Position numbers and translations under genes: made by a program
IMG/VR virus record: IMGVR_UViG_3300030737_000018
Location: 1-58,749 of that record
DNA from: a virus
Length of the DNA: 58,749 bases
Reading direction: 5' to 3' (one strand)
The notes under the pieces: generated by a model
Seen by the model: the letters and a program-made list of their open reading frames with translations, nothing else
Database searches by the model: none
Told to the model about the DNA's origin: nothing
Shown: piece by piece, positions 1 to 58,749 of the stretch
Layout: each line of letters begins with the position of its first letter
Numbering within the stretch: the first letter of the stretch is position 1

Positions 1-151
1 AAAGGCAATTTTCGCCTACGGCGAAATTCGCTATAACGATATTTTCGGGCACCCATATTTCACTCGCTACAGATATTTTGTAGGCGGCGTGACGGGGCTG
101 CGCGCTGGCATGGAGCTTTCCGGACGCGACGATGGAAATGAAGCAACATAG
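1..151 (+). CDS. C-terminal end of a conserved hypothetical protein (partial)
   Basis: Reading in frame from base 2, an open frame of 49 codons ends with TAG at 149-151. Its start lies outside the window. The fragment contains YGEIRYNDIFG followed by aromatic-rich FTRYRY and ends near DGNEAT. This resembles the C-terminus of a proteobacterial and phage-associated family of small membrane-anchored proteins of unknown function, from memory of the family. It faces the minus-strand left arm, which ends 140 bp away. That 140-bp gap holds a weak 7-bp inverted repeat (155-161 and 186-192) and no gene. Confidence 0.45.
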   Translation, partial: KAIFAYGEIRYNDIFGHPYFTRYRYFVGGVTGLRAGMELSGRDDGNEAT

Positions 152-291
152 AAGAACGCCGGCCTGTCGTCTTGAGCCTAACGGACGGCGTTTCGTAATG
201 TCAAGTTCGGGATAATCGCCTAAATTATGCGCCGCGTTTGCACCATCTAAGACGCATGTTGTGTGCATCGCGTAGAGATAAAAATTGAGGC

Positions 292-3213
292 TCATACTCC
301 CTCCTCCGGCGGCAGCGCCGCCACATCGTTTAACAGCGGATGCGCCATGTTAATGGTCCACGCCCGTGTGGGCGTATTCGGTAGCGATGTGCCGGACGCC
401 AGTCGCTTGGTAGTCTCACCCTGCGCCATGACCCCGGCCTCCAGCAGCCCGCGTTTGAGCCATGCCATGTCGATACTTTTGGGCAGGCAATACTGGCGTA
501 CGGCGGCGACGGACAGGTAGGCGGTGTGGATCGCGCCGCCGGTGGCTTCGAGGCGGTTCTTCACACTACGTACGAAGGTACTGGGCCCGTCGAGGTTGAC
601 GGTGCCTTCGCGGAAATACAGCGTGCCGTCCAGCGAGTCGTTGAAGTAGTCCGCCAGCACGGCGAGCGGGGAAGAGTGGGCGGCCTGGATCTCGACACGG
701 GCCTCGACGGTCTGGCCGGTCGCCCATGCGATCAGGTGGTCGATGTCGTAGTCGTGCAACCCCATCTGCTTGGTGATCTTGCCGCTGACCCGAAGCGTCG
801 CCAGCAGGGCGACCCAGAAGCGTTCATCGGTGGCCCGCGACTCCATCGCGTCGATCTGGGCCATGGCTTTCTCGACCGCCGACTGCACCGGCAGAATGTT
901 CTTGATCAGCCACTCCATGTAGCGCCGCCCGGCCAGCCCGTAGTTCTTGAGCAGGATAGCCGCTGCCTCGGTCATGCGCGGCTTGTGCGCGGGATCGCCC
1001 TTCTCGACATTGACTTCGTAGACGCGCATGGCCTCGGCAGTGTAGCCGGTGCGCGCTTCGGCCAGGCGGTTGTAGACGCTGGTGTTGGACGAGCAGGCCA
1101 CGATGGTGTCCCACTCGGTGTTGTTGGTCATGTTGGCGCCATTACGCCCCGCGCGCATCTTGCCCCGGCCGCCGGTGAGGTTGAGCACGAACTTGCCCAG
1201 CTTGTCCGGGTCCCACTTGGTCAGCTCATCGAAGGCGACCGGTATGCAGTTGAGATACCCCATCATGTTCTGCGAGGCGATCTCGGTGTCGTCCTTGGAG
1301 ATGCGCGACTCGCTCGGTTGCCCCCACACCGACGCCATGATCTTCAGCGCCGTGGACTTGCCCGCACCGCCGTGGCCGACCATGTTGAACAGCACGCCGC
1401 GGTACTCGGTCAGTGCCAGCAGCGGCGCGGCGAAGCCGAGCAGAATACACATCTGGAACGGCTCGCTGCCCTCCATGCCTTTGTAGACGTTGAACGCCTT
1501 TTTCCACTCCTCCAGATTCCCCGCACAGGCCACCGACGTTGCTGCCTGCTTGAGGTAAGGGGCGAACGTACCCGCGTTGAGCGGCGCGTCCTTGGAGATG
1601 TAGCCGTTACCCACGACGAAGGTCGGATGGTCGGAGAGAATATCGCGCCAGCCGAAGCGGGAGAACTCAATCTCTGCTGCTTTTTTCACCTGCATATCCC
1701 TCACGTAAGTCACCATGTATTTGGCGATCAACACCCCGCTGCCGTGCTCGGCGACGATCCCGTGCCCGGTCAGGTAGGTGCTGAGCTTCTTCTGCTCGGC
1801 CAGCAGCTCTGTAGGCATCTTGAATGTGCGCATGCCGTCTCTTGGCAGGTGCAGCTGGATCTCCAGCGACTCGGTCTCCACGTTCTCGGTGCGGTAGCGG
1901 CGTGTCGGGTACAGGTCGTAGTCGTAGACCTTCTGGATGAAGCTGGTCCAGCTGCCATCCTCTTCCTGCTTCTTGCTGCGTACGAACACGCCGCCGTCTT
2001 CGCCACGAAAGTAGGGCTCCGGCGGCACCGGGATGTGCACCGTCGCCTGCGTCACCGTACCCGCTTCATCGCGTACCGACGTCTCAATCGCCTTGGGCTC
2101 GGTAATGGGGCGTGACAGTCGTGCCGCTGCTGCTGGCGAGCGCACGTCACCCAGAAAGGGGCAGCCGTCGCAACCGGCCCGGTCGATGCTCTGGAAGCGC
2201 GTACAGGTCGTAGGGCCGGTCTGGCCGAACTGGGCCTGCTGGTATTTGCGCTCGGTATCGGCCGGGGTATATGCCGGATGCTTGCGCGAGAAGACGTGGG
2301 CGATCTTCGCCCCATTGATCGTAGTGCCTTGGGCGGTGTGAGTCACGAACGGCGCCAGTCCCAGCATGGCGTACCACGCTGGCTCGTCGGCGCTGTCCAT
2401 GCCCTTGAGATAGCGCGCGACCCAGTTGCAGTTCTTGACCAAGGAGGTCAGCGCGACCGGCTCCAGCTCCTCACGGGCTAGCTCCAGCGAGACGGACGGC
2501 ACCACAGAAGTATTTTGGCGTGCTGGTGTGGCACCGCCGTACACGCGCATCTGTTCGGCGAACTCGCCGAAGTCCAGAATGTCGTCGGACCACTGCTCGA
2601 TGGTGACGGGTCGTGAGGTGCCGACCTTGAGATTCAGAGTACCCGGTATACGTAGCAAACCCGCACTGTCCGCGATGCGGCTGCCGTCACCGGCGAGCTT
2701 GGGCTCGATCAGCAGTACGACGCGTTTGAACTTTTCCGCAACCGTTTTCCATTCGGCGCTCAGCACGCCTTCCATCATGGGCCAGTAGACGTGCAGTCCA
2801 TAGCCAGAGTTGACTACGATGGGTTCGGGTAATTGCAGTGCTTCGATCAGACGGCGCAGGCCGTCGCGCCCTTCGTCCTGCGAGGTGTAGAACTTCCCGG
2901 TCTCGTCGTCCGCATGCACGTCGATGTCCAGCACGAAGCAACGCGTATGCGAGGTATTGGTCTGGGTACGCGTGCGCAGGGTGCCACGGTCCATCACCTT
3001 GTCTTGGGCCAGCGTGGAGATGCAGAAGTAGCCATCCTGTGCCCGGAAGTCCGTCTCCTCCAGCGCGTCACAAAACAAGTCCACCGTGTCAGCGGTGCGG
3101 TGCCGCATCCCCCCTTGCCCCGGCCTTTTCAGGGCGAGACAGGGAAGCCCGCTGTGCGCGAGCACAGCGTGAAAGAATTGCCGCTGGGTGTGATCCACGC
3201 CCCGCCCCCTCAA
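292..3213 (-). CDS. Primase-helicase (D5-like, primase domain plus P-loop helicase)
   Basis: A 973-residue replication protein likely to prime and unwind phage DNA. The N-terminal part has a DxD-type primase motif (DIDVH, about 96-100) and SGYGLHVYW (about 136-144), as in primase-polymerase/RepB-type primases. The C-terminal half carries a Walker A motif, GHGGAGKST (613-621), and an acidic Walker B with D662-E663, as in D5/DUF927-type helicases. The chosen start is TTG, overlapping the TGA of the upstream HTH gene by four bases. It has no clear Shine-Dalgarno (SD) sequence. An ATG at 3108 with a G-rich stretch just before it is a real alternative and would remove 35 residues. It is the last gene of the left-arm transcript. 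The function is firm; the start is not. Confidence 0.85.
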   Translation of the reverse strand: MRGRGVDHTQRQFFHAVLAHSGLPCLALKRPGQGGMRHRTADTVDLFCDALEETDFRAQDGYFCISTLAQDKVMDRGTLRTRTQTNTSHTRCFVLDIDVHADDETGKFYTSQDEGRDGLRRLIEALQLPEPIVVNSGYGLHVYWPMMEGVLSAEWKTVAEKFKRVVLLIEPKLAGDGSRIADSAGLLRIPGTLNLKVGTSRPVTIEQWSDDILDFGEFAEQMRVYGGATPARQNTSVVPSVSLELAREELEPVALTSLVKNCNWVARYLKGMDSADEPAWYAMLGLAPFVTHTAQGTTINGAKIAHVFSRKHPAYTPADTERKYQQAQFGQTGPTTCTRFQSIDRAGCDGCPFLGDVRSPAAAARLSRPITEPKAIETSVRDEAGTVTQATVHIPVPPEPYFRGEDGGVFVRSKKQEEDGSWTSFIQKVYDYDLYPTRRYRTENVETESLEIQLHLPRDGMRTFKMPTELLAEQKKLSTYLTGHGIVAEHGSGVLIAKYMVTYVRDMQVKKAAEIEFSRFGWRDILSDHPTFVVGNGYISKDAPLNAGTFAPYLKQAATSVACAGNLEEWKKAFNVYKGMEGSEPFQMCILLGFAAPLLALTEYRGVLFNMVGHGGAGKSTALKIMASVWGQPSESRISKDDTEIASQNMMGYLNCIPVAFDELTKWDPDKLGKFVLNLTGGRGKMRAGRNGANMTNNTEWDTIVACSSNTSVYNRLAEARTGYTAEAMRVYEVNVEKGDPAHKPRMTEAAAILLKNYGLAGRRYMEWLIKNILPVQSAVEKAMAQIDAMESRATDERFWVALLATLRVSGKITKQMGLHDYDIDHLIAWATGQTVEARVEIQAAHSSPLAVLADYFNDSLDGTLYFREGTVNLDGPSTFVRSVKNRLEATGGAIHTAYLSVAAVRQYCLPKSIDMAWLKRGLLEAGVMAQGETTKRLASGTSLPNTPTRAWTINMAHPLLNDVAALPPEEGV

Positions 3214-3482
3214 GAGTTGTCGGTGAACAGCCTTTGCAGTCGCTCCGCCTTGTCCTTACGGGGCGTGCCACGGTCGAAGGGGAGCTGACCTTCCGCGATC
3301 AGCTCCTCCAGGCGATCGAGCCGTTCTTCCAGCATGGTGCGGGTCATGCCGAGGGGATTGGAGTCATCCTCGCGCAGCAGGCGAGCGATGGTCGTGAAGT
3401 GGCACCCGGTGACGGCGGCGAACTGACGGGCCGAGAGATGTGCCGTCCGCAGTCCGGTGGCCATGCGCTCGCTGATGGTCAT
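3210..3482 (-). CDS. Small helix-turn-helix protein
   Basis: A 90-residue protein whose first half (ISERMATGLR to IARLLRED) reads as a helix-turn-helix: LSARQFAAVTG would be helix two and HFTTIARLL the recognition helix. The C-terminal half is charged and helical, consistent with dimerisation. It lies between an unknown gene (4-base overlap) and the primase-helicase, so it may regulate this operon or act at a replication site. A DNA-binding role is inferred from the pattern only. Confidence 0.6.
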   Translation of the reverse strand: MTISERMATGLRTAHLSARQFAAVTGCHFTTIARLLREDDSNPLGMTRTMLEERLDRLEELIAEGQLPFDRGTPRKDKAERLQRLFTDNS

Positions 3483-3775
3483 GCGAGACTCGGCTCGTTT
3501 TCAAGTAGCCACAAAAGTGCCGCCAGTTCGTGCTCCATGATGAACTTCCGCTTCTCAAACTCCTCGAATATAGAGGTCAGGTCTTCGCCTTTTTCTCCGC
3601 GTGCTTGCTGGGCTACCTGCCTGTGGCCCATGACTTCCAAGCCTTCTCTAGTGCGCTCAAATGCACTCCGCGCTTCTTTATAGCTACGCAGGCCTGTGCG
3701 CAAGCAGGATAAAAAACAAGACTGCGCAGTGGAGTCCAGTGCTACGCCTGCTGTCCCATGATGATTGGTGTTCAT
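3479..3775 (-). CDS. Hypothetical protein, helical
   Basis: A 98-residue protein I do not recognise. A GGGAG SD sequence lies about seven bases before the ATG. The C-terminal third is rich in charged helix-forming residues and ends with a short hydrophobic segment (ALLWLL). It overlaps the next gene by four bases (ATGA), so it is translated as part of the replication operon. No motif gives a function. Confidence 0.6.
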   Translation of the reverse strand: MNTNHHGTAGVALDSTAQSCFLSCLRTGLRSYKEARSAFERTREGLEVMGHRQVAQQARGEKGEDLTSIFEEFEKRKFIMEHELAALLWLLENEPSLA

Positions 3776-3795
3776 GATCTACTCCCGAAATTAAG

Positions 3796-4866
3796 TTAGA
3801 GGTCCAGCCCCGCCAGCAGGTCGTCCAGCTCCGAGTCATTACCGACCTCGTGAACCACCGGTGCTGCCTTGGGTGCTGCCTTGGGTGCTGCTGCGGCAAC
3901 CGGCTTGGGAGCAGCCACTGGCGCAGCCTTCTGCGGTGCCGGCTTGGCGACAGGTTTCGGAGCGGCCTTCTGCACGACGGGCGGGGCTTCTTCCTCTACC
4001 TCTTCTTCTTCCTCGACCACCAGTGCCGGCTTCGGAGCGGCCTTGGGCTTGGGTGCCTGGGCTTTCGGTGCAGCGGCTGCCGGCGGGGCTTCATCTTCCA
4101 CGCTCGTCTCGCCGCTGATATCCACGGTCTTCATGGACACTTCGCGGTACTGCTCCAACATCTCCTGGTCAAGACCATTGATGACCTCGACGTCCTGTTC
4201 GCTGATGTGGCGCATGGGACGGAACAGGAGCTTGGGCACGGAGGAGTCCGTGTCGAACGACAGGCGAGTGACAATGGCGCCGGCGTCCATGTGGCGGCTC
4301 TTGAGCGCCTTGCTGTAGTCGTCGAGGTTGTACTGCTGCTGCTTCTCGTGCGACGGGCCCCAGATGCCGCCACCGGTGACGTCCAGACGATAGATGGTGC
4401 CCGACTCGTCCTGCGCCCGGATGACCGCGATGCGGCGGAAATAGGAGCAGGCTTTGGCCTTGGCGCCGTCCTCGGAGATCTTGCTGCCCTTGACGTTCTG
4501 CGGGCACTGGTCGCAGTTCGCGTGCTGCTTGTGCACGACGTCTTCCGCCGGCTTGACGCCATCCACGCTGTAGCAGGTCGGCGGTGCGTTCTTGGCATCA
4601 GCGCCTTTCTGATAGGCCCCTTCGTAGAACCGGCGCGACACTTTCGGCTGCACCTTGACGAAGATCACGTCCAGGAAGTTCTCGTCCCACACGCCTTCCT
4701 CGATGCCGCGCACGACTTGACGAAAGCGGCAGCCCTTGGTGCCGATGCGATTGAGCGATTCAAAGCTGGACGAGGCCAGCTCTTCGGTGAGGCCCGAGCT
4801 ATAGCCCTGCAGATGCGCAGGCAGCTGGTCGGAGGGTTGTTCAAACAACGACAATTCTTTGGCCAC
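3796..4866 (-). CDS. Putative phage single-stranded DNA-binding protein
   Basis: A 356-residue protein with three parts. Residues 1-240 form a folded domain with four cysteines (C98, C118, C121, C140) spaced for one zinc site. Residues 245-340 are a flexible Ala/Pro/Lys-rich linker interrupted by an acidic stretch. The last 13 residues are an acidic-hydrophobic tip (DSELDDLLAGLDL). A core, a disordered linker and an acidic tip is the layout of ssDNA-binding proteins that recruit partners through the tail, and the gene sits between the helicase and primase genes. The start is GTG with a GAGGAA SD sequence. I cannot identify an OB fold by eye, so the role is an inference. Confidence 0.55.
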   Translation of the reverse strand: MAKELSLFEQPSDQLPAHLQGYSSGLTEELASSSFESLNRIGTKGCRFRQVVRGIEEGVWDENFLDVIFVKVQPKVSRRFYEGAYQKGADAKNAPPTCYSVDGVKPAEDVVHKQHANCDQCPQNVKGSKISEDGAKAKACSYFRRIAVIRAQDESGTIYRLDVTGGGIWGPSHEKQQQYNLDDYSKALKSRHMDAGAIVTRLSFDTDSSVPKLLFRPMRHISEQDVEVINGLDQEMLEQYREVSMKTVDISGETSVEDEAPPAAAAPKAQAPKPKAAPKPALVVEEEEEVEEEAPPVVQKAAPKPVAKPAPQKAAPVAAPKPVAAAAPKAAPKAAPVVHEVGNDSELDDLLAGLDL

Positions 4867-4887
4867 GGGTATTTCCTCGGGTTGTGA

Positions 4888-5130
4888 TTAAGCGGCGGAT
4901 GCTTCAGTGGTATGGGTAAGGAGCATTCCTTTCCCGGCAAAACCCTCGCTCGGCTCGATACCCTCTTTGTGGCATTCGTGGTCGTTACGAATGGCTTTCG
5001 GCAGCTCTTCGCCAGCCAAATACTGCAGGGCCTCGGCGATGGCTCCGGCGTGGCCTACCTTCATCGCGCTGAAATTCTTGGTGCGGTAATTGCCGAAGCT
5101 ACCCTGCAGCGTAATCGTGATCATGCCCAT
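4888..5130 (-). CDS. Hypothetical protein
   Basis: An 80-residue protein of unknown function, with a strong AGGAGA SD sequence before the ATG. The first third is beta-like (MGMITITLQGSFGNYRT), followed by a helical stretch around AGAIAEALQYLAGEELP. It is placed directly upstream of the putative ssDNA-binding protein, 21 bases from its start. Confidence 0.6.
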   Translation of the reverse strand: MGMITITLQGSFGNYRTKNFSAMKVGHAGAIAEALQYLAGEELPKAIRNDHECHKEGIEPSEGFAGKGMLLTHTTEASAA

Positions 5131-5184
5131 ATTTGTTCTCCTGTGTTTATAACGGCGGTGCGTAAGTGCGTATGGCCCGCAGGG

Positions 5185-5574
5185 CTACGCGCGGCGAACC
5201 ACGACTTTGTATTCGTTGAACAGCGTCACGGCCGGCGGCGGATCGTTGCCCTCGGCGATGTAATCCTTGATAGCTTTGCTGGAGAGGCGCTTCTCCATGA
5301 AGTCGAAGCGGCCAATTTCGGCCATGAACGGCCAGAAGGCCAGCCAGTCGCCGCACGACACTTTCGTATCCACCTGCCGGAACGCGGTGCCTGCGCCGGA
5401 CTTGAAGGAGTCGCTGCCGACCTCCTCGAACTTGCCCAACAGCCACGCTTCGAGCTTGGCCTGTTTCTCTTTCAGCTCGCCGTCTTCGGCGTCGTAGGAC
5501 TTCTTCAGCTCACCGCGTTTGTCGCGCAAGGCGACGTAGGCTTCGATGATGCGATCAGCGGTAATGTCCGCCAT
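5185..5574 (-). CDS. Conserved phage protein, helical, unknown function
   Basis: A 129-residue protein. The first 60 residues are a charged helix (KRGELKKSYDAEDGELKE). The rest includes TAFRQVDTKVSCGDWLAFW and ends with a basic tail. The pattern matches a small family common in tailed-phage replication regions that has no assigned function. The ATG has a GGGAG SD sequence. A 172-base gap to the helicase gene holds no convincing ORF, only a near-palindrome (GTAGCA, two bases, TGCTAC) at 5731-5744 just past the helicase stop. Confidence 0.65.
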   Translation of the reverse strand: MADITADRIIEAYVALRDKRGELKKSYDAEDGELKEKQAKLEAWLLGKFEEVGSDSFKSGAGTAFRQVDTKVSCGDWLAFWPFMAEIGRFDFMEKRLSSKAIKDYIAEGNDPPPAVTLFNEYKVVVRRA

Positions 5575-5746
5575 GGTTTGACTCCCGGTAGATGTCGGCC
5601 CGTCACCGACGATTTGTTGAGTTGGGCCAGTGCTGCTTCTCTGGCATGGTGCCTACGAATAGTTCAGTCGCCTACCCCCTCGCTTGGCACCGTGGGCGCT
5701 CACTGCGGATCAGCCTCCGCATTCCAACTCGTAGCACATGCTACAG

Positions 5747-7276
5747 TTAAGAAACCTGCCCGTCAAGCAGTTTGTGATAGAGACTGAGCAACTCGCTCTG
5801 CAACGACGCCTTGGTCTGCAGCACCTTGTAGATGGCCCACTCGAACGGATGCGCGCCGATGTGGGTGACGGTGCACGGCTCGGTCTGGCCCTTGCGGTCG
5901 ATACGTGCGTTGGCCTGCTCGTACTGCTCGATGGAGTAGATCGGCGCGTACCAGATGATGTTTGAAGCCGCTGTCAGCGTCAGGCCATGCGCGGTGGTCG
6001 CTGGGTGTGCCAGCAGCACGCGCGGCCCGCTCGGGTCGTTCTGGAAGGCATGGAAAATGGCGGAGCGATCATGGGCGTTCACCGAGCCGTTGACCAAGGC
6101 GACACTGTACTTCTCGCCGATCACCTGCAGCAGCCGCTGCATGACGAAAATGAAGGGGGCGAAGACGATGACCTTGCCCTCGATCTCCTCCAACAGCTCC
6201 ATCAGCAGCTCGATGCGCGGCTTGTCGTCCAGCACCACCGGATCGCCCATGTCGTCTTTCACGATCCCACAGCAGATCTGCTGCAGCTTCAGCACGCGCA
6301 CCGCGGCATTGGCGGCGGTCACCGTCACCTCGTCGGTCTCGTGGCGCATCGACTTGCGCATGGTTTCGAACATCTTGTGCTGCTCCGCACTCAGCTCGCA
6401 GTAGCGGTTCGTGTACGTCACCGCGGGCAGGTCCAGGCAGTCGGCCTTTTTGAAGCGCACCGCCGGCTGCATGGCTGTCCAGACGATCTCCTTGTGGCCC
6501 TCCTTGGGCACCCACTTGTACGGCCCGGCCTGGCGCATCACGGTCATCTGGAACAGCTTGAAACTGTTGGGTACATTCTGCGGGGACACCAAGCGCACCA
6601 TCGCCCACGCATCGGTCGGCGCGTTCGGGATCGGCGTGCCAGTCATCATCCATAGCCGTGTCTCGGCCTTGATCAGTCCCTTGAGTGCCTTGTAGCGTTG
6701 CGTCTGCGCGTTGCGGTAGGTGCTGGCCTCGTCCACGATGATGAGATCGAACTTGTCCTTCATCGCATCCTTCAGCCCCGTGAGGCCGTCGAAGTTGATG
6801 AGCACGATCGGGTCGTCGTTGCCCAGCACGTTAAGCCGCTTGGCCCGCGTACCCGTCATGACGCCGATAGAGAGATGCGGTGTCGTGGTGAAGCCTTCAT
6901 CGACCCAGACTTTGGTCACGCTCAGCGGGCAGATGATAAGTGTTCGCCCCACGAAGCCACGCTGACGCAGATAGTCCAGCGCCCACAATGCTGCAGAGCT
7001 CTTCCCGGTCCCGAGGTCATTGAGTACAAACGCCCGGCGGTTCAGCGTCAGAAACTCGGCCGTCTCCACCTGGTGGCTCATCGGCGTGTAGCGGCCGGCG
7101 AACGTAAAGCCGTCGTAGAGCATCGGGCTCGGTGCATCCAACCCCATGCTCCTTAGCACACAGACTTCGTCGAGTGCGTGTTTGACGGCGACAATCAGCT
7201 TGCCCTTGTACTGCAGTGCCTTGCTGCGCGGGATCAGGTCAGTGATCGGTGCAGCGTCGTTGACCTGCATCAGCAT
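5747..7276 (-). CDS. SNF2-family DEAD-like helicase/ATPase
   Basis: A superfamily 2 helicase or translocase likely to act in phage replication or recombination. From the ATG chosen it has 509 residues. Walker A is a variant, GTGKS, at about 89-93; the DEAS box is at about 182-185; and a C-terminal motif VI (QANARIDRKGQT) lies near residue 454. That last motif is typical of SNF2/RapA-like proteins. A longer reading from TTG at 7312 overlaps the upstream nuclease gene by 29 bases. I prefer the ATG at 7276, which leaves a seven-base gap after the nuclease stop. Neither start has a good SD sequence. The adjacent VRR-NUC nuclease is a frequent partner of such helicases in phages. Confidence 0.88.
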   Translation of the reverse strand: MLMQVNDAAPITDLIPRSKALQYKGKLIVAVKHALDEVCVLRSMGLDAPSPMLYDGFTFAGRYTPMSHQVETAEFLTLNRRAFVLNDLGTGKSSAALWALDYLRQRGFVGRTLIICPLSVTKVWVDEGFTTTPHLSIGVMTGTRAKRLNVLGNDDPIVLINFDGLTGLKDAMKDKFDLIIVDEASTYRNAQTQRYKALKGLIKAETRLWMMTGTPIPNAPTDAWAMVRLVSPQNVPNSFKLFQMTVMRQAGPYKWVPKEGHKEIVWTAMQPAVRFKKADCLDLPAVTYTNRYCELSAEQHKMFETMRKSMRHETDEVTVTAANAAVRVLKLQQICCGIVKDDMGDPVVLDDKPRIELLMELLEEIEGKVIVFAPFIFVMQRLLQVIGEKYSVALVNGSVNAHDRSAIFHAFQNDPSGPRVLLAHPATTAHGLTLTAASNIIWYAPIYSIEQYEQANARIDRKGQTEPCTVTHIGAHPFEWAIYKVLQTKASLQSELLSLYHKLLDGQVS

Positions 7277-7283
7277 CGCGCCG

Positions 7284-7607
7284 TTACGGATTAACACGCA
7301 TGAAGTCCTCAAGTTCGGCTAAGTTGTTCTCATTGATGACTAGACAAACGCCGCCCGCTTTCTGGATGTCTTTCATCTGGCCCAACTGGAGGTCGGAAGG
7401 TTTGCCCTTCCCCGCTTTGGCCTCAATAGTGAAGAAGGTAACTTCTTTATATTCGGACTGGTAGCAGCATACATAGTCAGGCACGCCGTTCTTGCCGAAC
7501 ATGCTGCCCGCTGTCTTGGTGTACCAGAGCCGCCCACTGGCCTTGTACGGCTTCAGGATCGCGTCGATCTTGGCTTTGACTTTGCCTTCGGGGGTGCTGG
7601 CGGTCAT
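7284..7607 (-). CDS. VRR-NUC domain nuclease
   Basis: A 107-residue protein that is one complete VRR-NUC domain of the PD-(D/E)XK nuclease superfamily, predicted to cut branched or structured DNA. The core is visible as GVPDYVCCYQ, then IEAKAGKGKPSDLQ: D of PDY, E and K of IEAKAG, followed by QLGQMKDIQKAGG. The start at ATG 7607 overlaps the previous stop (ATGA) and has a GGATGG SD sequence. A GTG further upstream (7643) would overlap the small membrane-protein gene and is less likely. It is followed directly by the SNF2 helicase, consistent with a joint role on recombination intermediates. Confidence 0.88.
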   Translation of the reverse strand: MTASTPEGKVKAKIDAILKPYKASGRLWYTKTAGSMFGKNGVPDYVCCYQSEYKEVTFFTIEAKAGKGKPSDLQLGQMKDIQKAGGVCLVINENNLAELEDFMRVNP

Positions 7608-7717
7608 AGCGACGCCATCCAAAGCATTAACTCGGCGAGACACGTAAGGGGAATAGCCGTGAGCAGGACCAGAAGAGGGAGCGACTGCATATCACGCCAA
7701 ACGGGGTTTATCTTCAC
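7604..7717 (-). CDS. Very small membrane protein
   Basis: A 37-residue ORF beginning with GTG and a GGAGAAG SD sequence. The GTG overlaps the upstream stop (GTGA), and its own TGA overlaps the ATG of the VRR-NUC gene (ATGA). Residues 11-35 form one hydrophobic segment (SLPLLVLLTAIPLTCLAELM), so it should be a single-span membrane peptide. The overlaps at both ends and the good SD sequence are the reasons to accept so short a gene. Its function is unknown. Confidence 0.6.
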   Translation of the reverse strand: MKINPVWRDMQSLPLLVLLTAIPLTCLAELMLWMASL

Positions 7718-8214
7718 AGCTTCTTCTCCAGATACTCGCGGTACGGTACTTTCTTCCCATCGACCCAGAAGCTCCAGTCGCCTTGGTATTTCCACGTAAA
7801 GAAGAGAGTCCATACGCCGCCGGGCGATACCTCGGTGACAGTGTGGTACTCGTTGAATTTGAGCGTAGCGGTGTCGCCGACTGAACGCGTTCTCGTTAGC
7901 GCAATGGTCTGGTCAGGATGCAAGCAACGAAGCTTTGTGTGCCAACCCTTCAAAATGATTGTCCGTGCATCCCACGGGTGATCGTGCGGCACCCGATCGA
8001 AGTCCTTGCGCAGGATGTGATGTACCCGCACCGATGGCAGCCACTCGAAGGTCTTGTGCATCTGGCCGTCCAAACCTTTGCGGTAGCTGTTGAACAGCCA
8101 CCACCGGTTCATGTAGCCGTCGATGTGCACGTAGGGTGTTTTCTTGGCCCGACGGATCAGCCAGTCGGCGATGGGCGGACGCAAGGCAATCCACGCAATG
8201 AGGTTCCAGATCAT
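7714..8214 (-). CDS. Cupin-like protein with HDHPW motif
   Basis: A 166-residue protein with a short hydrophobic N-terminus. The metal-binding first cupin motif is H77-D78-H79-P80-W81, and a second histidine, H124, lies in EYHTVTEV. The C-terminal pattern VWTLFFTWKYQGDWSFW followed by VPYREY matches a phage/bacterial cupin-fold family with no known substrate. The start overlaps the upstream stop (ATGA) with an AGGAGAAG SD sequence. It could be an iron/2-oxoglutarate or other metal-dependent enzyme, but the sequence alone does not identify a reaction. Confidence 0.6.
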   Translation of the reverse strand: MIWNLIAWIALRPPIADWLIRRAKKTPYVHIDGYMNRWWLFNSYRKGLDGQMHKTFEWLPSVRVHHILRKDFDRVPHDHPWDARTIILKGWHTKLRCLHPDQTIALTRTRSVGDTATLKFNEYHTVTEVSPGGVWTLFFTWKYQGDWSFWVDGKKVPYREYLEKKL

Positions 8215-8402
8215 TCCTCTTCTCCTATCCCGTCGCCTACGCTGTCCAACAGATCTTGCAGGTACTCTTTCTCGCCCACGTAGCGAGACACGATCTGTTT
8301 CATTTGCTTCTTGGTGAACTGCTCCGGGTTGGCCAGCAGCCGCGTTTGGTCTCGCACCGCAGCCTCGAAGTTTTCGATCGCTGCGCAGTATTCGCTGTTC
8401 AT
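8211..8402 (-). CDS. Hypothetical small helical protein
   Basis: A 63-residue protein, highly charged and probably all-helical (MNSEYCAAIENFEAAV at the start, IGEEE at the end). The start at ATG 8402 is chosen over upstream GTG and ATG codons because it overlaps the previous stop (ATGA) and has a GGGGG SD-like stretch. Its function is unknown. Confidence 0.6.
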   Translation of the reverse strand: MNSEYCAAIENFEAAVRDQTRLLANPEQFTKKQMKQIVSRYVGEKEYLQDLLDSVGDGIGEEE

Positions 8403-8692
8403 GACGTTACCCCCGTGCCGCCGCATTTCATGCACATAACGATTTCGTCGCCTGTCTCGTCATCAGCGTGTTCGCCATATCCGCCGCAATCAGAGCACGT
8501 CGTTGTAGGCTTCACCCACACCTGCTGCCCGTCCCATGTGCCCAGACACTGGAGCACGTCTTTCTCCACCAGTCTCGCGGCCGCGTTGCGCAGCGGCAGG
8601 CACAGCACACAGCCCAGCTTGCCGACGTAGCGCCCGTCGCTCTCCACGATCGCCAGCACCTTGGCTTCGATCAGTTCGTCAATGGCTTTCAT
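8399..8692 (-). CDS. Zinc-finger protein with paired CxxC motifs
   Basis: A 97-residue protein. The N-terminal half looks like a small winged-helix-type fold (IDELIEAKVLAIVESDGRYV). The C-terminal half has two CxxCGG knuckles, C66-C69 and C87-C90, each followed by GxG as in the DnaJ-type zinc domain. It probably binds zinc and nucleic acid or a protein partner. The ATG has an AAGGAAG SD sequence. It overlaps its upstream neighbour by 14 bases. Confidence 0.6.
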   Translation of the reverse strand: MKAIDELIEAKVLAIVESDGRYVGKLGCVLCLPLRNAAARLVEKDVLQCLGTWDGQQVWVKPTTTCSDCGGYGEHADDETGDEIVMCMKCGGTGVTS

Positions 8693-8861
8693 GCATTTCT
8701 TCCTTCGGCGGCGTCCATCCTAGCGCGATGAGTGCTTCGCGCACCTGAGCATCTCGCGTGCGGATAACCTGCTCCATGATCGAGCCCATGATGTCGGTTG
8801 TCTGGACAATCCGCCCGTCTTTGAAAATATCAGTCTTGATGTCGATGCTGTTGCACTTCAC
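8679..8861 (-). CDS. Hypothetical small protein
   Basis: A 60-residue protein starting at GTG 8861. The codon overlaps the upstream stop (GTGA) and is preceded by a strong GGAGGT SD sequence, which decides the start. The middle reads as helix (IMGSIMEQVIRTRDAQVREA). No function is apparent. Confidence 0.6.
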   Translation of the reverse strand: MKCNSIDIKTDIFKDGRIVQTTDIMGSIMEQVIRTRDAQVREALIALGWTPPKEEMHESH

Positions 8862-9112
8862 TTCGTCACCTCCACCGCGTTCTTGATATCTCCCTTGAAC
8901 ACCTCGGTGAACACTGGCAGCCCCGACGGCTCGACGTTCTTCAGGAACACCGCATTCTCCATCAGATAGTTCTTGCCGTCCTTGCTCATCGACCACACGA
9001 AGCTCGTCGAGCCGTTGCCGTTCAAGCGCGTGCCGAACAGGTTGCCGGTGTAGCCTTCGGCTTGTAGCGCCGCGGTGCCGGCGGCTTGGATCTGGGCGAT
9101 AGTGACGGTCAT
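8858..9112 (-). CDS. Hypothetical protein
   Basis: An 84-residue protein. The N-terminal helix is alanine-rich (IAQIQAAGTAALQAEG), then a beta-type region includes STSFVWSMSKDGKNY. It is bounded by ATGA and GTGA overlaps in a tight operon between the RecB-like nuclease and the zinc-finger gene. I do not recognise a family. Confidence 0.6.
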   Translation of the reverse strand: MTVTIAQIQAAGTAALQAEGYTGNLFGTRLNGNGSTSFVWSMSKDGKNYLMENAVFLKNVEPSGLPVFTEVFKGDIKNAVEVTK

Positions 9113-9309
9113 GATATAGCCTCGGCTCTAGCAAATTTTATTTCGCGATACTCACCATCAACGAGGCAGTATAGCGGGCCAGCGGCAATAGCCTTGGCAA
9201 CACACGCATCATAGCCTGCGACAATGCACATGGCGCCGTACCGTTCAAAAGCCGTGGGGTCTGCCGTGATTAAACTGACTGCCGTAAGTAGCTCTTCGGG
9301 GCTCATCAT
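9109..9309 (-). CDS. Hypothetical small protein
   Basis: A 66-residue protein. The start at ATG 9309 overlaps the nuclease stop (ATGA) with GGGAAAC just upstream. It has one helical region (SPEELLTAVSLITADP) and a C-terminal beta-like segment (LYCLVDGEYREIKFAR). Its function is unknown. Confidence 0.6.
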   Translation of the reverse strand: MMSPEELLTAVSLITADPTAFERYGAMCIVAGYDACVAKAIAAGPLYCLVDGEYREIKFARAEAIS

Positions 9310-10049
9310 CGTTTCCCATTGTGTGCGCAACTGAGTACCGGGCACCATGCCTTGCATAGCCCCGAAGGTTTCGCCGGCCAGGTGTCGTGCTGCAGGCTCC
9401 ACTTCATCTGGTCGATCGTGTTGACGAAGGGTTCCCAGGCTTCTTCCATCGACAGGGTTGTCCCCCTTCCTTTGTCGTCTTGCGTCTCTATCGTGTCGCT
9501 GTCGACGCGGATGAAAAGTTGCTGCGTGATGCGTTTGCTGTGGTCGGGCTCGGGCAGCCAGAGGAAAGCCGTCTTCACCCGCTCCAGCGTTTGGTAGTTG
9601 TCGAAGCACATCAGTGTGGAGAGCATCAGCTGTTTGCTGTTGGGCTTCGTCTTGCCGGTCTTGTAGTCGGCGTTGACCGCGTAGGTCTTCGCTTTGTCGT
9701 GCACGAGCACATCGATCTTGCCGCGTACCCAGCAGGCAGCGCCCCAAAAGTCGGTGGGGGTGTGCCGCTCTGTAATACCCACGTCCAGCTCGGCGTTGAT
9801 TTTACGCCCGATCGCGAGACTTCGCATCAAGTCCAGCCCCCACTGCGCCGAGGCCATATTACTCGGGAGCGCCCGGCCATACTTCACCGCCTCCTCCAGC
9901 TTCTTGTGCACGAGGTTCCCCCACGCCATCTCCTTGCTCTCCTCCTGCTTCACATCCTTGGCGATGCGCAGGTGGTAGAACTGCTTGGGGCAGGTCTCGT
10001 AGGCGCTGATCGAGCTGTAGCTCGCGGGGATGACTTGTGGTGCCTTCAA
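9306..10049 (-). CDS. RecB/Cas4-like PD-(D/E)XK exonuclease with probable Fe-S cluster
   Basis: A 247-residue nuclease. Catalytic features of the RecB family are in order: SYSSISAYETCPKQFYH (10-26), GNLVHKKLE (44-52) with H48, GKID (110-113), and ADYKTGK (127-133) giving the D-x-K pair. The C-terminus has C232, C236 and C241. Together with C20 these four cysteines are placed as in Cas4/AddB-type nucleases that hold a 4Fe-4S cluster. It probably processes DNA ends or recombination intermediates during replication. There is no CRISPR context here. Confidence 0.85.
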   Translation of the reverse strand: MKAPQVIPASYSSISAYETCPKQFYHLRIAKDVKQEESKEMAWGNLVHKKLEEAVKYGRALPSNMASAQWGLDLMRSLAIGRKINAELDVGITERHTPTDFWGAACWVRGKIDVLVHDKAKTYAVNADYKTGKTKPNSKQLMLSTLMCFDNYQTLERVKTAFLWLPEPDHSKRITQQLFIRVDSDTIETQDDKGRGTTLSMEEAWEPFVNTIDQMKWSLQHDTWPAKPSGLCKAWCPVLSCAHNGKR

Positions 10050-10309
10050 CGTCGCTTACTCCCCAGTTGCTTGATGATCCCCTTCACGCTATCGACCACT
10101 TCCTGCGCATCCTCGCTGGTGAGGCTGTCGTAGAACGCCAGGCTGCGCAGGTCACTGCCTATGTACTGCCGTGGCTCGTTGGCCCACACTTCGATCTCCA
10201 CGAAAGGGATACGCCCGTAGGTCAGGCCGGACTTGAAACTGTAGGCTGGCGTGAACTTGGCGCCCAGCGCCGCGGCGATCTTTGCCGCTTTGTCGCTTGC
10301 GCTAGTCAT
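10046..10309 (-). CDS. Hypothetical protein upstream of the nuclease
   Basis: An 87-residue protein of unknown function with an N-terminal helix (SASDKAAKIAAALGAKF), a central beta region and a basic C-terminus (KQLGSKRR). It overlaps both neighbours by a few bases, so it belongs to the polymerase-nuclease operon. Confidence 0.6.
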   Translation of the reverse strand: MTSASDKAAKIAAALGAKFTPAYSFKSGLTYGRIPFVEIEVWANEPRQYIGSDLRSLAFYDSLTSEDAQEVVDSVKGIIKQLGSKRR

Positions 10310-10622
10310 TTCGATCTAGCCGGTTTCTTATGTGGTCTGCAAGAGTTTCAACACTATCGCGGATATTCTGCATCCCGTCCAAAAGAATAGAGAACGCCGC
10401 TGCTGCCTCTAACTCGTTCTGTGTTTCTGTCGCGTTGATCGAAAGACTGACAAAGGTCTCCAGCAAATTTGCATATTTTACGGTAGCCCACGACAGCCCC
10501 ATGATGTACGCATGCGCGGTGCTCTTGGTATCCGGGGTTTTAGACTTGTCTAGGTACTGCTGGAACGCCTGTGTGGCGCTGTCTGGTACCTTTCTAGCCG
10601 TAGGGTGTTGATGCACGCTCAT
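10302..10622 (-). CDS. Hypothetical helical protein after DNA polymerase
   Basis: A 106-residue protein, probably mostly helical (NELEAAAAFSILLDGMQNIR), of unknown function. It starts 17 bases after the polymerase stop and overlaps the next gene by eight bases. Confidence 0.6.
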   Translation of the reverse strand: MSVHQHPTARKVPDSATQAFQQYLDKSKTPDTKSTAHAYIMGLSWATVKYANLLETFVSLSINATETQNELEAAAAFSILLDGMQNIRDSVETLADHIRNRLDRND

Positions 10623-10639
10623 GATTTTCTCCGGTTAAA

Positions 10640-13549
10640 TTATTTGCACTCGCCGTACGTGTAGCCCTCTTTGGTTTCACATGCCACCGGCAGCTCCGGC
10701 ATCCACGTCGGTGATGTCTGCATCACGCGGTTGAACTCGCCGCGCGCCCATTCGAGCCACGCGGGATCGTCGATGATAAGTGCCACCAGCTCGTCGTGTA
10801 CCTGAAGCTCGATACCCATGCCAGGGTCTTCGGCGCGAAAGATCGCCTGCAGCTCTACCAGCATCTCGCGGCAGAGTTGGCCGGCTAACGCCTGAACAGC
10901 ATTTTCGAAGCTCTTCGGCGCATGCATGTACGTCTTGTTGCCCTTGTTCCAGTAGCTCCACTCGGTCTTGGTGCCCTTCGTCTCGCAGGTCAGCATCGGA
11001 TACTTGAGATACTGCCCATTGGGCATGCGCAGCGCGGGCTGCCCGAAGATCGGGTCGTTCTCCGGCGTCAGGATATTGAAGGCGTTGGCATCGTTCGCCG
11101 GGCCATTGGGGTCGACGCGGAAGCGGAACGCCGGGATCTTCAGCCCTTGCATCAGGTAGCTCAACTGCTGCAATGAGGACTTCCATGCCTTGACGATGTT
11201 GGGGAACGTCTTGCGATAGAGCCGCACGATCATCTTGGCAAACTCCATCGTGATGGTCAGCCCTTGCTCGCGGCATGTTTCGAAGAACCGCTTGTAGCCC
11301 ATGCCGAAGCACAGACCCAACACGGCCGTCTTGGACAACCGGCGCTCCATCACATCCGCTTTAGTGATCGTCCTGCCGTAGACCATGGTGCCAAACCAGC
11401 AGTAGATGTCCTCGTTGTTACGCAGCTTGTCCAACGCGTCCATCTCGGGGCAGCGCTCGGGATCGCTGATGCCGCGGTTCCACAGGTAATGGTAAGCCCC
11501 GAGCTGAAGGCTGATGCGCGCCTCGATCTGGCTCAAGTCCGACGCCATGATCTTGTACCCCTCCGGCGCGCAGATGGCGTCGCGCACGCGTGAGCCACGC
11601 CCCATGTTTTGGCAATTGAAGGTAACTGCTACTGATCCGTTGCTGCGAATGGGGAAGCCGCCGCGCCCAGTCCGCAAGCAGTAAACATCGCCAGCATAGG
11701 GGGTATGACTTAGCCACGGCCGTTTAGGTTCTAGTACAGCAAAGTCCCGCGGCTTGACATTGACCGTATACAACGTCAGCCCATTACCTTGCTTGTCTTC
11801 GTGGTTAGCTTTCATCTGCACATTGGCAGAGCGGCCCGTAAGATGCGCCGCCGTCTGGATCCACTCAGCATTACTTTTGTCGGCCGTAAAATACTGCCAC
11901 GATCCTCCTCGTTTGTGGGAATCCCAATACTGCGTTTCATCCACAAAAGCTTCCAGCGCATCGGCTGACAAATCCAATAACCACGGCCCGAGCTTTTTGT
12001 ACTTGGACCAGTTGCCGTTCTCTGCTAGAACGCGATGGCGTGGCAGACTACCATTACTTCCCACGCCGGTGCCGTATGTAAATCCGACCATGCGCAACAG
12101 CATTTCAAGGCGATCTTGCTTACGCTGTTTGTGGAACTGGAAACGACAACCGCCCTTCTCGTAGTGGCCGTCTGCCTGTGCGGCAGCAAGGTATCTAGCG
12201 AGCCATGGCGTTATTGGCGAAGTCCCACCCAGCCATGTGCCTGCGAGGGCTATCTTTGTTTGGCTGCTTTGCTTGAGTTCTCCCGCAAGACTATCGCGCC
12301 ATGCTCCTGACGTGTCATATGTTTGCGTAGGTACACGATGGTCTAGTGTGTAGTGACAGTTATGCGTTCCCGTTTTCGTCTCGACGTGCACGAGATCCCC
12401 GACATAATATCGCTTAACGATGTCTGCCATCTCCCAACCGATGCCACCAAGTTCTGAATCCCAAGTAGCTATGCTTTCGCCTTGAGTCAGCTGGTCGAAC
12501 CGTTTCCATCCTGTGGGTGTGAGTACCTCGCATGACGGCAACAGGCAGTTACCGCCACCATGCTTATCCCCCGAGAACCGCTGCGTGTTCATCGCCCCCG
12601 CGTACTTGATGGACACCGGCCATGCGCCGCCCAACTGCGCCGACTCGTAGTACGCCCCAGCCTTATTCTCTTCGTTGGTGGACTTGATCTCCAGTCGGGC
12701 AGCGACGAGCGCCTGCACCTCCGGTCGGGGATGGTCCAGCAGATCCTTCAGCGCCTGGTCGGTCTTGGCAAAGGCATAGCCGATCTTTGACTCTCCCGTT
12801 TTCTTGCTGGGCTTGCCCATCTTGGTCGGCGGGTCCACGCCAAAGGAGCGCAGCGCCTCGGCGAACATCTCCGCGCTGTTGAGTACAGCGCGGTCGGTCA
12901 TGCCCACGCTTGCCAAGGCTTCGGCCTTCTTGACGGCTAACTCCTCCAGATACTGCGCCAGCACTTCCTGATCCAGCATGAACTTCGGCGTGAGGTAGAC
13001 GCGGGTACACCAGTCGGCGGCCAGCAGCTCGGTCTTGGTCATGCCCTTCATCAAGAGTTTGAACAGCTGGTAGGTCTTCTCGCAATCGTCCTCGCAGTAT
13101 TTCCCTAACTGCGCCTCGATCTCTGGCGGCAGGTCAATGAGGTTATATGTCGCACTCAAGCCTTCGGGCTTGCCGGAGCCCAGCAGCAATTCGCCTAGTG
13201 CGTCCAGGCCATGCTTGATGGCGTTGGCACCGATCTGCGCGCGCGCGAGGGCGAGCGTGTCCACATACATCTTCGGGGTGATGCCGTAACGCCACGCAAG
13301 AATACTCGCGTCGAAGCCCAGGTTGTGGCCGATGAAGCACGCGTCGCTCCAGTCGATCTTGGCAAACACGGCTGGCAGATGCTTGCCCGGTATCCAGCGT
13401 GCCGGCGCGTCGCCGATCTTCAGCCCACAGCCATGGGCCTTGAAGCGCTCGTCCATGATGTACTTCTGGTGCGTCATGCCTTTATCGCGCAGGGAGTAGC
13501 CTGTGCCGAAGCGCGTTTCGAAGTCGCCTACTACCAGTTTCACTGACAC
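10640..13549 (-). CDS. polA: Family A DNA polymerase with 3'-5' exonuclease, interrupted by an intein
   Basis: The phage replicative polymerase. The precursor has 969 residues; after intein removal 658 remain. The exonuclease domain shows DFE (9-11), HNLGFD (75-80) and YCEDDCEKT (151-159). Polymerase motif A is ASDLSQIEAR (669-678), motif B RRLSKTAVLGLCFGMG (736-751), and motif C QVHDEL (916-921). The intein occupies residues 335-645, in the conserved segment just before motif A, between GGGN and CQNMGRGS. Splicing is therefore needed for activity. The start is GTG with ten bases of overlap with the upstream gene. The location of the insertion inside a highly conserved active-site region is typical of mobile inteins. 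Confidence 0.93.
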   Translation of the reverse strand: MSVKLVVGDFETRFGTGYSLRDKGMTHQKYIMDERFKAHGCGLKIGDAPARWIPGKHLPAVFAKIDWSDACFIGHNLGFDASILAWRYGITPKMYVDTLALARAQIGANAIKHGLDALGELLLGSGKPEGLSATYNLIDLPPEIEAQLGKYCEDDCEKTYQLFKLLMKGMTKTELLAADWCTRVYLTPKFMLDQEVLAQYLEELAVKKAEALASVGMTDRAVLNSAEMFAEALRSFGVDPPTKMGKPSKKTGESKIGYAFAKTDQALKDLLDHPRPEVQALVAARLEIKSTNEENKAGAYYESAQLGGAWPVSIKYAGAMNTQRFSGDKHGGGNCLLPSCEVLTPTGWKRFDQLTQGESIATWDSELGGIGWEMADIVKRYYVGDLVHVETKTGTHNCHYTLDHRVPTQTYDTSGAWRDSLAGELKQSSQTKIALAGTWLGGTSPITPWLARYLAAAQADGHYEKGGCRFQFHKQRKQDRLEMLLRMVGFTYGTGVGSNGSLPRHRVLAENGNWSKYKKLGPWLLDLSADALEAFVDETQYWDSHKRGGSWQYFTADKSNAEWIQTAAHLTGRSANVQMKANHEDKQGNGLTLYTVNVKPRDFAVLEPKRPWLSHTPYAGDVYCLRTGRGGFPIRSNGSVAVTFNCQNMGRGSRVRDAICAPEGYKIMASDLSQIEARISLQLGAYHYLWNRGISDPERCPEMDALDKLRNNEDIYCWFGTMVYGRTITKADVMERRLSKTAVLGLCFGMGYKRFFETCREQGLTITMEFAKMIVRLYRKTFPNIVKAWKSSLQQLSYLMQGLKIPAFRFRVDPNGPANDANAFNILTPENDPIFGQPALRMPNGQYLKYPMLTCETKGTKTEWSYWNKGNKTYMHAPKSFENAVQALAGQLCREMLVELQAIFRAEDPGMGIELQVHDELVALIIDDPAWLEWARGEFNRVMQTSPTWMPELPVACETKEGYTYGECK
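11615..12547 (-). mobile_element. Intein within the DNA polymerase gene
   Basis: This is a 311-residue in-frame insertion. It begins with C335 (CLLPSCEVLTPTGWKRFDQL, splicing block A). Block B is TLDH (401-404), the usual TxxH. Near the end is VYCLRTGRGGFPIRSNGS (block F) and the junction TFN/CQN, so the +1 extein residue is C646. The penultimate residue is Phe, where most inteins have His. The middle holds a degenerate LAGLIDADG-like segment (ARYLAAAQADGHY, 451-463) and a weaker second region near AFVDETQYWDSH (534-545). This suggests a homing endonuclease that is decayed or diverged. Confidence 0.88.
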
Positions 13550-13770
13550 TCCTCCGCCACTTTGTTCTCCACCGCCTGCCGCGCCTCAAGCTCAGAGCTG
13601 TATTGGCCTAGGTACGTGCGATGCGTGCTCGCTGAGTAACGTCCGACCTTCGGCATGAGGATCACGGTCCCTGTCGTACCACCGTCGAGCGCCATAAGCT
13701 GCCACACGAGCTTGCTGACGTGCTGCCACGAGAGTCGGCCATCCTTGGCCGGGCCGAGTAAGAGGCTCAC
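13540..13770 (-). CDS. Small protein with AP2-like segment
   Basis: A 76-residue protein starting with GTG that overlaps the upstream TGA (GTGA). The C-terminal half, TYLGQYSSELEARQAVENKV, is shaped like the last strand and helix of an AP2/integrase-type DNA-binding domain. The first half lacks the expected strands, so this is a weak resemblance. It directly precedes the polymerase gene and overlaps it by ten bases. Confidence 0.55.
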   Translation of the reverse strand: MSLLLGPAKDGRLSWQHVSKLVWQLMALDGGTTGTVILMPKVGRYSASTHRTYLGQYSSELEARQAVENKVAEECQ

Positions 13771-13985
13771 TTCGCCAGCTCCGCAAGCAACTCATCTGCG
13801 TAACCTACAGCATGAGATGGGGCACGCATATAAGTTTGCCCGCTAGCTAAAATGCCTTGCAGCGCCATACCTGCCGACCATTCCCGCTTGGTCAGCCCAC
13901 GGGACAACGCATTGTCTGCCCACACCGGCTTCGTCGGATCGTCAGGATAGGTTTGCGGGAACGCTGCCTCGCCTCCGGCTTTCAT
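13767..13985 (-). CDS. Conserved small phage protein
   Basis: A 72-residue protein with GGEAAFPQTYPDD at the N-terminus and LTKREWSAGMALQGILA in the middle. This matches a widespread small phage/prophage family with a GGPAFP start and a GMSLRDWFA-type core, of unknown function. The ATG overlaps the TGA of the upstream basic protein. Confidence 0.65.
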   Translation of the reverse strand: MKAGGEAAFPQTYPDDPTKPVWADNALSRGLTKREWSAGMALQGILASGQTYMRAPSHAVGYADELLAELAK

Positions 13986-14140
13986 CCCTTCACCTTCTTC
14001 AGTGCTGGGTTCTTGCGCTTGGCCGCTGGCGCCGCCTTGCGGGCCGACGAGGCCAAGATAGCTCCTGCGCTCTTCATGCCGACGCCTTCCTTCTTGCTGA
14101 TGCTTTTCTGTACCGCCTTAAACCCGCGTTTCTTTTCCAT
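13982..14140 (-). CDS. Small basic phage protein
   Basis: A 52-residue, very Lys/Arg-rich protein (MEKKRGFKAVQKSISKKEG at the start, KSAGAILASSARKA in the middle). It matches a recurrent small basic phage family in which a KSAGAIxAxxxRK segment is conserved. It may bind nucleic acid, but no role is known. It has an AAGGAG SD sequence seven bases before the ATG and overlaps both neighbours. Confidence 0.65.
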   Translation of the reverse strand: MEKKRGFKAVQKSISKKEGVGMKSAGAILASSARKAAPAAKRKNPALKKVKG

Positions 14141-14712
14141 CACACGTCTCCTTCAAGGATACCCTTCAGATCGTCGTACTGCCGCTGATACTCTTCTTTC
14201 CACGCCTCAGTCGATGGCACGGCATGGCCCTCCCGATACGTCGCTGCCAGCATGGCCTGCTCACTCACCCGCACAGCACGCACATTCAGCGCGGTGCGGT
14301 CGTCCAACGCCACATACACCATCAGGCTTACTGCGCGAATGAAGGGTGACCCCTGCTCACCCACGCTCAACCGGCGCAACTCTTCCCGCATCGGCACCAG
14401 GTTGATCGTCGCTCCGCGCAGCAGCGCATCCAGTTTCGCCAGCACATGTGGCGGGAGGAACATGTAACAGGTATACCGTTTAGCCGTCTGAAGGACGAAC
14501 CTCGACAGCGCATCTCGCGCTGCCGCTCCGCTGGACTTCTTGACGAAGCCTAGTCCCCACACGGAGCCGGCCACGCCGCCGAACAGCCCCTCAACCGCCG
14601 TAAGCCAGTCCGTCGCCTTCTTGCCCGTCTCGGCCATGTAGGCTTCGCAGTCCACGCGTCCCTGCTCGCAGATGTTGGCGTCGTAGAGATCCTGGATGCG
14701 CCAGTAGATCAT
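14140..14712 (-). CDS. Hypothetical protein, 190 residues
   Basis: A protein of unknown function, mainly helical, with a hydrophobic glycine-rich segment (VEGLFGGVAGSVWGLGFV) and later SLMVYVALDDRTALNVRAVR. There is no clear signal peptide or catalytic motif. It overlaps the upstream gene by four bases and shares one base with the start of the basic protein downstream (TGATG). Confidence 0.6.
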   Translation of the reverse strand: MIYWRIQDLYDANICEQGRVDCEAYMAETGKKATDWLTAVEGLFGGVAGSVWGLGFVKKSSGAAARDALSRFVLQTAKRYTCYMFLPPHVLAKLDALLRGATINLVPMREELRRLSVGEQGSPFIRAVSLMVYVALDDRTALNVRAVRVSEQAMLAATYREGHAVPSTEAWKEEYQRQYDDLKGILEGDV

Positions 14713-14921
14713 CGAAGCTCCACGGCGTTGAACCGCTCGCCTTTGGGCTTTCCGCCATTATCGAAGCGCGTATGCTCCTCATTGACCGGAAAGAGCTGGA
14801 TGCTAGAGACATAGGTCAAATGCCTGTAGTCTCCATAATCTGGCTCCATAACCATGACATCCATATCCCCCGCTGAGCGCTGAAGCAGCTGCAGATGTCC
14901 AACAAGCTCTGAGATCTTCAC
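14709..14921 (-). CDS. Hypothetical protein, small
   Basis: A 70-residue protein starting MKISELVGHLQLLQRSAGD and continuing with VMVMEPDYGDYRHL. This start, a helix followed by GDxxVxV, is common in small phage proteins of unknown function. It is flanked by four-base overlaps on both sides. Confidence 0.6.
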   Translation of the reverse strand: MKISELVGHLQLLQRSAGDMDVMVMEPDYGDYRHLTYVSSIQLFPVNEEHTRFDNGGKPKGERFNAVELR

Positions 14922-15139
14922 TGCTTCACCCGATTGGTCTTGGCCTTCACCACCCGCAGGTTGCTGTCGGCATTGTTGAGCCCGGCCTTGGTGCGCGCCG
15001 AGGATTTGTGGTCGACGTGCATACCGTCCCCCTTCTTGGCTTTCCCTGCCTTGACCATCTTCGCCCGCGCGGCGTTACGCTGGGCGCGTTCCTTTTTCAT
15101 CTTGGGGGATGAGTGGTACTTCGCATACTGGTCGTTCAT
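14918..15139 (-). CDS. HNH-like small basic protein
   Basis: A 73-residue protein with a Lys/Arg-rich first half and the segment DGMHVDHKSS (38-47), then NNADSNLRVVKAKTNR (55-70). The VDHK...N..SNLRV pattern is that of a compact HNH nuclease-like family found in many podoviruses. The usual zinc-binding cysteines are absent. Whether it cuts DNA is unproven. It lies among unknown early genes and overlaps both neighbours by four bases. Confidence 0.6.
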   Translation of the reverse strand: MNDQYAKYHSSPKMKKERAQRNAARAKMVKAGKAKKGDGMHVDHKSSARTKAGLNNADSNLRVVKAKTNRVKQ

Positions 15140-15351
15140 TCGCTCAACTCCGGCAGCAGCCCCATCGAATACAGGGCCTGGTAAAGCTTCATTGCCTCGT
15201 GCTGCGCATCACGAAGCCGGCTTTCTCTTAAGCACTCCGATATGCGACCTAACATCTGCTGCAACTTTCGCTTGGTGGGCGGCCCATCAGTCCAGATAAA
15301 CTCCCCGGCGGGGCCGCGTGTCATGACACGGTTGCTTCGTGGTCTAGCCAT
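15136..15351 (-). CDS. Hypothetical small protein, basic
   Basis: A 71-residue protein with a basic start (ARPRSNRVMTRG) and one long predicted helix (TKRKLQQMLGRISECLRESR). No function is recognised. Its ATG overlaps the end of the upstream gene by eight bases. Confidence 0.55.
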   Translation of the reverse strand: MARPRSNRVMTRGPAGEFIWTDGPPTKRKLQQMLGRISECLRESRLRDAQHEAMKLYQALYSMGLLPELSE

Positions 15352-15682
15352 CGTCGTTCAACTCCTGCACCAGCCTAAGATTACCCACCCGCGGCCACCA
15401 GCGTTTACCTTGGGCATCCTCCACCACGTAGCTCTCGTGCTCCCGGTAGTACGCCGCTCGATTCAACTCTGGCCAGTCGATATCTTCCTTGCGCATCTTG
15501 CGGGTTTTAAGGATCTCCCGCTCGCGCCGGCTGATGGTCGGATAGAGGTTGAACTTCACCACTTCGACGATCTCTCCTCGATGCGGGCGAAGATGTTTAG
15601 CCGCACGCCACTCCACGATGTCATGGAGCTTAAACCGCCCGACGCCCCGCGTCTCGACCTTGCGCACCCAGCGGTTGTTCAC
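15344..15682 (-). CDS. Hypothetical protein, 112 residues
   Basis: The start is taken at GTG 15682, which overlaps the upstream TGA (GTGA) and has GGAG further upstream. The protein is basic and mostly beta/helix mixed (RRVR-like charged patches, KRWWPRVGNLRLVQEL near the end). Function unknown. It could be a small DNA-associated protein, but only the charge suggests that. Confidence 0.55.
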   Translation of the reverse strand: MNNRWVRKVETRGVGRFKLHDIVEWRAAKHLRPHRGEIVEVVKFNLYPTISRREREILKTRKMRKEDIDWPELNRAAYYREHESYVVEDAQGKRWWPRVGNLRLVQELNDDG

Positions 15683-15978
15683 GGCTTCTGATTCTCCGGA
15701 AGCGCGGCGGTGAGCTTGTAAGTTAAACGGTCCCACCAATCTGCACGTTCGTGTTTATTTTGTCCGCGCTCGAAGGCTGAATTGGATTTAAAGTTTGCAA
15801 TCGCCTCGCGCACGGCATCCCAGTCCCCGGCGTTGGCGCGGGTGTTCCAACCAAGTTCGGATCCACTCCACACATCCTCGACCTCGTCGTCCTTATAACG
15901 ATTGCCTTCGCGAGATAGATTAACGAAATTATCTCGGCCCCACTTTTCAAACTCCGCCCTGCACAGTTCCTCACTCAT
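15679..15978 (-). CDS. Hypothetical phage protein, acidic start
   Basis: A 99-residue protein beginning MSEELCRAEFEKWGRDNF. The EFEKW start is seen in many small phage early proteins of unknown function. It has several tryptophans (DVWSGSELGW, ADWWDRLTYK) and is neutral overall. Four-base overlaps join it to both neighbours. Confidence 0.6.
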   Translation of the reverse strand: MSEELCRAEFEKWGRDNFVNLSREGNRYKDDEVEDVWSGSELGWNTRANAGDWDAVREAIANFKSNSAFERGQNKHERADWWDRLTYKLTAALPENQKP

Positions 15979-16237
15979 CGCCCTTCCCCTCAGCCCGCTC
16001 GCGCCGGAGTTCGTCGGCTCGCTTGCTGCAACCCAGATCGCGCAAGTCGCTCACACCTTCTCGTTCCATCAGCGCCTGCTCCAGCGCCCTGAGCCGCTTT
16101 GCAGCCTCGGCGTTCTGCGCTATCTCGGCGTGGTGGGTTATAAGGAAATGCCTTGCCTCCTGCGCATCAACAGAAATAGTTCCGTAGAAGTTTCCTACAG
16201 ACACCACCTCTGCCAGTTCCTTGAGCATGTCGGTCAT
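15971..16237 (-). CDS. Hypothetical helical protein, 88 residues
   Basis: Mostly helical: LKELAEVV, then a short beta segment, then QNAEAAKRLRALEQALMERE, which could form a coiled coil. No function is assigned. Its ATG overlaps the TGA of the small gene upstream (ATGA). Confidence 0.55.
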   Translation of the reverse strand: MTDMLKELAEVVSVGNFYGTISVDAQEARHFLITHHAEIAQNAEAAKRLRALEQALMEREGVSDLRDLGCSKRADELRRERAEGKGDE

Positions 16238-16407
16238 GACTGCGTGTCCTTCATGATGGCGAACGAAACGCTGCTAAATGAATTTTCAGACACCCGTATG
16301 TACTCGGCCATTTCAACCGGCATATCAAATGCTTTGACAGTGCGCTCAACATCGAGTCCAGCATTAACCAAGCCGGTCGCATCTGTGATAATTACTGCGA
16401 TCTTCAT
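16234..16407 (-). CDS. Hypothetical 57-residue protein
   Basis: This small ORF has a strong AAGGAGG SD sequence before ATG 16407 and ends in an ATGA overlap. The sequence begins MKIAVIITDATGLVNAGLDV and contains VKAFDMPVEMAEYIRV, so it looks like a compact alpha/beta protein. No family is recognised. The SD sequence and overlaps support it as a real gene. Confidence 0.6.
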   Translation of the reverse strand: MKIAVIITDATGLVNAGLDVERTVKAFDMPVEMAEYIRVSENSFSSVSFAIMKDTQS

Positions 16408-16580
16408 TTCGCCTCCTTCGGCTGTGGGGCGGCTAAATTCTGTGCAAATTGCATGGCTTCATTTAGGCGTGCATGGAAGCGGTTAGCTGCTTCTTGCGAC
16501 TCGAAAACAATGCTTACAGCATGCCCTTCTGGCGATATCGACTTTCGCAGAACATCTACAGCACCCTCAGGCACTCCCAC
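16404..16580 (-). CDS. Hypothetical 58-residue protein
   Basis: A small open frame that ends with TGA overlapping the next ATG (ATGA). The likely start is GTG 16580, one base beyond the upstream stop, with a second GTG two codons later as an alternative. The C-terminal half is helical (SQEAANRFHARLNEAMQF). The start is uncertain because neither GTG has a well-spaced SD sequence. Confidence 0.5.
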   Translation of the reverse strand: MGVPEGAVDVLRKSISPEGHAVSIVFESQEAANRFHARLNEAMQFAQNLAAPQPKEAK

Positions 16581-16581
16581 C

Positions 16582-17001
16582 TCACCGCTCGCCCTGGGTG
16601 AGGTCGCTCACGGCTGCGGCGGTTCTCTGGACTAACTTGGCTATTTCTAGTGCAACCCATTTATAACGATATTCGCCATCCGACCCATCAATACCCAGTA
16701 GGCGATATGCATCTTTGATGCACGCCAAATGGTGTTCTCGTGCTTCTCGCAGTAGTGATGTTGAAACATCACCACGCACCACCGGCTCAGCACTCCCTGC
16801 CTGCGGCTTGTCGAGGGTGGCGTTATGCGCATCGACAATGGCTTGCGCTTTCGCTTGCGGAAGGTCGGTGACATTAAGAACCACGCCACCACAACCAGTA
16901 CCCCAATCAGGCGGAATATCTGTGCCCGATGGTGACGGTGGAACGTCTGCGATAAACAGTCCGTCATTCAGCGAAACTAGATGCCACTTCTCACTACTCA
17001 T
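16582..17001 (-). CDS. Hypothetical protein, 139 residues
   Basis: Starts at ATG 17001 with an AGGAGA SD sequence. An in-frame ATG further upstream has no such signal and overlaps the previous gene more. The N-terminal part (SSEKWHLVSLNDGLFIADVP) looks beta-rich and the C-terminal part helical (REHHLACIKDAYRLLGID). Function unknown. Confidence 0.6.
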   Translation of the reverse strand: MSSEKWHLVSLNDGLFIADVPPSPSGTDIPPDWGTGCGGVVLNVTDLPQAKAQAIVDAHNATLDKPQAGSAEPVVRGDVSTSLLREAREHHLACIKDAYRLLGIDGSDGEYRYKWVALEIAKLVQRTAAAVSDLTQGER

Positions 17002-17389
17002 GCCGTTCTCCTGTGGCTGCGGCGAGCTGGTAAGTGTCGTAATCGCCATCAGCATCAGTCGTGATCGTCACATCGACGGATGGTAGGTTCTTAGCTCGGC
17101 GAACACGCACCACTTCGCCCGCGTCAATCTGCCCGTTGTTATGCAGATTGGACAACAGCTCATCCATCGAGCAGGCGCACTCCTCACCGTCATCATCCGG
17201 CACAGATATTCCGCCATCGAACGGCTCAACCGGCACGCACACCCAGTCGGCGCTGGCGAGTAAGTTCTTGATCATCAGCTTGTACTGATCAAGCCAGTAG
17301 CTAGTTTCCGCATGCGTGTGATGCCTCTCGTGCCTCAACGCCTCGGCATACAACTCCCTGATCTGCTCGAGCGGGTTGTTTGTGGTCAT
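16994..17389 (-). CDS. Hypothetical protein, 131 residues
   Basis: The N-terminal half is helical (EQIRELYAEALRHERHHTH); the C-terminal half is acidic and beta-like (VDVTITTDADGDYDTYQL). Two cysteines lie in an acidic ECAC patch. No function is recognised. It follows the methyltransferase-like gene with a four-base overlap. Confidence 0.55.
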   Translation of the reverse strand: MTTNNPLEQIRELYAEALRHERHHTHAETSYWLDQYKLMIKNLLASADWVCVPVEPFDGGISVPDDDGEECACSMDELLSNLHNNGQIDAGEVVRVRRAKNLPSVDVTITTDADGDYDTYQLAAATGERHE

Positions 17390-18018
17390 GGGGTTTTCCT
17401 CGAATTTCTAGCGATATCAATTAACTGATCTCTGAATAAGGCAGGAGTGGCGTTACGAATTCGCGTCTTGTCCTTGCCGCCGACCATCGACAACATGCCG
17501 ATCCGGCGCGCTTTTTCGTAGCCATGGCGCGCCAGCGCGACTGGGTGTAAACGCTGCTCGACTTTTCCCCAGCGCAATTCAGGGAGTGGGATCTGCGATT
17601 TCACATATAGCCAAGTTGGTTTTCCGGCTATATGTTCGTAATGTCCTTGATAAACGCAGCACGTCCAGGTTCCTTCGTATTCGTCAGCCCGTATCCAGCC
17701 TCCTTCCCGTGGCGGCTTGTTGATTTTGAAATGTGTCCAGGCTTGTGAATCGCACGGGTGTTCAATAACGCCACCAAAAGTACGTACTGCCTCAAGCGCA
17801 GCTTTGAAGCAACCGTCGTCGTCGCCTAATTTGAATTGATGAGGCTTTCGCGTAGAACCATGCCAGAACCTACCCCAACGCTGACATGGTGGATGAGCGA
17901 CTACCGGATGTGGACCAATGTACTGCCTGGCATCGCGTCTGATATCCCACGGATCAACGCCATTAATACCGAAATAAGTACCGTCTGTTTCAACGAATAG
18001 AGCAGCTACAGGGTTCAT
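17386..18018 (-). CDS. C5-methyltransferase-like protein (PPCQ motif)
   Basis: A 210-residue protein whose N-terminal ALFVETDGTYFGI segment and AHPPCQRWGRFW (41-52) resemble motif I and the catalytic PCQ loop (C45) of C5-cytosine methyltransferases. The full set of later motifs is not obvious and the protein is shorter than classical enzymes. It therefore belongs to a divergent phage family often annotated this way, and activity is not certain. The ATG at 18018 shares one base with the upstream TGA (TGATG) and has a GGAGGGG SD sequence. A role in protecting phage DNA is an inference. Confidence 0.5.
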   Translation of the reverse strand: MNPVAALFVETDGTYFGINGVDPWDIRRDARQYIGPHPVVAHPPCQRWGRFWHGSTRKPHQFKLGDDDGCFKAALEAVRTFGGVIEHPCDSQAWTHFKINKPPREGGWIRADEYEGTWTCCVYQGHYEHIAGKPTWLYVKSQIPLPELRWGKVEQRLHPVALARHGYEKARRIGMLSMVGGKDKTRIRNATPALFRDQLIDIARNSRKTP

Positions 18019-18266
18019 CACTTCATCCCCTCCACGGCGGCGAGGGCTTTGCGCCATTTATCAGGGCGGCATTGAACGGCTGCTGCTTTAGCATCAATGC
18101 TCCATGCTTCGGAATCCCAAAGCATAAGCACGTCGCGCATCTGTTCGGTCAGCTCAGCGAACGCAGCGCGGGCTTTGCGAAAGTCAGCCGTTATTCCGCC
18201 TAATCCTTCGATGTATGGAAGTACGCGATCCAGCACCGCCAGCGCCTCGGGGGTCTTAGTGGTCAT
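18018..18266 (-). CDS. Hypothetical helical protein, 82 residues
   Basis: Mostly helical, with ADFRKARAAFAELTEQMRDV in the middle and basic DKWRKALAAVEGMK at the end. Function unknown. It is joined to its neighbours by a one-base and an eleven-base overlap. Confidence 0.55.
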   Translation of the reverse strand: MTTKTPEALAVLDRVLPYIEGLGGITADFRKARAAFAELTEQMRDVLMLWDSEAWSIDAKAAAVQCRPDKWRKALAAVEGMK

Positions 18267-18591
18267 GGGTGCCTCCGGTGACTACGTCGATGGCTTGATC
18301 TAACGAGACAACGCCGACGTGAGGAACTTTGTCGATCAATTCGAACCAGCCTGTACCGTTGCGATGGTCACCGACGCATATATGGACGATGGCGTGCGGC
18401 GAAGTGTTACCGTTCTTGAATGGCTGAACATGATCGCGCAGCCAGCGATACCGATCAGCATCCTGCTGCGCACCTTCATTCACCACCATCACCTCAAACC
18501 CCACATGACCCTTGTGCGCCTCGTAAGCATCGCGGCTGCATTCGTGCCAGCCGGTGTCGATGCCGTTGGGTTCGCGGAATAGGTAGATCAT
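18256..18591 (-). CDS. Hypothetical protein, 111 residues
   Basis: The N-terminus MIYLFREPNGIDTGWHECSR suggests a small alpha/beta fold; a second segment, ADRYRWLRDHVQPF, is a pattern (ADRYRWLR) common in many phage early proteins of unknown function. The ATG overlaps the TGA upstream (ATGA). Confidence 0.6.
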   Translation of the reverse strand: MIYLFREPNGIDTGWHECSRDAYEAHKGHVGFEVMVVNEGAQQDADRYRWLRDHVQPFKNGNTSPHAIVHICVGDHRNGTGWFELIDKVPHVGVVSLDQAIDVVTGGTHDH

Positions 18592-18758
18592 AGGGCTACG
18601 CCCTCACGGGCCAACCGCTCCAGCATCGGCTGATGGACGTCCAAACGCATCTCGGTTTGATGATAAGTGACTTCACTCATCGGCTCCAGACTGAGCGTGG
18701 ATCGGTAGAGCAGGGTGTCGATCACCTGTTCCTGGTACGTGGGTTCGCGTTGGTTCAT
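18588..18758 (-). CDS. Hypothetical 56-residue protein
   Basis: A small ORF starting MNQREPTYQEQVIDTLLYRS and ending LERLAREGVAL. It is tied to both neighbours by ATGA overlaps, which is the main support. It is probably helical; function unknown. Confidence 0.55.
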   Translation of the reverse strand: MNQREPTYQEQVIDTLLYRSTLSLEPMSEVTYHQTEMRLDVHQPMLERLAREGVAL

Positions 18759-18919
18759 GGCTCAATCCTCGGGTGCAGGTCGCACTCCATCCAGTCCTCG
18801 TCTTCGAGGCTGTCGATCGGGAGCGCGGTGGGGAAGATGGCCTGATACAGCGGCGGCTTGAACTCGGCGCGCTGACGCCGCAGCTCTTCCACGAACGGTG
18901 AAGTCAACAAGTCACACAT
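18755..18919 (-). CDS. Hypothetical 54-residue protein, acidic
   Basis: A small ORF with a GGGAG SD sequence seven bases before ATG 18919 and an ATGA overlap with the next gene. The N-terminus is basic (VEELRRQRAEFKPP) and the C-terminus acidic (DSLEDEDWMECDLHP). It is the first gene after a 141-bp gap with a long hairpin, so it may begin a separately controlled gene group. Confidence 0.55.
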   Translation of the reverse strand: MCDLLTSPFVEELRRQRAEFKPPLYQAIFPTALPIDSLEDEDWMECDLHPRIEP

Positions 18920-18942
18920 GTCATGCTCCCGCCTCAGTAAGT

Positions 18943-19013
18943 GTGGGCTGCGGGGCGGGAGTCGATCACCAAGCTGAGGGCGGGACTGGATGACCAGGTT
19001 CCCCGCAGCCCAC
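18943..19013 (-). promoter_or_regulatory. Long inverted repeat in an intergenic gap
   Basis: A perfect 13-bp GC-rich inverted repeat: arm one at 18943-18955 (GTGGGCTGCGGGG), arm two at 19001-19013, with a 45-base loop. It lies in the only sizeable gap (18920-19060) of this gene cluster. No T-run follows on the minus strand, so it is not a plain intrinsic terminator. It may fold in the mRNA as a regulatory or stabilising structure. Confidence 0.5.
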
Positions 19014-19060
19014 GCTCTTGACCGTACACACCTGCCCCGTGCGGTGCAACTATGTTTCGA

Positions 19061-19255
19061 TTACGCTTCCCACGCTTGAGCATGAACCCAGTAGCTCGGC
19101 CTTTCCGCCAGAGCAGCCCCTAGCACGTTGTCCCCTTCAACCACGGCGTTATACGCGTCGATGGCTTGGCTCAAGTCGGTTTTGGCGTCAACGTATCTAT
19201 CGCGCGCGTTGCTAAGGCGGCGTGCTGCGACTTCGTACGGATTATTCTTGCTCAT
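19061..19255 (-). CDS. Hypothetical 64-residue helical protein
   Basis: Begins MSKNNPYEVAARRLSNARDR and continues YVDAKTDLSQAIDAYNAV, a single long helical stretch. It overlaps the upstream gene by 14 bases. Function unknown; possibly a small coiled-coil protein. Confidence 0.55.
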   Translation of the reverse strand: MSKNNPYEVAARRLSNARDRYVDAKTDLSQAIDAYNAVVEGDNVLGAALAERPSYWVHAQAWEA

Positions 19256-19580
19256 CGTTCTGCTCCAACGGCAACTCACCCTGCACCGCTCGCTCGCCGC
19301 GGTGCCAGCACCGCACCAGCCCTTCGTCGACCAGGTAGCGCGTCTCCACACGGATGCCCCGCGACTTGCCCAGCGCCGAGAGGTAGCTGCGCTTCTGCGC
19401 CGCCTTGGCGGCGTCCTTGACCGGTACGTCAAAATACTCGCCGCTCTCGATCTGGGCCAAGGGATAGATGCTGCCCCGCGCCCCGCGCGCCTTAGCCACC
19501 CGTGGCGGCACCGGGCCTTTGCCGACGACGAACTCCGGGCCGCCGGGAACACCGCGGACTTTCTTCACTGCCTTGCTCAT
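19242..19580 (-). CDS. Conserved phage protein of unknown function
   Basis: A 112-residue basic protein with YPLAQIESGEYFDVPV in the middle, then a helix AAKAAQKRSYLSALGKSRGI and a strand VETRYLVDEGLVRCWHR. This order matches a frequent small phage family (YPFxxxxVGDSFFVP, helix, FxTRxxxxGxRVWR) with no proven role. It overlaps both neighbours. Confidence 0.65.
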   Translation of the reverse strand: MSKAVKKVRGVPGGPEFVVGKGPVPPRVAKARGARGSIYPLAQIESGEYFDVPVKDAAKAAQKRSYLSALGKSRGIRVETRYLVDEGLVRCWHRGERAVQGELPLEQNDEQE

Positions 19581-19933
19581 GGATCGACTCCGCTTGTCTT
19601 CTCCTCAGAGTCTACACCTTCCGCTATCCTACGTGCAACATACTCCCTCGCATCCATCAGGGTGCAGCTATGCCGAGCCGCGTAGGCGATCGTCGCTTCC
19701 AGCGGCAGGTTCTCGGCGATCAGGCGATCGGTGCTGATGTGTTTCACGCAGAAGTCCATGGCGTTGCGCACGGCGAACGCTTGCTGCTGCAGCTGCTTGA
19801 GCTTGACGATGGCCTCGTCTTCGGCGGTCGGGGCGTCTGGGCCCGTGATGGGGACGACTTTCCGTGCTGCACGCGCTTCGGCCTGTTCATGAAGCTCAGG
19901 AGTGTAGTGGCCTGTCTTGGGGCAGCGGGTCAT
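19577..19933 (-). CDS. Hypothetical protein, 118 residues
   Basis: The start is ATG 19933, overlapping the upstream TGA (ATGA); a longer frame upstream only mirrors the neighbour gene. The first part is basic with CPKTGHYTPELHEQAEARAA, and the middle is helical (IVKLKQLQQQAFAVRNAMDF). Function unknown. Confidence 0.6.
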   Translation of the reverse strand: MTRCPKTGHYTPELHEQAEARAARKVVPITGPDAPTAEDEAIVKLKQLQQQAFAVRNAMDFCVKHISTDRLIAENLPLEATIAYAARHSCTLMDAREYVARRIAEGVDSEEKTSGVDP

Positions 19934-20124
19934 GGCGTTGTTTCCACAGTGACGCCCAACAACTCGGGCGCGTAGGTTTTGATCATGCGCAGTGCCAGCT
20001 CTGGCTGCCCCACGATGCGATGCTCCAGTTCCCAGCAACCATCACACATCTTCGTGCCCAGCATTGGCGTAAGTATGCTGCACCACTTGCACGGCACTCT
20101 CGGACTGTCGTCAATCCCGCTCAT
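19930..20124 (-). CDS. Zinc-ribbon protein
   Basis: A 64-residue protein with two CxxC pairs, CKWC (about 12-15) and CDGC (about 27-30), spaced for one zinc ion. The remaining part is helical (VGQPELALRMIKTYAPELLG). The start at ATG 20124 overlaps the previous stop and follows a GGAG-rich stretch. It may bind nucleic acid or a host protein. Confidence 0.6.
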   Translation of the reverse strand: MSGIDDSPRVPCKWCSILTPMLGTKMCDGCWELEHRIVGQPELALRMIKTYAPELLGVTVETTP

Positions 20125-20426
20125 TCCCCCAACTCCCCGCACTCAAACGCATCGCGCAGGGCATCCTGTCGCGAGTCGAAATACCCCGCACCGTCTTTGG
20201 CCGACGCCCACTGGTAACCTTTGGGGCAGCGGGTGATGCGCACGACATACTCGCGTGCCCGCGCTTCCAGGTCGAACAGGGTCAGGGGTGTGGGTGAGGT
20301 TTCGGCGATGACCAGGCCGCGGTGTTTGCGGCGCTGGGCGGCGTACCAGCGGTCGATGGCTTCGAGGCTGGCGAAGTTGTGCGGTGCCGTGTGGCCGCGG
20401 CTGTCGGCGATGGTGGCGTGGATCAT
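20121..20426 (-). CDS. Hypothetical protein, 101 residues
   Basis: Contains HNFASLEAIDRWYAAQRRKH near the N-terminus and RITRCPKGYQWASAKDGAG near the end. The SLEAIDRWYAAQRR helix suggests a small DNA- or protein-binding fold, but no family is clear. Four-base overlaps at both ends. Confidence 0.55.
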   Translation of the reverse strand: MIHATIADSRGHTAPHNFASLEAIDRWYAAQRRKHRGLVIAETSPTPLTLFDLEARAREYVVRITRCPKGYQWASAKDGAGYFDSRQDALRDAFECGELGE

Positions 20427-20668
20427 GGCAATAGGGCTCTAGGTTCGTCGAAGGGTTGGCCGGTGTAGTCCGGCCGGGTAAGCATCGCCCATGTGTCCGG
20501 GTCGAGACTTATGCGTACTGTTAGAACAAAGAAGGGATCGATGTTGAGGCGCCGGCAAGCGTTGATCTGGTCGGCGTAGCCTGCCACGAAAGCGACGAAC
20601 CGCTCACCCGTATCGGTATGGCCGGAAGCGATGAAGCCTGCAAGATCGTGGACGACCTTGTCTTTCAT
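20423..20668 (-). CDS. Hypothetical protein, 81 residues
   Basis: A mixed helical/beta protein (MKDKVVHDLAGFIASGHTDT, later PFFVLTVRISLDPDTWAML). Function unknown. It is joined to neighbours by ATGA overlaps. Confidence 0.55.
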   Translation of the reverse strand: MKDKVVHDLAGFIASGHTDTGERFVAFVAGYADQINACRRLNIDPFFVLTVRISLDPDTWAMLTRPDYTGQPFDEPRALLP

Positions 20669-21009
20669 GACTCAGGCTCCGTGCAATGGATCTTCACAAT
20701 GACATGGCCCGGCTGCAGTTGGCGCGGGGGTTCGTTGCCAATATAGGCGGTGTGGCTTACAGGGGCGTCACGACCCAGCGCTTGCAGCACGCCGCTGGGT
20801 AGCGCCATGAACAGGTCGAGTTTGCGAGGTTCGATTTTGTACTTATGTCCCTGGAAATCGAAACAATACTCATCTTTAGTCACTTCGCACCACACGTTGT
20901 GGTCGGATGTTTTTCCGTCGAGGTCTATAGCAATAACCCGGGGGCACTCCAACACTCGCCTCCCCGCCATGTGCGCCTGGATGATGTCGATCTGTTGTTG
21001 CTGGTTCAT
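20665..21009 (-). CDS. Hypothetical protein, 114 residues
   Basis: Starts MNQQQQIDIIQAHMAGRRVL, then an all-beta-looking stretch (WCEVTKDEYCFDFQGHKYKI) that fits a small barrel. Function unknown. The ATG shares a base with the TAA upstream (TAATG). Confidence 0.55.
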   Translation of the reverse strand: MNQQQQIDIIQAHMAGRRVLECPRVIAIDLDGKTSDHNVWCEVTKDEYCFDFQGHKYKIEPRKLDLFMALPSGVLQALGRDAPVSHTAYIGNEPPRQLQPGHVIVKIHCTEPES

Positions 21010-21209
21010 TACCAGTTACCCCCTGCCGTGTCTGCTTCGCCAAATGTGCATGGGCCACAAAGCCCCGTGACTGGCACGACGGGCGTTTGCCCACACACTT
21101 CGCACTCGTGGTTCCAGTCCGGCTCCGTGCTGTTCGGATCAAGCGCCAGCGGTTCTTTGCTGCTCGGGTCCATGTGGCCTTCGCGTTGCTTCTGGCGTTT
21201 CTTACTCAT
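21009..21209 (-). CDS. Zinc-ribbon-like small protein
   Basis: A 66-residue protein: basic start MSKKRQKQREG, then CEVCGQ (about 40-45) and CGPCTFGE (about 54-61), forming one CxxC/CxxC zinc site. The start is ATG 21209 with AGGAAA upstream. A longer frame upstream is only the shadow of the neighbouring gene. Confidence 0.6.
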   Translation of the reverse strand: MSKKRQKQREGHMDPSSKEPLALDPNSTEPDWNHECEVCGQTPVVPVTGLCGPCTFGEADTAGGNW

Positions 21210-21420
21210 GGTCTTTCCTATACTCGGCTTGGGCTTCGGCCAGCAACTGAGCATACTCGCGGAAGAAAGCGGACTGCGCACATTCGAAGGTAGCATCGAC
21301 GTCTTCCCAGTTGATCTCCCCACCACGCGCTTCGCCGCGTGCGTAGTCGCCCAGCAAATTCAATACGCAGTCCAGCGCGGCTTGCTTCTGGCGTTCTGTC
21401 ATGGCTTCAATGGTTAGCAT
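21202..21420 (-). CDS. Hypothetical helical protein, 72 residues
   Basis: A helical, acidic protein (ERQKQAALDCVLNLLGDYAR, then FECAQSAFFREYAQLLAEAQ). The ATG at 21420 has a strong GGAGGT SD sequence. It overlaps the next gene by eight bases. Function unknown. Confidence 0.6.
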   Translation of the reverse strand: MLTIEAMTERQKQAALDCVLNLLGDYARGEARGGEINWEDVDATFECAQSAFFREYAQLLAEAQAEYRKDHE

Positions 21421-21566
21421 ACTTTTACCTCCGCATCCGGTTCACTGTCTCGTGTATTAACTTCGCTCGGCGGCTCATGGTGAAACCCCGCCATCGCGTA
21501 GCGATAGGCCCACTCCGCGCGGCGTTGGTCGTTGCTCGGGGCTTCGGTGGTGTGGGTGACGATCAT
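21414..21566 (-). CDS. Hypothetical 50-residue protein
   Basis: Starts at ATG 21566 (GGAGGAGG before it) and overlaps the TGA of the small membrane protein gene upstream. The protein, MIVTHTTEAPSNDQ onward, is hydrophilic, with a RRAEWAYRYAMAGFHHEP segment common in phage early proteins. Function unknown. Confidence 0.55.
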   Translation of the reverse strand: MIVTHTTEAPSNDQRRAEWAYRYAMAGFHHEPPSEVNTRDSEPDAEVKVC

Positions 21567-21721
21567 GGATTTACCTCCTCCAGCCATCCCACGATGACGA
21601 CGGCAAAGCCCAGGCCGATCGCCAGGCACGCCGCACCGGTCACCAGCCAGTAGCCCAGCTTGTACCCGAGCTGGTATAGCACGGTGCGGTGCCGGGTATA
21701 GAGTATCTGCAGTACGTTCAT
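21563..21721 (-). CDS. Small membrane protein
   Basis: A 52-residue protein with a basic N-terminus (YTRHRT), then one long hydrophobic span (about residues 25-46, LVTGAACLAIGLGFAVVIVG) and a short acidic tail. It should be a single-pass inner-membrane protein. It overlaps both neighbours by four bases. The role is unknown; early phage membrane peptides often act on the host envelope. Confidence 0.6.
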   Translation of the reverse strand: MNVLQILYTRHRTVLYQLGYKLGYWLVTGAACLAIGLGFAVVIVGWLEEVNP

Positions 21722-21897
21722 GCGGCTTTCTCCATCCGGTCTTCATGGAAGGCTTCGAGCGCTTGCCGGGCCTCCCGCTCGGTGGCGAACGGCTCCTGTC
21801 GGATAGGCCGGGCACAGAAACAGGGTACGTAGACCCACGATCCGTCGCCCACTCCCGCGCTTTGACGGACGATCTTATAGCGGCAGTCCAGGGTCAT
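21718..21897 (-). CDS. Hypothetical 59-residue protein
   Basis: Starts at ATG 21897 within a TGATG overlap. The segment YKIVRQSAGVGDGSWVYVPC is beta-like, and TEREARQALEAFHED is a closing helix. This strand-strand-helix order could be a small binding domain; no family is certain. Confidence 0.55.
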   Translation of the reverse strand: MTLDCRYKIVRQSAGVGDGSWVYVPCFCARPIRQEPFATEREARQALEAFHEDRMEKAA

Positions 21898-22046
21898 CAC
21901 GGCTTGCTCCCGCTGTTCGCGAACATTTTTGCGCCTTCGCGCATCATGGCCGGTATCGGGGCTTCGAAATTCACGGACGTTTCGGTGCAAAGGGACGCTT
22001 CAAACCCGGCGAGCACAGCCAGTGCTTCTGCTTCATGGTTGTTCAT
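21897..22046 (-). CDS. Hypothetical 49-residue protein
   Basis: A small acidic ORF (MNNHEAEALAVLAGFEASLC onward) with a GGGGAAG SD sequence before ATG 22046 and a TGATG overlap at its end. Function unknown. The tight packing supports it as real. Confidence 0.55.
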   Translation of the reverse strand: MNNHEAEALAVLAGFEASLCTETSVNFEAPIPAMMREGAKMFANSGSKP

Positions 22047-22408
22047 GGCGACTTCCCCTGCTTCGCCGCGCGCAAGATGTAGTCAGCTGCCTGCCCTACT
22101 GCGCGCGCCTCAACATCAAGCCATCCCTCGCGTGCGTTCGGGCGGCGCTCGCCGCCGTGAGTTTTCTTCAGCTCCGACGGGCTGCAGGTACGCGCCGCGA
22201 TATCGTCGTCATAGACCAGCCCGCAACCGCCGTAGGCCCACTGGCTCCAATCGTCCGCGCCGTTCAGCATGTTTTCTTTCGTGGGCTCCAACCCGTTCTC
22301 TTCCAAGCACTGCAGCAAGTCCGCTGCGTAGGCTTTGACTCCACGTGTCCATGCGCTGCGGGTCGGCATATCGGCGATCAACGTCGTGTAGTCCATATCG
22401 TTGCTCAT
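22043..22408 (-). CDS. Conserved phage/bacterial protein
   Basis: A 121-residue protein with YTTLIADMPTRSAWTRGV, NGADDWSQWAYGGCGLVYD and a later GWLDVEARAVGQAADYIL. This is a known but uncharacterised family shared by phages and bacteria, marked by the NGADxWSQ..YGGC block. The start is ATG 22408, overlapping the upstream TGA. No reaction is assigned. Confidence 0.65.
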   Translation of the reverse strand: MSNDMDYTTLIADMPTRSAWTRGVKAYAADLLQCLEENGLEPTKENMLNGADDWSQWAYGGCGLVYDDDIAARTCSPSELKKTHGGERRPNAREGWLDVEARAVGQAADYILRAAKQGKSP

Positions 22409-22617
22409 AGCACGGTCTCCACGGGCGCGTACTGCGTGAACCAACGCTGGCCGACGACTACCCCACGGCGGACGGTTCTACCGTCTTTACGATCGCAGTA
22501 CATCGGCGATATCCTGCCGCCCCCGCAACGGTCGCGCAACTCGCGCTGCGTACGTGCCCACTCTTTGTTGCCGTACTGGTCGATCCACAGATACGTGGTT
22601 TTCGCTTTCTTGCCCAT
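22405..22617 (-). CDS. Hypothetical 70-residue protein
   Basis: The start at ATG 22617 has a GGAGAG SD sequence; a longer frame upstream would run through a terminator-like hairpin and is rejected. The protein begins MGKKAKTTYLWIDQYGNKEW and is basic (TQRELRDRCGGGR). It appears to be the first gene after the hairpin and the promoter candidate. Function unknown. Confidence 0.6.
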   Translation of the reverse strand: MGKKAKTTYLWIDQYGNKEWARTQRELRDRCGGGRISPMYCDRKDGRTVRRGVVVGQRWFTQYAPVETVL

Positions 22618-22647
22618 CTCGCTCTCCGGTTGGTGTTTTGGCACCCC

Positions 22648-22677
22648 AAAGGCGCGGCACCTTGTGAGTGCCGCGCC
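22648..22677 (-). terminator. Hairpin, possible intrinsic terminator
   Basis: A perfect 10-bp GC-rich inverted repeat (22651-22660 and 22668-22677) with a seven-base loop. On the minus strand it is followed by TTT and then G residues, so the T-run is short. It lies between the 22824-23453 gene and the next gene, and may reduce read-through or act as attenuator. Confidence 0.5.
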
Positions 22678-22780
22678 GCATACCGCATCCAGGTTCGATT
22701 CATTCACTAAGGCTATAAAGGCTTGGTTAGTCCATAGTGCATCACCTCGCTGAGGTAGCTTGGCCTTTCGGTGAGGTTCT

Positions 22781-22809
22781 AAGGTATCAGCCTTTCCCGT
22801 GTCAGTCAA
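22781..22809 (-). promoter_or_regulatory. Candidate sigma70 promoter within an inverted repeat
   Basis: On the minus strand TTGACT (22804-22809) is followed after 17 bases by TACCTT (22781-22786). The -35 matches five of six consensus bases; the -10 only three. An 8-bp inverted repeat (22780-22787 and 22819-22826) brackets it and could be an operator. It would drive the gene block beginning at 22617. Confidence 0.35.
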
Positions 22810-22823
22810 GTGGTTTCTATACC

Positions 22824-23453
22824 TTAATCTTTCGCCGGCTCCGGGAAGTCAAACGGCCAGGTGGGGTCGGTGTTGGCCTGGGCCTGTTCGTACGCTGCAG
22901 TCTCCCGAGCGATTCTCGCGTTGTAGGCGTCTACAAGGGCTTGCTGCCTCGCGGTTCTGGCTTGCTCGCGCTGCGCTTTGACTTCGCGGTTGTGGCGGGC
23001 GAAAAAGGCGCGGTCCGTCTCGCGTCTCTGCTGTTTAAGGCGGTGCTCCCGGTTGACGCACGCACGCTCTACCAGCCATACGATCGCCGTGCGTAGGGTG
23101 CTGCCTTGTGTCGGCGTATAGGTCACCGTCCATCCTTCGCCCCACGGCTGGATCGCCAGCGCCTTTTGCACGTTCGCTTCCATCAGGTCCGCGTCGGATC
23201 GGCCAGGCAGAGCATTAAAGCGGGTGAAGGCCGCTCGCAGCTCAGTCACTTCGCGGCAGCGCTTGCGGCAATAGCGGTTGTACTCCAGCGCCGTTTTGAA
23301 GTCTTCGGCGCGGGCCGCGTTGCGCTGCATAGCGAGGATGGCCAGCAGCTCCAATAGGTAAGGGGTGTCGGGCCGGGCAGCGCCAAGCAAGCGGCGGGCA
23401 AGGGGCAGGATTCTAAGTCGGGCTTGCGGAGAATGAGTCAGGGTGCGTTGCAT
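22824..23453 (-). CDS. Hypothetical protein, 209 residues, coiled coil
   Basis: A basic, Ala/Arg/Gln-rich helical protein. The C-terminal half (about 140-195) is a long charged helix (HNREVKAQREQARTARQQAL) likely to form a coiled coil. It stands apart: it starts beside a gene-free repeat region and is followed by a promoter candidate and a hairpin. It may be the first gene made from this block. Function unknown. Confidence 0.6.
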   Translation of the reverse strand: MQRTLTHSPQARLRILPLARRLLGAARPDTPYLLELLAILAMQRNAARAEDFKTALEYNRYCRKRCREVTELRAAFTRFNALPGRSDADLMEANVQKALAIQPWGEGWTVTYTPTQGSTLRTAIVWLVERACVNREHRLKQQRRETDRAFFARHNREVKAQREQARTARQQALVDAYNARIARETAAYEQAQANTDPTWPFDFPEPAKD

Positions 23454-23483
23454 GGGGCAGCCTCGCGTGTTGTAGGTGGGTCG

Positions 23484-23515
23484 ATTATAGGCGAAATGAG
23501 GGGCGAAGGTGTAGC
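23484..23515 (-). promoter_or_regulatory. Candidate promoter with perfect -10 box
   Basis: The minus strand has TATAAT at 23484-23489, 31 bases before ATG 23453. The -35 region has no TTGACA; instead a copy of the GCTACRCTTY repeat (23505-23515) sits about where an activator or the -35 would be. This suggests promoter activity that depends on a bound protein. Confidence 0.4.
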
Positions 23516-23697
23516 CCGTGCGTCTGTAACGCGTGTAATTTTGTTACGGCAAAGTGTAGCATTACTATATTTGTAGTACCACAGCGGTAAAGTAACTACG
23601 TTGCAGGTGTTATTTATTTAGGGCTAAAGCGTAGCTCATACGCTTGTTGCGCGAGTTGTCGATTTTGAGGCTGAAGCGTAGCTTTGCAAAATGTAGC
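23505..23697. repeat. Five short direct repeats, consensus AAAGYGTAGC
   Basis: Near-identical 11-mers occur at 23505-23515, 23550-23560, 23625-23635, 23672-23682 and 23687-23697, all in the same direction and all ending in GTAGC. They lie in the AT-richer, gene-free stretch 23454-23918, the largest in this arm. They could be iterons of an origin or binding sites for a regulator. I see no coding potential in the stretch. Confidence 0.55.
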
Positions 23698-24032
23698 GTA
23701 TGCAACCAGTTTTGGGATTAATGACACAGGGGTAAATGTAACGCATAACATGAGTCGTGGCGCGGGTTGCGGCGGTTTGGTCCGGCGTTGTAACAGAGTT
23801 GTTGCGTTCTAGGAGACTAGCTTAATTCTACTGGGGAAAAGCTGCCTCAACTCGGCGGAGGGGGTACTAGGAGTTTTTTGTATGTCTATTTGGAGCATTA
23901 CATTACTAATCAACTAACTCAATCACTCTCCATCCCTTGCAAACACTGGCGTAACCTGTAGCCCACGATTTGTGGCGTTATGGTCCTATCTACTACACGC
24001 TTTTTGTATGTTACATAACGACACCCACGAAA

Positions 24033-24052
24033 AAGCCGCCTTTCGGCGGCTT
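24033..24052 (-). terminator. Intrinsic terminator
   Basis: A GC-rich 8-bp stem AAGCCGCC/GGCGGCTT with the stable loop GAAA on the minus strand, followed there by TTTTT. It is 131 bases past the stop of the 24184-24381 gene and ends that transcript. The stem is symmetrical, so it could also act on the plus strand, with a shorter T-run. Confidence 0.8.
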
Positions 24053-24183
24053 TGTGGCTTCTTGGCACGGGGTTTGCTTGCTTCGCTGGCTTTATTTCAG
24101 GCAATTAACCGTGAATCGCGTGCGGCGCCACGCCAAGCCGCCATCATCACTGACGTACCAGGCGCCTAAGGTGTAGAGATACT

Positions 24184-24381
24184 TCACGGATCAACCCTCC
24201 CCGTGGCCCACGCTTCCGCCATGAACCATTCCGGCAGTCCGTTGCACTCCGTGCCGTCCTGTTCTTTTGTGGAGTAGTACCATTCCCCTTCGAACTCTGC
24301 CGCACTTACCACGACGCCCGTGCAATCAACGCCATCGGCGGGGTAACGCACCGCGTCGCCTGCTTTGAACTTTGCCCCCAT
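24184..24381 (-). CDS. Small SH3-like protein
   Basis: A 65-residue protein. GAKFKAGDAVRYPADGVDCT and GVVVSAAEFEGEWYYSTKEQ form an SH3-like beta barrel pattern of the kind seen in many small phage proteins. The ATG has GGGAGAG upstream. It is a one-gene transcript: a sigma70-type promoter starts about 30 bases before it and an intrinsic terminator closes it. Such an isolated, well-promoted first gene suggests early expression. Confidence 0.65.
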   Translation of the reverse strand: MGAKFKAGDAVRYPADGVDCTGVVVSAAEFEGEWYYSTKEQDGTECNGLPEWFMAEAWATGRVDP

Positions 24382-24414
24382 CTCGCTCTCCCATCTAGTT
24401 AAGTGAACGTCGCC

Positions 24415-24444
24415 ATTCTATATCTAATCGTGTCAGTCCGTCAA
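24415..24444 (-). promoter_or_regulatory. Sigma70-type promoter
   Basis: Minus strand: TTGACG (24439-24444), 18-base spacer, TAGAAT (24415-24420); each box matches five of six consensus bases. It points at the 24184-24381 gene. The bases around the -35 (GACTGACACG downstream of it) recur at the candidate promoter near 22800, which suggests that host polymerase reads both. Confidence 0.6.
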
Positions 24445-24807
24445 GTATCAGTGTTACTTCCTAGCTAAGCAAGCATCGTGCCAACGGCGCTAGGGCGGAG
24501 CCGCCGCTTATGCGTCGTGCATGGGGGTCATTTCGCAAGCCTAGGGATCGGGTGCGTAGCGTTTAGCCGTCTAGATGTCCAAATGACGTTGTGCTGCGCT
24601 GCTGTCGAGGCCGGTGTGGCACCCCCATGCGGACCAGGCGGTGCGAGGGGCGGGGCGGGGCAAACTCTCACCCCTAAACTCTCGTCCAACAGAATACGCC
24701 CTAGAAACCAGGCCCCGCCAAAAATCCCATCCCCAGAAAATTTTTCACCCCGCCGTAGATTTTGCCCGTAGCATCCGATACACTACAGCCGAGAAGGAGA
24801 AACCTCC
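24445..24807. other. Gene-free divergent region between the two arms
   Basis: This is where transcription diverges: minus-strand genes leave to the left and plus-strand genes to the right. It is GC-rich and holds a separated 10-bp inverted repeat (24519-24528 and 24621-24630), G-rich runs near 24640-24660 and no believable gene. A plus-strand promoter for the right arm should lie here, but I find no clear -35/-10 pair. Confidence 0.5.
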
Positions 24808-25026
24808 ATGATGCAGTGCGTAGGTATTTGTGGCCATTGCGGCGGCCAAGTTATGGCCTATGAAGGCCTGTGGGGAAGCATTACGCCGCCCCCTCCGCCG
24901 ACGTGCAGTAGTTGCAGCTACACGACCGAAGGAAGCCAGCCGAGTGTCTTGCCGATGGAGCCGCCGCGCTATGGCGATTTTAATCACTGGCCTGGGGCGC
25001 CGCAGTCTCGCGTAAGGATGGGCTGA
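24808..25026 (+). CDS. Small zinc-ribbon-like protein
   Basis: A 72-residue protein with CVGICGHCGGQVM at the start and CSSCSY after a run of prolines (PPPPPTCSSC), giving two CxxC pairs. This layout, CGxCGGxVM then Px(n)CSSCGA, is common in small phage and bacterial proteins of unknown role. An AAGGAG SD sequence lies eight bases before ATGATG. It is the first gene of the right arm. Confidence 0.65.
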   Translation: MMQCVGICGHCGGQVMAYEGLWGSITPPPPPTCSSCSYTTEGSQPSVLPMEPPRYGDFNHWPGAPQSRVRMG

Positions 25027-25029
25027 GTT

Positions 25030-25158
25030 ATGTTCTGAGCCTTCGCCGTCCCCCTGCTCGTCCTGACCCTGCTCGTCCTGACCCTGCTCATCGGTGGTTA
25101 CGCGGTGGGCCGCTACATCGACTACCTGACCAGCGAAGGGAGTGGCGAGGATGAGTAA
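25030..25158 (+). pseudogene. Small membrane protein gene interrupted by TGA at codon 3
   Basis: ATG TTC TGA is followed in the same frame by 39 sense codons to TAA. If the TGA were Trp, the product would be a 42-residue single-span membrane peptide (MFWAFAVPLLVLTLL onward, ending in an acidic tail). There is no other good start in the frame. A 15-bp tandem duplication (25054-25068 and 25069-25083) adds LLVLT inside the membrane span. The stop overlaps the next ATG, as in real phage operons. It is a nonsense mutation, a sequencing error, or a recoded stop. Confidence 0.45.
25054..25083 (+). repeat. 15-bp tandem duplication
   Basis: The unit CTGCTCGTCCTGACC occurs twice in a row, followed by a partial third copy (CTGCTCATC). 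In frame it encodes LLVLT twice, lengthening the membrane span of the interrupted small gene. It probably arose by slippage. Confidence 0.8.
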
Positions 25159-25185
25159 CGTGTTTAAGTTCACTGGATGGGTACA

Positions 25186-25217
25186 CCCCCACCCCCCCCC
25201 CCCCCCCCCCCCCCCCC
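25186..25217 (+). repeat. Homopolymeric cytosine tract
   Basis: Five C, one A, then 26 C (25192-25217). No other homopolymer near this length was noticed in the window. It lies between the leader genes and a promoter-like sequence. It may be a slippage-prone tract, or an artefact of sequencing or assembly, since poly-G/C is a known error mode. Confidence 0.85.
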
Positions 25218-25231
25218 GAGGGCGGCGCTGC

Positions 25232-25259
25232 TTGACACCCTCCCCCGACCGCGTAATCT
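25232..25259 (+). promoter_or_regulatory. Candidate promoter for the right arm
   Basis: A perfect TTGACA (25232-25237) is followed after 16 bases by TAATCT (25254-25259), a weak -10 with three of six matches. It is 28 bases upstream of ATG 25287. It begins 14 bases after the C-tract, so tract length could influence it. A terminator sits 374 bases downstream, before the terminase genes. Confidence 0.4.
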
Positions 25260-25286
25260 ACACTCCTCACCCGCAGGACGCCCTCC

Positions 25287-25541
25287 ATGGAATGGCTCAG
25301 CGATACCCACGCCCACCGCATCTTCGAGCGCATCGAAGCACTGGAGAAAAACATCATGTCTGGACTCACCGATCTGCAGGCGGCTGTGGCCGCCAACACT
25401 GCGGCAACGAACGCCGCTGTCGCTGCACTGGCCGGGGGCGACAATGACGCCACCATCGAAGCCCTGGCGCAGACCCTCGTAGCCAACAACACCGCGCTGA
25501 CCAACGCCGTCACGCCACCGGCACCGCCGGTGGCCAGTTGA
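25287..25541 (+). CDS. Hypothetical coiled-coil protein
   Basis: An 84-residue protein. The start (MEWLSDTHAHRIFERIEALE) is helical, then comes a heptad-like Ala/Thr-rich region (LQAAVAANTAATNAAVAALA) and a Pro-rich end. The pattern suggests a small oligomeric coiled coil. The ATG has AGGA nine bases upstream. It is followed by an intrinsic terminator, so it is separated from the terminase genes. Function unknown. Confidence 0.6.
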   Translation: MEWLSDTHAHRIFERIEALEKNIMSGLTDLQAAVAANTAATNAAVAALAGGDNDATIEALAQTLVANNTALTNAVTPPAPPVAS

Positions 25542-25632
25542 CAAGCCAGCAACACCATGCGACTCTAACCCTGCGCAACAACGACTCCCCCTCGGTAGTG
25601 CGCCCAGCGGCCCCGTCCAAGAGCCGTGCCCC

Positions 25633-25668
25633 AGACCCCTGTACCGTCCGGTTGCAGGGGTCTTTTTT
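25633..25668 (+). terminator. Intrinsic terminator before the terminase genes
   Basis: A 9-bp stem AGACCCCTG (25633-25641) / CAGGGGTCT (25655-25663) with a 13-base loop, followed by six T. It ends the short leader transcript. Expression of the structural genes downstream would need read-through, antitermination, or a promoter I did not recognise between here and the terminase. Confidence 0.85.
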
Positions 25669-25791
25669 ATGGGCGATACTGAAGCCATGGCTGACCCGCC
25701 CGCTGATGACTTCCGTTGGCTCCTCTCATGGATACTGGTGAGTCTGACGCTTCGTCGCGTGATGCAGGAAGTGAGGATGGGCAAGGTATGA
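25669..25791 (+). CDS. Possible small membrane protein before terminase
   Basis: A 40-codon frame starting inside the T-run of the terminator, or a 34-codon version from ATG 25687. It contains FRWLLSWILVSLTLRRVMQE, one membrane-like span with a basic flank, and its TGA overlaps ATG 25788 of the terminase gene (ATGA). No good SD sequence is seen for either start. It competes with a longer terminase reading in another frame, so it is only a possibility. Confidence 0.35.
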   Translation: MGDTEAMADPPADDFRWLLSWILVSLTLRRVMQEVRMGKV

Positions 25792-26414
25792 GCGCAACAC
25801 CCCAAGTCTTTGCCGACGATCTCGCCGTCCGTGGCTGGCAGAACCGCCGTGGATCCGTGGGCAACCCCTACGCCTACCTGGCCCACGTCGGCATCGACGC
25901 GGTGCTGGAGAAGCTGTACCAAGGCAGTAACCTGGTCGACGTGGCCGAGGCGCTGCAGGTCAGCATCACGCTCCTGCGCTCCTGGCTGGACAACGAGGGC
26001 TATTGGCCCAAGATCGAGGAAGCGACGACACTCTCCTCCGAAGGCTATCTCAGCGCAGGGCAGCGGCTGCTCAAGACGGCGTCTTCAAAACTCGAACTGG
26101 ACAAGGCCAAGGCCCTGATCGAGCATGCGCGGTGGATGGCCAGCAAGATCAACAAGCCCGTGTATGGCACCGTCGAGGTGCCTGCGGCAGCCACTACCGT
26201 GAGCTACGTGTTCAACGTCGGCGGTCATGCCCAGATCGTGGCGGGGACGGTGCCCCATGCGCTGCAGAAGCCGGAGGAGGATGTGCGGGTGATGCCGGTG
26301 ACCTTCGCGTTGCCCGGCGTGGCGGAGCCCGAGATAGGGCCCTTCGCCGACGAGGATGAACCAAGTCCGGTCGAGCGGGAGTTTGCAGCGCTGTGGAGCG
26401 ACGCGGGTGAGTGA
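25788..26414 (+). CDS. terS: Terminase small subunit
   Basis: The DNA-recognition subunit of the packaging motor. It has 208 residues from the ATG chosen. The N-terminal half has a helix-turn-helix-like region (VDVAEALQVSITLLRSWLDN), then the family signature SAGQRLLKTASSKLELDKAK and ARWMASKINKPVYG. The C-terminus is acidic (FADEDEPSPVEREF). It directly precedes the large subunit with an eight-base overlap. In-frame starts at 25716 and 25728 would add up to 24 hydrophilic residues; ATG 25788 has G-rich sequence upstream and overlaps a preceding stop. Confidence 0.8.
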   Translation: MSATPQVFADDLAVRGWQNRRGSVGNPYAYLAHVGIDAVLEKLYQGSNLVDVAEALQVSITLLRSWLDNEGYWPKIEEATTLSSEGYLSAGQRLLKTASSKLELDKAKALIEHARWMASKINKPVYGTVEVPAAATTVSYVFNVGGHAQIVAGTVPHALQKPEEDVRVMPVTFALPGVAEPEIGPFADEDEPSPVEREFAALWSDAGE

Positions 26415-27909
26415 GGTTAAGCCCAACCCCTACCGCCAGCAGCCTGCGGAGAATGCCCGTAATAGCGTTGGGGGGAACACGCACAGCCATAAGGTCTATA
26501 CGGCGAGCCCAACCCTTACCCGGCTACATGAGTCGAGGGCGAAGGTAAAGTACGCCGAAGGTCCTGTGAACTCGGGAAAGTCCACTGGATGTATTCTCGA
26601 AGTGATCATGCGCGGGTTGCGACAGGCACCCGATGCGGCAGGCGTGCGCAAGAGCCGCTGGGCCATCGTGCGAAACAGTTACCCGGAGTTGAAGTCCACG
26701 ACGATCAAATCGTGGGAGTTGTGGGTGCCACCGCATATGGCACCGGTGGTCTACTCGAGCCCCATTCAGTGCAACTTCAAGCGGAACTTGGCTGATGGCA
26801 CGCGCGTGGAGATGGAGGTCATCTTCCTGGCGATGGACCACCCTGATGACGCGGCGCGGGTGCTCTCCATGGAGCTGACCGGGGTATACATCAACGAAGG
26901 TAAGGAGATCGGCTGGGAGCTGTTCGAGGCCATCAAGGGGCGCACTAACCGCTACCCCCCGGTGGAGAATATGGACGATGGTACGAAACGTGGCGGCGCC
27001 AGTGAACCGGGTATGGTGGTCGATAGTAACCCGCCGCATATTTCGCATTGGCTCTACGAGAAGTTCGAGACCGGCGCCGTGCCCGAGGACTGGCAGAAGT
27101 TCCAGCAGCCGCCGGCGGTGTACTGGGACGAGGCGACGCAGGGTTGGGTGCTCAACCCCGATCGCGAGAACCAGCGGTTTACGGACAAGGAATACTACCC
27201 GGATCTGATCAAAGGTGGTGAGGACAGCTACATCCGCGTGATGCTGGCTGGCGAGTATGGGGCGAGCCGCAAGGGCAAGCCGATCTTCTCGCTGTACAAC
27301 GAGCAGAAGCATATCAGCAAGGTCAAGCTGGAGCCTGATCGCCAGTGGCCGCTTATCGTGGGTCAGGACTTCGGGCTCAATCCAGGATGCTTGATCGGGC
27401 AATTGACACGTCGGGGCATACGCATCACGGACGAAGTGCCCGCGAGTGACGAGTCGTTGGAGAACTTCCTGGAGACGTATCTGGTGCCGCTGCTGGCCAA
27501 GCGCTATCCAGGGTATCCCGTACTGGTGGCAGGTGACCCCGCGGGGCGTGGTCGCTCGGCAAATGACAAGCGCACCTCGTTCGACATCCTCGGCCAGTTC
27601 GGCCTCAAGGGCTTCCCGGCGTACACCAACAACTTCCAAGTGCGCAAGGAAACGGTCGACCACTACCTGCGTCGGGATGAAGGACTCATCATCAGCCCCC
27701 ACTGCACGAACCTGCGTGAGGCTCTCTCGACCGGCTACGTGTGGAAAGAGTCTCGCAACAACAAGGGTGCCAGCCTCGATATCGCCGACAAGAACGAGTT
27801 CAGCCACATCGCGGACGCGCTGCAGTATCTCTGCCTCTGGGCCAAGTACGGCTATCGTCCTCAGCCCGTCCGCGAACACGGCCCCAAGAAAAAGACCATG
27901 ATGGTATAG
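26407..27909 (+). CDS. terL: Terminase large subunit
   Basis: The ATPase and nuclease that packages DNA into the prohead. It has 500 residues from GTG 26407, which overlaps the small-subunit stop by eight bases; a longer reading from 26356 lies inside that gene. Walker A is GPVNSGKST (52-60); the Walker B region is GVYINEGKE (159-167). The RNase-H-like nuclease domain shows GQDFGLNPG (319-327) with D321, AGDPAG (375-380) with D377, and SHIADALQYL near residue 470. All parts are present, so the gene looks intact. Confidence 0.93.
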   Translation: MSEVKPNPYRQQPAENARNSVGGNTHSHKVYTASPTLTRLHESRAKVKYAEGPVNSGKSTGCILEVIMRGLRQAPDAAGVRKSRWAIVRNSYPELKSTTIKSWELWVPPHMAPVVYSSPIQCNFKRNLADGTRVEMEVIFLAMDHPDDAARVLSMELTGVYINEGKEIGWELFEAIKGRTNRYPPVENMDDGTKRGGASEPGMVVDSNPPHISHWLYEKFETGAVPEDWQKFQQPPAVYWDEATQGWVLNPDRENQRFTDKEYYPDLIKGGEDSYIRVMLAGEYGASRKGKPIFSLYNEQKHISKVKLEPDRQWPLIVGQDFGLNPGCLIGQLTRRGIRITDEVPASDESLENFLETYLVPLLAKRYPGYPVLVAGDPAGRGRSANDKRTSFDILGQFGLKGFPAYTNNFQVRKETVDHYLRRDEGLIISPHCTNLREALSTGYVWKESRNNKGASLDIADKNEFSHIADALQYLCLWAKYGYRPQPVREHGPKKKTMMV

Positions 27910-27981
27910 ACCTTCCCCTGTCGGTCGTTGACGAGGGCCGTGCTGCCGTGTAGGGTCGGTCCCATTCTGTGGGGTTCCCTG

Positions 27982-28191
27982 ATGCGCATCCGATCCAAAG
28001 CTGAGATGGCAACGTCCTCGCCGAAGCGCTTGGTGGGTAAGCATGCCTTGAAGGTATGTAGTTTGGAGGACGCGCTCGGTAAACTAGGGTCGGGGAAGAT
28101 GACACCGCAAGACTTTTCGGTGCTTCAGGAGATGGTAGGTAAGCTACAGGGCGGACTGACTCTGCCAAGTATACCGACAGGGACCAAATAA
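27982..28191 (+). CDS. Hypothetical small protein between terminase and portal
   Basis: A 69-residue basic protein (MRIRSKAEMATSSPKRLVG) with two helices (SLEDALGKLG, DFSVLQEMVGKLQGG). The ATG is preceded by GGGGTT. Small genes in this position often code for head-assembly helpers, but nothing specific is visible. Confidence 0.6.
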   Translation: MRIRSKAEMATSSPKRLVGKHALKVCSLEDALGKLGSGKMTPQDFSVLQEMVGKLQGGLTLPSIPTGTK

Positions 28192-28192
28192 G

Positions 28193-30247
28193 GTGCTGAC
28201 CAACAACCCCCCCGGCGGCACCGAGAAGGTCAACCCCTTCGTCGAGGAAGTGACCAATATCGAGTTCCAGGACGCGCTGGCGCGGTATATCCGCGAGCGC
28301 TACGTCGAGGCCTACAACCACAAGGTCCAGAACGGCACCGAGGCGCGGCTACTGCGAAATCTGCGCGTAAAGAAGGCGGTGTATCAGCCCGAAGAGCTGG
28401 CGATGGTGGGCGAGATTGACGTGTACATCGGCATCGCTGCGCTGAAGTCCCGCGCAGCGGAGTCGTGGCTGCTGGACGTGGTGATGAACACCATGGAGAA
28501 ACCATGGACGCTGACACCCTCACCGATCCCGGATCTGCCAGCTGATGTGAAAGAGCAAGCTATCACCATGCTGGCCAACGAGGTCAATGACCCAAACTCG
28601 GGCATGCAGACCATGGACGACGTGCGTCAGCGCGCGGGGGATCTCAAGAAGTCTGTGTTGGCCTACCTGGCCAAGAAGGCGAAAGAGTCGACGGGTCAGA
28701 TGGAGAACCTGATCGAAGAGCAGATGGACGACGGTCTGTGGAAGAAGACCTTCGCCGAGTTCCTTGCTGATCTGTGCACCTACCCGGCCGCCATCATCCG
28801 TGCGCCGGTGGTGATCCAGAAGACCAAAGCGACCTACAAGGGCAACGCGGTCGTCGCCGAGAGCGTGGGGCTGCCCACTACGCGTTGCGTGAGCCCCTTC
28901 GATGCCTATCCGTCCCCGGCCAGTACCACGACGCAGGATGGTGACTATTTCCTGGAGCGGCTGCGCTTCTCGCGTGCCAAGCTCTATGAGCTGAAGGACA
29001 TCGAGAGTTTCGATGAAGTCAATGTGCGCCTCGCGCTCAAGGCGTATCCCAACGGCTTTCAGCTCAACCAGAACCACGACTGGGAGCGCGACCGTCTCGA
29101 AGGCACGGCACCCGATATCCAGTACAGCACACGTTTGCTGGACGTGCTCATTTTCAACGGTGTGTTGCCGGGTCACTTTCTGATCGCCAAGGGCGTGCTG
29201 GTCGATGATCCCCAGCGGCACTACGAGGCGGAAGTCTGGGTCTGCGGCGACTTTACGCTGCGCGCCGTGCTCAACCCCAACCCGGTGTCGGCGCGGCCGA
29301 TCCACATGACCAGCTTCGCCAAGCGCAACGGGGCGTTCTGGGGCGATTCGCCGATCGACCTGGTATATGACATTCAGCGGGTGTGTAATTCCCTGGTCCG
29401 CGCCATGGTTCGGAATGCGGCATACAGCTCAGGCCCGATGGCCGAGGTGGCGGCGGATCGCTTCGCTTCGGGTGAGGACATCACCCAGATCGACCCCTAT
29501 CGCATGTACTTCGTGCAGCCCGATCTCAGTGGCACCGGGGGTAAGGCCATCCAGTTCAATAGCGTGCCCTCGGTGCTGGCCGAGCTGACCCCCACCCTCG
29601 ACCGCTTCATGAAGATGGCCGACGACATCTCGGGCATCCCGGCTTACGTGATTGGTAACCCGCAGGTGTCCGGCGCGGGGCGCACGATGGGCGGCCTGTC
29701 TATGCTCATGGGCAATGCGGCCAAGGGTATCAAGTCGGTGATGCTCAACATCGACAACGACTGCATCAGCGAGGTGGTGAGGAGCTTCTACTACTTCAAT
29801 CTCGTCACGTCGGATGATCCGACCATCAAGTCCGATGCCGACATCGTGGCGCAGGGCACCAGCGGGCTGCTCCAGCGCGAGCTGCAGCAGAGCCGCATGA
29901 CCGAGTTGCTCCAGCTGCTTACCCCGTACGTGCAGCTGCAGGTGGTGACACCGCAGGCCATTCAGTACATGCTGCGCCAAGTGCTGCAGGACCAGGGGCT
30001 CGACGTGGACAAGATCATTCCCGATCCGGACGCGCAGGAAGCGCAGCAGACTCAGGCGCGGCAGCAGGCCATTCAAGAGGCGGCCGGGGGTCAGCCGGGG
30101 GTCGGGCCGGACCAGGCCAAACCACAACAGCCGCCGGTGCCCGGCGCGCAGGGCGCGATCAGCGCTTCGGGGCCGCCTGCCGCGACGCCACCACAGGTCG
30201 GCATCAAGTACGCGTTGCCGCCTCCTTCACCTTCTCCAGGAGCCTAA
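28193..30247 (+). CDS. Portal protein (head-tail connector)
   Basis: A 684-residue protein that should form the dodecameric portal through which DNA enters and leaves. The start is GTG one base past the stop of the previous gene. Typical portal features are the long helical N-terminus, LPTTRCVSPFDAYPSPAST-type core, RNGAFWGDSPIDLVYDIQR (about 383-401) and the ISGIPAYVIGNPQVSGAGRT region. The C-terminus is Gln/Pro-rich (QEAQQTQARQQ...), a flexible tail. The identification rests on these segments, its size and its place after terL. Confidence 0.85.
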   Translation: MLTNNPPGGTEKVNPFVEEVTNIEFQDALARYIRERYVEAYNHKVQNGTEARLLRNLRVKKAVYQPEELAMVGEIDVYIGIAALKSRAAESWLLDVVMNTMEKPWTLTPSPIPDLPADVKEQAITMLANEVNDPNSGMQTMDDVRQRAGDLKKSVLAYLAKKAKESTGQMENLIEEQMDDGLWKKTFAEFLADLCTYPAAIIRAPVVIQKTKATYKGNAVVAESVGLPTTRCVSPFDAYPSPASTTTQDGDYFLERLRFSRAKLYELKDIESFDEVNVRLALKAYPNGFQLNQNHDWERDRLEGTAPDIQYSTRLLDVLIFNGVLPGHFLIAKGVLVDDPQRHYEAEVWVCGDFTLRAVLNPNPVSARPIHMTSFAKRNGAFWGDSPIDLVYDIQRVCNSLVRAMVRNAAYSSGPMAEVAADRFASGEDITQIDPYRMYFVQPDLSGTGGKAIQFNSVPSVLAELTPTLDRFMKMADDISGIPAYVIGNPQVSGAGRTMGGLSMLMGNAAKGIKSVMLNIDNDCISEVVRSFYYFNLVTSDDPTIKSDADIVAQGTSGLLQRELQQSRMTELLQLLTPYVQLQVVTPQAIQYMLRQVLQDQGLDVDKIIPDPDAQEAQQTQARQQAIQEAAGGQPGVGPDQAKPQQPPVPGAQGAISASGPPAATPPQVGIKYALPPPSPSPGA

Positions 30248-30250
30248 GTC

Positions 30251-31891
30251 ATGGCCGGTCCCTTTCAGCCCCTCAATCAGCAAGTCGCGCTGCCTAGCGC
30301 GGACAGCGGTGGCGCGGACGGCTTGGTGCTGTTCAACGCGCAGTCCACGTCCCAGACCAGTCCTACGGTCCAGATCGTTGCCACGCCGGTCGTGCTCAAG
30401 GCGTACAACCTGCAGGAGGGGCAGAGCGTTGCGATCAACAACTACTACGCGCAGACGAACCAATCCTCGCCCTATACCCGCGCGGGTACGGCGGTGGTCC
30501 TGACGCCGGACAACACGACGGAGGTGCTGTTCCTGACCGGTGCTTACCAGCTGGTCTTCACGGGCACACTCGGCACGCTGGTGGTGACAGGCACGCCGCT
30601 ACCGCAGGTGAATATCGTGGGACAGGATGCTGACTTGGTCAGCCTGCTGCGTTCGCCAGTGGCCTTCCCCAACCCCTTGTTCGGCCCGTCGAGCACGGCG
30701 ATCGTCAGCACCAAGGTGCAGGTGGGTCCGACGCCCATGGTATTTCGTGCGTATGGGCTGAGCGGCGATCAGAGCATCACCGTGCTAAACGTCTTCTCCC
30801 AGAACGGCACGGACACCGTGGTGCCGCTGAGTGTCGCCGGCGTGGACGCGACGATCACGGCGACCAACAACCAGCTGGTGCTGGATTTGTCGGGCACCTA
30901 TGCCTTCCAGATCGAGACGCCGATCACCGGGCTGGTGCTGATCGGTCAGGAGACGGCGGCGGCGTCGCTTGACCCCTACACCCTCTACGAGACGCAGGTG
31001 GCCTCGGAAGCGGCCGTGGCCGCAGCCGCCGCAGCGCTTGTTTCCCAGAATGCCGCTGCGGCATCCGCTACCAGTGCCGCTACGTCGGCTTCGACGGCGT
31101 CGGCGGATGCGACGAGTGCAGGAGCTTCGGCCACCAGCGCCACAGCCTCGGCAGCGACAGCGACAACGCAAGCGGGTATTGCGACGACCCAGGCCACCAA
31201 TGCAGCAGCCTCCGCGACGGCGGCAGCAGGCAGCGCGACAACGGCCGGGACGGATGCGACCAATGCCGCCGCGTCGGCGTCGACGGCATCGACAGCGGCG
31301 ACGACAGCGACCACCCAGGCAGGCCTCGCCACCACACAGGCAACCAACGCGGCGACCAGTGCGTCGACAGCGTCCGCCGCGGCCACCACGGCGACGACCG
31401 AAGCAGGTACAGCGACCACGGCGGCCACCACGGCGACGACGCAAGCGGGTAACGCCTCTACCAGCGCCAGTGCGGCGGCCAGCAGCGCGAGTGGCGCAGC
31501 TTCCAGTGCAGCCAGTGCAGCGACCTCCGCGGCCAGTGCGGCCACTTCGGCGGCCTCCCCGCGTACTCATCCCTCGCAGGTGATCAACTCCAGTAGCGGC
31601 GTGGTCACTATCAATCTGGCCAGTAACGTCGAGGACTACTACCTGACGCTGACGGAAAACGTCACGAGCTGGGTATTCCAGAATGCGCCGGCCTCGGGCT
31701 TCGACGTGAAGATCAACGTCATTCTGCAGCAGGCGGCGTCAGCCAAGACCTGCGTATCTCCAGCGACCTCGGGCCATACGTCGGGCGGGGCGTGGACGGT
31801 AAGTGCGACAGTCAACTCGGTCCAGTGGCTTGACCTTGTCGTCAACAGCGCAGGTACGGTAAAGATGCTGCCCGAAGCGGTGCTTGCATAA
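30251..31891 (+). CDS. Fibre-like virion protein with Ala/Ser/Thr stalk
   Basis: A 546-residue protein. Residues 20-125 and 135-245 are two copies of a beta-rich unit (PVVLKAYNL / PMVFRAYGL near the start, LVFTGTLGTLVV / LVLIGQE at the end). Residues about 255-440 are an extended Ala/Ser/Thr repeat, likely a trimeric coiled-coil stalk like lambda side-tail-fibre stalks. The last 100 residues form a beta domain ending SAGTVKMLPEAVLA. It may be a tail fibre or head fibre. The N-terminal unit recurs in the next gene. Confidence 0.7.
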   Translation: MAGPFQPLNQQVALPSADSGGADGLVLFNAQSTSQTSPTVQIVATPVVLKAYNLQEGQSVAINNYYAQTNQSSPYTRAGTAVVLTPDNTTEVLFLTGAYQLVFTGTLGTLVVTGTPLPQVNIVGQDADLVSLLRSPVAFPNPLFGPSSTAIVSTKVQVGPTPMVFRAYGLSGDQSITVLNVFSQNGTDTVVPLSVAGVDATITATNNQLVLDLSGTYAFQIETPITGLVLIGQETAAASLDPYTLYETQVASEAAVAAAAAALVSQNAAAASATSAATSASTASADATSAGASATSATASAATATTQAGIATTQATNAAASATAAAGSATTAGTDATNAAASASTASTAATTATTQAGLATTQATNAATSASTASAAATTATTEAGTATTAATTATTQAGNASTSASAAASSASGAASSAASAATSAASAATSAASPRTHPSQVINSSSGVVTINLASNVEDYYLTLTENVTSWVFQNAPASGFDVKINVILQQAASAKTCVSPATSGHTSGGAWTVSATVNSVQWLDLVVNSAGTVKMLPEAVLA

Positions 31892-33003
31892 TGCAGAATG
31901 CCAACCTCTCGACCGGCCGCCGGCTTGTCAGTGTCCCTACCGTCGCGGTGGGCGGCACGGACGAGCTGGTGCTGTTTGGGCGGTACGCGACGAGCCCTAT
32001 TAGCCCTATGGTGCAGGTAGGTAATGCGCCAGTGGTGTTGAAGGCGTATGGGCTACTGGATGGCGAGACGGTGACGGTGCAGAATTTCTACGCACCGACA
32101 GGGACGATGGTGCCCTACAGCTACAAAGGCAACCCCACTGTTCTGACCAACCAGCAGTCAACCGCGGTGCTGGCGATCACGGGCAATTACAAGCTGGTGT
32201 TTGCTGGCGCGGCCCTGGGCAATGTGCTGGTGACGGCGACGACGCTCAGTGGCAAGAACGAGAGTGTGGATCTCGGGGCGCTGCGCAGCCAGCTAGCTAA
32301 TCCGAATCTTTACTTCGGGCCGGGCGTTACCAGTACGCTGAGTCAGAAGGTGCAGGTCACCGGCGCGCCTTGGGTATTCCGTGCGTACGGGCTGACAGCA
32401 GGCGTGACGATCCAGGCGCTGAATGTGGTGCAGACGGAGGCCGGGGAGACCACAGCTCCGCTGACGCAAGCGCTAGAAACGTACGAATTGTCGGAATCCG
32501 ACACCACGATCGTGCTGGAGCTGGCTGGCAGCTATCGTTTCCAGGTGACGGGCGATCCGACGGGCGTGCTGCTCGTCGGCAATGAAAATCCCATCCTCTT
32601 CATCGACCCCTATATTCCGCAGGGCCCCCCTGGTCAGCAAGGCCCACCAGGGACGGGGGTGACGGTTATTGTCGCTACAGCGCAGACGAGCTTGTCGGGC
32701 GAAAGTGTCGTGGCTATCGCCAACGGCTACGCCTATTATCCTGACCTGACCAATCCCGAGGACGTAAGCAATATCGTAGGGATCACGCTGGAGGCAGCAG
32801 CAGAAGGGGCCTCTGTACAAGTGACAACAAATGGCTCTTTTACCGAGAGCGCATGGAGCTGGTCGCCAGGACTCATCTTCTGTACGGTGTCGGGTGGCCA
32901 GCTAACGCAGAATCCCGCGAGCGACGGGGCGATTATCGAGGTGGCCAAGGCCACGACAGCAACCACTATCCAGACCGGCATCGGCCTGGCCATTTTGAGG
33001 TAA
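31891..33003 (+). CDS. Fibre-like virion protein, paralogous N-terminus, collagen-like link
   Basis: A 370-residue protein. Two further copies of the beta unit of the previous gene lie at about 20-125 and 130-240 (NAPVVLKAYGL, GAPWVFRAYGL). A short collagen-like stretch follows (PQGPPGQQGPPG, about 240-253). The C-terminal 115 residues (SLSGESVVAIANGYAYYPDL onward) look like a DUF2190-type or fibre-tip domain. The ATG overlaps the previous stop (TAATG). The shared units suggest that both proteins dock at one site on the particle. Confidence 0.7.
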   Translation: MQNANLSTGRRLVSVPTVAVGGTDELVLFGRYATSPISPMVQVGNAPVVLKAYGLLDGETVTVQNFYAPTGTMVPYSYKGNPTVLTNQQSTAVLAITGNYKLVFAGAALGNVLVTATTLSGKNESVDLGALRSQLANPNLYFGPGVTSTLSQKVQVTGAPWVFRAYGLTAGVTIQALNVVQTEAGETTAPLTQALETYELSESDTTIVLELAGSYRFQVTGDPTGVLLVGNENPILFIDPYIPQGPPGQQGPPGTGVTVIVATAQTSLSGESVVAIANGYAYYPDLTNPEDVSNIVGITLEAAAEGASVQVTTNGSFTESAWSWSPGLIFCTVSGGQLTQNPASDGAIIEVAKATTATTIQTGIGLAILR

Positions 33004-33010
33004 CGACGTC

Positions 33011-33535
33011 ATGGCTGGAAACACCTATCTTGCACGCGACACCACGACGCAGCTTCCGAAGGAAGTCGCGGCTTCACAGACTTCAGCAGGCGCGGGTAGC
33101 GCAGGGCAGATTGTTGCCCTGAATTCATCGGGGGTTCTCGACTCCACACTATTTCCCGCAGGTTTCGGCGAGGCGTCGATAACGGCGGTGGCTTCGGAGG
33201 CGTTGGCCGCAGGAGCAATGGTTAACCTCTGGTCCAATGCGGGAGTACTTAATGTGCGTAATGCGAATGCGACGGACGCTACCAAGCCCGTTTCAGGGTT
33301 CGTTACTGCGGCTTTCGCCTCTTCGGCAACAGCGACAATTTATTTCTTCGGCCAGATCGTAACGGGCGTCTCGGGCCTGACGATCGGCGCGCCGGTGTAC
33401 CTGGGTACGACAGCAGGTGTAGTAACGCCGACGGCACCGAGTGCCAGTGGCAACTTGGTATGTGTGCTGAGTCAGGCAGCGATCAGCGCCACGTCATTTG
33501 TGCTGGAAAAGGTGAGTTCGATCATTCATGCCTAA
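33011..33535 (+). CDS. Virion surface protein, Ala/Thr-rich
   Basis: A 174-residue protein beginning MAGNTYLARDTTTQLPKEVA. It is rich in small residues, with SGFVTAAFASSATATIYFFG and GLTIGAPVYLGTTAGVVTP. These patterns are usual in DUF2190-like decoration or fibre-attachment domains. Its TTQLP motif recurs at the start of the next protein, suggesting a common attachment sequence. Confidence 0.55.
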   Translation: MAGNTYLARDTTTQLPKEVAASQTSAGAGSAGQIVALNSSGVLDSTLFPAGFGEASITAVASEALAAGAMVNLWSNAGVLNVRNANATDATKPVSGFVTAAFASSATATIYFFGQIVTGVSGLTIGAPVYLGTTAGVVTPTAPSASGNLVCVLSQAAISATSFVLEKVSSIIHA

Positions 33536-34283
33536 TGCGCTGATTCGTGACCCTACGACGCAGTTGCCCGCTGATTTTTCGGCGGGCTTCCTTGCGCCAC
33601 CGGAATACATCGACGACCTGGAACTACAGTACGCCAATACGGTCGGCCTTAATGTCATGCCAGGATCGTGCTATATCCCATCGCTGGGCTACGCCGTCAA
33701 TAATCCATCGACGATTTCTCTTTCCAGCATGACGGTGACAGGAGGTACCTGGTATCACGTCTACGCTTACATGTCGGGAAGTACTTTCTCCGCGGAGTAC
33801 AACACGACAGCACCCGTGGCTTATTCGGGCTCACAGGGCTACACCAAGACGGGCGACAATTCGCGACGATACCTTGGTAGTTTTTACGCCCTTTCGAGCA
33901 TCAATATCGCCAAGTTTTTGCAGACTGGTAATACGGTGCAGTGGCTGGCTACCGTCACGCTGCTATCCGCTGGAACGAATAGCACCGCATATACTTCAGG
34001 GTCGCTTAATGTGGTGACAGCGGGTGCTGCGCCAGTCACTGGACGCAGTCTTTCTCTGCGTTTGGTTAATCAAGCGACCGTAGGAAGTGTCGGTTTATCT
34101 AATGCCGATGCCGCTCTGACGATACCTTCCGCCTTGGTCGTCATGATGCCATCGACCAGCGGCTATGCACCGATGCCTATAAGCCAAGGCACTAGTCCGG
34201 GTACGATCCAATACTGCTACACAGCAACGCCTACCGGGGCGTCTGTAACTATTGCTGTTATTGGGTATACCTTCAACCGATGA
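33528..34283 (+). CDS. Receptor-binding fibre-like protein
   Basis: A 251-residue, Ser/Thr/Tyr-rich, beta-type protein. It starts MPNALIRDPTTQLPADFSAG and contains TWYHVYAYMSGSTFSAEYNT and SRRYLGSFYALSSINIAKFL, as in C-terminal fibre domains that bind host surface sugars. It overlaps the previous gene by eight bases and comes just before the lysis cassette. The adhesin role is inferred from composition and position. Confidence 0.55.
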   Translation: MPNALIRDPTTQLPADFSAGFLAPPEYIDDLELQYANTVGLNVMPGSCYIPSLGYAVNNPSTISLSSMTVTGGTWYHVYAYMSGSTFSAEYNTTAPVAYSGSQGYTKTGDNSRRYLGSFYALSSINIAKFLQTGNTVQWLATVTLLSAGTNSTAYTSGSLNVVTAGAAPVTGRSLSLRLVNQATVGSVGLSNADAALTIPSALVVMMPSTSGYAPMPISQGTSPGTIQYCYTATPTGASVTIAVIGYTFNR

Positions 34284-34468
34284 CTCCCTACCGCCAACAG
34301 CACAAAGCAACGTGGTGGCAAGCAGTTGCCCTGTCGGCCTGCCTGAGTGCCGTGGGTTTCGCTTCGGTCCGTTTGGTGGACACGTACCGTTCCAGTGCTG
34401 TAAGTACCGCGCAAATACCCGATATCCTTACCCGTCTGGGTGCCCTCGAAGCGAGAAAGTGTCCATGA
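34280..34468 (+). CDS. Small membrane protein at the start of the lysis cassette
   Basis: A 62-residue protein with a basic start (MTPYRQQHKATWWQ), one membrane span (AVALSACLSAVGFASVRLV) and a hydrophilic tail. It overlaps both neighbours (ATGA). Its place just upstream of the holin suggests a lysis-related role, but it is not a typical holin. Confidence 0.55.
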   Translation: MTPYRQQHKATWWQAVALSACLSAVGFASVRLVDTYRSSAVSTAQIPDILTRLGALEARKCP

Positions 34469-34824
34469 CTGCTGCCCGTAAAGTGATCGTCGAGCACCCC
34501 GCGCATCGTAACTTGGTGCGCGCAGCGCGTGAACTAGGGAAAGCCAAATTGGTTGACGGCATACCTGACTCGGCTATCTATCTCATCGAAAATGCGGATT
34601 CTCTGGTGCGTGGGTCGATTGATGTGTTGCTCGAACTCGATCCTCTGAAGAGCGAGTTGGGAACCATTGTCATGTTTCTCAGGGAATCATTAACCCGGCG
34701 TATGGAGAAAGTCGAAGGGGAGATGCGCGAGGTGTACGAGATTACCGACGAGTACTTGCTTGGGAAGGCGGCGCAAAGGGCATTTGCGTTGCCTCGCATG
34801 TTCACTAAAGGGGATGGCACATGA
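34465..34824 (+). CDS. Hypothetical protein in lysis region
   Basis: A 119-residue soluble protein, mainly helical (NLVRAARELGKAKLVDG, RRMEKVEGEMREVYEITDEY). The start is ATG 34465 within an ATGA overlap; a longer frame from 34252 lies within other genes. Function unknown; it may be a holin accessory or unrelated. Confidence 0.55.
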   Translation: MTAARKVIVEHPAHRNLVRAARELGKAKLVDGIPDSAIYLIENADSLVRGSIDVLLELDPLKSELGTIVMFLRESLTRRMEKVEGEMREVYEITDEYLLGKAAQRAFALPRMFTKGDGT

Positions 34825-35078
34825 AGATGATCCAGCTGGGCGTTCCGCTACACCGTCTGTGGAGCCTTCGCTTCAGTATCGCGGCGACAATCTATAGTGC
34901 CGCCGCTGGCGGCTGGGAAGTCATGCCGCATGACTGGCGTCCCGACTTGACCCATACCGAGCAGATGATCCTGGCCGGCATTGGTGTGCTTATCCCAGCT
35001 GCTGCGGCCGTGTCCCGCGTGATTGCGCAGCCCAGCTTGCACGAGCCGCCTGCGTCGCCGGACGATCCAAAATGCTAG
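34821..35078 (+). CDS. Holin
   Basis: An 85-residue protein with two membrane spans, about residues 17-35 (LRFSIAATIYSAAAGGWEV) and 49-68 (MILAGIGVLIPAAAAVSRVI), joined by a tryptophan-containing loop. The tail starts AQPSLHEPP. The RVIAQPSL ending after the second span is typical of a widespread phage holin group. It would make the hole that lets endolysin reach the cell wall. Seven bases overlap with the endolysin gene support this. Confidence 0.7.
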   Translation: MKMIQLGVPLHRLWSLRFSIAATIYSAAAGGWEVMPHDWRPDLTHTEQMILAGIGVLIPAAAAVSRVIAQPSLHEPPASPDDPKC

Positions 35079-35611
35079 ACACAGCGACGCTTGCCTCGTG
35101 TACGGGCGCGAGTGTGGCCAGGGCTACATTGTTTGTGGATAGCCTCAATGAGGCCATGCAGGCGTATGAGATCAACTCAACTGCCCGGCAGGCGGCGTTC
35201 CTGTCAGAGATCGGGTATGAGTCTGGGTATCTTGTCTACACGACGGAGCTGTGGGGGCCGACGCCGGTGCAGCAGGGCTATGAAGGCCGGGCAGATCTAG
35301 GCAACACGCAGCCGGGAGATGGACCGCTGTTTCGCGGGCGCGGACTCATCATGATCACGGGCCGCGCGAATTACACCGCAGCGGCGGAAGCGCTTTGCTT
35401 GGACTGTGTTAACCAACCTACGCTGTTGGCTATGCCTGAATGGGCCTCGGTAAGCGCCGCTTGGTGGTGGTCGACGCATGGTCTAAATACGCTGGCGGAT
35501 GCGGGCAACTACGAAGCCATCACCCGAACGATAAATGGCGGACTGACAGGGTATGAAGGTCGGTGTACGCTATGGGCGCAAGCCAAACAAGCACTGGGAG
35601 TAGGCACATGA
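35072..35611 (+). CDS. Endolysin, GH19 chitinase-like
   Basis: A 179-residue peptidoglycan hydrolase with the glycoside hydrolase 19 fold. The catalytic region is AAFLSEIGYESGYL (41-54), with E50 the expected acid; then YEGRADLGNTQPGDG (70-84) and FRGRGLIMITGRANY (87-101). It has no signal peptide, so it needs the holin. It is a complete single-domain enzyme of normal length for this class. Confidence 0.88.
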   Translation: MLDTATLASCTGASVARATLFVDSLNEAMQAYEINSTARQAAFLSEIGYESGYLVYTTELWGPTPVQQGYEGRADLGNTQPGDGPLFRGRGLIMITGRANYTAAAEALCLDCVNQPTLLAMPEWASVSAAWWWSTHGLNTLADAGNYEAITRTINGGLTGYEGRCTLWAQAKQALGVGT

Positions 35612-35733
35612 ATTTTTTCAAGCGATTGAAGGCAGCATGGCTGGTGTTGGTCGGTAAGTGGGAAGTGCTCGAAAAGGCCGAGCTGGTGAAGATCAAAGCT
35701 GACGCCAAGGCGGCCGAGAGTAAGCTGCCATGA
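35608..35733 (+). CDS. Hypothetical 41-residue protein in the lysis cassette
   Basis: A short ORF with ATGA overlaps at both ends (endolysin before, Rz after). The start is hydrophobic-basic (MNFFKRLKAAWLVLVGKWEV), then a charged helix. It might be a membrane-associated peptide helping lysis. Support comes from the two overlaps. Confidence 0.5.
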   Translation: MNFFKRLKAAWLVLVGKWEVLEKAELVKIKADAKAAESKLP

Positions 35734-36248
35734 TGGCGTCGATCTACGCGAAGTTGGCTGGCGTGTTGCTGATCCTGGCTTTGTTCGCTGGGACATTCCT
35801 TTGGGGTGACCATCACGGCACGGCCAAAGTGCAAGCGCAGTGGGACGCTGCCAAAGTGGTGCAGCAAGTAGCCGTAGCCAAAGCCGAAGCTGCCAGCGCA
35901 GCCCAAGCGAAGGCACAGCAAGAATCGTTCAACACTCTTGAGGCCAAGTATGAAACAGCTATTCAACCAGCGCCGCTTCTATCTGCCGCTCTGCCTGCTG
36001 CTCTTGCCGCTGGCACTCTCCAGTTGCGCGACCCAACCGTGTGCCCAAGTCGTGGCGACGTCAGCGCCGCTACCGCCGCTTCCCGCGCCGCTGATGCTGC
36101 CGCCACCCAAGCCCTTGCTGACCGCGCCACAAATTCAATCGCGGCTGTTCGTATCGGGGACGCCGCCGATGCCCGCGAGCGCCAGCTCGACGCTCAAATA
36201 GTCGGGCTTCAAGGACTGCTTAAGGCGGAGCGACAGCCCACGCCATAG
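35730..36248 (+). CDS. Rz: Inner-membrane spanin (Rz-like)
   Basis: A 172-residue i-spanin that links inner and outer membranes at the last stage of lysis. Residues 5-25 are a membrane anchor (YAKLAGVLLILALFAGTFLW). The rest is periplasmic and helical, Ala/Gln/Lys-rich (VAVAKAEAASAAQAKAQQES), as expected for a coiled-coil spanin. The Rz1 gene is wholly embedded in it in another frame. Confidence 0.82.
   Translation: MMASIYAKLAGVLLILALFAGTFLWGDHHGTAKVQAQWDAAKVVQQVAVAKAEAASAAQAKAQQESFNTLEAKYETAIQPAPLLSAALPAALAAGTLQLRDPTVCPSRGDVSAATAASRAADAAATQALADRATNSIAAVRIGDAADARERQLDAQIVGLQGLLKAERQPTP
35950..36201 (+). CDS. Rz1: Outer-membrane lipoprotein spanin (Rz1-like), nested in Rz
   Basis: An 83-residue protein, entirely inside the Rz gene in a different reading frame. 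The signal peptide ends in a lipobox LSSC, with the lipid-bearing Cys at residue 26 (LPLALSSCA). The mature part is proline-rich (PLPPLPAPLMLPPPKP), as in Rz1 proteins. It is the outer-membrane partner of Rz and indicates a Gram-negative host. The start at ATG 35950 is preferred over the longer frame from 35938. Confidence 0.82.
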   Translation: MKQLFNQRRFYLPLCLLLLPLALSSCATQPCAQVVATSAPLPPLPAPLMLPPPKPLLTAPQIQSRLFVSGTPPMPASASSTLK

Positions 36249-36325
36249 GTATAGCTATTCAAAGTCAAGGTTTTAGCGTACGGTTTCGCTCCATCCACCC
36301 GTTACCCCATCAGGAGACCATCGCC

Positions 36326-36643
36326 ATGGTCGCGTTTAACGACAAGAAAAAGAGCACGGTCCCGAGCAACGACAAGGGGTTCGGGCGTGGCAGCAGCATC
36401 AACCAGAACATGCCCGTGTCGCCGAATCAGTTCGGTAATGGCATGACGCCCTACAAGACCAACGTGAAATCCGAAGGTGGATCACCCATGCGCAAGCCCG
36501 AGCAACCCAAGTCCATCAAGACGATGAACAAGACCTTCCCGGCGCAGGTGCCGATGAAGGGCGGTGGCAAGAGCAAGGTGGGCATGCCGCAGTCCAAGAA
36601 CGTGGCGACCATCAAGACCATCAAGGGCAAGAAGCGCGGATGA
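36326..36643 (+). CDS. Hypothetical basic protein, disordered
   Basis: A 105-residue, Lys/Gly/Ser/Asn-rich protein with no hydrophobic core (KKKSTVPSNDKGFGRGSS, KSIKTMNKTFPAQVPMKGGG). CAGGAG lies before the ATG. It may be a DNA-associated head protein or an assembly factor. The 77-bp gap before it holds no gene. Confidence 0.6.
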   Translation: MVAFNDKKKSTVPSNDKGFGRGSSINQNMPVSPNQFGNGMTPYKTNVKSEGGSPMRKPEQPKSIKTMNKTFPAQVPMKGGGKSKVGMPQSKNVATIKTIKGKKRG

Positions 36644-36846
36644 GTCTCAGCGTCGATGCACAGCGCCGCCTCGATAGCCTCTTGGCTGGACATGGCGGCG
36701 CTGTGCTGAGCGACTGGCTCACGGACGAGCTGGAGCAAGTTAAGGGGGCATTATGCGTGGCACCGCTCGAGCGACTACAACGGCTTCAGGGTGAGGCGGC
36801 GGCCTACACCAAGTTGCTGTCCAAACTAACCAAGGGTAGGGAGTAA
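36640..36846 (+). CDS. Hypothetical helical protein
   Basis: A 68-residue protein (VDAQRRLDSLLAGHGGAVLS, LERLQRLQGEAAAYTKLLSK), probably a two-helix bundle. It overlaps its upstream neighbour by four bases and sits five bases before the scaffold gene. Function unknown. Confidence 0.6.
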   Translation: MSLSVDAQRRLDSLLAGHGGAVLSDWLTDELEQVKGALCVAPLERLQRLQGEAAAYTKLLSKLTKGRE

Positions 36847-36851
36847 ACATC

Positions 36852-37793
36852 ATGGCACTTGCCGCACCATCCAAGCTTCCCGCAGCGCAGCAGAAGCGCC
36901 GCGAAGCGCTCGTCACGCTGCACACGCCGCCGGCCGAAGTGGTCGACCCCGTTGTTACCCCGGCAGAGCCTGTTGCCGATCCTGTAGTGCCTGTTGCCGA
37001 AGCGCCGGTGACGTTGGCTCAGGCGGAAGTGACGGAGCTGCGTGCAGCCGCCGCGGATACCGCGCAGGCGCGCCGTGCGGCGGAGCTGGCTGTGCTGGAA
37101 GCGAACGAAGCGAAAGCCCGCTTGACAGAACTTGAACGTGCGCGTAATGAACAGCCCAGGGTCGTCGCGCCGCCGGATCTGGGGTTCGACGCCACGGCAA
37201 CGGAGTTCACCCCGGCAGAGCGCGAGACCTTCGATGAGCTTTCTGAAGGGTTTGTGGTCAAGGTGGTTCGGCGGGAGCTGGCAGCCGCGTTCCAGAAGTA
37301 CGGATCGCACATCGACACACGGCTCGAAGGTGTGGAGAAAGCGGCAACCACGGCTACCGTAACGCTGCAGCGATCCGCCGAAAAGAATTTCATGGCGAAG
37401 GTACAGGAGAATATTCCCGATGTAGGCAAGCTGGTGGGGCATACAGACTTCAAGAGCTGGATGAAGGAGTTCGTGCCCATGACCAACACGACATTCGACC
37501 AGGCGCTGGCAGAGGCCCATCGAGTGGAGAACCTTCAGGCAGTCATCGACATTTTCGATGTGTTCCGCAAGAAGGTCGGGTTGGTCAAGCCCAGTACGGC
37601 AGGGTACGCAGGCGCAGCCGGTTCCGCTGCTGCCATAGAGCCAGCCGCCGCGGCCGTCGGTAAGCGCTTCACCATGACCGAACGCAAGCAGATGAGCGAG
37701 AAGCTCCGCAAGAAACAGGTTTCGCAACAAGAGTTCGACACGTACAAGGCGGAGTTTGACAAGGCGAACGCAGAAGGCCGCGTCGATCCGTAA
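36852..37793 (+). CDS. Scaffolding protein
   Basis: A 313-residue acidic, helical protein that would shape the prohead and leave before DNA entry. It has a Pro/Val/Ala-rich N-terminus, a long central helix (VTELRAAAADTAQARRAAEL), and a basic C-terminal helix (RKQMSEKLRKKQVSQQEFDT), the usual capsid-binding end of scaffolds. Position directly before the major capsid gene is the strongest evidence. Confidence 0.75.
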   Translation: MALAAPSKLPAAQQKRREALVTLHTPPAEVVDPVVTPAEPVADPVVPVAEAPVTLAQAEVTELRAAAADTAQARRAAELAVLEANEAKARLTELERARNEQPRVVAPPDLGFDATATEFTPAERETFDELSEGFVVKVVRRELAAAFQKYGSHIDTRLEGVEKAATTATVTLQRSAEKNFMAKVQENIPDVGKLVGHTDFKSWMKEFVPMTNTTFDQALAEAHRVENLQAVIDIFDVFRKKVGLVKPSTAGYAGAAGSAAAIEPAAAAVGKRFTMTERKQMSEKLRKKQVSQQEFDTYKAEFDKANAEGRVDP

Positions 37794-37836
37794 ACCCACA
37801 CACCCCGGTTGGGGTTAGTCCACGAGGAAGAAGTCC

Positions 37837-38772
37837 ATGGCCATCCCAGCCGCCGCAGGTTACCCGCAGTATTCTGGCAATCTCATTACCCCGCTGTTCT
37901 CGATGGACCTGCTGGAGCGGTTCTACGCCAGCACCATCTACAGCGAAATCTCCTCGACCGAGTATACCGGCGAGCTGGAGAAAGGCGGCGATCAGATCAC
38001 CTTCTGGCGTGAGCCGCGCGTGCGGGTTCGTGATGCGATCAAGGGCCAGCCGATCCAGCATGACACGATCGAGTCTGATCCGATCACCATGACGATCGAC
38101 CAGTCTAAGGATTTCTCGATTGCGATGTCGCAGGTGGATGAGTTCCAGATCCAGAACTTCCCGACCTGGAAGGAGCGCTTCCTGCAGTCCGCTGGCCGCG
38201 AGCTGGCCATCGCTATCGACGGCCCGCTGATGACCGAGATGTACACCTCGGTGGACATCCACAACCAAGGTGCGACCGCGGGCAAGAAGTCTGGCAATAT
38301 CAACCTCGGCACCGTCGGTGCCCCGCTTGCCATCACCAGCGCCAATATCACGCAGATTTTTGCACAGGTGCATCAGGTGCTGGACGAGCAGAACGCACCG
38401 ACCGACAACCGCTTCATCACGGTGCCGCCGGCTGGTATCACCGCGTTGCGCAATAGCGACTTGCGTGCAGCGTACTTGACCGGTTTGAGCTGGTCGCCGC
38501 TGACCAATGGTAAGTTGCCAGACGAAGTGATGGGCTTCACCATCATGAAGTCGAACCTGATCCCGCAGGCGACGGATGTGGGCGTCAACCTGCTGGCCTA
38601 CCACGTCGTCGCCGGCGTCAAGAACGCCACAGCTTTCGCTGCGCAGATCGAACAGACCCGCGTGATCGAAGACAAGGACGACTGGGATCGCTACTACCAG
38701 GGCCTGACCGTCTACGGCTTCAAGGTGCTGTACGACGACGCGCTCGTCCACGTCTACTGCACGTTCTCCTGA
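37837..38772 (+). CDS. Major capsid protein
   Basis: A 311-residue coat protein with the strongest-looking SD sequence of the region (GAGGAAG). It starts MAIPAAAGYPQYSGNLITPL and has an extended E-loop-like part (EKGGDQITFWREPRVRVRD), then a helical spine (FPTWKERFLQSAGRELAIAI) and the beta-rich C-terminus with GVNLLAYHVVAGVKNATAFA. This matches the HK97-fold/N4-gp56-like coat family. It should be the most abundant virion protein. Confidence 0.85.
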   Translation: MAIPAAAGYPQYSGNLITPLFSMDLLERFYASTIYSEISSTEYTGELEKGGDQITFWREPRVRVRDAIKGQPIQHDTIESDPITMTIDQSKDFSIAMSQVDEFQIQNFPTWKERFLQSAGRELAIAIDGPLMTEMYTSVDIHNQGATAGKKSGNINLGTVGAPLAITSANITQIFAQVHQVLDEQNAPTDNRFITVPPAGITALRNSDLRAAYLTGLSWSPLTNGKLPDEVMGFTIMKSNLIPQATDVGVNLLAYHVVAGVKNATAFAAQIEQTRVIEDKDDWDRYYQGLTVYGFKVLYDDALVHVYCTFS

Positions 38773-38812
38773 TCGCGCAGCGTAACCCCCTCCCCAACAG
38801 GATCAAGGCATC

Positions 38813-39856
38813 ATGAGCACTCGTGAACTGTATATCGGTGGTGGCCCCGCCTATAACTACCCTGGCATGGCGATGTTCCCGCGCGCAGCGTTTAGCGCCA
38901 CGGACCCGAACATGCTGGCGCTCACCACGTCGTCCCAGAACGGGGTGACTCGGGTGCTGGACTTCGAGTGGGATGACTCGCTGAAGCAGTACGTGGCGGC
39001 GCAGGCTACGGCCGGCACGCCCATCGCTGCTTCCGACATTCTGGGCATCGCCTTGCTGCCACCGAATGTCCTGTTCCTCGGCATCTACGTCTCGGTCAGC
39101 CGACCGCAGGCCGGTGTGGTTCTCACGCCAAGCACCCGCAATGGCGAACTGACTTTCCCGGCGATCAACTGCGGTGCGATCCAGCTTGGGCAGTTCGCTG
39201 CTCCCGATGCGACCTCGTGGGTGACGGGCGGTCCCGGCGCTGAAGTTGAATCGGTAACCTTGACTGCGGCAGGCTCGGGCTATACCACAGCGCCGACGGT
39301 GGCCTTCTCGGGCGGCGGTGGCACCGGGGCGGCAGCGACGGCCAACCTCGTGGGTGCAGGCTTGTCCGGCATCTCCGTGGCCAACGGCGGCACGCTCTAC
39401 ACGTCCCCGACGGTAGCGATCACTGGTGGTGGCGGTTCGGGTGCGACGGCAACAGCGACGGTATCGAGCGGCGTGATTACTGCCTTTACCGTGACCGCCG
39501 CAGGCACGGGCTATACCTCACCCCCGACGGTTACCGTGTCGGACAGCACCGGTTCCGGAGCGCATGGTGTGGCGGCAGTGACGGCCTCGGCCGTGGCCAG
39601 TGTCACGGTGATCAATCCGGGCTCGGGCTATACCTCGGCGCCGACCGTGGCCTTCTCCGGTGGTGGCGGCACGGCAGCGGCAGGTACGGCGGTTCTTTCG
39701 GCCGCAAGCCAGACGGCGGGTATTTCGGGGGCGACGTTCAACAACGCCCCGGACATCCTGGACTTGACGGTGACGGCGCTGCCGGTGACCAACTTCGGCA
39801 ACTTGCGGGTGACCATCGCTCCCAAGCTGATGAGTTTCCCCGTCGGCCAGCACTGA
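38813..39856 (+). CDS. Head protein with four Gly-rich repeats (decoration-like)
   Basis: A 347-residue protein. Residues 1-140 and 300-347 read as one head-decoration-like domain. Between them, residues about 145-297 hold four beta repeats of about 38 residues, each with a GSGYTSAPTVAFSGGGG-type core. Such repeats occur in phage structural proteins and form exposed beta loops. The gene follows the major capsid gene and precedes a terminator, so it should be made in high amount. Confidence 0.7.
   Translation: MSTRELYIGGGPAYNYPGMAMFPRAAFSATDPNMLALTTSSQNGVTRVLDFEWDDSLKQYVAAQATAGTPIAASDILGIALLPPNVLFLGIYVSVSRPQAGVVLTPSTRNGELTFPAINCGAIQLGQFAAPDATSWVTGGPGAEVESVTLTAAGSGYTTAPTVAFSGGGGTGAAATANLVGAGLSGISVANGGTLYTSPTVAITGGGGSGATATATVSSGVITAFTVTAAGTGYTSPPTVTVSDSTGSGAHGVAAVTASAVASVTVINPGSGYTSAPTVAFSGGGGTAAAGTAVLSAASQTAGISGATFNNAPDILDLTVTALPVTNFGNLRVTIAPKLMSFPVGQH
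39245..39703 (+). repeat. Four beta-repeat units inside the head protein
   Basis: Coding repeats with cores GSGYTTAPTVAFSGGGG, GTLYTSPTVAITGGGG, GTGYTSPPTVTVSDS and GSGYTSAPTVAFSGGGG. The first and fourth are the most alike, suggesting recent duplication or recombination. Confidence 0.8.
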
Positions 39857-39888
39857 GCGAGTAAGATCGCGCTGACGCTGTGAACCTT

Positions 39889-39916
39889 AGAGGGGGCGCC
39901 TATCGCCCCCTCTTTT
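39889..39916 (+). terminator. Intrinsic terminator after the capsid genes
   Basis: A perfect 10-bp stem AGAGGGGGCG (39889-39898) / CGCCCCCTCT (39904-39913), five-base loop, then a T-run (TTTT, C, TT). It lies 33 bases past the head-protein stop and 17 before the next ATG. It would lower expression of tail genes relative to the capsid genes. Confidence 0.88.
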
Positions 39917-39932
39917 CTTGGGAGAAAGCACC

Positions 39933-40280
39933 ATGGCTTTTGTGAAGGCGGGGCACCGGTACTACTACAACAACACGTCGGGCGCGGTCTATCCGTGGAG
40001 CCCCGATCTGGAGAAGGTCAAAGGGTTGACGCTGTTCCACGCGCCACGCGACGGCGAGTTCGATACCAGCATGACCCTGGCTGGCGAAGCGCCGCAGGAA
40101 GTACCGGCAGCCCCGAAGCGCGCCCCGGTAAAGAAGGCTCCGGCCAAGACCGTAAGGTACATAGGTGCTGAAGCGCCGCCTGTGCCCGGCGAAAGCCATA
40201 CGGTGGAAGTCCCCACGGCCTCGGGCTCGGCGACAATCCCGGCGGTCAATCTCACCTCCAGCGATCTGATTGACGAATGA
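39933..40280 (+). CDS. Small virion-region protein
   Basis: A 115-residue protein. The first 40 residues are an aromatic-rich domain (AFVKAGHRYYYNNTSGAVYP) and the rest a Pro/Ala/Lys linker with an acidic end. The start is ATG 39933 with GGGAG upstream; a GTG-type start at 39918 is weaker. Its function is not known; it may be a head-completion or connector helper. Confidence 0.6.
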   Translation: MAFVKAGHRYYYNNTSGAVYPWSPDLEKVKGLTLFHAPRDGEFDTSMTLAGEAPQEVPAAPKRAPVKKAPAKTVRYIGAEAPPVPGESHTVEVPTASGSATIPAVNLTSSDLIDE

Positions 40281-40990
40281 GAACGGTCCAGAGTGTCATC
40301 TATGCCGCCTCGGTGCAGCTGTCGGATCAACGACCGCGGCAGGAGTACACGCGCTGGACGCAAGCCATGCTGGTGCAGTACCTCAATGACGCGATGGCGG
40401 AGATATCCAGTATCCGGCCGGAAGCGTTCGCCCTGCGTCGGTGGGTGGAGTTGGTGCAGGGGTATATCCAGACGGTGCCCGAAGGCTGCATGCAGTTCGT
40501 CAAGATCGAGCAGAACCCCGATGGCACCATGGCCTATGAAGGCGATGCTGATCTACTGAAGTCGATGGGGACGACACCGCCCAAGCTGGTGCGGCTGCGC
40601 TATGATGCTGACGGCAACGTGATCTTCAACGTGCGGTCCTACTCGATCGACTCCACTGACCCCAAGACCTACTACATCAGCCCGCCGGTGCCGCGCGGTG
40701 TCACAGTCAACGTGCTGGCATCGTTCGTGCACAACCCATGGCATTACTCGGTGCAGAACTTGGCCGAGCCCGTGGACGTCGCGCCGGGCATCTTCAATCT
40801 GGCACAGGATTACATGCTGGGGCGCGCCTACGAGATCGACAGCGAGTCGGCCGAGTCCAAGAGCAACAGTGTCAAGCACTTCCAGCAGTTCTACCAGTTC
40901 TTCGGGCTGAACTACAAACAGACCAGCGCCTACCAGTCGCAGAACTATGGTGGCAATACGGCAGGCGGTAACGCGGCGACCGGCTCATGA
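40277..40990 (+). CDS. Head-tail adaptor (DUF6682-like)
   Basis: A 237-residue protein that would dock under the portal. The N-terminus MRTVQSVIYAASVQLSDQRP, followed by RWTQAMLVQYLNDAMAEI, matches the phage adaptor family in which a VxRASxxLxD start and LxxWLNDAQ helix are conserved. Later segments include YYISPPVPRGVTVNVLAS. It overlaps the upstream gene by four bases. Confidence 0.72.
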   Translation: MRTVQSVIYAASVQLSDQRPRQEYTRWTQAMLVQYLNDAMAEISSIRPEAFALRRWVELVQGYIQTVPEGCMQFVKIEQNPDGTMAYEGDADLLKSMGTTPPKLVRLRYDADGNVIFNVRSYSIDSTDPKTYYISPPVPRGVTVNVLASFVHNPWHYSVQNLAEPVDVAPGIFNLAQDYMLGRAYEIDSESAESKSNSVKHFQQFYQFFGLNYKQTSAYQSQNYGGNTAGGNAATGS

Positions 40991-41646
40991 GCTACGACAC
41001 CGAGTATGACGAACAGGGCAACGCGATCGTCCCATTGGATTCGCTGCTGCCATCGGTACTGATGCGGGTATCGGCCATCCCCTACGAGTTGGCTGTGCAG
41101 ATGCTGCGGGTCAAGTACAACGAGTTCGCGCGCAAGGTGGGTAACGTGCGGATGGTGCTGCGTATCGACGTGCAGAAAGGTGTCAACCGTTATCCGCTGC
41201 CGATCCCACCGGGGCATTTCCTGCATACGGTCAAGGCGATTTCGTTCGGTCGGCATCATGGCGGGTATCGTATGGCGCTGCCGGATTACTGGCGCGGCTG
41301 GAACGGCATGTACCGCGGTCAGCGCTATAGCATCGACGAGTCTAATGCCCTCGTGCTGGACATGGAGCCAAAGCGCGACGAAGAGCAGCCCATCCGCGTG
41401 CATGTACAGCTAGTGCCCGATGCCGACTGCCAAGACATGCCGGCGGATATGGCAGCGATGTATGGTGACGCGATCGCGGCAGGTGTGGCTGGCGAAGCGA
41501 TGAATATCCGAGGCAAGCCGTGGTATGACCCCGGCAACAGCGTGCGCGTCATGAAGTTGTTTTACCAAGCCATCACCGATGCACGCGCCAACGCTGAACG
41601 CGGTAAGCTTGGGGTCGCCTACATGAGGACGCGTCGATGGACTTGA
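40987..41646 (+). CDS. Virion structural protein, adaptor region
   Basis: A 219-residue protein with an acidic start (MSYDTEYDEQGNAIVPLDSL), a central VGNVRMVLRIDVQKGVNRYP segment and a C-terminal helix that includes YQAITDARANAERGKLGV. Its paired location with the adaptor suggests a neck component. Ten bases overlap with the next gene. Confidence 0.6.
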   Translation: MSYDTEYDEQGNAIVPLDSLLPSVLMRVSAIPYELAVQMLRVKYNEFARKVGNVRMVLRIDVQKGVNRYPLPIPPGHFLHTVKAISFGRHHGGYRMALPDYWRGWNGMYRGQRYSIDESNALVLDMEPKRDEEQPIRVHVQLVPDADCQDMPADMAAMYGDAIAAGVAGEAMNIRGKPWYDPGNSVRVMKLFYQAITDARANAERGKLGVAYMRTRRWT

Positions 41647-42443
41647 GGATTGGCCAGGTATCGACGGATGCGCCACGACTGAATGTCCAGACCATCCCTC
41701 GGTCGGACGTCGTACTCAGCGAGGTTGAACTGCTGATTCGCCGTGTGGGTGAGCCGGCGGACTACGCGACCTACAGCCCCATCAATATCGTGGGCAACGT
41801 GCTCACGTTCCAGTTCGATACTCTGCTGTTCGATAATCTCTACGGGCGCTATGCCGGCACGTTGTCGTTCAATGGCACGCCCTACGCCTCGCTACAGTTC
41901 CAGTACACTTCGGCGGTGTCGATCAACCCGGCACTTCAGCTGTCGACGATTGGTCCCTACAAGAAAGACCGTGAGTACGCCGATCCGAACTGGAGTGGCA
42001 CGGGTATCGCAGGACCCGGCACATTCATCGGGCTGAAGGATTGTCCCAAGACGTACGCCGGAGCTTCAGGCAAGCTACTCTCGGTGCGATCGCTGGAGAA
42101 TGGGATTGAGTTCGTCGGATTGGTCGCCGGGGATAATATCTCGGTGGTGGCCACCGAGGGCAACATCGTCATCGCGGCGACCGGCCCTGAAGCTAGTGGG
42201 GTAGACTCGGTCGTTGCTGGGTCTAACATATCCGTGAACGACACCGATCCTTCTAATCCGGTCATCAGTGGACCGCCCATTTACCAAGCAACTATGGTGC
42301 CTGCGGCGCCTAGCCAGAACGGGGTATTGATGGTCTACCTAGGCCAACTAGCAGGTAATCCTAGCACTGGCGGTGCTGCTTATTCCTTGAACGGTGGATG
42401 GATCGACTTATTTTCCGGCGGCGCTGTCCCGGTAGGAACTTGA
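41637..42443 (+). CDS. Virion structural protein with beta domain
   Basis: A 268-residue protein. The N-terminal part (MDLRIGQVSTDAPRLNVQTI onward) looks like a small beta domain. A later region (EFVGLVAGDNISVVATEGNI, DSVVAGSNISVNDTDPSNPV) has two copies of a short beta motif seen in phage fibres and tail proteins. The motif is also present in the next two genes. Confidence 0.6.
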   Translation: MDLRIGQVSTDAPRLNVQTIPRSDVVLSEVELLIRRVGEPADYATYSPINIVGNVLTFQFDTLLFDNLYGRYAGTLSFNGTPYASLQFQYTSAVSINPALQLSTIGPYKKDREYADPNWSGTGIAGPGTFIGLKDCPKTYAGASGKLLSVRSLENGIEFVGLVAGDNISVVATEGNIVIAATGPEASGVDSVVAGSNISVNDTDPSNPVISGPPIYQATMVPAAPSQNGVLMVYLGQLAGNPSTGGAAYSLNGGWIDLFSGGAVPVGT

Positions 42444-42445
42444 CG

Positions 42446-42952
42446 ATGACCATGATAGCAACTCCCGGTGTGGTCGGCGTGCTGCAGTCGGGCGCACCCG
42501 GCTCAGCCTTGGTCATGACAGTGGACGGTGCCTATGCGACTTACCTGACCGGCTTGCTCGTCGGCGGAGCGTGGACCTACGCAAAGTCCCGTGTAGGCAA
42601 CGCGGTGGAAAATATCAAGATCACGGGTATTACTGCACAAGTCATCACGGTAGATCGCGCACAAGATAATACTTCGCCACTATCTCTCGCCACCGGCGCG
42701 GAGCTAGAGTTTGTCATGGGAGCCAGTGCCGTAGCGGACCTGATTGCTGCCGCTTCCATGGCGCCGGCCATTACTATTTCAGGTGCGGGGGCGGCGGTCG
42801 TGACAGAGCCCACGACGAACAATTACGTCGTGACGGTAGCGGCAACGGAACTCACCAGTACCGGCGGCTCTCTTGTCGTCACCTCGACAGGCGAGAATCT
42901 CTTCAACGCAGAAGTCAACACCAGCACCATCGGCTGCTGCGCCAGCAGCTAA
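42446..42952 (+). CDS. Fibre-associated structural protein
   Basis: A 168-residue Ala/Thr/Val-rich protein. The start is ATG 42446 after GGAACTTGACG. The end GENLFNAEVNTSTIGCCASS resembles the GENLAVVSTS segment of the following protein, suggesting a shared interaction module. Probably a virion component; its exact role is unknown. Confidence 0.55.
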   Translation: MTMIATPGVVGVLQSGAPGSALVMTVDGAYATYLTGLLVGGAWTYAKSRVGNAVENIKITGITAQVITVDRAQDNTSPLSLATGAELEFVMGASAVADLIAAASMAPAITISGAGAAVVTEPTTNNYVVTVAATELTSTGGSLVVTSTGENLFNAEVNTSTIGCCASS

Positions 42953-42965
42953 TCAGGAGCACGAC

Positions 42966-44354
42966 GTGGCCTATAAGAACGCGCATGGGGTATCCGGGTA
43001 TCTCACCCAGCCTCTGCCTGCGTCGCTCACGGCGACGACGATGCAGCTCGATGCCTCAAGCGCGGCACAGCTGAAGAACTTGTTGGGCTCGCCTGACTGG
43101 ACCTTCATGCTGATCGGCACGGGCGCGACCTGTGAAGTGGTGCAGGTATTCTACAGCGCCTCGACCAACTTCCCCATCACGCGCCAGCAGGATGGCAGCC
43201 TGCTCAACGCCCACGTTCGCGGCGATCCGGCTCATTTCGAGCTGACAGCGTTAGCTGTCGCGGCGGAAGTGACCCCGGTGCCCATGACGGTCACGGGTGA
43301 GAATCTGGCCGTCGTATCGACGAGTGGCCTGGATGTCAGTATTAATGTGGCGGAACCTGCTTTCACAGGTAGCGGCTTGGCCATCACAGGCAGCTGGCCA
43401 AGCCTCACGTTCACCGTGACCGAAGACGATACCAGCTGCTGCGGGGGATCGAGCGGCGGCGGAAGTGGCGGCATCACCAGCATATACGGCTCGGGCCTGG
43501 CTGAAGCGGCGCAGAGCGGAGCCATCGTCACTATCACCGTACCGGAGCCGGCCTTCACTGGCTCGGGCATCACTATCTCGGGAAGCTGGCCGAATCTTGT
43601 ATTCACAGCAGGCGGAGGCGCAGCCGGCACGGTGACATCGGTTACGGGCGGCACAGGTATTACCGTCACGGGCACGCCGTCCATTGCCCCGGTGGTCAAC
43701 CTCAGTGCGACAGGTGTCACCGCAGGAGCCTATGGCGGCCTCACGGTCAACGCGCAAGGGCAGCTGACAGCCGTAGACCCTGCGTTCAACCCGCCCAGCA
43801 GTATCGTCAGTGGCAGCGCCGCGATTACTTCAGCGCGCGTAGGCAATGTCCAAACGCTGACGGCGACGTCAGCGGCAGAAGGTACGGTGGGTGTGGTAGC
43901 CCTCGCCGACGCCAGCGACCCGCTTGATCCTTCGGATCACTCTACCGCGGTGAATCCAGCCTTGTTGGCCGCCGTGATCGACTCACTGGCCGCGACCTCC
44001 GTGTCGGGTGTATCGACGTATACTGCAGTCTCGACCGGGCTCTACACCAATATCATTTCCGGCGCCGTGCTGGCTGTGAATATCCCCTCGGGCGAGTCGC
44101 TGTTGGTGCACGCTCATGCCACGATGGTCAACACGTCGACGCCGCTCACGCCGGTGGCCTTTGGGATGGCTATCTTCAATACGGCTGGCTCGGGCACGAT
44201 CATCCAAGGCGACCAGTCGATGACCCAGTCGCAGCAGTCCATGAGCATCATCATCAACGGCCCGCTGGTGACCAGCCTGGCTCTTCTGACGACGGCGGTG
44301 CCGAGCGGGTCGGCGGTGCTTAGCTACGGTCTGGTGGCCCTGGCGCCGGGATGA
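42966..44354 (+). CDS. Tail/fibre-like structural protein with internal duplication
   Basis: A 462-residue protein starting at GTG 42966 with AGGAG upstream. The first 100 residues form one domain (AYKNAHGVSGYLTQPLPASL). Two copies of a short beta unit follow (EPAFTGSGLAITGSWPSLTF and EPAFTGSGITISGSWPNLVF), separated by a Gly/Ser linker with a CC pair. The C-terminal 150 residues are a beta domain that looks like a fibre tip. Likely on the particle surface. Confidence 0.6.
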   Translation: MAYKNAHGVSGYLTQPLPASLTATTMQLDASSAAQLKNLLGSPDWTFMLIGTGATCEVVQVFYSASTNFPITRQQDGSLLNAHVRGDPAHFELTALAVAAEVTPVPMTVTGENLAVVSTSGLDVSINVAEPAFTGSGLAITGSWPSLTFTVTEDDTSCCGGSSGGGSGGITSIYGSGLAEAAQSGAIVTITVPEPAFTGSGITISGSWPNLVFTAGGGAAGTVTSVTGGTGITVTGTPSIAPVVNLSATGVTAGAYGGLTVNAQGQLTAVDPAFNPPSSIVSGSAAITSARVGNVQTLTATSAAEGTVGVVALADASDPLDPSDHSTAVNPALLAAVIDSLAATSVSGVSTYTAVSTGLYTNIISGAVLAVNIPSGESLLVHAHATMVNTSTPLTPVAFGMAIFNTAGSGTIIQGDQSMTQSQQSMSIIINGPLVTSLALLTTAVPSGSAVLSYGLVALAPG

Positions 44355-45544
44355 GCAGTATCGTTATCAAGCGTTTCGCTGGGATGCGTCCGCTGGAGGA
44401 CGCTCGCCTGCTGGACAACAGCGAGGCGCAGATCGCGCACAACTGCCTCCTTACTGACGGGTCGCTGCGCCCGATGCCCCGGTGGGCGCAGATGGGGGCG
44501 CAGACGCCTGCCATTACCGTGGGGCGGGCCAATACTCCCTACACACCGGTGCCGGGGATCTGCGGCATGGTGTTCAACGGCCCCCCCTTCGGGCTGCAGA
44601 CCATCTACCTGGATGGCTCGGGCAACGTCAACCCCGACGCGAACAGTAGCGCCAGTGGCAGTATCAGCATCGCCCCCGGATACCTCTCGCAGAAGGCCGT
44701 GAACCGCGTCTATGGGGTGACCTCGGTGCGCGTGTTGGGCGATGTAGCCTACGAGTCGGCGCTGACCATTCTCTACGGATCGAACCCGGACGGCCTGATG
44801 TACGAGGGGGATATCGCCACCATATCGGTGGCCTGCACGGGAGACTATGCACGGGTCTACCGTAGCACCTCGGACGTGACGACAGGTGCTGGTACTAACG
44901 GCGCGGTCACGGCGAACTGGCAACTGGTCGTGGACCAGCTTCCGACAGGCGAAACGTTCATTGACGGCGGTTCGGCGGTATCCAACCCGTTTGATACCTA
45001 CCTCTATCGTGGCCCTCTCACCCCGCCGTTCAGTGCGATGGCGATGGGGCTGCTGGAGAGCGGCTTTGTCTGGCTCATCTCGACGGACGGCCAGATCGCC
45101 TTGTCGGATCGTTTTACGTGGGGTATCTGGCCGGTGGAGAATCGTTACAGTCTGGCGAATGCTCCGGCGCAAACCGGGCTGCTGGTGACGGGCGCCGTGT
45201 CTGTGGGCGATCGGCTTTATGTGGGAACCCAGCTGGGGGCGTATGCAGGTGAGGCACACGTCACGGATGCCGGAGCCGTGGTGCTGCAGATGCTGCCTAT
45301 CCCCGGCTCCTATGCCTGCCTCCCCAACACGATGGTGGCGACGCCCGATGGGGCGCTCTATACCTGTGCCCAAGGTGTGGTTGCGCTATCGGGTAATCAG
45401 GCGCAGATGCTGTCTCGCGATATCGCGCGGGGTGTGGCCGGTACGCTACCTGCGGGTGCCGGCGACGTAAACTTCAGCCAGGTCGACCAGGCCTTCTACC
45501 ACAATGGCCGGTACTATGCGTTCGGTGGGGGTAACCAGACATGA
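44351..45544 (+). CDS. Tail nozzle/tube-like protein, N-terminal and propeller-like part
   Basis: A 397-residue protein. It starts SSIVIKRFAGMRPLEDARLL and continues DNSEAQIAHNCLLTDGSLRP, a signature of a phage tail protein family whose full-length members are longer. The middle is a beta-propeller-like series (WLISTDGQIALSDRFTWGIW, LYVGTQLGAYAGEAHV, DGALYTCAQGVVALSG). It ends after YAFGGGNQT without the WRS-type C-terminal domain, which is found in the gene at 46251. Confidence 0.65.
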   Translation: MSSIVIKRFAGMRPLEDARLLDNSEAQIAHNCLLTDGSLRPMPRWAQMGAQTPAITVGRANTPYTPVPGICGMVFNGPPFGLQTIYLDGSGNVNPDANSSASGSISIAPGYLSQKAVNRVYGVTSVRVLGDVAYESALTILYGSNPDGLMYEGDIATISVACTGDYARVYRSTSDVTTGAGTNGAVTANWQLVVDQLPTGETFIDGGSAVSNPFDTYLYRGPLTPPFSAMAMGLLESGFVWLISTDGQIALSDRFTWGIWPVENRYSLANAPAQTGLLVTGAVSVGDRLYVGTQLGAYAGEAHVTDAGAVVLQMLPIPGSYACLPNTMVATPDGALYTCAQGVVALSGNQAQMLSRDIARGVAGTLPAGAGDVNFSQVDQAFYHNGRYYAFGGGNQT

Positions 45545-46251
45545 TCGTGCTTGGTCTTCAAGGAGCGCACACGGGCGATATCCTCATGGCGCTGCCGGCG
45601 ATCGCGGCGCTTTTGGCACGTGGAGAAAAGGTCGGCGTGGCCTGTCCTGAGCCCTTCGCCGAGCCACTGCGCCATCTGCCGGTGACCTGGGCACGCGATA
45701 ACCAAGCGACGGACTTCGCCGACTTCAAACGCAAGCACCATACCGATGCATGGCTTGACCACTTTGGCGTCACCCCGATCAAGATGCCCATCAACCCGCA
45801 GCGCAGTGTGATGGACCCATGCCTCCCGAAAGGGCGCTGGTGTCTGCTGTCGCCGTGGGCGGATGCTCCTGATAAGCGTTGGGATTTGCTGCGCTGGATC
45901 GCTGTAGGCCGAGCGGCCATGCGTGAGGGGTATCAGGTGGCTGTCGTAGGGCCGCAGCGAGCCAACATGCTCGGCATGAAGATCGCCAACGCCTGTGGCG
46001 CAGTAGACCTCGTAGGGCGCTGCACGCCGCGCACCTGGCCTGCACTGTTGGCCCAAGCTTCGCTGGTGATTACCCCGGACACGGGTGCAGGGCATATGGC
46101 TGACGCCTTGAGTGTGCCGGTCATCGGGCTCTATGGTGCGACGCGGCTGTATGACTGTGCCCCCTACTGGGATCGGCGTTACTGCGTGGAGGCTAAGGGT
46201 ATGGACGCGATCAGCACGGCGACGGTGATTGATCAGCTGAGGGCAGCCTGA
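45541..46251 (+). CDS. GT9 glycosyltransferase (ADP-heptose:LPS heptosyltransferase-like)
   Basis: A 236-residue enzyme of glycosyltransferase family 9. Visible features are GDILMALPAI (12-21) in the N-terminal Rossmann half, LSPWADAPDKRW (103-114), and LVITPDTGAGHMADAL (175-190) with D180 and H185, the heptosyltransferase nucleotide-sugar site. It is short for the family (usually above 300 residues), the N-terminal half being reduced. It lies between two tail genes with ATGA and TGATG overlaps. It may add sugar to a virion protein or to host LPS; the acceptor is not visible from sequence. Confidence 0.8.
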   Translation: MIVLGLQGAHTGDILMALPAIAALLARGEKVGVACPEPFAEPLRHLPVTWARDNQATDFADFKRKHHTDAWLDHFGVTPIKMPINPQRSVMDPCLPKGRWCLLSPWADAPDKRWDLLRWIAVGRAAMREGYQVAVVGPQRANMLGMKIANACGAVDLVGRCTPRTWPALLAQASLVITPDTGAGHMADALSVPVIGLYGATRLYDCAPYWDRRYCVEAKGMDAISTATVIDQLRAA

Positions 46252-47174
46252 TGGCGAACCTGCTCCTTACTGCGTCGAACTGGAAAGACTTCAATGCCGT
46301 CACGCCACCGGCAGACTGGACAGGCACCCAGTACACCACTGATTTTTCAGCGGGCGGCGGGGCGTTTTTCGAGCTGCAGTTTATTGGCTCCTTCGTTGAC
46401 GGCGACACCTTCACGGCCAATATCACTTCAGAGCCGGCGGGGTCTTCGTTTGGTTCACCGGAGATTTTCAGCGGTGCCGCCTATCTCAACTTCGTCAACA
46501 CCTCGGGCGACGTGGTGTGGGCGTCGCCCGCGTTCAACTCGACAACGCCAACCAGTGTCAACATCCCGGCACAAGCGGGGTCGTTTGTACTGGCGGCTTC
46601 GTCATCGGCCAATGCGGCGCAGCATGCCTATTCTGGCATTATCTTCGTTACCCCCGTTCTACCTCCTGTGCCCGGCCCTGGTTTCGTGCTGGCGACGGGC
46701 GACACGCTTAGCCCCTCCAGCGGCCCTGGCGCACTGACGACGATGCTCCTTCCGACGCTATCTAACATCGTTGGCTCGGCGCCTAGCTATGTCCGCGCGC
46801 CGTGGGGCGCGGCGCTGGTGTTCTACGGTGGTAGTCCGGTGTATTCGCTTCCCCTGCCGGAAGACGTAGGACTTCCTGCCTACGAGGGGGCACCCAAGCA
46901 GAAGTTTACGTGGCGGTCCAAGAAGTTCGTCTTCCCCGGCCAGACCACGTTTGGCGCGGCCAAGGTGGTGCACTCGTGTGCCGGCGGTGGCGTACGCTTC
47001 AAACTGTATATAGACTGCTGCTGTGTCTTCGAGACGGTCGTACGCGGGTGCGTGCCGTTTCGCCTGCCGGCTAACCTCCGGGGCATCACTTGCGAGATCG
47101 AACTATCAGGCTGTTCGCGGGTGACCGAGGTACGCGTGGCTTCATCTATACGGGAGTTGATGGGCGATGAATGA
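46251..47174 (+). CDS. Tail nozzle-like protein, C-terminal part
   Basis: A 307-residue protein. The first 140 residues are a Ser/Thr-rich beta domain (FSAGGGAFFELQFIGSFVDG). The C-terminal 100 residues contain KFTWRSKKFVFPGQTTFGAA and VPFRLPANLRGITCEIELSG, then VTEVRVASSIREL. That ending is usually the last domain of the longer tail protein whose front half is at 44351. Several cysteines cluster here (DCCC and others). Confidence 0.6.
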   Translation: MANLLLTASNWKDFNAVTPPADWTGTQYTTDFSAGGGAFFELQFIGSFVDGDTFTANITSEPAGSSFGSPEIFSGAAYLNFVNTSGDVVWASPAFNSTTPTSVNIPAQAGSFVLAASSSANAAQHAYSGIIFVTPVLPPVPGPGFVLATGDTLSPSSGPGALTTMLLPTLSNIVGSAPSYVRAPWGAALVFYGGSPVYSLPLPEDVGLPAYEGAPKQKFTWRSKKFVFPGQTTFGAAKVVHSCAGGGVRFKLYIDCCCVFETVVRGCVPFRLPANLRGITCEIELSGCSRVTEVRVASSIRELMGDE

Positions 47175-47688
47175 GCTGGAAAACCGAATCACCGAAGCCT
47201 TCAAGGGCAACAAGCAGTTCGACGAGGACGTGCGTAACGCCATGCACCGTGCACTGCAGCTGGACGAACATAAGAGCAAAGAAGACCCGGCGTCGCAAGC
47301 GCATATGGCCCTGGGATTGCTGGCGCTGGAGGTAGCGGTTTCTCTGGCCAACGCCTTCGCCGGTCTGCGCCGGCCGAACGAGGCGCGCTATGTGCGGCTG
47401 TTCTTTGACATGGTGATCGGCCTCAACGGCAATCTGTTCTGGGGCCAGCATGCGCCGTCGATCATGCCGTTGGTGCACACCATTCTGATGGACCATCTGG
47501 ACTCGGTGAGTCTGCAGATGGAGCGGGGCGAGACGAAGATCAGTCCGTGGGATAAACTGATCATGGGTGCTGAGGCCTCGGTCATGGCACCGTTCTCACA
47601 GATCCTGTTTCTGGTCGGTGGCCCGGCGCTGCAAATGGCCGGCTCCGTGGCGCTCAAGAAAGAGTTGATGCCCCTCCTGATGAAGTGA
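47167..47688 (+). CDS. Virion-region protein, hydrophobic helices
   Basis: A 173-residue helical protein with amphipathic or hydrophobic helices (MALGLLALEVAVSLANAFAG, FSQILFLVGGPALQMAGSVA). It overlaps the nozzle-like gene by eight bases and precedes the internal virion proteins. It could be an ejected, membrane-interacting protein. Confidence 0.55.
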   Translation: MNELENRITEAFKGNKQFDEDVRNAMHRALQLDEHKSKEDPASQAHMALGLLALEVAVSLANAFAGLRRPNEARYVRLFFDMVIGLNGNLFWGQHAPSIMPLVHTILMDHLDSVSLQMERGETKISPWDKLIMGAEASVMAPFSQILFLVGGPALQMAGSVALKKELMPLLMK

Positions 47689-47691
47689 CTT

Positions 47692-48510
47692 ATGGCCGCC
47701 GCGGTTTTCGAAACGGATCTGACGGAAATCATCACGCAAGCCGTCGAGGCGGCGGCCATGATTGGTTCTCTGTGGTCGAGCTTTGGCGTCGTGGACTTGG
47801 CGCGCAGCTACTACAACCTCTACAACGCGCAGCGCCAGTTCTACTACTCAACGTTCCAGCAAGGCGCTGAAGCACCGTTGGCCGTGGCCGTCTACAACAC
47901 CCCGATTGCCACGACACAATACGCAGGATCGGCGGCACAACTCTACAGCCCCACTGGTGTGTTCGGCGGCCTGATGGGGGATATCGACGGGTGGTGGGCA
48001 CGGCATAGCCAGATGTTTGGAGCAGAGCAGGCGATACCGATTCTTACCGATGAAGTGGCACAGGACTACATCCTGATCCAGAGCCAGTGGACCAACGTGA
48101 TGTTCCGTTTCGCCGAGGTCAACTTCGATCTGTTGAGCGAGCAGCGCTGGGATCACCGTATGAAGCTGCACAACGTCGCCCTGAAACAGATGTCGACCGT
48201 GCTGGGCGGACTGGCGTCGGCGGTCGAGTCACGCGAGGATACGCTGTCGGATCGAGCATCCAATTTTGCCGATATGTCCAACAGTGCCGCGCAGCGTCGT
48301 GGACTCGTGCAGGGGCACAAAGATGTACAGGCGCGCTACGCGGCGTTGGCAGGTTCGGCAGGGAACAACTATCAGCCACCTGCGGGTGCAGCACGGGCAC
48401 GCACGGGCGCGAGCACTATGCCTTACAGCGCATCGACGTTTGCTTTGAACAGCCCTGGCGCCGTGACGCGTGGACAGCAGCTGGGCCAATCCATGACTAC
48501 GGTGAACTGA
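47692..48510 (+). CDS. Internal virion protein candidate A
   Basis: A 272-residue protein with an N-terminal membrane-like segment (AVEAAAMIGSLWSSFGVVDL), a Tyr-rich stretch (SYYNLYNAQRQFYYST) and a Gln/Ala-rich helical C-terminus. In order and character it resembles the small internal proteins ejected by podoviruses ahead of the DNA. It is followed by a protein of similar style. Confidence 0.55.
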   Translation: MAAAVFETDLTEIITQAVEAAAMIGSLWSSFGVVDLARSYYNLYNAQRQFYYSTFQQGAEAPLAVAVYNTPIATTQYAGSAAQLYSPTGVFGGLMGDIDGWWARHSQMFGAEQAIPILTDEVAQDYILIQSQWTNVMFRFAEVNFDLLSEQRWDHRMKLHNVALKQMSTVLGGLASAVESREDTLSDRASNFADMSNSAAQRRGLVQGHKDVQARYAALAGSAGNNYQPPAGAARARTGASTMPYSASTFALNSPGAVTRGQQLGQSMTTVN

Positions 48511-48511
48511 G

Positions 48512-49234
48512 ATGGCCGTCGACAACAAGACTTACACCGGCGGTAACCAGACCCAGTGGGGTGCTGACTCTCAAGCCGTCTCGGATATGTCGGGTGGCAA
48601 GTCGGCGGGCGGCATGCGCGGCATCGGCCTCATCGCCTTTGTCCTCGGGCAGATATTCCTCAACAACAAAGCCCTCGACCTGTCGCAGGACTACTACAAC
48701 ACCAACAAGCAGGACTTTGACTTTTTCCAGCACACGCACCAGGCGCCCATGGCCGCCAGTGCAGCGGAGGCGTTCAACCCCACTGACAACCCGACCTACC
48801 AGCAGGATCTCTATGTCGCGACCCCAGCGGCGGCGGCTCGCGTGGCGGAGATGGACCGCCAGTGGCTGATGGCCCGCAAGAGCCTGTCACGGTACGCTAC
48901 CGGTGCGGGTAAGCGGCTGGACTACGAGTATGCCAAGAATCGCGTACAACAGATGGCTGCGAACTGGTACATGGGATTCCGCAGTGAGCTGACCTATGCG
49001 CAGGATCACAACGAGCGGCAGTTCAACCGGCAGGTGATGGTCGTTAACATTGGCATCGGCGCAGCGAATGAAGTGGCGAAGGGACTAGCCTCGGCAGAGA
49101 GTGGGCTGAACAAAGCGTATACTCAGGCCGGGAACCAGCTCGGCTCCATGGCTAGCGGGTTATCGGGGTCGATCGGGCAGAAGCAGGGGCAGGCTGATAC
49201 CAAAGCCACTTACAAGTCAATCACAGGATCTTGA
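48512..49234 (+). CDS. Internal virion protein candidate B
   Basis: A 240-residue protein with a Gly-rich N-terminus, one membrane-like span (GIGLIAFVLGQIFLNNKA), and a long helical region with DYYNTNKQDFDFF. The style (YYN motif, Gln/Ala helices) is similar to the previous protein, so the two may be distant paralogues. Probably part of the ejected set. Confidence 0.55.
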   Translation: MAVDNKTYTGGNQTQWGADSQAVSDMSGGKSAGGMRGIGLIAFVLGQIFLNNKALDLSQDYYNTNKQDFDFFQHTHQAPMAASAAEAFNPTDNPTYQQDLYVATPAAAARVAEMDRQWLMARKSLSRYATGAGKRLDYEYAKNRVQQMAANWYMGFRSELTYAQDHNERQFNRQVMVVNIGIGAANEVAKGLASAESGLNKAYTQAGNQLGSMASGLSGSIGQKQGQADTKATYKSITGS

Positions 49235-49237
49235 GCC

Positions 49238-50023
49238 ATGGCTGATTACGTCAATCCCTTTGGTGGCTACGCCCAGGGCTATACGCAGGGATCGGAGCTG
49301 GAAGATCGTTTGCAGCAGAACGCACGGCAGGCGCGGCAAGCGGATTGGGAAAACCGATACATCAATCCAGACAAGGCTCAGCAGTCGCATGTCGCTACGC
49401 GCGAGGCGCAAGCGCAGGAACCGTACTACAACCAAGGGCTGCAGCCAGCACTGGACGCCTTGAAGGCAGACTCCTTCATGAAGCAGCTCGGCGCAGGTAC
49501 ACAAGCCGCAGACATTACGGGCAACGCGGTCGGTGTCCAGAACTCCTTCCTGAAGAACTACGGGCAAAACACAGGGGCAACTGACGCTGACATCGTGGGG
49601 GCCGTGCGCCTTCCTGCGGCAGAGAACTTCGCGCTCGGTTTAGGGCGTAATCAAGCCCTACAGACGACGGCGGGAGCACGGGGGGAAGCAGCCGATGCGT
49701 CGATGCAGCGAGCGCTCTATCCTGTCGCTCCGGCGCCTGCTGCGGGTGGGTACGACTACAAAGGGGCGTTGAACCCCTTCGGTACGCCTGCGGTGCCTGC
49801 GGCAGGAGCGACGCCAGCACCCCCACCTGAAGGCAGCGACGCACCGGGGGTTAACCCCCAAGGCTCCGCGATCACGCCGTTCCACCAGTTGGACCCGATG
49901 GCCCAGGCACACGCCATTCACTACACCAGTCAGCTAACTGGGCATCCCCCGGAAGCCGTTGCGCAGCACATCGCTTCGCAGATGCCGAGGAGCAATTTCA
50001 GCACTGACCAGCAGACGGCGTAA
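49238..50023 (+). CDS. Internal virion protein candidate C
   Basis: A 261-residue protein, polar and Ala/Gln/Pro-rich (MADYVNPFGGYAQGYTQGSE onward). The C-terminal third has the Pro-rich APAPAAGGYDYKGALNPFG, then a helical segment near HQLDPMAQAHAIHYTSQL. It shares one base with the transglycosylase gene that follows (TAATG). No enzymatic motif. Confidence 0.5.
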   Translation: MADYVNPFGGYAQGYTQGSELEDRLQQNARQARQADWENRYINPDKAQQSHVATREAQAQEPYYNQGLQPALDALKADSFMKQLGAGTQAADITGNAVGVQNSFLKNYGQNTGATDADIVGAVRLPAAENFALGLGRNQALQTTAGARGEAADASMQRALYPVAPAPAAGGYDYKGALNPFGTPAVPAAGATPAPPPEGSDAPGVNPQGSAITPFHQLDPMAQAHAIHYTSQLTGHPPEAVAQHIASQMPRSNFSTDQQTA

Positions 50024-50745
50024 TGGTCTCCTCTATCGACCAGATCCTCGGTCAATACGGTCTAGGCGCCAGCACGCCGGGGGCGACGACGGCCGCGGAT
50101 AATCTCGGTGCGCAAAGCACGCCGTCGCCGGGCGCAGGACCTGTTGACCCCGCTATCGGACAAGACCCCGTGGCGAACCTGCGACAGGCCGTGGACTATG
50201 CTAAGCAATTGGGCGAGCAGGCGCGGAGCAGTATTCACGCCGGCGCACAAGTCGCTGCCAAAGCGCCAGGTATCGTTGGCACCCTCGGTACAGCAGCCGC
50301 ACAAGCCACCGCCCCTACGCCCGCCCCGGTGGACGCACCTTTCGTCGCCAGCCTCATCAAGCAGCACGAGTCCGGCGGTAACTACTCGGCAGTGAATCAT
50401 GACCGCCCTGGCAACACGGCGTCGGGCGCGTATCAGTACACGGACCCGACGTGGAATGGCTATGGTGGCTATCGTAGCGCCGCTCTCGCGCCTCGGGCAG
50501 TGCAGGACCAACGGGCGACGCAGGACATAGCGGCTAACTTGCAGAAGTACAATGGTGACGCGTTCAAGGCGATCGCCCATCACTACCTGCCCGCCGCGGC
50601 GAACGACCCCGCAACGTGGTCGCAACCCTATAAACTACCCAACGGGCACACGGTCGCGCCGGTGCTGGATTACGTCAAGGCTACGGTCGCCAACACACCA
50701 CTGCAGGGGCAACTCGATGCGTACCTCCGACACTACACTGGCTGA
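50023..50745 (+). CDS. Virion-associated lytic transglycosylase
   Basis: A 240-residue protein. The first 100 residues are a disordered Ala/Pro/Gly region. The C-terminal domain has the lysozyme-like signature FVASLIKQHESGGNYSAVN (107-125) with catalytic E116, SGAYQYTDPTW (134-144) and a closing helix. It would cut peptidoglycan locally during DNA ejection rather than cause lysis, since it lies among virion genes and lacks an export signal. Confidence 0.75.
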   Translation: MVSSIDQILGQYGLGASTPGATTAADNLGAQSTPSPGAGPVDPAIGQDPVANLRQAVDYAKQLGEQARSSIHAGAQVAAKAPGIVGTLGTAAAQATAPTPAPVDAPFVASLIKQHESGGNYSAVNHDRPGNTASGAYQYTDPTWNGYGGYRSAALAPRAVQDQRATQDIAANLQKYNGDAFKAIAHHYLPAAANDPATWSQPYKLPNGHTVAPVLDYVKATVANTPLQGQLDAYLRHYTG

Positions 50746-51061
50746 TGTCAACCCCAAGGATGGCGGGAACTCACTGGTCAACGAGCTGCTGAAATACAAC
50801 GTCGCCTACGATGAGGCGGTCGAAGGCGTCACCGAGGAAAACCCCTTCCTCACCTATTACGCCGGTGATGCGCTCAGCGTCGAGTTTCCCGGCTCGTTGC
50901 GTGAAGCCTCGGACGACCACCGCTCGCTCTATATCGTCGCACCGGATAACCCGATCGAGTCCTTCAGTCTGCTCGCACGCAAGGTCATCCCCAACACGCT
51001 GGCAAAGCTGCCCAAGAGCGCCCTGCGCAAGGCCCTCGGCACCCTACTGGATAACGCATGA
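50717..51061 (+). CDS. Hypothetical protein before the giant gene
   Basis: A 114-residue acidic protein (NELLKYNVAYDEAVEGVTEE, YAGDALSVEFPGSLREASDD) with a basic C-terminal helix (ARKVIPNTLAKLPKSALRKA). The ATG chosen gives a 29-base overlap with the transglycosylase gene. The TGA overlaps the ATG of the giant gene. It may be a chaperone or partner of the giant protein, from position only. Confidence 0.55.
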   Translation: MRTSDTTLADVNPKDGGNSLVNELLKYNVAYDEAVEGVTEENPFLTYYAGDALSVEFPGSLREASDDHRSLYIVAPDNPIESFSLLARKVIPNTLAKLPKSALRKALGTLLDNA

Positions 51062-54000
51062 TGGACAGCACACAGACGGCGGTTGATCCTTCGGCACCGA
51101 ACCATGCCTCCGATGCAGACGTCAACAACTACATGGCTGGCCGTCTGCAGCAGATGCAGGCGCTTATGCCGCCCCCGGTGGATTCGAACGGTGCTCCAGG
51201 CGGCGCACCGCCCCCCGGCCCTAGGCCACCTCCGACGCCTGCTGTCGACGCTCCGAGCTGGAACGATGAGCTGAGCGCGGCAGAGAAGGCTAATGGAGGT
51301 AAGCCGCTGGAGCCAGACAAGCTGCAGGACTTGTCCAATGCCCACTGGGCACGCTCGACGCTGCCTTCGCTCTACCTGGCCAACAAGACGTTGCCGGTGG
51401 CGAAAGTCGCTGCGTTGAAGAACGCCTATGACGCCAACTTCAAACAGTTTGCTGATCAATACCACGCCAAGAACGGCGCAGCAGTCCCACCTTCAAGCAG
51501 CGCAGCTGCCGATTTTCTGAAGTCAGCTGCCGGCTCTATCGGTCAAGGGCTGCTGGAGGCCGGACGTTATATTCCTGGCGGTATCGCCGCTACCACCGAT
51601 GATCTCTACAACGCCGTGCATGGCACCACCGGCAACCCGCAGGCAGATGCCTACTTCGACTGGTACAACAAGAATGTCGATACACCGGGGCGAGAGGATG
51701 CGCTGAAGAAGATGCAGAGCGATGCAGCCGCCAGCTCCCCGGTCTCTGCCTTTGTAGGGCAGCTTCCGGGGGCGATCGCTTCGGGTGGCACGCTGCCCGC
51801 CTTGAACGCCGTAGCTAATGAACGCGATGCGGGGGGCACCATAGGGCAGCAAGAAGCCACACTCGGCCTGAATACCGCAGCGAACCTCGCTGGCATGGGC
51901 ATTGGTGGTGGCCTCACGGGCACGCTGGGCCGTCGTCTGCTCAAAGGCGGCCTAGCCAATACGGCATTGGGCGTAGGCCAGACGGTCGGGTCCAATCTGA
52001 TCGATCCCAAGAACAACCCCATCGACGCCAAGAACGTAGCCATGCAGGTCGCGCTGGGCACGGCGCTGGGTGAACTAGGGCATCAGGTCAATACCCGTGT
52101 AGCAGCCAACAAATTCGCTGGTGCTGAAGGCCACGCTTCTACCGACCCTGCCTACGCAGCGCGTAAAGCCTATGCGATGGCTGGCGGCGACCCCACAACG
52201 TATGCTCCGGGCATGACACCTCCCAATGGGGAGACTACACAGGCCAAGACCCAATTCAAGGCAGCCGCGGCCGCAAAAGCAGCGTGGGCAAAAGCGGGTG
52301 GCGACCCCAAGGCATATGGACCTGCTCCTGGTCCTGTCGATCTTTCTGGCAAACCTGTGGTGGATAGCCAGGGTAAGCCCGTCCAAGTGGCCGACGGCAT
52401 CGAGTTGCCGACTAATCCTAATGTCCCCACAGGCGCCGGCATACCCGACGCACAGCACGCCAAGATCGTGGCGGAGGCATCAAGTCGAGCCGCCACACCT
52501 GCGGGCGTAGCGACAGCGAAACTGGCAGCTACCCGATCCGACGCCGCGGCGGAGATAGTAGCCACGGCACAGAACACAGCGAAGAAAGCCGCGGGTCCGG
52601 CTTGGGACGCCATGACCCCGCTGCAGCAGCATGCCGCGACTGAGGCGGCGGCGGTTACGCTGAACCGCGTAGCGAAAGCCGAGGGTGTTCCCGGACTGCT
52701 GGACCAGCAAAGACAAGCGGCAACAGCGGCAGGCCAACCTACTCCAACGGTGACTGAGACAGGCCAGCCGGATATTCAGGGCCAAGCCCCCGGCATGCCG
52801 GGCGCACCGCCGCAGGCCGCACCACAAAGCGAGCCGGGTGCCCCGGCCGAAGAAGTGCCGGGGCAAGAATCGGGTGAACCCCTCACGCCCCATCCCGAGC
52901 TGGGACAGAACCTGGCCGCCGAAGCCATGGGTGGCGATCAAGCCGCGAGTCCGCTGGACACCGCACCGAAAGACCCACTGGACCAGACGGCAGCCCAAGC
53001 CGATACGCTGCAGAACAAGCAGCTGCACTCGGCGCTGGATCAGGCGCTGACCAAGATCCGCAAGGGAGTACGCACAGCATACCCGACCAACAAACTCGCC
53101 AAGATGACCTTGGAGGAGAAGTACGCGGCCTACCAGAAGGAGACGACACCGACACCGAGTGCGACCAAGAGCGAAGCGGTGCCCGGTGAAACTATGGGCA
53201 ATATCAGCCCTGAAGGAAAGATCAGCATCCGCCACCGCGATGGCAGTGTAGAGAATGTGCGTAATCCAGCGCGGCCTGACGTTGAAGCCGCTGCCGCGAA
53301 AGTGGACGCCCCCGGCATCAACAAGATCAATGATCTTGGCCACCCACGGCAACTGGGCGAGCCGCTCAGCAGCAAGACGCCGGTGGTCACGACCAAGGAC
53401 GTGCACCTCGCCGGCGGCGTCAGCCAGGACGGCAATACGATCTACATCGACCAGCGGATGCCCAAGTACGTCAACGTGGGCGGCCGGCGGATCAACGTCC
53501 ATGAGGCGGTGGCATTGCACGAACGTGTCGAGTGGCCCCTGATGAAGGAGATGGGTGCGGTCTATCACGACGCGCACGACGCCGCCACGGCGGCGGAGAA
53601 TCACTTCATCCGCCAGAAGTACGGCGTCGACCCGCTCAAATATCAGGATGCCTTAAAGGCCGCGATCAAGAAGGCCGGCATAGAGAACCGCCACCCCAGC
53701 GCTGACATCCCCGCCGATCTGGACAGCCAGCCCAATGTGGACTTGGGCGACACAGCACCCTTGGAGGGGAAAGTCGTCCCTCAACGAGCCGGCCTACGGG
53801 CAAAAAAAGCCCCGGCTCCAGTGGAAGCAAACCCGCTGGAGCCAACCGCCTCAAGCGAAGCCGCTGATGTTGTAGGCCAGACGCTTGAGGGCAAAGTCAC
53901 GCCCGCCGATCTGGCCGACGTGCGAACCATGGTGGAGCGTGCCCAGAACGGCCTGCCCGAAGACCTGCACGCGCGTATCCACGAGATGCGTGAAGACGAC

Positions 54001-57000
54001 GTCATTACCGCCAACGAGGCCAAGGCGCTGCGGCAGGCGGGGCGAGAGACACCCCGTAACACCGCCGAGCGGGACACGGGCGTAACGAAGGCAGTCGACG
54101 CTGGTCACGAAGAGCTGCTGGAGGATGCCCAGCGCAGTGAACCCCCGACGACCGATCTCGGCCGGGCTGCCGATGAGGTGGCGCGGGCGGCGGATGAGAT
54201 TCCTACAGGTCTCAAGAGTGACCGCGCGCGTGCGGCGGAGACTATCGCCAAGCTGCGCAAGCTGTTCCCCGACAGCCCTAACCATCAGAAGGGTATCGAC
54301 TTTCTCGCGTGGACGCTGGGCAAGAACCCGGCGCTGATCCGCACCATCAAGGGCGTAGCGCGTACCCCCGAAGGGGTGAACTACGGCGGGCGCTTCGGCT
54401 CCGTCTCGCGCATCCTGGAGCTGGTCGATCGCAAGGACATGGCGCCCAACACTGCCGTGCACGAGCTGATGCACGCGGCCGAGTCGCTGCTGCCGCAACC
54501 GATCCGCGACGCCGTGCTCAAAGCGAGAGAGGCCGAGATCAACCGTCTGGCACCGCAAGCCGCCCCGGCCGAGAAGGCCATGTTTGAGTACCTGCAGAAC
54601 GGCCTCAAGGCGTCCAGCCCCGAGGAGCGGGCGCTGTATATGCAGGGTGCGAAGGACGAGCTGCTGCATCTGCGCGACAGTCAGGGTGCCACCGGCAAGC
54701 GTATCGGTGAACTCTACTCGCTGGTCAACAGCTCTGAATACTGGGCCGTGCACGCTACTGACATGCTGCAGGAAGGCTATCTGCGCAAGGGGCTGTGGGC
54801 ACAGGCGCACCAGTGGCTCAAGGGCTTCATCGAGCAGATCCGCTCGCTGTTCAGCGGCAACCCGAACCGCGACGCCATCATCAACGGCCTGCAGCACATC
54901 ATGGGGACGCAGGAGACCGGCACCCAGAGCTTCCTGCGCGACTACGAGCTGACCAAGGAGCGATACGCCGGCCAGCCGGATGGTCTGACGCCTGTGGCCG
55001 CTATGGGGCAATTGCATGACCTAGTGATGGACGCAGCAGACGAGCATGAGAACCAGATCGAGCGCTCCCGCGACATCGCCACTAAGTTCGAGGAGACGGT
55101 CGCTGACCAGAAAGCGTTCCTGTTCAAAGCGCAGGAGGGGCTGCGCCGCATCCTTGGCGTCGACGCCATCAAGCAGGCACACGACCTGGTGGACGCTGCC
55201 CGGCTCCTGAGCGGCGATCGTGGCTGGCTGGTCAAGAAGGCCATGACGGATTATGGCCATACTTTTGAGGCGACCTTCGCTGCGCACAGCGACGCCATCG
55301 ACATTGACCCGGTACGCGCGGCAGATAAGCTCGGCATGTTCACCCAGGCGCGGCACACCGTAGAAGCCCTCTACCCCGAGATGTACCGCCGCGAGGTGCC
55401 GCTCAACAATGGCGAAGAGATGTCGCGCCAGGAATTGAACGAGCAGTTGAAGAACCTGACGATCGCACCGAAAGAATATCGGAAGCAGATGACCGACTTA
55501 GTGCGTCAGAATGCCAGCCAGCCTTTCAATGAATGGGCACATAGTAAGTACGGCAAGCTGTTCGAGCAGTACAAGAGCAAGCTCAAGGAGCTTACGGACC
55601 AAGGCGTCCGCGCGGCTGTCGAGAAACACTTCGATGGCCCCATGCAGGCAATCAACGAAGAGTCTATTCGCCTCAACCATGCCTCGGGCCGGGTAGCCAC
55701 AGACGATCCGTATATCGAGGCTAATGGCTTCCCGCATTACGTCCCGCTGCGTGGGCACGCACTTGACGGCACCTCCATGGACGAAGCCGCTCCGACGGAC
55801 GATTTCGGATCTATCCGCCGCCCATGGCTCAACTCTGGCAACATCGCCAAGGAGATGAAGACAGTCAAGGGGCGGGCGACATGGGCGCAGAACTCCGCGC
55901 TTAGTCTGCTTTCCCGCATGCAGGAAGCGGCTCGCGGCGTCGCAGATGGCCGCTTCACCAAGACACTGCTCGATACGGTTACCGCACATGGCGAGGCGCT
56001 CCAGACCAAGGCTGAGACGCTGGAGAAGGCACTCGGCGCGGAGACCAACGAGGCGCGTAAGGCAGCTCTGGCCAAGCAGCTGCAGGAAGTCAAAGCCAGC
56101 GAATTCTCCAACACTACGGTGCGCTCTTTCACGGGTACGCCGCGGGATGGCTATGACGACATAGCGACGGGGCAGCACTACGACGAGATGCCTAAAGTGC
56201 CCAACTCGGTCGTGCACCACGAAGGACGCGAGCACTACCTTATCCAGTTCCCCGAGAACAGCGACACGTACCGTGGGCTACAGGCGATCAACACCAACTA
56301 CGATCCGCGCGAGTTCCCCATGATCGGGAATGTGCTGGGCTTCGTGGAGCATCAGGTACACAAGGTAACGCGCCCCTTGAAGCTGGGCGAGCCGACGCAT
56401 TTGATCGGCAAGAGCACGGCATTCATCGCGCGGACCAACACTGTGTTTAACCCGGTGTTCACTGTGGGCAAACTCCTGCTGCGCCTGCTGCAAGAGAAGG
56501 GCGTCATGTTCTCGATCCAGAACGCGAAGGGTCCGATCGACAGTGGTGTGATGCTTGCTAAGGTCTATGCGAATTATCTGGGCGGCGTTTTTCACAAGGG
56601 CACAGGCGAGGCTCTTGTGCTGATGCTGAAGCATGACAACGCGGGGCTGCGCGCTCTAGGCGCCAAAGATCCGGATAGTTTCGCCGGCTTGATGATGCGC
56701 ATGAATGAGGCTGGCGCGTCGACTGAGTTCAATCAAGAGATCACCATGCACGAGCAACGTAACGTGCTGGTGATGGCGGCGCTGCGCAAGCAGCAGAACC
56801 TGCTTTTCAGAGGCGTTCGCGCCGGGTCTAATGCGCTGTCGGGACTGGCCGATATCGCCGAGAATATCCCCAGCGTGGGTATCTTCCGTTACCTGACCCA
56901 GAAGGGCATGAGCGACCGGGAAGCCGCTGCGCGTGTCAAGGGGTCCTTCGATCTGCAGCAGCGCGGCACGGCAGGTAAAGCGATCAACGGCGTGCATGCG

Positions 57001-58158
57001 TTCTATCGCATCGGAGCAACCGCAGGAGACAACTATCTGCGCGCCTTCCGGCACCCCTTGGGGCTACATACCGAGATGGTCATGGGGCGTCCGGTGCAGA
57101 CCTCCGTGGACTGGGCCAAGCTGGCGAAATTCGGAAGCGCTTGGGCCGGTGTCGCTTTTGCCAGTTACCTACTGCAGGCAGAGACTTTGGGCAACGACGA
57201 CCAGGGTAAGTCGCGCATGTCCAAGATCATGAGCATGGACCCCACCGCCGCCGTGGAGCACACCTTCATTGGCAACGGTACAGACAGCCCCTTCTCCTAC
57301 CCCACGGGGTTAGGTGCGACACAGTTCCTTACTGCTCCCGGTACCCTCATGGCCGCTGTCGCGCGCAAGGACATTACCATCGAGCAAGCGGCCGATGCCT
57401 ACGGGCACATCCTCATGCGTAATATACCGTTAGCCGAGGGCAACCCGGTACCGAAGGACGCCGGTCTACTAGCCCATCTATTCGCTATCGGCATGGGCGC
57501 AGTGACGCCCACTGCGGCGCAGCCAGGCGTCGGCTTGGAGAAGAATCTCAACAGCTTCGGGGAGCCTATCCATACTACACACGATAACCCGGCTTTGTTT
57601 GCCGCAGACCAGGGTAAGACCAATACGCCAGAAATGTGGAAGGAAATTGCTCAGTCACTTCGTGAGCATACGGGGGAAGACTTCTACCCCGAAACCCTAC
57701 AGTTCCTTTCCGAGAACTACATGGGTAGCGTACCTACCGATCTGCTTCGCAGCACATTGGGGCAAACCTCTCGGGCTGCGGTCGGCCTTCCGAACAATAC
57801 CTTGGAGTCCGTGCTGAAGCTGACGCAGGATACTTCGTACTATGACTCCAGCCACGTCTATCAAGTGTCGAAAGAACTCAACGAATCCCTTCAGCAACTC
57901 GACAGCATCCGCTTGGCTGCGGGCCCTAAAGGGTCTCCTGCTTACGAAGAAGCGGGGCAGCAGTGGCTCTCCAGTAACCCCGACGCGCAGAAGAAACTGG
58001 TGGCGCTGAACCAGCTCACGGCGGCGCAGAAGACGTATCAGGCGGGGCTCAAGGCGTTGGTCAACTCCAAGGATGGGCTGGAGAGGAAGCAGTACAACAG
58101 GAAGAAGCTCGACTCGGCGTTGCGCACGGCGACGGATGCGGCGGAGAAGACGCTTTAG
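51058..58158 (+). CDS. Giant polyvalent internal virion protein (LPD38-like, zincin-like motifs)
   Basis: A 2366-residue protein, 12 percent of the window. In order: a Pro/Ala-rich start; glycine-rich amphipathic segments (about 150-330); two copies of a short repeat with AGGDPxxY (about 369-386 and 404-422); Ala/Pro linkers; a motif HEAVALHERVE (815-825); a zincin motif HELMHAAE (1135-1142, HExxHxxE); long helical coiled-coil regions; and a C-terminal region (about 1950-2260) with LQQRGTAGKAINGVHAFYR, resembling large polyvalent protein-associated domain 38. Such proteins are packaged and ejected with DNA. The protease role is inferred from the motif. The start is ATG 51058 or the adjacent ATG 51061. 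Confidence 0.78.
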   Translation: MMDSTQTAVDPSAPNHASDADVNNYMAGRLQQMQALMPPPVDSNGAPGGAPPPGPRPPPTPAVDAPSWNDELSAAEKANGGKPLEPDKLQDLSNAHWARSTLPSLYLANKTLPVAKVAALKNAYDANFKQFADQYHAKNGAAVPPSSSAAADFLKSAAGSIGQGLLEAGRYIPGGIAATTDDLYNAVHGTTGNPQADAYFDWYNKNVDTPGREDALKKMQSDAAASSPVSAFVGQLPGAIASGGTLPALNAVANERDAGGTIGQQEATLGLNTAANLAGMGIGGGLTGTLGRRLLKGGLANTALGVGQTVGSNLIDPKNNPIDAKNVAMQVALGTALGELGHQVNTRVAANKFAGAEGHASTDPAYAARKAYAMAGGDPTTYAPGMTPPNGETTQAKTQFKAAAAAKAAWAKAGGDPKAYGPAPGPVDLSGKPVVDSQGKPVQVADGIELPTNPNVPTGAGIPDAQHAKIVAEASSRAATPAGVATAKLAATRSDAAAEIVATAQNTAKKAAGPAWDAMTPLQQHAATEAAAVTLNRVAKAEGVPGLLDQQRQAATAAGQPTPTVTETGQPDIQGQAPGMPGAPPQAAPQSEPGAPAEEVPGQESGEPLTPHPELGQNLAAEAMGGDQAASPLDTAPKDPLDQTAAQADTLQNKQLHSALDQALTKIRKGVRTAYPTNKLAKMTLEEKYAAYQKETTPTPSATKSEAVPGETMGNISPEGKISIRHRDGSVENVRNPARPDVEAAAAKVDAPGINKINDLGHPRQLGEPLSSKTPVVTTKDVHLAGGVSQDGNTIYIDQRMPKYVNVGGRRINVHEAVALHERVEWPLMKEMGAVYHDAHDAATAAENHFIRQKYGVDPLKYQDALKAAIKKAGIENRHPSADIPADLDSQPNVDLGDTAPLEGKVVPQRAGLRAKKAPAPVEANPLEPTASSEAADVVGQTLEGKVTPADLADVRTMVERAQNGLPEDLHARIHEMREDDVITANEAKALRQAGRETPRNTAERDTGVTKAVDAGHEELLEDAQRSEPPTTDLGRAADEVARAADEIPTGLKSDRARAAETIAKLRKLFPDSPNHQKGIDFLAWTLGKNPALIRTIKGVARTPEGVNYGGRFGSVSRILELVDRKDMAPNTAVHELMHAAESLLPQPIRDAVLKAREAEINRLAPQAAPAEKAMFEYLQNGLKASSPEERALYMQGAKDELLHLRDSQGATGKRIGELYSLVNSSEYWAVHATDMLQEGYLRKGLWAQAHQWLKGFIEQIRSLFSGNPNRDAIINGLQHIMGTQETGTQSFLRDYELTKERYAGQPDGLTPVAAMGQLHDLVMDAADEHENQIERSRDIATKFEETVADQKAFLFKAQEGLRRILGVDAIKQAHDLVDAARLLSGDRGWLVKKAMTDYGHTFEATFAAHSDAIDIDPVRAADKLGMFTQARHTVEALYPEMYRREVPLNNGEEMSRQELNEQLKNLTIAPKEYRKQMTDLVRQNASQPFNEWAHSKYGKLFEQYKSKLKELTDQGVRAAVEKHFDGPMQAINEESIRLNHASGRVATDDPYIEANGFPHYVPLRGHALDGTSMDEAAPTDDFGSIRRPWLNSGNIAKEMKTVKGRATWAQNSALSLLSRMQEAARGVADGRFTKTLLDTVTAHGEALQTKAETLEKALGAETNEARKAALAKQLQEVKASEFSNTTVRSFTGTPRDGYDDIATGQHYDEMPKVPNSVVHHEGREHYLIQFPENSDTYRGLQAINTNYDPREFPMIGNVLGFVEHQVHKVTRPLKLGEPTHLIGKSTAFIARTNTVFNPVFTVGKLLLRLLQEKGVMFSIQNAKGPIDSGVMLAKVYANYLGGVFHKGTGEALVLMLKHDNAGLRALGAKDPDSFAGLMMRMNEAGASTEFNQEITMHEQRNVLVMAALRKQQNLLFRGVRAGSNALSGLADIAENIPSVGIFRYLTQKGMSDREAAARVKGSFDLQQRGTAGKAINGVHAFYRIGATAGDNYLRAFRHPLGLHTEMVMGRPVQTSVDWAKLAKFGSAWAGVAFASYLLQAETLGNDDQGKSRMSKIMSMDPTAAVEHTFIGNGTDSPFSYPTGLGATQFLTAPGTLMAAVARKDITIEQAADAYGHILMRNIPLAEGNPVPKDAGLLAHLFAIGMGAVTPTAAQPGVGLEKNLNSFGEPIHTTHDNPALFAADQGKTNTPEMWKEIAQSLREHTGEDFYPETLQFLSENYMGSVPTDLLRSTLGQTSRAAVGLPNNTLESVLKLTQDTSYYDSSHVYQVSKELNESLQQLDSIRLAAGPKGSPAYEEAGQQWLSSNPDAQKKLVALNQLTAAQKTYQAGLKALVNSKDGLERKQYNRKKLDSALRTATDAAEKTL

Positions 58159-58385
58159 ACCCCCAACGCCTCGTACAGCTGCGCCCACGACACCGATCCG
58201 TCGCCCTGCTTGCGGATCTTCCTGATCGCCGCGCGCACCTGGTCTTCCGTCTTGGCGCAGGCTTCGGCCACGGTGCTGATACTATGCCCTTCCCCGCTGA
58301 TGCGCGCGAGGGTGAAACGATGGGAGGCTTGGGCGCGCTGCACCTGATCGGGTGGACTGGCGCTGGGGAGGCGGATCGTGGTCAT
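58155..58385 (-). CDS. Small helix-turn-helix-like protein
   Basis: A 76-residue protein whose middle (SISTVAEACAKTEDQVRAAI, then RKIRKQG) reads as a helix-turn-helix. It converges on the giant gene, overlapping its stop by four bases, and its ATG overlaps the upstream TGA. It may be a regulator of the small minus-strand block. Confidence 0.55.
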   Translation of the reverse strand: MTTIRLPSASPPDQVQRAQASHRFTLARISGEGHSISTVAEACAKTEDQVRAAIRKIRKQGDGSVSWAQLYEALGV

Positions 58386-58660
58386 TTGCTCACCTTTATC
58401 TCAGCATCAGGATTGGTGTCGCAGGCTGTAACGACACCCTCTAAAAACTGCAGTGCAGTATCATATTCGCCCCATCCGTTACTTGGAGTAAGTGTTTGGT
58501 ATTTGCTCGGGTGACGCCGCATGTCGCTTAGCCCCCGTTGAAGTACAGCCAACACTTCTCCTGCTGTCTGGCCGTCGCTATTGTAGAGTGCATCATAGAC
58601 ACCTGCAGCGCGCCACATCGGCCCTAAATTATGGCGATTATCCCCTACTTGACATTTCAT
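58382..58660 (-). CDS. Hypothetical protein, 92 residues
   Basis: An alpha-helical protein (MWRAAGVYDALYNSDGQTAG, EVLAVLQRGLSDMRRHP) of unknown function. AGGAG lies seven bases before the ATG. It is the first gene of a two-gene minus-strand unit that starts beside a plus-strand gene, so the 47-bp space between them should hold divergent control signals. Confidence 0.55.
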   Translation of the reverse strand: MKCQVGDNRHNLGPMWRAAGVYDALYNSDGQTAGEVLAVLQRGLSDMRRHPSKYQTLTPSNGWGEYDTALQFLEGVVTACDTNPDAEIKVSK

Positions 58661-58707
58661 CGTGACGCTCCTATGCTGTGTTCCAAGGCATCAAGGGGTA
58701 CACAGTC

Positions 58708-58749
58708 ATGGCCAAGAACGCACCGATTCACCAGCTCAGCATCCGCCAG
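58708..58749 (+). CDS. Start of a plus-strand gene (partial)
   Basis: ATG 58708 with AAGGGG nine bases upstream opens a frame of 14 codons (MAKNAPIHQLSIRQ) that runs off the window end. Nothing can be said of the product. Joined to base 1 of the window the frame would stop after 11 more codons, so the two ends do not simply continue one another as a longer gene. Confidence 0.5.
   Translation, partial: MAKNAPIHQLSIRQ

Follow-up and report, generated by a model that had tools for sequence, protein, structure and literature searches.

In phage polyvalent proteins, zincin-like metallopeptidases (MPTases) are the commonest domain, being found in about 36% of these proteins, with more than one in 8% of those (Iyer et al. 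2017, PMC5512222). The same study proposed self-processing and host targeting as roles for polyvalent MPTases, and it unified with the zincins the HExxH domain of the phage N4 virion polymerase, a protein that is packaged whole and uncut and whose HExxH-bearing C-terminal region is required for encapsidation (PMC5512222). In a 2025 cryo-EM preprint, this N4 domain with its HExxH motif is named C1, and an autoinhibitory role is ascribed to the C-terminal domain (PMC12633501). Metallopeptidases are also often borne by MuF phage toxins (PMC5576092). A preliminary description of the locus studied here had regarded a protease acting on host proteins or on its own polyprotein as a new activity for this group; given the 2017 list and proposals, this novelty has to be given up, both for the activity and for the two suggested uses of it (PMC5512222). 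In the literature cited here, no direct demonstration of cutting by a metallopeptidase in an ejected phage protein has been reported. The proposal has nevertheless stood since 2017, and two delimited, foldable domains with candidate residues, as described below, make it testable.

The giant protein and its genome setting

The window, that is, the whole stretch of DNA analyzed, is the complete IMG/VR virus record IMGVR_UViG_3300030737_000018 (58,749 bases). The features that set the scene for the two domains are as follows:

26356..38772, + strand: terminase large subunit (26356), portal/head-tail adaptor (28193), and major head protein (37837)
44351..47174, + strand: two proteins related to the internal virion protein family phrog_511 (E-values 8.9e-11 and 9.8e-13), with another late gene between them
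47692..50023, + strand: three cysteine-free late proteins (272, 240, and 261 aa), candidate ejection proteins by cysteine count
50023..50745, + strand: transglycosylase, 240 aa, no cysteine, probable ejection-cassette partner (PF06737, 33.3 bits, cut-off 27)
51058..58158, + strand: giant polyvalent-type protein, open ORF of 2366 aa, no cysteine
52195..53307, + strand: low-complexity linker, residues about 380-750, rich in Pro, Ala, Gly, Gln, Ser, and Thr (composition, conservation profile)
57268..57756, + strand: large polyvalent protein associated domain 38 (LPD38), residues 2071-2233 (Pfam PF18857, 38.8 bits, cut-off 27)

The giant gene starts with an ATG that overlaps the stop of the preceding ORF and is the last gene of a late module running from terminase, portal/head-tail adaptor, and head genes through internal-virion-type proteins and the transglycosylase, while the opposite genome arm encodes DNA polymerase A and an SNF2-type helicase. 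The 2366-residue ORF and the positions of its two motifs, HELMHAAE and HEAVALHERVE, agree with the preliminary description, and both motifs persist in two relatives that are 42% (L002) and 59% (L003) identical. A Pfam scan of the giant protein returned LPD38 as its sole match. A 169-aa ORF with three cysteines (50552-51061), for which no family match was found, runs from within the transglycosylase gene into the beginning of the giant gene.

Cysteine is entirely lacking from the giant protein (2366 aa) and from two divergent relatives (2397 and 2276 aa), as it is from the N4 virion polymerase (3500 aa). Among 76 distinct MPTase-bearing large ORFs, it occurs at 0.14 per 1000 residues, compared with 8.2 in the other ORFs of the same loci. 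Giant ejected virion proteins have been described as marked by their lack of cysteine (PMC3915230), a criterion also applied elsewhere (PMC10747016). The protein further combines the features by which polyvalent proteins are recognized (Iyer 2017): it is large, occupies a late-gene position next to a transglycosylase, and contains LPD38 above the gathering cut-off. Judged by sequence features of this kind, which support ejection, the giant protein is likely packaged and ejected with the DNA. In the window, four small late proteins (272, 240, 261, and 240 aa) and the giant form a block at 47692-58158 with 3379 cysteine-free residues, whereas most genes neighboring this block do have cysteine; the block may delimit an ejection cassette.

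The HELMHAAE domain and the known polyvalent metallopeptidases

The C-terminal one of the two motifs lies in a domain with the following features:

54238..54960, + strand: zincin-like metallopeptidase (MPTase) domain, residues 1061-1301 (approximate), from alignment, relatives, and AlphaFold2 (pLDDT 88.0, pTM 0.83)
54460..54483, + strand: HELMHAAE, residues 1135-1142, predicted active-site helix (H1135, E1136, H1139, and E1142 invariant)
54733..54747, + strand: SEYWA, residues 1226-1230, with E1227 as predicted third ligand (S and E invariant in the alignment)

A profile scan with this domain gave 77 viral loci, and HExxHxxE was intact in all 87 loci whose match spans the motif (repeated contigs counted), even though this motif was not among the search patterns of the scan. 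SEYWA was among them, so its conservation is partly selected. Across 53 diverse sequences, H1135, E1136, H1139, E1142, S1226, and E1227 are invariant. When the sequence of the giant protein was shuffled, HExxH appeared in 8.7% of the shuffles and HExxHxxE in just 0.6%, and HELMHAAE alone is therefore unlikely to have arisen by chance.

The AlphaFold2 model consists of a hairpin, the active helix, and a later SEYWA helix, with HExxH and E1227 at helix positions. This resembles the described polyvalent MPTases (PF18818, N4 C1, and P1 DdrB), in which the HExxH helix follows a beta element and an acidic third ligand comes from a later helix, and which likewise occur in giant ejected phage proteins with LPD and lysozyme-type partners, ejection being a prediction in the present case. 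The window sequence differs from them in having HExxHxxE where a described clade has Asp three residues past HExxH, and it is also too distant for Pfam: MPTase-PolyVal was matched by one member only, at a sub-threshold E-value of 0.035. Foldseek with the MPTase model retrieved generic helical proteins, with no significant zincin match. The profile match of the domain to N4 and P1 DdrB is weak and local; for the N4 virion polymerase, hhalign gave a local match (E-value 0.008) with the common local motif ETLIHELVHA.

Residues 1081-1288 are the only part of the giant protein that was matched in annotated phages, namely, in the giant DarB-like proteins of Erwinia phages PEp14, Pavtok, and Stean. 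These MPTase homologues are 26-28% identical over about 200 residues and contain HEILHHTE and SEYWA, and the PEp14 giant also lacks cysteine. In contrast, the Erwinia proteins measure about 4900 aa, roughly twice the window protein, and no domain corresponding to the second one described below was detected in them. Taken together, residues 1061-1301 very probably form a polyvalent-type MPTase of gluzincin type, and the domain is a member of an already known kind.

Domain A, a conserved domain with an HExxE...H site

The other motif, HEAVALHERVE (residues 815-825, DNA 53500-53532), belongs to a separate domain, here called domain A:

53350..53775, + strand: domain A, residues 765-906, about 140 residues, HExxE...H family (alignment; AlphaFold2 pLDDT 87.8, pTM 0.82)
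53518..53532, + strand: H821-E822-R-V-E825, core of the predicted metal site (133/134 homologues)
53575..53577, + strand: H840, predicted third metal ligand (133/134 homologues; aligned to the second His of the DtxR-family metal site)
53596..53598, + strand: E847, invariant acidic residue on a helix common with H840 (134/134 homologues)

The preliminary description had seen here a second histidine-rich site of another type. That the type is different was borne out, the motif being HExxE...H and not HExxH, but H815 was rejected as a metal ligand, as H815 and E816 are unconserved and mostly D or R in homologues. The invariant or nearly invariant residues of domain A are D798, H821, E822, E825, Y836, H840, E847, and Y862, and H821, E822, E825, and H840 are all present in 133 of 134 distinct homologues. 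In the single exception, on a viral contig (L158, 2885-3256), these four residues have been lost together while D798 and E847 remain, as expected if they make up one functional site; judged from its sequence, this homologue is a candidate pseudo-enzyme. Some of the scan patterns for domain A contained HExxE, H840 and E847 were never search patterns, and contigs that were found again by a pattern outside the site gave the same conservation picture.

No match at a usable E-value was found for domain A in Pfam, PHROGs, or NCBIfam, and the string HEXXE does not occur in the text of Iyer et al. 2017 (PMC5512222). Domain A is a family uncatalogued in these three databases and undescribed in that text. 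No other part of the giant protein is as constrained within the window clade: domain A is 89-91% identical to the window sequence, compared with 34-79% elsewhere. At fourfold sites, it differs from both relatives by about 0.51, which lies within the range of the neighboring regions (0.45-0.68); the high identity is therefore attributed mainly to constraint, and a recent exchange of DNA was rejected. Domain A and the MPTase domain were also rejected as copies of each other (hhalign probability 0.6%).

A first genome scan with the window sequence of domain A as query gave no matches. A broader alignment succeeded: its profile, built from a weak free-standing relative and then from Mesorhizobium plasmid copies, matched 146 stretches of bacterial genome sequence as well as 65 viral loci, and a second broad viral scan added no new branches. 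Among annotated records, domain A was found on plasmids only and in no phage record. In a sample of Pseudomonadota, it was present in 5 of 299 genomes (centre genome included), and the gene is therefore patchily distributed. As a small gene of its own, it is present in proteobacteria (Rhodanobacter and Dyella, for example) and in phages, and as a fused domain in about seven unrelated phage proteins of portal/MuF, InPase-ART, LPD-bearing, and post-transglycosylase giant types. Beyond the window clade, four fusions have it at their C-terminus: a portal-MuF protein (L145), a MuF-like protein whose gene adjoins a portal gene (L109), a protein with InPase and ART-PolyVal domains (L103), and a further protein (L139). 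The first two connect domain A with the MuF minor head proteins and MuF toxins, although neither a MuF nor a portal domain is present in the window protein. Two other proteins, one of 2303 aa with LPD22 (L147) and one of 1333 aa (L142), contain domain A internally, and their genes come after a lysis/transglycosylase gene as in the window; in one group, the free-standing phage copies adjoin terminase and portal genes. Domain A adds an uncatalogued family common to bacteria and to phage proteins with predicted injection, and it is a candidate new injected domain for phage research.

Some observations on its surroundings may be added. At 5199-14609 of L103, three phage ORFs in a row, each about 1000 aa long, cluster together; the first contains 5' nucleotidase-like, InPase, ART-PolyVal, and A domains. 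The Mesorhizobium plasmid copies (L012, L013, L014, and L015) adjoin ferritin-like, CsbD, PRC-barrel, and sigma factor genes, a gene context that hints at a stress-related role of the bacterial version. A stretch near the C-terminus of N4 gp50 (L239, residues 3330-3381, HEYMEK) was rejected as a copy of domain A, its similarity being too weak to be significant.

Kinship and possible roles of the two domains

The AlphaFold2 model of domain A has short strands, the HExxE helix, a helix with H840 and E847, and a third helix. In a PDB structure search, mini-zincins and PprI/IrrE took ranks 1-3 and made up about 15 of the 50 best chains, none with an E-value below 1. In a viral structure library, two true homologues were found, one of them named large polyvalent protein, and the next neighbors were mostly SprT, IrrE, PolyVal metallopeptidase, and M48 proteins (E-values 0.1 or weaker). 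The structure prediction proposed in the preliminary description has accordingly given confident folds for both domains, which support the fold class, but no significant match of either to a solved zincin. The best sub-threshold fold neighbors of domain A, mini-zincins (selecase, jannalysin, and abylysin) and SprT/IrrE, have, like it, a helix bearing HE and after it another helix that supplies a ligand, but they have HExxH where domain A has HExxE and then H840. As zincins are recognized by HExxH and domain A has HExxE in 133 of 134 homologues, it is not assigned to the zincins; to our knowledge, no known zincin uses HExxE...H.

The main alternative, which we hold to be possible but doubtful, is that domain A is a non-catalytic metal site, sensory or structural, like the helix-helix site of the DtxR family, and is not a peptidase. 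The domain A profile matched no solved structures other than DtxR-family repressors; the two share the relative positions of H, E, H, and E (i, i+4, i+19, and i+26), and H821, E825, and H840 align with DtxR H79, E83, and H98, which we take to be the ancillary metal site. This shared H-x3-E-x14-H-x6-E pattern on two helices is accompanied by some DtxR chains among the weak fold matches of domain A and by the stress-type genes beside the Mesorhizobium plasmid copies. The profile match, however, has an E-value of just 0.57, which is not significant; the N-terminal part of domain A is predicted as strands and not as the winged helix-turn-helix of DtxR repressors; and E822 is invariant save in one relic, whereas DtxR chains have R there. 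Zincin-type and DtxR-type leads would both place a metal on two helices, and a zincin-like, possibly catalytic domain A is favored because the Glu that follows the first His is invariant and strands are predicted in place of a winged helix.

From these results, we infer, with modest confidence in the proposal as a whole, an ejected polyvalent protein with a self-cutting MPTase and an independent metal-binding domain A. In its proposed layout, a variable, linker-rich N-terminus would be followed by domain A, a second linker, the MPTase, and a long helical C-terminal part with LPD38, and the whole protein would be packaged by a podovirus-like phage and ejected along with its DNA. The MPTase would bind zinc via H1135, H1139, and E1227 and use E1136 as general base; it would most likely cut its own polypeptide in a linker, either in the capsid or after entry, so that modules including domain A would be freed in the host. 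Domain A, with a zincin-like sheet-plus-helices fold, permuted ligands H821, E825, and H840, and E822 as candidate base, would most likely act inside the host cell once freed. A more specific version, in which domain A is an active HExxE-x14-H metallopeptidase, free-standing in proteobacteria and repeatedly captured and injected by unrelated phages, must be considered tentative. If domain A is a true peptidase, a zincin-like active site would tolerate a swapped His/Glu ligand set, and such sites would escape HExxH motif searches.

An alternative for both domains, which we consider unlikely, is that they are relics or structural packaging parts and that neither cuts. In its favor, the N4 protein, whose corresponding region is needed for encapsidation, is packaged uncut (PMC5512222), and it would fit the autoinhibitory C-terminal domain of the recent preprint (PMC12633501). 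Against it, very divergent sequences have retained every putative catalytic residue, which a purely structural role would not require, and domain A also persists in bacteria as a gene on its own.

Less probable again is that one or both domains cut host proteins on entry, for example defense proteins. Polyvalent and MuF proteins do bear host-directed effectors (PMC5512222, PMC5576092), and domain A has ART and InPase domains as recurrent neighbors, yet the sequence reveals neither a target nor a host interaction, and the existence of free-standing copies in bacteria points to an ordinary role in the cell. Finally, that both motifs are chance matches in a low-complexity protein, to which the frequency of bare HExxH in shuffles might lend some color, is refuted by the alignments of both domains and has next to no probability given the confident folds as well. 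In the window, as the preliminary description had it, two different predicted metal sites do occur in one giant, probably packaged protein, each in a conserved and foldable domain.
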